From NCBI RefSeq assembly GCF_000003605.2, contig NW_003119929.1:82029-112598 (forward strand): a DNA stretch of 30,570 nt, read 5' to 3'. Source of the stretch: Saccoglossus kowalevskii (taxonomy: Eukaryota; Hemichordata; Enteropneusta; Harrimaniidae). Under the pieces are notes generated by a model. That model saw only the letters and a list, made by a program, of their open reading frames with translations, had not been told where the DNA came from and did no database searches. Positions 1-30,570 of this stretch are shown piece by piece; position 1 is the stretch's first letter, and each line of letters begins with the position of its first letter. A program made the translations under genes and the position numbers.

Positions 1-149
1 GATACAGTTATTCATGCAAACACATTAATTGGCGATGCTCCAGCCTATATACATTGTACTAGTAGATGTGGCTCTATCGCGAAGCATTCTGGGAGATAAC
101 TGATCGTCACGTTGTCGTATCAATTCTATTGGACGGTGCCGGGGTCAAA

Positions 150-331
150 ACACTTGCAATGAATAATTAATTACGTGACGTCATTTCGGGGAAGTCCCGA
201 TGAACAAATACAATTGACGCGTCACTTATCGTTAATGGCCCTACGTCGGTTCCAAGTTGTGGTTCATTGGCTTTGCCGACGATAGACAATCAATAACCGT
301 TTCGTTCTTTGAGCCACCAAATACTTTAAAG
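150..331 (+). promoter_or_regulatory. Possible promoter and non-coding first exon of gene 1
   Basis: A palindromic CRE/ATF site TGACGTCA (176-183) lies a few bases from GGGAAGTCCC (189-198), which fits the kappaB consensus GGGRNNYYCC. About 130 bp downstream, TTTAAAG ends at a strong splice donor GTAAGT (GT at 332-333). An ATG at 234 opens only a 17-codon frame that stops before the donor, so the exon would be 5' UTR. Splicing to the acceptor before 4506 would put the start codon of gene 1 at 4508. The motifs are seen; the link across a 4.2 kb intron is inference, and a second donor-like site (GTGAGT near 3548) could serve instead. Confidence 0.35.
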
Positions 332-1933
332 GTAAGTTTTCTGGCGACACATTCACTGTTTTTTCATCAACACTTTATGGTATGTAATAAGCGTGATTGT
401 GATCGAATATGAAACCAGAATATACATTTGTACTTATATATATACAAGCGACGTCGATATCGGATATACTATTAGTTCAGAAGATTAATTCCTTCTCAGA
501 TCACTAAATTCTGACGGTCTGATGCTGCATTATTGCATAACTCCCAGTCTTTACAATATCGTATCGGTAATGCACACAAACACACGGTCATACTAGGGAC
601 CACGTGGCAGTCTCGTACAACATTTGAACATGTCAATATCGCTGTTACAACCACAGTCCATCCACAGAAACTGTGGTTACAACATACAAGGTCGTCTAAT
701 TAGTAATGAAACTGTTTTGCGAATAAGAATGGAATTGAGTATATTATCAAAGCAAATGTAATACTGTACTCATACCAACCGACAATTGAACAGTCTCATT
801 CCATTAAAAAGGCCATTAAAAATGAACGTAGTTTTTTCATTTTGGCACATTTTATAACACTCAGCCTTAGGTACATGATGATACGAGTCAGATTATTATA
901 TCAAAAATGAATATTATTGCCACGTCACGATTTGCTATAGCATTATTACATGTGGTGCATGGGTAGACAAACCTCGTGTTGTCTCTTGTCGAGTTGAGGC
1001 CCGTAAGGAAATCCCGACTATACTTTATTTCAACTGTTGGTTTCAGGTTGCTTCAAAGTGCGCTGACACTGACAACCGCCCATCTGTTACGTCATTGATT
1101 TTGCATTCCGCTTAAAAACAAAACGCACCCTTTTTACAATTGTAAGGAAGCCACAATGTTCGAAGTGGTTCTTTACATCCGCAACGACAGTTCAAGCGTC
1201 AACCGCCAATAGCGGATGAAAGACGTTTAGACATGTAAATAAACAGGCGTGTACCGGATACGTCATTTATCAATGACCTCTTACTGTCACTGCAATAGTG
1301 TTCCGAAAAGCAACGTTGCCATCTAACTTGCCTGACTGGTTTGCTATGCACGTCTCGAGATCTTTACATGATTAGAACTGGTTAGTTCAAACCACTTTTA
1401 AGAGGGTGCACCACTCGGCTAAATGCGGTCATTCACGAGCGTTATGACACGCGCCAGACCTCAGACAACTACTAGTAATAAATTTATTTCTGGTCTGAGG
1501 CCAGACCGTGGCACACCTGTGTCCTTACATTTCATACTGTGCCAGTACATATAGTTTTTTTTACATTTAGATAACCTTTATTATATAGAAAGGTATACGA
1601 ATGAATGAAATAAATTGAACGGCAATGGCTTCGCGATCTGTCCAATCCCCCACTGTCAGTTTGAAGTTTCCTTTTCAAGTCACGTTGTTATGTAAAATTA
1701 TAGTACGAATCATATTTGCAGTCCCTTCAACCGTCGGATATCCCGCAGTATCAAAATTAAAAATAGAAAAGGGACGATAAAAATACCCAGCAGCGGTTGG
1801 AATTGTACAGCTTGCGAACAAAATGAGGTTGGAAATGAGATGCACTTCCGACTTGAATGCAAATTGTTTGAATGAACGAACATCGAGTTACGCCCACATT
1901 TTAGAAACTACTCCCACTTTTTGCGAAACCACG

Positions 1934-2194
1934 CCCATGCGCGAGATATATGGCGACATTGACTGTTGCGCACATCAACGAATACCAGATGGGACGTTAC
2001 CAAATTTTAATTAGGTATTTTTAGGTGATTGGAATTTATCGAAGGAGTCACCGACGATAATTAGTGCAAATCGCGCCCAGGCCAAACCTCATACTAGTAC
2101 TTGTGATCTCCATTAGAAGAGCACATTGGATTGTGGGAAAATCAATGTATATCAACACAAATGTCGCACATGCGCGCGCGACGACCATCGTCCT
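1934..2194 (+). mobile_element. Diverged MITE copy, related to 17231-17530
   Basis: This stretch aligns with 17251-17530 over most of its length. Shared blocks include GCGAGATATATGG, CATCAACGA(A/G)TAC, AAGGAGTCACCG, GCATTGGATTGTGG and ATCAACACAAATGT. The right end keeps the terminal motif (GCGCGACGAC) and an adjoining TTAA at 2195-2198. The left terminal repeat is degraded or lost, so this looks like an old, 5'-damaged copy. It is non-coding; the 63-codon frame across its left part is incidental. Confidence 0.7.
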
Positions 2195-2542
2195 TTAACC
2201 ACAGGCGCTCGGAACGTTTCTTGGATAATAAAAAATGACCTAAAGTGGGATCGGCATAGTTAGTCAGTCGCCGGTACATTCCCCTACCAGTCATATAATA
2301 ACACAAGTTAGGAAAGCGTTGACACCATGACATCGAAATTTCCCGAAAGTAACACGATTTTCCAAATTATATTTCGATCCGCTTCACAAAACTCAAGCAT
2401 GATAACGATAGAAACTGTCGATCGACTTATATTACCTTTATTCGAACTAAAACGGGTTAAATTCTGTGAAAATCGAAACGCCAGAAAAAAAAAGGACAAA
2501 TCCATCTACGCGGATATTTTGAAGCAGAGACCCGAGCATGCG

Positions 2543-2731
2543 CACTTCCCAAACATACTGCGTCATCAAAAACCGATGCAGATGTTTTTTTATATTGCGA
2601 ACTATTAGCTGAATTTTTAAATTTTTTCAGGAAAATTCAATTTAAAAATACAACGTATAATGATACAACATACAACAATACAATATTTATTTTATAGACT
2701 ATGCAGTACGCGCATACATGTTTGGGAAGTG
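2543..2731. repeat. Foldback / MITE-like inverted repeat pair
   Basis: CACTTCCCAAACAT at 2543-2556 is exactly inverted as ATGTTTGGGAAGTG at 2718-2731, and the similarity continues imperfectly inward (ACTGCGTC against the complement of GTACGCGC). The arms enclose 161 bp of AT-rich sequence. A small non-autonomous transposon is possible, but no clear target-site duplication is seen. Confidence 0.4.
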
Positions 2732-4480
2732 GCACGATTGGCTGAACAAATTTTCTCATTTGCATAAATTAATAATCATGAGCAATGAAAAAAAGTGTTT
2801 TTTTTTTTCAGTATAACGGCCAAAATGGGCAAAATCATTTTCTCAATTTCTGACAACAGATTCTATGATGTCATACTTTACCCATAATCCTTTGCTTGGA
2901 AATCAAGATGGCTGACTACATAATACTGATGAAAAGTTGAATATCTAGAGAATGAAAAGTGATTTAAAAGAACTGTAAATTGTATTCTTCTACATTTGTG
3001 GAGCTTTTTCTTGAGGGGTCATTATGTTGTTTGGCTTGATGTTTTCTTTAATAGCAATTTACGAAATTCATTGATAATTCAGATTCACTTTGGTATTTCA
3101 TTCTTGTACCTTTGCTCAAAATTGCAAATAACGTTTTTAATAACCTTTACCAGTTACAAATTACCTAATCAGTATACATTTCGAGAAATCACTGTGTGTT
3201 TGTGCATACGCAGTTTGAAATGGAATAATTTTGAATGCAATGAAATCACGCATATAATACCATCCGGCAAAATACTAGTAGCGCCAAACCGGTTGTCGGT
3301 TCAATTGTTATGCAATATACACAATTTTAGTGCTTATATATTTCAATCTAATGTTTTTATGTTTTGTTGAGGGTTATTCTGTAAATAGCTCACTGGAATT
3401 ACCTTATATACTTGTAAAAGGGCTTCGACAATGACCTACGGACGACTGTAATTTGACCAGTAATTTATTGATCAATGCTCGTATCATTGTTTACACGTAC
3501 CAAACTCTTCTTCGCATTATAATGCACACTAGCCTAACATGTAAAGGTGAGTGGCGCTCTCGCCGGCCGAACGGCATCAAAACTCAATTTGGAGCATCGA
3601 GGATGGCGCAACTCACGCGACCTTACCGTTAAAACAATGTACACACCATGTTAAATAATTTAAAAACAGAATCCACCCATCTGAACTCAATATGGAATGT
3701 TTTCTGTAAAATCCAGAAACTTTAGTAATCGCTGCTCTGTGGCCACTCTTTATGATGCATCGCTGTCACTAGTTGCGTTGTTACGAGTCTGTGCATTTCG
3801 ATGACAGACGAATTCATACCGGCGATAAAAAACACGATATACCGTTGCAGTACTGAAGCTAATGACGCGTTATTAACAACTAACTCCGCGGGTAGATTTT
3901 GAACAATGTTTTTACGGCTGTCGCCAGGGTGCGATAACTTGAAGAATGGGCTCGATTAAGCAAAGATTTCAGTTTTTACACTGTGTTTCATTTGTATCGA
4001 GTTTGAAATCTGCTTTCTAAGTAGAGATTTTGGACCGACAGCATGTTTATACCGTCGGACTGCATTCTGAGTAACAAAACTGTTTGTAATGCGTCAATTA
4101 GTACTTAGTATTTAATATTACGATTATATTTTATGTCGGTGACCGTGTTTAATTAAAACAAATCCATACTATCGGAACTATAAACCCATTTTTTTATATT
4201 TTTTTTTTTATAAATGTTAACAATTAAAACTGAACAAGTGGTCCGTATCCTCCGATGGAATAACATTGGAACATTTTTAAATAGCACCACTTTGGGTACG
4301 GTGAAGTGTGAACAATTGAAGAAAGAAGAAAAATTGTTGTTGGGCCGTTCAAATATATTGAGACACGAATACGTTTTTAAATAATTAAATATGAATCCTT
4401 GAATTCAACGATTATTTCGCCATCAGCATCCGACGTTTGAGTTTTTGAAATTATGTCAGATTGGCCCACCCATTAAATTA

Positions 4481-4603
4481 GTGGTTATTATAATTTATTT
4501 TCTAGGTATGGCGGACAAAGGCGCGGATTTCGAGGATCACAATGAGAAGACAATGTACACTATTCAAGGTATTTATATTTTATGGTTGTGCATGGTACAA
4601 TGC
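4481..4603 (+). repeat. Leader exon 1 with its flanking intron sequence (first copy of a duplication)
   Basis: The exon 4506-4568 reads MADKGADFEDHNEKTMYTIQ and has a close second copy at 5717-5779. The similarity runs past both splice sites: TAATTTATTTTCTAG before and GTATTTATATTT after are identical in the two copies, and TGGTTATT(A/G) just upstream also matches. This is a genomic segment duplication rather than convergent exons. The ATG here is the likely start codon of gene 1. Confidence 0.8.
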
Positions 4604-7600
4604 TTCGCTCCCTCCCGACTGCTTTTTTGTTGCAGCTGTGGTGATATTGTCCAAATGGACTAACAGTCGCGTTAAACTTGTGACCTTGTGTAGTACCACC
4701 TGTAAATCCTTTCAGTTTTACTAAACATATTATCTTCACATTTCAGATGCTTATACAGCAACCATACATGTCCTTGCTGACGATCTGAAGGCGGTGGAGT
4801 GTCGATTCCTAGCACGCAATATGGGAATATCTGATGTCACTATTGATGATCTTGAAAAAGACAATCCTGGCAAAACTCGAAAATTTAAGCGAGAACTATT
4901 ACGTGTATGCTTGGCTAAATATAAGTTACCAAATGACGTCGATAAGGTAGCAGAGAAGATACTCATGATTGAAAGAACAGATCTGGCGGAGAAATTCAAG
5001 GATTTTGTTAAAGGTTAGTATTTTAATTGACATTCTCACACCTTCGAGACAGAATTGTCGTTTACAGCCTTTCTTTCGGTGCTGTCTCACGGATCTGAAG
5101 TTGTTTTTAAAAAGAACAGGGAATAAATGCAATACCGAGCGAGAATGGTTGTAGGCCGCGTTACAGCGAGCGCAAGATTAGTCTGATCGTGAAAACTCTC
5201 CCTATCAATGTCCTTTGGAACATTGTTCTGACAACCGCTGTACAAATACTGCTATTGTTAATAATAATTATTGCACCATTGCTTGACTAAATTGAACTCT
5301 GTATTTGGGTTTGTCTGCACTGACATCAACCCACACAAACTGACATTAGACATCTATTGACATATTAAATATGGTAATTGATAAATGGGTGGGGTTACGG
5401 TAAATCAAATGTACAAACTGTGCTTACATCGTCAGTTTGGAACTAAAATTGTTTCCAGGATGTTTATGTGGTTTTTAAGTATATCCAAAATTAAACAAAA
5501 CAAGAATGGGTTGCTGAATTGTTATTATACAGTATCTCACTTTTAATTAAAGTATTGTGTTGGTTCTTTGAATTTTTTACCTGTACACATAGTGTATCCC
5601 AGTTTAATAGAAATTTTGTGAAATCGACTATCATTCCATCAACATCTTTCTTTGATATAATGTGTCGTCTAATTGTCCACTCATTATTTATTTGGTTATT
5701 GTAATTTATTTTCTAGGTATGAAAGACAAAGGCGCAAGCTTTGACGTCCATGAAGAGAAGGCCACATACACAATTCCAGGTATTTATATTTCACCATTGT
5801 GTCATAGTACAAAATAAAAATATGTGATTTAATATAACTATTTTAGACGTCTTGCAAGACAATTATTTTTTATAATAGTTACTCGTTTGGTCGAATATAC
5901 ATGAAGTACAGACAAATGGCCCAGACTGGTGATAGCCCTCCTTAATTGTATATTGGGTGGTACAATGATATTCATGAACATTTTTAGTGAGTTATCAGTC
6001 ATGAGTGGTGCATATTAAGTGATAGATGACTGATCTTTTGCAATATATGCTTTTTTTTTGATGTTATGGAAAAGGAAAAATACAATCGTGATATATTTGT
6101 TGGTAATTTGTACTTTACATGGACACCTATAATAAATGTATGTATCTGTATTGCCTTTTCAGTCAATTGCCATGGTGTTGATAGTCTACCACAAGAATTT
6201 GTAGATAGACCAGGTGACATTCAGAAGCTTGTAGATATGATTACGAATTGTGATGGTAAACCACTTGGTATTATAGATCAACATGCTGCCAATCAGACGA
6301 CGTGTCCCTACTCGTATCGAGCTTCGCCAATTGGTATTGGAGGAGGTGGAGGCATTGGTAAAACTACTTTAGCTTTAGCATTAGCACAACATGTCAATCG
6401 AAAGTTAAAAAAAGAAGTAGTATGGCTGACTGTGTCTCAGCAACCAGATATTCTGTCCCTTTTCAATACTATGTATTTTTATTTGACTGGAGAAAAGGGT
6501 ATATTTCAAATGAAAGAAGTGCTAAAGATTGGCTCAGAGAATTCACAAAAACAAAAGAAATGTTTTTAGTTCTTGATGATGTTTGGAATGTAGATGATGT
6601 GACACCATTCATGATGCTTGGTCCAAAGTGTTGTATGTTGATAACAACTCGCAATGAAAAGGTTTTGACTTGCCACAATGCCAAGACGTATAAACTAGGG
6701 AAGCTTGATGCAGAACAATCCCGAGCCATGTTTCTAAAGTATGCCAACACTGACGAAGACTTTATTAAGCAGTTTGAACTCGGGAAACAGGTCAATGAAT
6801 TCCTAGAGATTCTGAAGAATTATCCACTGGCTATTACATTAATTGGATCAGCACTCCGTACCACAGGCATACATGTAAATACAGGAAAGGTGCAACGAAA
6901 ATGGAAACTGAGACTTAAACAGCTTCGCACAAGAAACACCTTTTGGGAAAATCAAGCAGACCAGTTGAAAAATCCCAACTACAATCATACACTGTTGGGA
7001 GCATTTGATGTCAGTTATAACTTCCTTGGTAACGAATTAAATTCTGATGCACAGAACGTAATACAAAGAAGATTCTTGGATTTTGCACTTTTTCCAGATG
7101 ATACAAATGTTCCGTTCAATGTACTTCATAAATTATGGGTAGATGGTGATGAAGACCAACTAGAAAATGATTTGGATATTTTAACAGAATCATCGCTAAT
7201 CAGTTGTACCACAAATCAAGATGGGAAAGAGTCTTATAAAGTTCATGACTTGGTTCTACAGTATGCTCAGCATAAGTTTGAAGATGTTCTTGGAAAAGGG
7301 TCATTATATCAAAGACAATGTTACCTTATTGATCAGTATAGGGATGACTGTAACAGACAAGACTTAAGCTGTCCTAAACAACCTAATTCTCTCCATGAAA
7401 TCCACGCAGAAGACGGCAAAGATGACGTGTTTCCTTGGTGGAAGATACACAGTGATGGATATATCTACACACATCTGGTTCATCATTTAATGAAGGCTGG
7501 GTTTGACAAAGAAGTTAGACTGCTGCTAATTAGTTATCAGTGGATTAAGACCAAACTTACACATACTGATATAGCTTCTGTGATTTCTGACTATGAGCAA

Positions 7601-10600
7601 TACTTTAAACTCAAGTATGTTGATGAAAGCACAGACATAATGTATGCAGCTCTTACATTTACTGCACCAGTAGTTGCAAAGCATAATGACCAGCTGCCAA
7701 ACCAGCTTCTTGGGTCATTAGTTGATGTTGATAACCCTGAAGTAAATGTAATAGTTGAACAAATTAATAATGATCTGAAATCATCAAAGTCCAATTGTTT
7801 ATTGCCTTTAACATCGTGTCTTACACAACCTGGGGGTTACCTGAAGCGGTCAATTGGAGACAACAGGGCAACTGTTCTATGTGTAGGATTCACCCATGAC
7901 AACAAGCAGATATTGGCAGGATTCGGAACAGGTGGATACAAGTCAGCTCATGTGTTAGTAATTGATGTTGCAACTGGAAGAGAGAAAATATTAGGGAAAG
8001 AGGTTGACCATCACAAAGGACTAGTATTTGATCTTGCAATTCATCCCAAAGACATGTTTGTGGTGACTGCTTCTTTTGATCACACACTTAAGATTTGGTC
8101 TCTTTACAGCGACTTTGAGAAAGTAAAGACATTAACAGGACATACAGGCTACCTATACTGTGTTTCAATGTCAAGTGATGGCAAATTTGCCGTATCTGCT
8201 GGCCAGGATAAAACAATCAAGAAATGGAACTTGAAGAAAAATGTGTGCACTTTGACAATTGGTGGGCATGAGGGAACAATTCGCCAAGTTTGCATAACTA
8301 GCCAAGGTGATAAGGTAATTTCTGGATCAGAAGATGGAAAAGTGAGAGTATGCTGCCTTGATAATGGTACTATACTTCATGAGTATGATTCTCATGTACA
8401 ACTTGTGTTCTGCATAGCTGTGACTCGTAATGATAAACAGGTGATTACTGTTGGTACTGATAATGCAGCAAAAGTCTTGGATCTAGAGAGTGGCCAGTTG
8501 CAATTTGAGCTTCAAGGTCATTGTAAAGAAATTATCTCTTGTACAACATCGAAAGATGACAGACATATTTTCACTGGTGGAGCTGAAGGTGTGATTCGTA
8601 TGTGGTCACTCCAGAGTGGTACTGAAGAACGTGTATTCCATGGTCATGCTGAACGTGTTAGATATATAGCTATTTCACCAAATGGGAAATTGATGGCATC
8701 AGGTTCTGAAGACTGTTCACTGAAGATTTGGGATTGTGACATAGACTCCAGTAAGATTGTGCCGAATCAACAAGGTCACACATCAGCTGTTAGTGCTATT
8801 GCATTGTCTGCCAATGGCAAGATGGCTGCTACAGCATCACATGACTCCACTGTACGAATATGGGATTTGGCATCATATTCATCCATCCATACCCTATTTG
8901 GCCATTCAGATATTATAAGCTGCATAACAATAGCAGATGCGTTGTCATGTGTGATATCTGGTTCCAGTGATAAAACTATTCGTATATGGAATATGAAAAT
9001 TGGAGAGCTTTGTGGAGAACCACTGATTGGTCATCGGTACATGGTAACAGCAGTGCATGCCACAACATACAAGGGGAAAGATATTTTACTTTCTGGTTCC
9101 TGTGATAATATTATAATTTTGTGGGATATCAAATGCAAGATTCAGCTTTATCATCTGATTGCTGATTCATATAACGTTATGAATTTGTTCTCGTCCAGTT
9201 ACTCAGAACAACCTTGTTTACAGATTATGGCAGCTTTCCGAGGAAGTGTTTGTAAATGGGAATTGTCTCAGTTACAAGATAATTCTTCTGTTCCTAAACT
9301 ATATCCAGTCCACAACCATTGCCAATTACAGACCCCTAACTATCCAGCTATCCCTCACACAGTTCAGAATGGTTTTATTGTTGGATGGGAAGAGATGAGC
9401 AGAATTCGGTTCTGGGATTTGGATAATGATATAGATTCAAAGATAGTCAGTGGACATGATGACTTTGACATTGTGACTTCATTACACTTGAGCCAAGATG
9501 GTGGCATTCTTGTATGTGGTAGTCAACATGGCTTTTTGAACATTATTGGTTTATGCAAAGCAGGCAATCCAATGGGAAGACTGCAGACTCCTGATAACAT
9601 GACATCCCCTGTTACAGCAATAACTGCATTACAGTCGGATGATCATGATGCAATGTTTTTCTTTGCTGGATTTCACAATGGGATGATTCTAACATGGGAG
9701 ACAAATGATAAGGCTCGTGTTTATGAGTGTGGAAAAACTCCCGCAAAAAGTCATGAAAATGGAGCGCTGACGATTAGTAATGGGAAAAACGTTGGACAAG
9801 GATCATCCACTATAACTAATCTAGTTGCATACACTGAAGACAAGACAGTGAAACTTCTCTCCACTGGACTGAAACAAGACGACACATCAATTACAATATG
9901 GGATGTGAATGCTGGGAAACGTATCCACCAATTATATGGCCATACTGATATTGTGACATCTGTATGTATGACCAGTCACGTGAATGTCATGTCTAGTTCA
10001 CTTGATGGCTCTGTGATATACTGGGACTTGAAAACAAATGGTCATCAGTGTTACAAATCTCCAGATGCCATCACGTGTCTTGCTGTTACAGCTGATAGTA
10101 ATAATTACATTATTGGTTCTAAGCGCAATGTCATGGAGGTACATGAAGTAACTACAGGGGAACTTCTGAAGTCATTTTCTTTGGGATCAAAGTTCAACAT
10201 GAAGAAATTGGCACTGTCTGTAGATGGAAAGCATGTGAACTGTTGCTATGATGACCATACTGCTGAAACACGATGTTTGAATACTGGGAAGCTAGTGTCT
10301 GATATGGTTGGTCATCAGAATGAATGGGGAAATATTTCAAAGTGTTCTGGAAGTGACATGGTAATAAGTAATAATACACACTGCAGAGTGAACTTGTGGA
10401 ATCCAGCCACTGGCGAATCATTGGCAACTATTGGTAGTAGTCATGGTAACTCAACACAGAAAGTTGCATCATCCAGAAGTCCTGCAAATAAAAGTACAGG
10501 GCATCGACGTATGATAACAGCAGTGCATATCAACAAGGATCTCATTCTTACAGGGTCATATGATAAATCTCTGAATATCTGGAAAGTTGTAAAATCTCAA

Positions 10601-10738
10601 AACTGCCAATCAGTTCTCATAGATAGCTATTATTTTGAGCATGCTGTCACATCTATTAATATGACACAAGACAATGTCATTTGTATTGGACTTCTGAGCG
10701 GATTGGTCTGTTTTATTCAGATGAAAGAAGGTGCGTAA
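4508..10738 (+). CDS. Gene 1: Death-like/NB-ARC/WD40 APAF-1-like protein, with a 1-base frameshift
   Basis: Exons are 4506-4568 (ATG at 4508), 4747-5013, 5717-5779 and 6163-10738; every junction is phase 1. In order they encode a 20-aa leader, a Death-fold domain (core ARNMGISDVTIDDLEKDN), a second 20-aa leader-like segment, then NB-ARC, an APAF-1-like helical domain and about 18-19 WD40-type units. NB-ARC motifs seen: P-loop GGGIGKTTLA (about 6350), Walker B MFLVLDDVW (6560-6586), sensor LITTR, YPLAITLIG and VHD in place of MHD. At about 6508 one base is missing relative to gene 2 (CAAAT against CACAAT). As written, translation stops at 6567-6569 after about 265 residues, before Walker B. 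Beyond the shift the frame stays open to TAA at 10736-10738; without it the protein would be about 1655 aa. The family acts as a nucleotide-switched oligomerising scaffold in apoptosis or innate sensing; ligand and partners are unknown. Confidence 0.85.
4747..5013 (+). other. Death-fold domain exon of gene 1
   Basis: This single 267-bp exon has acceptor ATTTCAG and donor GTTAGT, phase 1 at both ends, and encodes about 89 residues. The pattern LARNMGISDVTIDDLEKDN, then FKRELLRVC, then a closing L..KF.DFVK matches the six-helix Death-domain layout (LA..LG.S...I..IE). The paralogous exon at 17693-17953 shares ISDVTIDD, the F(K/R)(R/Q)ELLR core and the DL(A/S)EKF(K/Q)DFVK ending. A CARD or DED is less likely but cannot be excluded by eye. 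Confidence 0.75.
5014..5716 (+). other. Intron of gene 1
   Basis: It starts GTTAGT and ends ATTTTCTAG. I see no further Death-domain copy or other coding exon. Its 3' end resembles the sequence before the first leader exon. Confidence 0.75.
5692..5814 (+). repeat. Leader exon 2 with its flanking intron sequence (second copy of the duplication)
   Basis: Exon 5717-5779 encodes MKDKGASFDVHEEKATYTIP, aligned without gaps to the first leader exon (shared KGA.F, EK and YTI). It sits between the Death exon and the NB-ARC exon and is phase 1 at both ends: G|GT before, G|TC after. Its internal ATG at 5719 is in frame, so a transcript starting here would encode an NB-ARC/WD40 protein without a Death domain. 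That isoform is inference. Confidence 0.75.
5780..6162 (+). other. Intron of gene 1 before the large NB-ARC/WD40 exon
   Basis: It starts GTATTT and ends TGCCTTTTCAG. The open frame running from 6066 into the exon is intronic read-through: the phase of the preceding exon and the match to gene 2 both put the exon start at 6163. Nothing else is recognised here. Confidence 0.7.
9662..9961 (+). other. Near-identical tract shared with gene 2 (likely gene conversion), gene 1 copy
   Basis: About 300 bp match 22938-23237 with roughly 10 differences. The stretches 9791-9894 and 9896-9961 are fully identical, third codon positions included. Sequence on either side differs every few bases. The tract encodes parts of two WD units (AGFHNGMILTWET to VNAGKRIHQLYGHTDIV). 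Confidence 0.8.
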
Positions 10739-11757
10739 GTCAGTACAGTACTTCAATTCGCCAGTATCTTGTATACACGCATACCGAGTTCTTGGACAAC
10801 TGTCAGAAGCTACTTTGTCAAATTCTTCAAATTACCATTGTTTTCAAAGCTTGGACACTGATTTTGAATACATACCCCTTGTACATGCATGTATTTTTTA
10901 GTCATAAATTGATGGTGACCATAAATTGAGTAATACTAGATTATTAACATCCCTTTACTGATCAAAGTCGTAGTATTGTGATATGAACGTTCAATCTATT
11001 ATTATAATTAATAGCTACATTATACTGTCATGATGACTGTGAATTATTTACTTTTCTGACTATCGAAACACATTCCTGGTGTTTATTGCAGCTGCGCCTG
11101 ATACTCTCTAATCTGGGACAACTACTTTCAGATATTGGTCAAAAATGGAGCTTATATGCTATTAAAGCGGGAGGGTTGTTTCATGCGCACGCACGGGAAC
11201 TGAGTCCCAAGCGACGATAACTGCACATGCTATAAACGTAAAGGCTCATGGGCAGATGCTTGTTTGTAAACAATGACACGCTATGGCCATCTGACGCATG
11301 CGCAGGTAACGACTCCCCCGCTTTAAGCTTTGTACGTTTCCTGATGCTGATCATAGCTGATGTACCGTGTCCCCAATCTCCAATTTTCACTTGTCTCTAT
11401 AAATGTACTAGTCATAACAATATGTTTAAATAACATTTGGCAGATGTTCTTTTCAAGTAGTATATAATATGTGAATGATGTCAAAACACAGATTTTATAC
11501 CCCATTTGAACACCTTTATATAAATAAAAACCTAGTGTGAGGTTCAATACTGTGTGTACTAGTACAATATTAATTAATATTCATAAACCTGTCATTGCTC
11601 ACAAGATGAACTGACGTATGTGTTAGTATTTACCCATTTACGTATGCAAAATAACATCGTTAAATATAAAGTTTGCCCTATTCTCCTGGGTTTATGGTTA
11701 TGATGGATATCATATATTTCTTTTTATATTTATCACATATACATGTCAGTAACAGAT
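10739..11757. other. 3' flank of gene 1
   Basis: The stretch is AT-rich and non-coding apart from a TTAA-flanked MITE at 11166-11322. Possible poly(A) signals are ATTAAA at 11161-11166, at the element's edge, and AATAAA at 11523-11528. A small open frame from 10681 is a shadow of the gene 1 end. Confidence 0.6.
11166..11322. mobile_element. MITE with TTAA flanks
   Basis: The 157-bp stretch is bounded by TTAA at 11162-11165 and 11323-11326. Its ends are imperfect inverted repeats: left AGCGGGAGGGTTGTTTCATG; right, read inward on the other strand, AGCGGGGGAGTCGTTACC. TTAA target duplication is the mark of piggyBac-type transposition. There is no coding capacity, so it would be non-autonomous. 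The terminal AGCG(G/C)G resembles the element at 17231. Confidence 0.65.
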
Positions 11758-12380
11758 ATGTTTGGAGGAATATTTTTTAATGGTCACAGCTGAGGTCAAT
11801 AACAAATGTTTGGAAGAATATTTTCTGACATTGATCACAGCTGAGGTCAATAACAAATGTTTGGAAGAATATTTTCTGATATTGATCACAGCTGAGGTCA
11901 ATAACAAATGTTTGGCAGAATATTTTCTGATATTGATCTTAGCTGAGGTCAATAACAAATGTTTAGAAGAATATTTTCTGATATTGATCACAGCTGAGGT
12001 CAATAACAAATGTTTGGAAGAATATTTTCTGATATTGATCACAGCTGAGGTCAATAACAAATGTTTGGCAGAATATTTTCTGATATTGATCACAGCTGAG
12101 GTTAATAACAAATGTTTGGAAGAATATTTTCTGATATTGATCACAGCTGAGGTCAATAACAAATGTTTGGCAGAATATTTTCTGATATTGATCACAGCTG
12201 AGGTTAATAACAAATGTTTGGAAGAATATTTTCTGATATTGATCACAGCTGAGGTCAATAACAAATGTTTGGAAGAATATTTTCTGATATTGATCACAGA
12301 TGAGGTCAATAACAAATGTTTGGAAGAATATTTTGTGATGATGATGATGATAATGATTACTGCCGAGGTTAATAACATAG
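11758..12380. repeat. 51-bp minisatellite, about 12 units
   Basis: A 51-bp unit recurs head to tail, with AACAAATGTTTGG every 51 bases from about 11800 to 12320. Units differ by a few substitutions (GGAAG or GGCAG; AGGTCA or AGGTTA), and the edges are degenerate. Because 51 is divisible by three, both strands stay open for over 200 codons. The plus frame would read repeats of AEVNNKCLEEYFLILIT, but no splice context or non-repeat domain supports a gene. Each typical unit contains TGATCACAGCTGAGGTCA, that is, an E-box and a nuclear-receptor half-site. Confidence 0.95.
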
Positions 12381-14055
12381 GATTTAACAATACATGTATA
12401 GATTCCAGGTTTGGTTTAGCACTGCCACAAATTGGTGACCCTGGAAAATGCCCCAGGGTTACTTCTGTCTAATTCAAAACACATTTCACCATAGTGTAAT
12501 GTGCAATTGGTAGGGTTGATAATCTCATTCGAGTATAGCTATTTATTTCTAATTAAATGGTCAACATTTTATCACAAATGTGTTTATCAATAAACTGATG
12601 TTTTATGTGTCACTATTATAATGTATTATATGTATCTTGCCTGTAAATAATGCTTCTTTATTTAAATAAATCTGTGACTTTCATTAAATGTTTGTGTATT
12701 GTCTCTATTGTGAAATTGACGCCATTGATTTTCGTTAAATATTCATATGTTGTATTTCTGTGTGACCACCATGACCTCTCATTCGAAATGTTCATATGAT
12801 ACACCGTATGAGATACCGCCAGATAATAACAACTCGCACAAATTTGGTTACCTAGTTTGTTATAAAATTTACTACTTCTGTTCAAAAAATTACTAACAAA
12901 TTACTATCGGTTTGAGATAATCTAACGGGTGACATCGCTTCCAATGAGTTTGTGCGTGTGGTGTTTGTTTGCATTGAATTAAGATAACTGTTCCTTGGTT
13001 TAATATTTTGACAAGGTGGCTGAGCATGTTAATATGAAAGTACTTATGAAAGTACGAATTACTATCGCCACGATTACCAAAACGTTAAAAAACTGCCAGC
13101 AAATAAATAATAAATTAAAACAAAGTAAAAGAAAGTGTATGATAAAAATGAATAGTTAAACAATATATTTTGAAAAAATGAAGCCAAACTAGGATGTTAT
13201 TTTAATCAGATTGTTTACAGCAAATGTCCTTCAAAGATGTTTGTAGGTTGGAAGCCATACTACCGGCAACACCCGGGCGGAGTGAAACGACTACTCAGCT
13301 TAGCCATCGATGGTGAGTGTAAAATAATAATATTGTGATTGTTTCCCTGATAAGCGATAAGCACTCCGCGATGATGTTTACAAAAGTTCAACAATGTTTG
13401 CATTTTCATTTTGAAAACAGTCGACATACGTCAGCCAACCTGAGGGCGGGCCTGGCATATTGGGTTTGGGGTTCGGCGTAAACTTACAGCTTTGGTTTGC
13501 AAATAAAACAGTATGAGCTTAAACATTTACCTCCCCCCCCCGATATAATCACGTATTATCATGATTTTTCAGAGCGAACGCGATCCAGACGTCGCCAGCA
13601 AGTTAATTTTGAGCTTCTTTGGCCTCCACATTTTAATTGTATAGTCTCCTCTTCAGGACGTAGTTTTCTTGAGAGACATATATGCAATTACATTTGGGGG
13701 CTGGAGTGTTAACATTAGGGTTTAGATTAGAAATGGAGGGTCTTAAAGAACTCTTTCCCTGTTTTCAACTGTTTCGTTAAAAGGGCTAAATTACATCAGC
13801 ATCCTAACAATAATGTAATCTTATTTCATTTTCATGTTTATCAGCTGATTTACCTATCATGTCTTAATAGGGTGATATCGTGAAAATTGTAAATATATGC
13901 AGCAACACAAATTAAGTCATCCACAATCTACATATGAAAACAAGTAATAAAATATATACTCCAATCCCTAATAATTGTCTTTGTATATTTGAATGCATAT
14001 TACAACTGTTAACGGAATTAAGCTGAATTGCGAGAAACCTTGTACACATGTGATC

Positions 14056-14180
14056 GGTACCTTCGTTGAAAATAAGAACAAATATATATTGAACACGATA
14101 AATACCCGTCCCCACTCACTCACGAACGAGTGAATATCGTGTTTACTATTTGGTTGTTCTCATTATCAAGGAAAGGTACC
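14056..14180. repeat. Imperfect inverted repeat (foldback)
   Basis: The left arm starts GGTACCTTCGTTGAAAATAA and continues with GAACAAATATATATTGAACA and CGATA. The right arm, complemented, reads GGTACCTTTCCTTGATAATG, then AGAACAACCAAATAGTAAAC and ACGATA. The loop is about 20 bp. It could be a foldback element or a degraded palindromic transposon. Confidence 0.55.
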
Positions 14181-14743
14181 GAACGCCTGTGTAGTAGTGT
14201 AAACACAATGCGAGTGACCTGCACGGGCAAAGCGAAACATGGCTGTAATTCTTGTTGCCATATAGAAGTCTCTTTTTGTTTAAGCGAGAGCGCTTACAAT
14301 GCTACACAATTATTTAGGTCAGGTGGGTTAAGGTGAGTGCATACTACGGTGGTTCATAAACACAATCCGCAACTAACAATTATATTTCAACGACCTTCGC
14401 AAAGACGTTTCCTTACAGTACACACGTTTCTCTGTCTTATATTTAACTTTTGGAAGTTGTATTATATACTTCGGTACAAAGTTCAAAGCCTATAGTTTTA
14501 CACAAACTACTTACAAATACATGGTTAAACTGAGTGTGCGCTGTTTCCTGAAGTGTTTGTAGATGGTCAACAAGAATAGTACATACTTTAAAGGGGCAAC
14601 ATTTATCGAGTAACATTCTAATTGTTGATTGGTTAAAGTGTGTATCATATAGCACGGCCACGGCTACATCCTGTCAAAATTATAATAATTTATACAATAC
14701 ACAATACTTATCATTGATTTCGGATTGCAGTTACGGATCACCG

Positions 14744-14828
14744 TATATATGGCCGTTCATTGATTGGGAACTGAAACAGTCACGTACCAGTCTGTTGTAG
14801 CACACATTCATTCGAGTTACACCCGAAG
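14744..14828 (+). promoter_or_regulatory. Possible TATA box and first non-coding exon of gene 2
   Basis: TATATAT at 14744-14750 is followed about 80 bp downstream by GAAG at a consensus donor GTAAGT (GT at 14829-14830), as expected of a short first exon. GGAACTGAAAC at 14767-14777 resembles an interferon-regulatory-factor element (GRAANNGAAAS). The link to gene 2, whose first coding exon is at 17155, is inference. Confidence 0.3.
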
Positions 14829-17154
14829 GTAAGTAGCTCGTCAGAATAATTTTAGATAATTCAAAATAACTTGTAGCTGTCTGATGCATAAATAATTCGA
14901 AACAATTATTGGTATATTTGTATTGTTTAACGAATGTTATCGGAACGTTTTAATGATCAAAACGACCATTGACTCGTTATAGCTAACCATGAGCCCCGGG
15001 CATTAACAGGTCGGTGAACCAGATCGAAAAGTTCCTTCATGTGTTTATCAGCCGGTTTATTTTGTAAAGCCTAGGCAATGTGTCATTTGTTATTGTGGAA
15101 TTTTGGTTAGGCCACACTGATTTAATTTTATGAATGACATCCTCTGGAGACCCCAAAACTAATGCGAGAGAGCGAAAAAATAATCCTGCTAAAACAACAG
15201 GACTACGGAGCTTGTATTACGAATTGAACCACAGAACACAGTGTATCAAAAAACACAACAAGTCTTTATTTGTAGGAGGCACATGTTGATGTACGCATCT
15301 CGTACTGTATTACTGTCACAGGTATAACCATTGAAATGAAGCCTACATGTTAACCCTACAAATATGTCTAATGTTTCATGTCTAGGGATCTCAGCCTCAA
15401 GTATCAGAAAAAAAATGATCTCTTGCACTCCTGTATACCCCACACATTGATCTCTTCAACAATAGGTCCTTTCTTCCTTCTCAGCTATCACATCCCTAGG
15501 CCACCATACACCTCCACTCCTATCCCATTTCTCTCATCGTTGCATCGCGGGACAGCCACTCTGGACAATATGTCCTTATAGCTGTGTAAACGTCACATCT
15601 CCCTGGCCGACGTCAATTGCGTACCAGTCTACAACAATCCCTCCGTTTTCCCTCTGAACTTTTATGCTCACGTATTTTGGTGGCGTGGTCGCCATGTTGG
15701 AATTCCCGGCAACACAGTACGCATGTGCAGAAGATCATTTACGACATAACTGACACGTTTTAAGGTAGTCCAAAACGAGTTTTACGAAAATTCGGCGTTT
15801 TGCGACAATATGAGTTGGCAAGTTCCAGACTGAAAACCGATCTGTGACAACTCTTCATAGGAGATTTTTTTTTTTTTTTTTTTTTTTTGAGAAACAGGCG
15901 AAAACTAATGCGCGCGCGGATGTCATCCATAACATTAAGTCGGTGTGGCTTTAGCAATGGCGTCTACTGGAAATGGAATTCTGATACAACTAACCAAACA
16001 ACCAACATTATCTTACAGTTGAGGACATAACGTTTTATGAATATAATTTTTTATGAATCAAAATGGATGTTAGAATTCAAATTGACCAGTTCGGAAATGG
16101 TGTTTTGCCATCAAAGTTAGTTCCAGTTAATATTAATGACGTTGACATCATCCAATAACCAAGCGCCTCATTTCGAAATTGTGGGCGGTCGTAATTGCTA
16201 TGTCATGTGACGTTGTTTAGCTCTTGGGTCAATCTTTATTGAATATTTGAATTTGAGTGAAAGCTGTTTATCGCATTTTACAAATATAGATATAGATGCG
16301 TTTATAAACAAAGTCACAGTTTTGTGCCATTCACTTGTAAAGCGATATTTATGCCAGGACAGAAACATGTCGTTAATCGCTGAATAATTTTAAATAAGGA
16401 CTCAATTTGTGTCACTATGCCAGTTATTGGCAAAATGGGTATAACGCAGTGTAGTGCGAACAAACTTAGCAGTAAAGCTATAAGCAGTAAAGTCATAGGT
16501 GTTAACAATGTCAAGGAACGTATATGTATGTGTCACCATGGTGGCTAGCATTGTAAATGTAGCAATGAACATTTTACAATTTATGTCAATCCCTATTGTG
16601 TCATCACTTTTATATTCGCGCCAAAACAATAATGACTTTATTTTAAAAACTGAAAAACAAGAACATGACACTATTTGTAATTATGCAATAGATGGGGATA
16701 CCAGTGTAATATATAATAGTTAATTAGCAACGCGCCCATAAAGAGCAACGTGTAAAATTAGAAATTATCGTATGTCGGTGACGTCTAGACATGACGCAAC
16801 ATGGTTAAAAATTACCTTGTTCGGGCCTCTATCCGGGCCTCCCTTCATATATAATATATACCGTCATAACGTCATAATGTGTGTTCAGGTCTATATCTAT
16901 AATATAACTATCTCGATTTCGTTAAATATCTGATATATCGTACATGACTCCGGCCTATTTGCATTATTATAGGCTATTATTTACCTGCTTTTCTATTTTT
17001 GTTAATGGCCAGAATAACAACGACGTTCATCGTTTCCATTCTACGGGTTTTGCGTAAATATTGTATACCCTACATAACAACGTGAAATGTACATAAGGCA
17101 ATGCATGGACACGATATTGCGTAAACATAGTAGTAACATTTCAACGACCTAAAT

Positions 17155-17158
17155 ATGG
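17155..17158 (+). other. Proposed start micro-exon of gene 2 (coding part ATGG)
   Basis: AAATATGG at 17151-17158 abuts a consensus donor GTGAGT (GT at 17159-17160). Splicing G to the AT beginning the Death exon at 17693 makes GAT (Asp), so the protein starts MDDKIANF. The phase fits exactly, and no other nearby ATG gives a phase-1 donor this good. Upstream 5' UTR sequence belonging to the exon is undefined. Confidence 0.5.
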
Positions 17159-20100
17159 GTGAGTAAATATTTGCACTCTAATGCAATCTGTTAAGTTAAG
17201 GGGGCTTATTAATTCGTTGGGGTTAATTAAAGCGCGGTAGTCGTCGCGCTGCGCATGTGCGAGATATATGGGTCTCATATAAACAAAGATGGCGACTTTG
17301 ACTGTTGTGCAGATCAACGAGTACGAACTGAGACGTTTTCCAAGCTTTAATTAAGTAATTTTCATGTTATTGGAAGGTATCTAAGGAGTCACCGGCGGTA
17401 ATCAGTGGAAGTCGCAACCAGGTCAAACCTCATACTTGTGATTTCCATTTGAAGAGCGCATTGGATTGTGGGGAAATCAATGTTTATCAACACAAATGTG
17501 ACACATGCGCAGCGCGACGACTATCGCGATTTAAAGTTCAGTGACCATACAAATTTAGCAAGAGAATATGTCCCGAGGATGTAATCATTTATTTGAACCT
17601 TAAACCCACTTTCTTTGTTTACAGTACTTTGCAGTATTATTGTGTAATATCAACAAAGTATAGATTAAGGGCTCACTTGTTATTTTTTACAGATGATAAA
17701 ATTGCGAACTTTCTCACCGGGTATGTAACAGCTCGAGAGTATAGAATACTTGCACGACATTTGGGGATATCGGATGTGACTATTGATGACATTCACCAAG
17801 ACAATCTATGCAAGACAATGCAATTTAGACAAGAACTTTTAAGGTCATGTATGGGTAGACTCGAATTCCCAAAAGATGCAAAAAGGATGACAGAAATATT
17901 TATGAAGATCGATAGAGTTGACTTGTCAGAGAAATTCCAAGACTTTGTGAAACGTTAGTTGAAATATATTATTGTTCAGCTATTGCATGTTTATTCGTGA
18001 CAGTAACTTATATTGTATTGCAGTCATATATACATTCGCAATTGAAAATGAGATATATGAGCAAACACAGCTAACTACATAAAGCGATCACTGAATTTCA
18101 CTCATTATGTGGCACACACCAGTAAACGGACTAAAACCGAAATAACCAGGTTATTTATATTGTGTTTCTGCGAGAAAATATAAATTGTTTGTGGTGCTCT
18201 TACTTTTTTGATTGTGTTATTGTATTGTTTAAATGTCTGTTGCATTTATTTTAATTCATTGCATTAACACGAAGGATACAAATACACGCATAATATCGCT
18301 ATTTGTACCATTTAAATATCGGTATAGAATCACGTATTTACCTTTCCCTCCAAACAGACATTTGTTAGATATTTTGTACAGATCATATGTTGAGGGTGTA
18401 CGATGTTTTTTATTTAAACTCAAAATAACAATGTCATTTCTTTCAATAATAGGTTTAGAACAACAAGGTGTATGTGAACACCATGACAAAGACCAGGATC
18501 CACCAGGTGAGAATTGTACATAATTCGATTTATTGATAAGAGGCACAGTGCATACAATCATCTGTATTTATTTTGTACTTGACTTGTGCCTCTGTTAACT
18601 GTTAACTGTTAACTGTGAACTGTGAACTGCTATGCATACAGTATTATTATATGTGCTATTTATAATTACAGTTACGAAGAGAATGCGATACGGTGATGAA
18701 GACAGCAGTGAACGAGAATTATTACGTATGTACCAATAATATCAGCATTTCTATTAGCGCTATTGATAATATAGTCTATACGCTGTGATTTATGCGTCCA
18801 TGTGTCCGACGTCATTTCCCGGACATAACTGGACCTATTAAATTGGTGGTTGGTTGAAAAACAAAATAGCATATATTCTTGTCAATCTGTTTTTCGGTCA
18901 TTTTTTTCTACCATTTGATAAGTCCTGTCTAGGATGATTGTTTGTATTGTTTCGTGATTATAGTCATAATGCCCAGCTGGCTTTCTTACCACAAGTGAAT
19001 ATCTGAAAATGAATAGAACGCATTTCTATCCATATTCAGATATTCATATATTTTGCTTTCATTTGGTATAAGGAAAGACATATTGGGTTTGAATGTTCAC
19101 TTCTGGTATTTTGGATTGCAGTGGAATATAATCTATTAGCGCAGAAAATCCAGGCCTGTTGGGATGGTTTTATTTATTTTAGTCAAGTTTGTGTGTACGT
19201 ACGTCACACGGATAACATCAGCTTGTTTTATGATGACCGACTGGCAGCTATGTCGGTTTATTGTTATGCATAATTAACCATTTCTTGGACTTATTTCATG
19301 GAAGAGATTGTTCAATGTTGTTACAAATACGAGACATATTGTGTTAATTCAGCCAAATACAATGTTTAACGTTGACAGATTTCACAATTCATAGCATTCT
19401 GGCTTACTTAAAAGCTTCATTCACTTGCAGTCTTTTGTTTTATTTACAGAGAAATGCCATGGAGTGGACTGTCTCCCCCAAGAATATATTGATCGTCCAG
19501 ATGAGATTCAGAAACTACTAGAGCTAATAAAACAGTCAGAAGTAAAACCTGTTGGTATCTTAGGTAGAAAGCCACTTCTCTGTAAAACATCACCCATTGG
19601 CATTAAAGGACTCGGAGGAATAGGTAAAACTACTTTAGCAATAGCCTTAGCTCAGAGAGTCTGTCAGGATTTTAACATGGAGGTGGTGTGGCTTACTGTA
19701 TCGCAGAATCCTGAGGTTGTGCCACTTCTAAATACTATCCACTTTTATTTGACTGGAGAAAAGGGTAACTTTCACAATGAGAGAAGTGGCGTAGATTGGC
19801 TCAGAGAGTTCACCAAGTTGAGAGAACTTTTTCTAGTTCTTGATGATGTTTGGAACGAAGATGACGTAACACCTTTTAGAGTGATTGGTCCAAAATGTCG
19901 TATTCTAATTACAACACGTCGTGAGGAAGTTCTTGCATTCCACAATGCTGAAAGCTTTTTACTTAGTGATCTGAGTGTTCAGCAGTCTAGAATGATGTTT
20001 CTCAATTACATGAAAACGGATGAAAATACGATTAAAGAGTTACAGTTATCTAGATGTGTAAATGAATTCCTTGCAGCTTTGAAATATCACCCCCTAGCTA

Positions 20101-23100
20101 TTGCACTTTTAGGTTCAGCTCTTCGTTCAACTCGCAAAATTGAGAGATTGTGGGAGAAAAAACTTGAAGAACTGAAATGCAGTGAGACGTTTTGGAAAAC
20201 CAGAGCCAATGAATTAAAAAAAGAAGGCTATGATTACACTTTGATGGGAGCTTTCGATATTAGCTTTGACTATCTTGGTAAAGATGAAAAATCGAATAAA
20301 CTAAATTCAGCTCAGGAACATTTCTTGGATTTAGCACTATTTCCTGAAGACACGCCCATACCAGTTGATGTATTGAAGAAGCTTTGGATGAAAGGCCAAC
20401 CTGTGGGTTTATATGATGTCGAATGTAAAGAAGAGATGGAACAGCTAGATGAAGACTTGGATGTTCTGACTGCATCTTCCTTGGTGAATATGGTTGAAGA
20501 TGGGGGAATTGATAGCTACAAACTGCATGATTTGGTATTGGGATATGCGGTTTATAAATTTAACTACATTTATGGTGATGGTATGTTATGCAGACGTCAG
20601 TGTGACCTTGTTGAATACTATAAGCAGGATGTGATTCGTACTAATCTATTGGTAATTACTCCACATTCCCAACAATGTTTTCCATGGTGGACAGCGCGGA
20701 ATGATGGGTACGTTTACAAGTACCTAGTGCACCATCTACTGAAAGCTGAAATGCATGATGATGTGATGCAGCTGCTAATGAACTATAACTGGGTTAAAAA
20801 TAAACTGGAAAAAACTGACATTGCAGAAGTAATCTCTGACTATGAAAATTACTTTAAGTATTGCGAAAACAGAAAATTACCCGTAAGTAACAGCATCAAA
20901 AATGTGTATACAGCTCTTACGTTTACTGGACAAGTGGTTGCCAAACACAAGGATCAACTACCAAACCAGCTTCTTGGGTCATTAGTTGATGTACCTGACC
21001 CAGGAATAGTTGATTTCCTTGACCAGATTAAACATGACCTAGATTTATCCAACCAATGTTCTCTCATTCCAATAACAGCATGCCTTTCTCAGCCAGGTGG
21101 CTTCTTGAAACGGTTCATACGTGACAACAGGGCAACAGTTCTTTGTGTAGCTTTCACCCATGATAATAAACACATACTAGCGGGATATGGAACTGGAGGA
21201 TATGGTTACAATACAGCTCATCTTCTTCAGATAGATGCTTCTACTGGAAAAGAGAAAGTTCTAGGAAAAGAAGTTGATCATCATAGAGGTTCTGTATTTG
21301 GTCTAGCTATCCATCCATCCAACGAGTTTGTAATAACTGCCTCATTTGATAAAACTCTTAAAATATGGCCACTTCACAATGAGTTTGATAAAGTTTATAC
21401 ACTCTCTGGACATGATAGTTTTGTTTATTGTGTTTCCATCTCACAAGATGGTACATTTGCAGTTTCTGGTGGAGAAGATAAAACAGTGAAGAAATGGAAT
21501 CTGAAGATGAAAACATGCAGTTTGACAATTAAAGGACACAAGTGTACTGTTCGCCAAGTATGCATCACTAGTCAAGGTGATCAAGTAGTCACTGGTGCAG
21601 AAGATGGCCAACTGCGTGTATGCTGTCTCACAACTGGCAACATACTAAAGCAGCATGAACCTGGGTTACAACTCATCTCATGTATATCATTGGCTAATGA
21701 TGATAATACTGTCATTTCAGTCGGTAAAAACAATGCTGCAAAAGTAGTAGATATGAATACTGGTACGATTCTGTTTGAACTTCATGGTCACAATAAAGGA
21801 ATTATATCATGTGGTTTGTCCAAAGATAGTAAATATGTGTTCACTGGAAGTGGTGATGGCATGATTAGAATGTGGGAACTTTGCAACGGCAGAAAAGTCC
21901 GTGAATTCCAGGGGCATGCTGAACGAATTCGACATATAGCCATTTCACCAAATGGGAAATTAATGGCATCAGGTGCCGAGGACTGTTGTTTGAAGATTTG
22001 GGATTGTGACCCAGAAAGCAGCAAAGCAGCCACAGTACAACAAGCTCACATATCACCTGTTAGTGCCATAGCATTGACTGCTGATAGAAAGATGGCTGCT
22101 ACAGCATCACATGACTTCACCGTGCAGATATGGGATTTGTCAACATATTCACACATCCATACTTTTTATGGCCACACTGATATTATAAATTGCATAACAA
22201 TATCAGATGCCTTGGCATGTATAATATCTGGTTGCAATGACACAACTATTCGCTTATGGAATATAGACAATAAGAAGTATTTTGGAGAGCCCCTTCTTGG
22301 ACATGACTACCCAGTAACAGCACTGCAATCTTCAAGATGGCATGGTAAAGATATATTACTTTCAGCATCACACGATAATATTATAAATGTTTGGGACATC
22401 AAACAGAGAATTAAACTGCATCATCTATCAGGAATTGACAATGGTGTTAAGTATTTACATGTTTCCATGATACAGCAGGAGATGATATTAAGGATTACTG
22501 CAGTGTTCCAAGCAAGTGTGTGCACCTGGGAAATCCCAAAAGATAACTTACTACAGCAGTCTCGCACAATATTTTATCCACAACATCACTGCCATCAGTC
22601 AGAAAGATACAAGTATCCAGTTGTTTCACAGACAAATTATAACCGCCTAATGGCTGGGTGGGAAGAAATGAGTAAAATTCGGGAGTGGAATTTAGAGAAT
22701 AGAATTGAATCAAGGATACCGAGTGGACATGATCACCATGATATTGTCACATCCCTGTATTTAACTGAAAACGATGAAATAATAATCACAGGCACTAATA
22801 ATGGAAACTTAAATATTATAGGATTAAAGAAACTGAATCCCATTGGACGACTGCAGGTCCCTCATGACGCCATGAACTCGGTCACTGCAATTACTGCATT
22901 GCATTCCATGCCAGATGATCCAGATGCGATGTTTTTATTTGCTGGATTTCACAATGGTATGATTCTAACATGGGAGACAGTTGATAAGGCTCGTGTTTAT
23001 GAGTGTGGAAAAACTCCAGTGAGAAGTCATGAAAATGGAGCGCTGACGATTAGTAATGTGAAAAAAGTTGGACAAGGATCATCCACTATAACTAATCTAG

Positions 23101-24023
23101 TTGCATACACTGAAGACAAGACAGTGAAACTTCTCTCCACTGGACTGAAACAAGACGACACATCAATTACCATATGGGATGTGAATGCTGGGAAACGTAT
23201 CCACCAATTATATGGCCATACTGATATTGTGACATCTTTATATATGACCAGTCACGTGAATATATTATCGAGTTCACATGATGGCGCTGTGATATACTGG
23301 GACTTAGAAACAAAAGAACATCGACGTTACAAATCTGGGGAATCTCTAAACGGTATCACGTGTCTCACTGTCACAGCGGATAAAACTAGATACATCATTG
23401 GTTCCAAAAACAATGTCATAGAGGTCCACGAACTAACCACTGGTGCACTTCTGAGATCATTTTCTTTGGGGTCAAAGTTCACTATGAAGAAAATGGCAAT
23501 GTCGGTAGATGGAAATCATGTAATCTGTTGCTATGACGACTATACTGCAGAAAAGCGATGTTTGGAAACTGGAGAAATTATAAAAGACATGTGTGGTCAC
23601 CAGAATGAATGGGGGAATGTTGCACAGTGTTTTGAGGAAGGATTTGTTCTTTCCAGTGGTATACTTTGTGGACTAGACATTTGGAATCCTACAAATGGAG
23701 AAATATTAGGAAGTGTTGGCAGTAGCTATGCCAACAAAAATATGATCACATCGACAGAATGTTCAAATGAAGGTTATATTCGCATGATTACTGCTGTTCA
23801 TGTCCACAAGGATATCATTATAACAGGATCGTATGATAAGACATTGAAAATCTGGAAAGTTGATAAAACAAAGAACTTTAAGTCAACTCTTATCACCAGT
23901 TACTCTTTTGAGCATGCGGTAACATGTATCAATATGACACAAGACAACATTATCTGTGTTGGGTTCCTGAGTGGGCTGGTATGTTTCATTCAATTGAAAC
24001 ATGGTGTTTCAGTTAAAACTTGA
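17155..24023 (+). CDS. Gene 2: intact Death-like/NB-ARC/WD40 APAF-1-like protein
   Basis: Coding exons are 17155-17158 (ATGG), 17693-17953, 18453-18506, 18672-18725 and 19450-24023; all introns are GT/AG and phase 1. The predicted protein is about 1648 aa: a Death-fold domain (residues 3-88, LARHLGISDVTIDDI), a linker of two 18-codon exons, and NB-ARC from about 127. NB-ARC motifs are P-loop GLGGIGKTT (178-186), Walker B LFLVLDDVW (251-259), sensor ILITTRREE (276-284), HPLAIALLG (338-346) and LHD (483-485, MHD position). A helical domain like the APAF-1 HD2 (about 535-676; NYNWVKNKLEKTDIAEVI) precedes some 18-19 WD40-type units, more than the 15 blades of APAF-1. NB-ARC and WD40 share one uninterrupted 4.6 kb exon. 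The likely role is a cytosolic nucleotide-dependent scaffold that assembles a Death-domain signalling complex; ligand and effector are unknown. The first exon is the least certain part. Confidence 0.88.
17231..17530. mobile_element. 300-bp MITE with TTAA flanks, in intron 1 of gene 2
   Basis: It is bounded by TTAA at 17227-17230 and 17531-17534. The terminal inverted repeats are about 28 bp: left AGCGCGGTAGTCGTCGCGCT then GCGCATGTG; right, complemented, ATCGCGATAGTCGTCGCGCT then GCGCATGTG. TTAA plus such ends suggests piggyBac-type mobilisation. It encodes no transposase. A damaged relative lies at 1934-2194. Confidence 0.8.
17693..17953 (+). other. Death-fold domain exon of gene 2
   Basis: Acceptor TTTTTTACAG and donor GTTAGT bound a 261-bp exon, phase 1 on both sides. 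The residues include YRILARHLGISDVTIDDI, FRQELLRSC and RVDLSEKFQDFVK. It is clearly homologous to 4747-5013, but its first helix differs (ANFLTGYVTARE against IHVLADDLKAVE). Confidence 0.75.
17954..18452 (+). other. Intron of gene 2
   Basis: It begins GTTAGT and ends TTTCAATAATAG. The open frame entering the next exon from 18233 is intronic read-through. Nothing else is recognised. Confidence 0.65.
18453..18506 (+). other. Linker exon A of gene 2 (54 bp)
   Basis: The acceptor ends AATAG, the donor is GTGAGA, and both sides are phase 1. It encodes R/LEQQGVCEHHDKDQDPP, a hydrophilic, charged linker with no recognised domain. It has the same length as the next exon, 18672-18725. Confidence 0.6.
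18593..18629. repeat. 7-bp short tandem repeat in a gene 2 intron
   Basis: Three units of TGTTAAC are followed by two of TGTGAAC. The TAACTG formed at the unit joints matches the MYB recognition core (YAACKG), though a plain microsatellite explains the pattern. Confidence 0.85.
18672..18725 (+). other. Linker exon B of gene 2 (54 bp)
   Basis: Acceptor ATAATTACAG and donor GTATGT bound a phase-1 exon reading V/TKRMRYGDEDSSERELL. The basic KRMR next to an acidic, Ser-rich segment could be a weak nuclear-localisation or phosphorylation site. The C left at its 3' end plus AG of the next exon makes Gln, joining directly to KCHGVDCLP. Confidence 0.6.
18726..19449 (+). other. Intron of gene 2 before the large NB-ARC/WD40 exon
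   Basis: It begins GTATGT and ends TTTATTTACAG. I see no coding exon or recognisable element in this 724-bp stretch. Confidence 0.65.
22938..23237 (+). other. Near-identical tract shared with gene 1 (likely gene conversion), gene 2 copy
   Basis: This is the counterpart of 9662-9961, with about 97% identity by eye. The direction of transfer cannot be told from two copies. Confidence 0.8.
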
Positions 24024-24224
24024 CAGTATCACTTAGAACTCTCAGGTCATATATAATATTCGATATGTTATTTGTAATATGATATTTGTAATATGATATG
24101 TTATGGTATTTGTAATATGTTACATTATTTGTAATATGTAATATGTTACATGTATTTGTAATATGTAATATGTAATTTGTGATATGTTATTTGTAATATG
24201 ATATTTGTAAACATAAATTATCTT
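24024..24224. repeat. AT-rich simple repeat after gene 2
   Basis: Irregular repeats of TTTGTAATATG and its variants (TGTTAT, TGATAT, TGTAAT) fill about 24055-24212, immediately 3' of the stop codon. This is probably 3' UTR or downstream sequence. Confidence 0.85.
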
Positions 24225-24755
24225 GCGTTTTATTCATTGAATTGTTTTTTGTTATGTTGACATGTGTTAAAGTATGGAAATTATTTAACATGAATAACCA
24301 TTCGATTATCAAATATGATATTCAAAATGTTACCTTATTGTAAAAATTAATTATTGTATTTAATAAATAAATATTTATTTAATTGTATTTATTGGAAAGT
24401 ACTCAACATGAAATATGGCTAGCCATTCGATCATCATGGTCATATGTTACTCTTTTATAAAAATAAATTACTTTGAGTTATATTATTTCAATTGTATTTT
24501 TTGTGTTTTTTGCCAATTCAACATGTGTTAAAGCTCGAAAATTACTTAACATGAAATATGACTTACCATTCCATTATCAGGGTCAAATATAATATTCGAT
24601 TACTTCTTTGTAACATTAATTTATCGTGAGTTTTATTCATTGTTTTTTTTTAATGTGTTGAAGCTTTAAAATTACTTAACTTGAAATATGACTAGTCATT
24701 TGATTATCAGGGTCTAATATGATATTCGATTTGACAACTTTTTGTAAAAATAATT
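24225..24755. repeat. Imperfect tandem repeat, four units of about 120-140 bp
   Basis: The blocks CTTAACATGAAATATGACTA, CATTCGATTATCAGGGTC and TTTTATTCATTG recur four times, with anchors near 24289, 24407, 24549 and 24684 and indels between copies. AATAAA at 24362-24367 is a possible poly(A) signal of gene 2. Confidence 0.75.
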
Positions 24756-24756
24756 T

Positions 24757-25130
24757 ATTTAGACTTGTGTATATTGTTCAAGAGAATTGTGTTTATATTG
24801 CTTAAAAGAATTTTGTATATTGTTTAAGAAAATTGTGTATATTGTTTAAGAGAACTGCATTTATTGGTTAAGAGAATTTTGTATATTGTTTAAGAGAATT
24901 GTGTATATTGTTTAAGAAAATTGCCTTTATTGGTTAAGAGAATTTTGTATATTGTTTAAGAGAACTGTGTGTACATTGTTTAAGAGAATTGTGTATATTA
25001 GGAAAATTTTGTATATTGTTCGAGAATTGTGTATATGGTTTAAGAGTATTGAATACATTGTTTAAGGGAATTGTGTGTATTGTTTAAAAGAATTGTGTAT
25101 ATTGTTCAAGAGAATTGTGTATATTGTTTA
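24757..25130. repeat. About 22-bp minisatellite array
   Basis: Units of the form TTTAAGAGAATTGTGTATAT plus TG repeat about 16 times with variation (TTCAAG, TTTAAA, TTTATTGG). The array resumes for one unit at 25326-25352, after an inserted segment. Confidence 0.9.
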
Positions 25131-25325
25131 ATTCAATTCAATTCGTTTATTTAACGGCAGTTTGAAATACCTAGGCAAAGGCTAATATCACTGACTACTA
25201 TACATTACATCAAACAAAGGCAAAAATTACAAACATCAAACACAAAGAAAAACAACAGTAAGACTTCACAAATAATAAATTGTTTAAGTAATTAAAATAT
25301 CCTAAAATTAATAGAATTGAATAAA
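25131..25325 (-). mobile_element. Truncated non-LTR retrotransposon or SINE 3' end inserted in the 22-bp array
   Basis: The segment interrupts the array. Read on the minus strand it ends TAAATAAACGAATTGAATTG, a pentamer-repeat tail typical of CR1/L2-type elements. TGTTTAA occurs at both junctions (about 25123-25130 and 25327-25333) and may be a target-site duplication. No coding sequence is present. Confidence 0.5.
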
Positions 25326-25352
25326 ATGTTTAAGAGAATTGTGTATATTGTT

Positions 25353-26380
25353 TTGATGAGAAGCGTTACAATGTCACTGTCAAATGTCATGGGCATTTCA
25401 TAGTTTCATTATTAACAAGTATTACTTTGTTGTATTAAAATTAGCACACAGCAAACATCCCTAGAAAATAGTAACTCAAATTGTGAAGATAAAAAAAAGT
25501 TTTTTATTTTCTTTTAATTCACCACAATAACATTAATCAAACACATTAATCACGTACGTACACATGATATTATATAATTATTATAAATATTATATCACAT
25601 AACTACAGCATAGTTTATTACATTTATAACCCTATAATTTATAATAATGGTATTACTGACAATTTGGAATATATATAATGTGATTAACACTAAAAACATA
25701 ATTACTTTTATGAAGGAGAGTTAGGTCAGTAACATATAAATACAAAATTAAAAAATCAACAATACATTATGACAAGTTTTCTTAAAAATGATGAGAATTT
25801 TATATTCAATATATAAACAGGATTGTCAGTATGTACATAATATACAAAACACAATTATTAAAGTGTTATTAAAGTATTATTTAAGTATTACAATGTACAA
25901 AGCTGAATGTTGCACTGAAAATTGAAAATTAAAAATGCTCGATAAAACTCAGCCCCAGCTCTCTCTTTACAGAGAAAATCACAAATTATGCTATTACATA
26001 ACCCAAACTGAAGTAACTGTGCAAATCAGGATTTGCTGAAGAGAAAATCCTCCCATATACAAGGACCCCTCCACTCTCTTCCAGTTAGTTCATAAACATA
26101 ATCTTTAATGTCATCTGCCATAATTTTTCGAACCAAACTTTGCATGCAATTTTTTTTATATATTTTTCTTTATTTGATTTTTTTTAAATGTGGTCAAACA
26201 AATTTGTTTGTATTGAATTTATCATTTTTCACCTGATTTGATTATAGTTTGTGTATGGGCTTGGCTATAACTATTCATAAGTGACTTTTATTTAATGATA
26301 TATGGTTGGGTGTTAACATATAAGTTAAGAAGTTGATCATCACCCAAAAGTATAGATTTTAAAGAGTTAACTGTAGTAAT
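25353..26380. other. AT-rich stretch; probable 3' UTR of the minus-strand gene toward its right end
   Basis: I see no gene on either strand. TTTATT at 26169-26174 and near 26287, which reads AATAAA on the minus strand, could be poly(A) signals of the VWA gene ending at 26381. Confidence 0.5.
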
Positions 26381-29300
26381 TTATTTTGTATTACTTTTCA
26401 ATTTATTGACTGCAAGTGATTTCTGTACCATTCTTTGTGCCTGTCCATAGCTAATGTCTTGGTCTTCTACTACCTCATACCTATCATCATTGGATGGCAC
26501 ATCATTGCAGAAATCGTTCGATTCAACATCAGTACAAGTTTCGCTGTCGGGAGTTGTTACAGCAGACATCCTTTGAGCCATCATTGGAGCCATCATTGGA
26601 GCCATCATTGGAGTAGGTGAACACAAACTGTAAAAGAAGAAATAAACACATTGTGAAATTACAATTATATTAATTTTACACATGAGGTCATGTAATATGA
26701 CAAAAGGCAGCAGCAGATTTAGCAATATCTCATGGACCTTAGATATTTTGAATCAGTGTGCAAATGAGACAGATTAAAAAATAATTATTGCATTGCATCC
26801 ATCTTGGAAAGATCAGGAGTAAACATTGATGATAACACTAATTGCCAAACAAAATTAATTAGAGAAAAAAATATAGTTCCTAATTTGAGGACACAAAACC
26901 AGTAAAATGGTTGATTCCATGTTTCTATTAATGTTATTTGTTTTAGATATAAATTGCCTGTTATAACATTTTAAATCAAATCATGAAAATGAATATGCAC
27001 ATTGCATAATTTTGTCAATACTAACTTTGAATTTTTGCCAATATCAAATTTGAATGCAACTGACCCACTCATGCCTGAGAAGTGGTTGATGACATGATAA
27101 ATTTTCGTGTTTTGGAGCACTTAAAAGGCTGTTAATTGCTCATGGTCAACAAAATAAAAACAAGCAGCCTGTCGGCTGAGATAGCTCCGCTGTTAGAAAT
27201 GCACATTTCAATGAAAGAACAGAAGATATCATTAGAAAATGAACAATATGTATAGTATCAAAGAAATGAGACTTGCTGTTTTCAACAAGAATTCAAAAAT
27301 ATCACTTTTCATCAAAAATAATCATCAAAATTAGATAATTGAAGATTTCACCACGAAATTAACAAATCTGAATCAGGTCCACATGTAGTACCTATATATG
27401 TAATATAAAAACAATCAGATTTGCGGTTTTCAACAAGAAGTCGAAAATACAACTTTTTACCAAAAATTCCAAAAAATATTCACTAAAATTAGAGAATTAA
27501 AGATATCACAAAATGAACAAATCTGAGAGAGATCCACATATAGTACCTATATATGTAATATCAAAGTAATTGGACTTGTGGTTTTCAACAAGAAGTCGAA
27601 AATATCACTTTTTACCAAAAATTACAAAATTATTCATCAAAATTAGAGAATTAAAGATATCATTACAAAATGAACAAATCTGAGAGAGGTCTACACGTAG
27701 TACCTATATATGTAATATCAGAGCAATTGGACTTGCGGTTTTTAAAAAGAAGTCAAAAATATAACTTTTTACAAAAAAAGACAAAAATATTTACCAAAAT
27801 TAGAGAATTAAAGATATCATCACAAAATGAACAAATCTGAGAGAGGACCACATGTAGTACCTATATATGTAATATCAAAGCAATTGGACTTGCATTTTTA
27901 ACAAGAAGTCGAAAATATCACTTTTTACCAAAAATTACAAAAATATTCACAAATCTGAGCGAGGTCTACCCAAGGTACATATACCGGGTACACCAAGTAT
28001 CAAAGAATTCAGGCTTGTAGTTTTCAAGGAGAAGTCGAAAAAATAAAACATTGACACGGGCGACGACGACGATGGACACTCACTCATGCAAAAAGAAATG
28101 CCCTGTATGTGATATAGACGAAATTGAAGATGGAAAACATTTTCTGCTTAACTGCAAATTATATGAAAATGAAAGAAACCAACTATACACTGAGTCAACA
28201 CGACAGATGAAGAAAAAATGATAGCTATGATGAACAACAATGAAAATAAAACAATTATAAAACTAGCTAAATACATATATGAATGTTTCAAAATTAGAGA
28301 AAATAACATGAAAAAGCCTTCATTCTCATCCAAATAAATCACAATATTAATATCAAGGCATATCTGCAAGGTTTTTTTTCTTTTTGTTCTGTTATTATCA
28401 TCATTCTTATTTTATTTTATTGTCTTCCTTGTTTTTTTCTTTCATCCACACTTTATTGTAATTTAACTCAAGATCCTATAAAGAATACGACATCAATGAA
28501 GTTTATTATTATTATTATTATTATTATTATGATAAGCTCCGCTTGACAAAGTCGACAGCGGAGCTAAAAATATCCGTAGAAGTCATGTATATGTTGAACC
28601 ATTTGTATCAATTTGGATATGTTCATGTATCAAGTTGTTTTTACATACACCCTTACCTTATTGCTGGCAGCATGCTGCATAATGGTGCTGATGAATTGTC
28701 AACAGCAAAATCCTTTTTGACCTCTGCTAATGAACTACACCTTGAGAATTTCATCGCCATTGGTGATGCCGTGTTCAACTCTGATTTGTTCATTTGCAAA
28801 CGCTTTGATTTACAACCTAAAAAATAACAATTCATTGTCAATGTCATAGTCTATTTTGGATTTGATGGTGACAAATGTTTGTCCAATATAATGTCTGATG
28901 TAAGTGTGAAGTTGAACTGCATTTTTCAAAACATGGAAGCTAGTCGGGAAGAAGAGTTTTAATCTACCGTAGTTTTATATCTTTTTTTTTTCAACCCAAC
29001 ATCGCTTCAACTTATTTACTCAATAAAATGGGTTTGACAAAAAAAAAAACCGACTTGCTATGCACATGAGAAGAGGCAGCCATATACATGCGTTTGTATT
29101 ACTTAGTAATTTAGTGATTGTATTTGTTATTTAGTATATTGTTTTTTCTTTCTTTTTTTCTTGTACTTTGTGACCATTTTCTTTCCTTCCGGGATTGTGT
29201 AAGAGTCAATAAGTAAATAAATAAAACACAAAAATAAATACATGTATATATGACATTACAGGTCATAGCCAAGGACTGCCACCAGAAACAAAATACTTGT

Positions 29301-29979
29301 TGTTTTTCAGTGCGAGTAGTTTTTGATAATTCTAAGTTAAAATTGAGCATTCTATGGCTTCCTTCGGGCCAAAATTACTATCAGACGGGTCACAGTTGTA
29401 GCCTGTGGCGACATGTGATTACTGGTCAATCAGAATGTTATGGTTGCCAGAGGATCTGCTCCCAAGGGTAAGGGGGTGCATGGCCATGTCATGCGCCCCT
29501 GTTCCCTTGTTAAAAAAAATTCCTTAAAGCAATCTTGGAACAGGATAGCACAATAGTTTTTTCTCTCCTCCCCAGCTATTACCGTCCATGTCAAAACAAG
29601 CAACCTGTCAAAAATATCAATAGTATTTTATCTCATTTATCATAGTTACCTTTTGTGTTGAGTTTTGACATGATTCTTCTCGTCAACATATCTTCATCCA
29701 GGACACCACCAGCAGATTGACATTCTTGAATGACTTCTTGATTGACTTCCTCCATGAGTCGCTGTAAAGATATTTCTTCCTGAGCTCCACCAATAATAAC
29801 TTGAGACAATAACGCAGCATTTCTTAAAGGTACATACTGACCACCTGTCATATGAGCTATTGCCATAAAGAACTCCTTATATGGTGATATGCTAGGTTCA
29901 CAGCCAACCATGTACATCGTGATACATTTCTCAGCAAGTTGGTTTCCTGTCTGTATCGGATCCAAACCATCAGGACAAC
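26381..29979 (-). CDS. 3' end of a VWA-domain protein gene (partial; 5' exons beyond the right edge)
   Basis: Three minus-strand exons fit by phase: 29650-29979 (acceptor TTTTATTCAG, donor GTAACT), 28657-28816 (acceptor ATTTTTTAG, donor GTAAGG) and 26381-26628 (acceptor TTTTACAG, ending in TAA). The junctions make G|GT (Gly) and AG|T (Ser). The first exon encodes the C-terminal half of a von Willebrand A fold (AEKCITMYMVGCEPSISPYK, then TGGQYVPL and LSQVIIGGAQEEISLQRL), a pattern I associate with VWA proteins of the alpha-kinase vwkA type. The kinase and the MIDAS DxSxS would be upstream and are not visible. The middle exon is Ser/Lys-rich. The last has a 12-bp coding repeat (APMM about three times), an acidic stretch, and QAQRMVQKSLAVNK near the end. 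The function is unassigned. Confidence 0.75.
26569..26613 (-). repeat. 12-bp coding repeat in the last VWA-gene exon
   Basis: Read on the plus strand, GAGCCATCATTG recurs about three times, encoding consecutive APMM units on the minus strand. It is a likely length-variable coding microrepeat. Confidence 0.85.
27230..28040. repeat. 157-bp tandem repeats inside the composite element
   Basis: The anchors ACCTATATATGTAATAT (near 27391, 27546, 27703 and 27860) and TTCAACAAGAAGTCGAAAAT mark about five units of 155-157 bp, the outer ones diverged or partial. A stray piece of the same family is at 30055-30130. Confidence 0.85.
28088..28337 (+). pseudogene. Non-LTR retrotransposon ORF2 C-terminal fragment, frameshifted
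   Basis: From 28088 the frame reads CKKKCPVCDIDEIEDGKHFL then LNCKLYENERNQLY, the Cys/His motif (CxxC...HFLxxC) found after the reverse transcriptase of CR1/Nimb-like non-LTR elements. Near 28195-28205 the frame shifts and continues TDEEKMIAMMNN to KLAKYIYECFKIRE, the usual end of such proteins, with a stop at 28335-28337. The 3' UTR runs to a (TTA)n tail (about 28503-28530). It is 5'-truncated and inactive. Confidence 0.75.
28503..28530. repeat. TTA/ATT microsatellite tail of the LINE fragment
   Basis: About nine ATT units end exactly where the host element resumes (GATAAGCTCC), consistent with the 3' tail of a retrotransposon insertion. Confidence 0.8.
28657..28816 (-). other. Middle exon of the VWA gene
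   Basis: This 160-bp exon supplies 52 full codons (CKSKRLQMNKSEL to CSMLPAI) and converts phase 1 to phase 2, which the last exon needs. Without it, joining the outer exons hits a stop after a few codons. The plus-strand frame over the same DNA (28543-28827) is its shadow. Confidence 0.75.
28817..29649 (-). other. First intron of the VWA gene in view
   Basis: The stretch between the exons holds T-rich runs and a probable retroelement tail (29040-29225). A plus-strand open frame at 29250-29471 has no recognisable family. Confidence 0.6.
29040..29225 (+). mobile_element. Possible retroelement 3' tail
   Basis: The T-rich stretch, then CTTCCGGGATTGTGTAAGAG and TCAATAAGTAAATAAATAAA, resembles the 3' UTR and poly-A-like end of CR1/RTE-type elements. 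No coding part is seen and no target duplication is clear. Confidence 0.3.
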
Positions 29980-30054
29980 CTGAATAAAACAAACATACCC
30001 ATAAAATACCTTTCAACTGACTGATCAACTGACTTTTGGAGTTATCTTCATGAA

Positions 30055-30130
30055 ATGAACAAATCTGCAAAGGTCTACAGAGGGTACATATAAAATAGCA
30101 TTTTCACCAAAATGACAAAAACATTCACTA
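30055..30130. repeat. Stray fragment of the 157-bp repeat family
   Basis: GAACAAATCTG, AGGTCTACA and CACTAAAAT, in the order seen at 27500-27720, show that this intronic sequence derives from the repeat of the composite element. The 56-bp array grew next to it. Confidence 0.6.
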
Positions 30131-30132
30131 AA

Positions 30133-30524
30133 ATCAAAGAAAGCTTAGAAAGAACTCCCGTGTGCTGAGAGTATTGGAGACACATTAAATCAAAGAAAGC
30201 TTAGAAAGAACTCCCGTGTGCTGAGAGTATTGGAGACACATTAAATCAAAGAAAGCTTAGAAAGAACTCCCGTGTGCTGAGAGTATTGGAGACACATTAA
30301 ATCAAAGAAAGCTTAGAAAGAACTCCCGTGTGCTGAGAGTATTGGAGACACATTAAATCAAAGAAAGCTTAGAAAGAACTCCCGTGTGCTGAGAGTATTG
30401 GAGACACATTAAATCAAAGAAAGCTTAGAAAGAACTCCCGTGTGCTGAGAGTATTGGAGACACATTAAATCAAAGAAAGCTTAGAAAGAACTCCCGTGTG
30501 CTGAGAGTATTGGAGACACATTAA
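30133..30524. repeat. 56-bp minisatellite, seven identical units
   Basis: Seven head-to-tail units, each with AAGCTTAGAAAGAACTCCCG then TGTGCTGAGAG, have starts exactly 56 bases apart (CTCCCG at 30155, 30211, 30267, 30323, 30379, 30435, 30491). I see no substitutions between units. It lies in an upstream intron of the minus-strand VWA gene. Perfect identity implies recent expansion or active homogenisation, and copy number may be compressed in the assembly. Confidence 0.95.
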
Positions 30525-30570
30525 AAATTAATTCAAAATTACTTGAACTTGAGATGTTGATGGAAATGCA

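Follow-up and report, generated by a model that had tools for sequence, protein, structure and literature searches.

We find two head-to-tail genes on the forward strand that are predicted to encode APAF-1-like proteins with a Death-like domain in the N-terminal position that a CARD occupies in APAF-1. The window analysed is 30,570 nucleotides of Saccoglossus kowalevskii DNA (C1268:82029-112598), taken from an assembly of 572 Mb in 4,830 contigs. In domain content, including APAF1_C, the tandem genes are APAF-1-like, but by sequence comparison they are not APAF-1 itself, which this genome encodes elsewhere. The best explanation, which we favour with modest confidence, is that the two genes are tandem paralogues, each encoding a Death domain-NB-ARC-WD40 protein that would act as an APAF-1-like switch, clustering Death domains and recruiting adaptors. 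It builds on the domain order, the Death-like fold, the nucleotide-binding motifs of gene 2, the separate APAF-1 gene, and candidate adaptor genes in the assembly.

Two genes with a common domain order

Each gene has a small Death-fold exon and then one very large exon that contains NB-ARC, an APAF-1-type helical domain and WD40 repeats, in that order (Table 1). The initial annotation had proposed such a head-to-tail pair, and its order and coordinates hold up in reading frames, GT-AG joining and profile matches. It had also placed NB-ARC and WD40 in a single giant exon; this is so for gene 2, where the exon is intact, whereas the gene 1 exon has a frameshift. The stop-to-stop frame of gene 2 spans 1,542 aa (19395-24023) and its counterpart, ~13.3 kb upstream, 1,458 aa (6362-10738). 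The joining of Death, NB-ARC and WD40 in both genes is a gene model predicted from splice sites: each of the 7 introns (gene 1, 3; gene 2, 4) has GT-AG ends and preserves the reading frame, and gene 2 joined in this way has five predicted exons encoding 1,651 aa with no internal stops. In gene 1 the first ATG exon with its flanks (4466-4600) resembles the linker exon with its flanks (5677-5812) at 75.7% over 136 bases (repeat family D14), so one was duplicated from the other. Upstream of both genes lie blocks that are 81.7% alike, against 72.5% in the longest coding match, and that possibly represent promoter or 5' untranslated sequence.

Table 1. Positions, in the window, of features of the tandem genes
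Feature	Positions	Strand	Basis or remark
Gene 1 5' block	1950..2198	+	81.7% alike to gene 2 block
Gene 1 first in-frame ATG exon (MADKGADF...)	4508..4568	+	Frame, GT donor
Gene 1 Death-domain exon	4747..5013	+	Death E 5.7e-4, 20.4 bits, under Pfam cut-off
Gene 1 linker exon	5717..5779	+	GT-AG joining; likeness to ATG exon
Gene 1 giant exon (NB-ARC, winged helix, APAF-1 helical domain, WD40)	6163..10738	+	Frame broken at ~6500-6530
Gene 1 side of putative gene-conversion tract	9662..9985	+	Near-identity to gene 2 tract
Gene 2 5' block	17289..17534	+	Common to gene 1 5' block
Gene 2 candidate first coding exon (MLLE), tentative	17364..17376	+	Donor not conserved in gene 1's 5' block
Gene 2 Death-domain exon	17693..17953	+	Profile, sequence and fold comparison, GT-AG joining
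Gene 2 linker exon	18453..18506	+	GT-AG joining
Gene 2 second linker exon	18672..18725	+	GT-AG joining
Gene 2 giant exon, intact (NB-ARC, APAF-1 helical domain, WD40 repeats)	19450..24023	+	Frame and profile matches
Gene 2 NB-ARC	19593..20201	+	Profile match E 8.7e-23, residues 49-251 of translated 19449-21150
Gene 2 APAF-1 helical domain	20691..20879	+	Profile match E 3.6e-11, residues 415-477
Gene 2 WD40 region, first to last clear blade	21252..23858	+	Home-made blade profile
Gene 2 side of putative gene-conversion tract	22938..23261	+	12 mismatches/324 aligned bases

In profile searches gene 2 matches NB-ARC and APAF1_C (PF17908; E-values in Table 1), and gene 1 downstream of its frame break matches NB-ARC (E 4.4e-11), APAF1_C (2.6e-10) and an APAF-1-like winged helix (5.4e-7); the WD40 profile matches the two genes at E 6.6e-75 and 9.5e-76. 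Gene 2 retains GLGGIGKTT, FLVLDDVW, ILITTRR and LHD, which we take to be the P-loop, Walker B and related motifs of the nucleotide-binding site. The full profile list for the NB-ARC-to-helical part contains no NACHT, which argues against an NLR of the NACHT-LRR type, and no LRR family appears among the best 25 of 50 and 45 rows for the WD40 part.

Beyond residue 485 gene 2 encodes ~1,039 aa (1,524 minus 485), compared with ~702 in human APAF1 (1,248 minus 546). This C-terminal part is thus ~337 aa longer, and from its length there would be room for a third propeller in gene 2. A home-made WD40 blade profile, with seed blades picked via regex counts of blade ends, gave 14 matches per gene including weak ones, too few for a propeller count. 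A structure model of the helical and WD40 part (1,200 aa, from a two-sequence alignment) was set aside at a mean pLDDT of 32.7.

A Death-like domain at the N-terminus

The small exons match a single Pfam family, Death, at E 5.7e-4 (20.4 bits) in gene 1 and 1.1e-3 (19.4 bits) in gene 2, both under the curated threshold of 22.6. No CARD match to either exon was found up to E 10, in a profile search in which the control CARD of the APAF-1 gene on contig C2341 scored 5.1e-17. The two exons are 45% identical to each other. Their closest solved relatives, by sequence and by fold, are Fas-type Death domains, and the closest folds include Fas and the Death domain of 2of5_H (PIDD). The fold model was built from a two-sequence alignment. 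A family that ranks low in the fold lists, or is missing from them, is not thereby ruled out; the rankings agree with Death over CARD but are not decisive by themselves. The Death-fold N-terminus proposed initially is thereby borne out: profile searches and structure prediction both point to Death over CARD, and a Death-like, non-CARD exon is supported by sequence and model, with sub-threshold Pfam scores.

Relation to APAF-1

The pair shares NB-ARC, a winged helix, the APAF-1 helical domain (PF17908) and C-terminal WD40 repeats with human APAF-1, and the first three of these with the gene on C2341. It differs from APAF-1 in its N-terminal Death in place of CARD, and from the C2341 gene, where NB-ARC is split across several exons, in carrying NB-ARC and WD40 in one exon. 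The pair also does not group with vertebrate APAF-1 to the exclusion of the genome's other copies. The joined exon translations of the C2341 gene align with the CARD and NB-ARC of human APAF1 at E 1.8e-71, and identity to human APAF1 is 48.6% for this gene, against 28.2% and 28.4% for the tandem genes. In an NB-ARC tree of seven sequences, with no CED-4, Dark or other-invertebrate sequence, C2341 and human APAF1 form one pair (UFBoot 95, SH-like 0.999), and genes 1 and 2 form another, apart from them. The tree supports these two pairs only, its deeper nodes being weak (UFBoot 33 and 44). With a CARD-NB-ARC APAF-1 encoded separately in this genome, the tandem pair are not APAF-1 orthologues, and the initial view that they are not simple orthologues is supported. 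Among solved structures the best relative of the NB-ARC-to-helical part is human APAF1 (E 6.6e-12), followed by plant Sr35 (3.1e-11), to which the tandem genes are 27.4% and 31.1% identical over 106 columns; their distance to Sr35 is thus roughly that to APAF1.

Divergence, putative conversion and the broken frame of gene 1

Over 1,491 aligned codons the two genes differ at dN 0.285 and dS 1.18, and many 60-codon windows are saturated. Against this background one 324-base tract is nearly identical, with a segment score of 216 compared with a maximum of 48 among 2,000 codon shuffles. Gene conversion is the simplest account of the tract.

The giant exon of gene 1 carries one frameshift between the P-loop and Walker B, at ~6,500-6,530. 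Gene 1 stays in frame from the Death exon across the linker and into the giant exon as far as ~6,500; its P-loop lies in the frame of 6030-6569, and Walker B to the end lies in that of 6362-10738, a 1,458-codon frame without a stop. Identity to gene 2 is retained on both sides of the break (64/113 in the P-loop part; 845/1,446 in the remainder, in the other frame). A search of the assembly found no second copy of the broken stretch. From Walker B to LHD the gene 1 branch is shorter than that of gene 2 (0.29 vs 0.48; IQ-TREE, seven-sequence tree). This argues against long-standing decay and makes it likely that the frameshift arose recently, is allelic or reflects an error. Constraint seems to have acted on gene 1 until a short time ago, and in the present assembly its frame is broken; gene 2, judged from its sequence, is probably functional.

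Candidate partners and a proposed mechanism

Clustered Death domains recruit CARD-Death or DED-Death adaptors in the PIDD/RAIDD/caspase-2 and Fas/FADD/caspase-8 platforms; PIDD and Fas are not known to carry NB-ARC or WD40. Death clustering and adaptor recruitment are known in those platforms, and for the tandem pair we infer them.

An exon-by-exon profile search of the assembly gave 55 Death matches from 84 scored candidates, 13 CARD matches from 22, 67 DED matches from 88 and 28 caspase matches from 27; these lists are insensitive, the Death list missing the pair's own Death exons and the CARD list the split CARD of C2341. Together with the introns, matches to these four families point to an animal genome. 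Among the matches are candidate adaptor genes of both FADD-like (DED-Death) and RAIDD-like (CARD-Death) type. On C4134 a DED match and a Death match lie ~3 kb apart on the same strand, and the best solved relative of the Death exon is FADD (E 1.8e-15). C4226 carries two CARD matches and a Death match in succession, all on one strand; RAIDD is the best solved relative of the second CARD (E 7.8e-7). On C1000, exons for CARD and for Death fall within 1 kb.

These candidates make signalling through Death-domain partners, as first proposed, plausible. By analogy with APAF-1, the WD40 propellers would keep the protein closed until a ligand binds; nucleotide exchange in NB-ARC would then allow several copies to assemble as a ring, clustering their Death domains. 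The clustered domains could engage a FADD-like or RAIDD-like adaptor through Death-Death contact, and the adaptor in turn a caspase of the DED or CARD type or some other effector, with cell death or inflammatory signalling as the outcome. A bolder version, which we consider doubtful, is a hybrid platform in which an APAF-1-style nucleotide-switched wheel with an enlarged, three-propeller sensor displays Death domains into the FADD/RAIDD route, alongside and independent of the CARD apoptosome. If true, it would link an intracellular sensor directly to adaptors that normally act under surface receptors or PIDD.

Alternative explanations

The pair could instead be simple orthologues of APAF-1 with a CARD too divergent to recognise, forming a cytochrome-c apoptosome with a CARD caspase. 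The order NB-ARC, winged helix, APAF1_C, WD40 is that of APAF-1, and human APAF1 is the best solved relative; however, C2341 holds the closer match by E-value, identity and tree support, and the Death exons are without a CARD match. We regard this reading as largely refuted and very improbable. Another possibility is that the Death domain touches a Death-domain caspase directly, giving one-step apoptosomes without an adaptor. Amphioxus caspases can have Death prodomains, according to an excerpt of PMC2575513, which favours such contact, but in our assembly none of the 28 caspase matches has a same-strand Death match less than 20 kb away (lists compared by eye; Death list incomplete), and the Death and caspase matches on C1602 lie on opposite strands. 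The absence of a Death match near a same-strand caspase makes adaptor-mediated recruitment the more likely arrangement from the sequence, and direct contact improbable.

Two further alternatives concern the fate and the output of the genes. Gene 1 may be a pseudogene in decay that gene conversion has kept partly similar to gene 2, with gene 2 alone working. The frameshift, the lack of a second copy of the broken stretch and the conversion tract are all consistent with this, and we take it seriously while leaning against it: the frame past the break is free of stops, the three modelled introns are intact, old decay would predict something other than the shorter branch, and a single indel could be a sequencing or assembly error. 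Alternatively, the proteins may sense pathogens or nucleic acids and feed into NF-kB or RIPK-type signalling, not apoptosis. DNA sensing has been described for lancelet, fly and mammalian APAF-1-like proteins (PMC11747288, in the part available), and the larger sensing part of gene 2 would suit such a role, but conversion between copies favours keeping a stretch alike, not diversifying it, and we think this output somewhat unlikely. The adaptor-recruiting switch remains the reading that we prefer.

Known relatives and copy number

According to passages of Zmasek et al. (2007, PMC2246300), Apaf-1 homologues of amphioxus and sea urchin can have Death domains where the CARD would be, and Death-bearing CED-4/Apaf-1 homologues belong to an expanded invertebrate repertoire. 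Likened by that published description only, these homologues resemble our pair in having an N-terminal Death before NB-ARC; the tandem genes combine such a Death domain (sub-threshold in Pfam, two-sequence model) with NB-ARC and WD40 in one predicted protein. The architecture is thus already known from other invertebrates, with this study, as excerpted, the clearest precedent, and it need not be lineage-specific. The abstract openings returned by a literature phrase search for the architecture do not mention a Death-bearing APAF-1-like pair. What the locus adds is not a new type of system but a clearly delimited pair whose gene 2 is intact: one genome retains a canonical CARD apoptosome gene and, apart from it, the machine in a Death-domain form. 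The pair is a good setting in which to ask if APAF-1-like wheels can signal via FADD/RAIDD-type adaptors and what this branch senses.

The pair had been proposed as part of a lineage-specific expansion, and here the data disagree. A scan of the other contigs found no further close copy: as lower bounds, the NB-ARC search scored 12 candidates and yielded 7 matches, corresponding to about five genes (the tandem pair, APAF-1 with three matches on C2341, and one each on C4614 and C2525), and the gene 2 Death domain found only itself and gene 1 as good matches among 3 scored, the third at E 2.97. The 20 kb upstream (C1268:62029-82028) are entirely N, lie outside this count and could harbour a further copy. 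At least in the sequence searched, this is a tandem pair and not a large family. Of 22 WD40 matches across the assembly, 3 are the tandem genes. Large WD40 genes on C4558, which presumably resemble NWD1-type genes, were rejected as extra copies, their frames by eye carrying a different NTPase. By comparison with our lower bound of about five genes, placozoans have 39 NB-ARC genes, several of them APAF-1-like and some clustered, with effector domains that are mostly CARD or Death-like and Death in two cases (PMC6321704, as excerpted). The NB-ARC gene on C2525 appears, by eye, to carry TPR-like repeats.

Sequence comparison of the two genes

Alignment of gene 1 with gene 2 revealed a near-identical tract in the WD40 region (9662-9985 and 22938-23261; 12 differences in 324 aligned bases), while silent sites in the rest of the copies are near saturation; the tract is a putative gene conversion. 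The genes also share 5′ blocks (1950-2198 and 17289-17534) that are 81.7% alike, a conservation exceeding that of the longest coding match between the copies, and that contain GC-rich palindromic sites by eye; these blocks are possible promoters. The gene 1 frame is broken once, at ~6500-6530, with the P-loop on one side and Walker B on the other, a break not mentioned in the initial annotation.

Genomic surroundings

The window also contains four tandem arrays and a minus-strand open frame, which had no Pfam match up to E 1. Immediately upstream, the contig reads as N throughout (C1268:62029-82028), and this stretch could hold additional gene copies.

Other features in the window
Feature	Position	Strand	Remark
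Tandem array, 51-base unit	11625-12447		
Tandem array, 22-base unit	24742-25182		
Tandem array, ~157-base unit	27246-28061		
Tandem array, 56-base unit	30075-30525		
Open frame, 156 aa	29633-30103	minus	coding look by eye

Elsewhere in the assembly, parts of C4558:110001-210000 hold several large-exon genes combining WD40 with an NTPase unlike that of the window genes; they look NWD1-like and apparently form a separate tandem cluster. A DED search found a DED-exon cluster on another contig, with six matches in <20 kb (C129:186677-205867).
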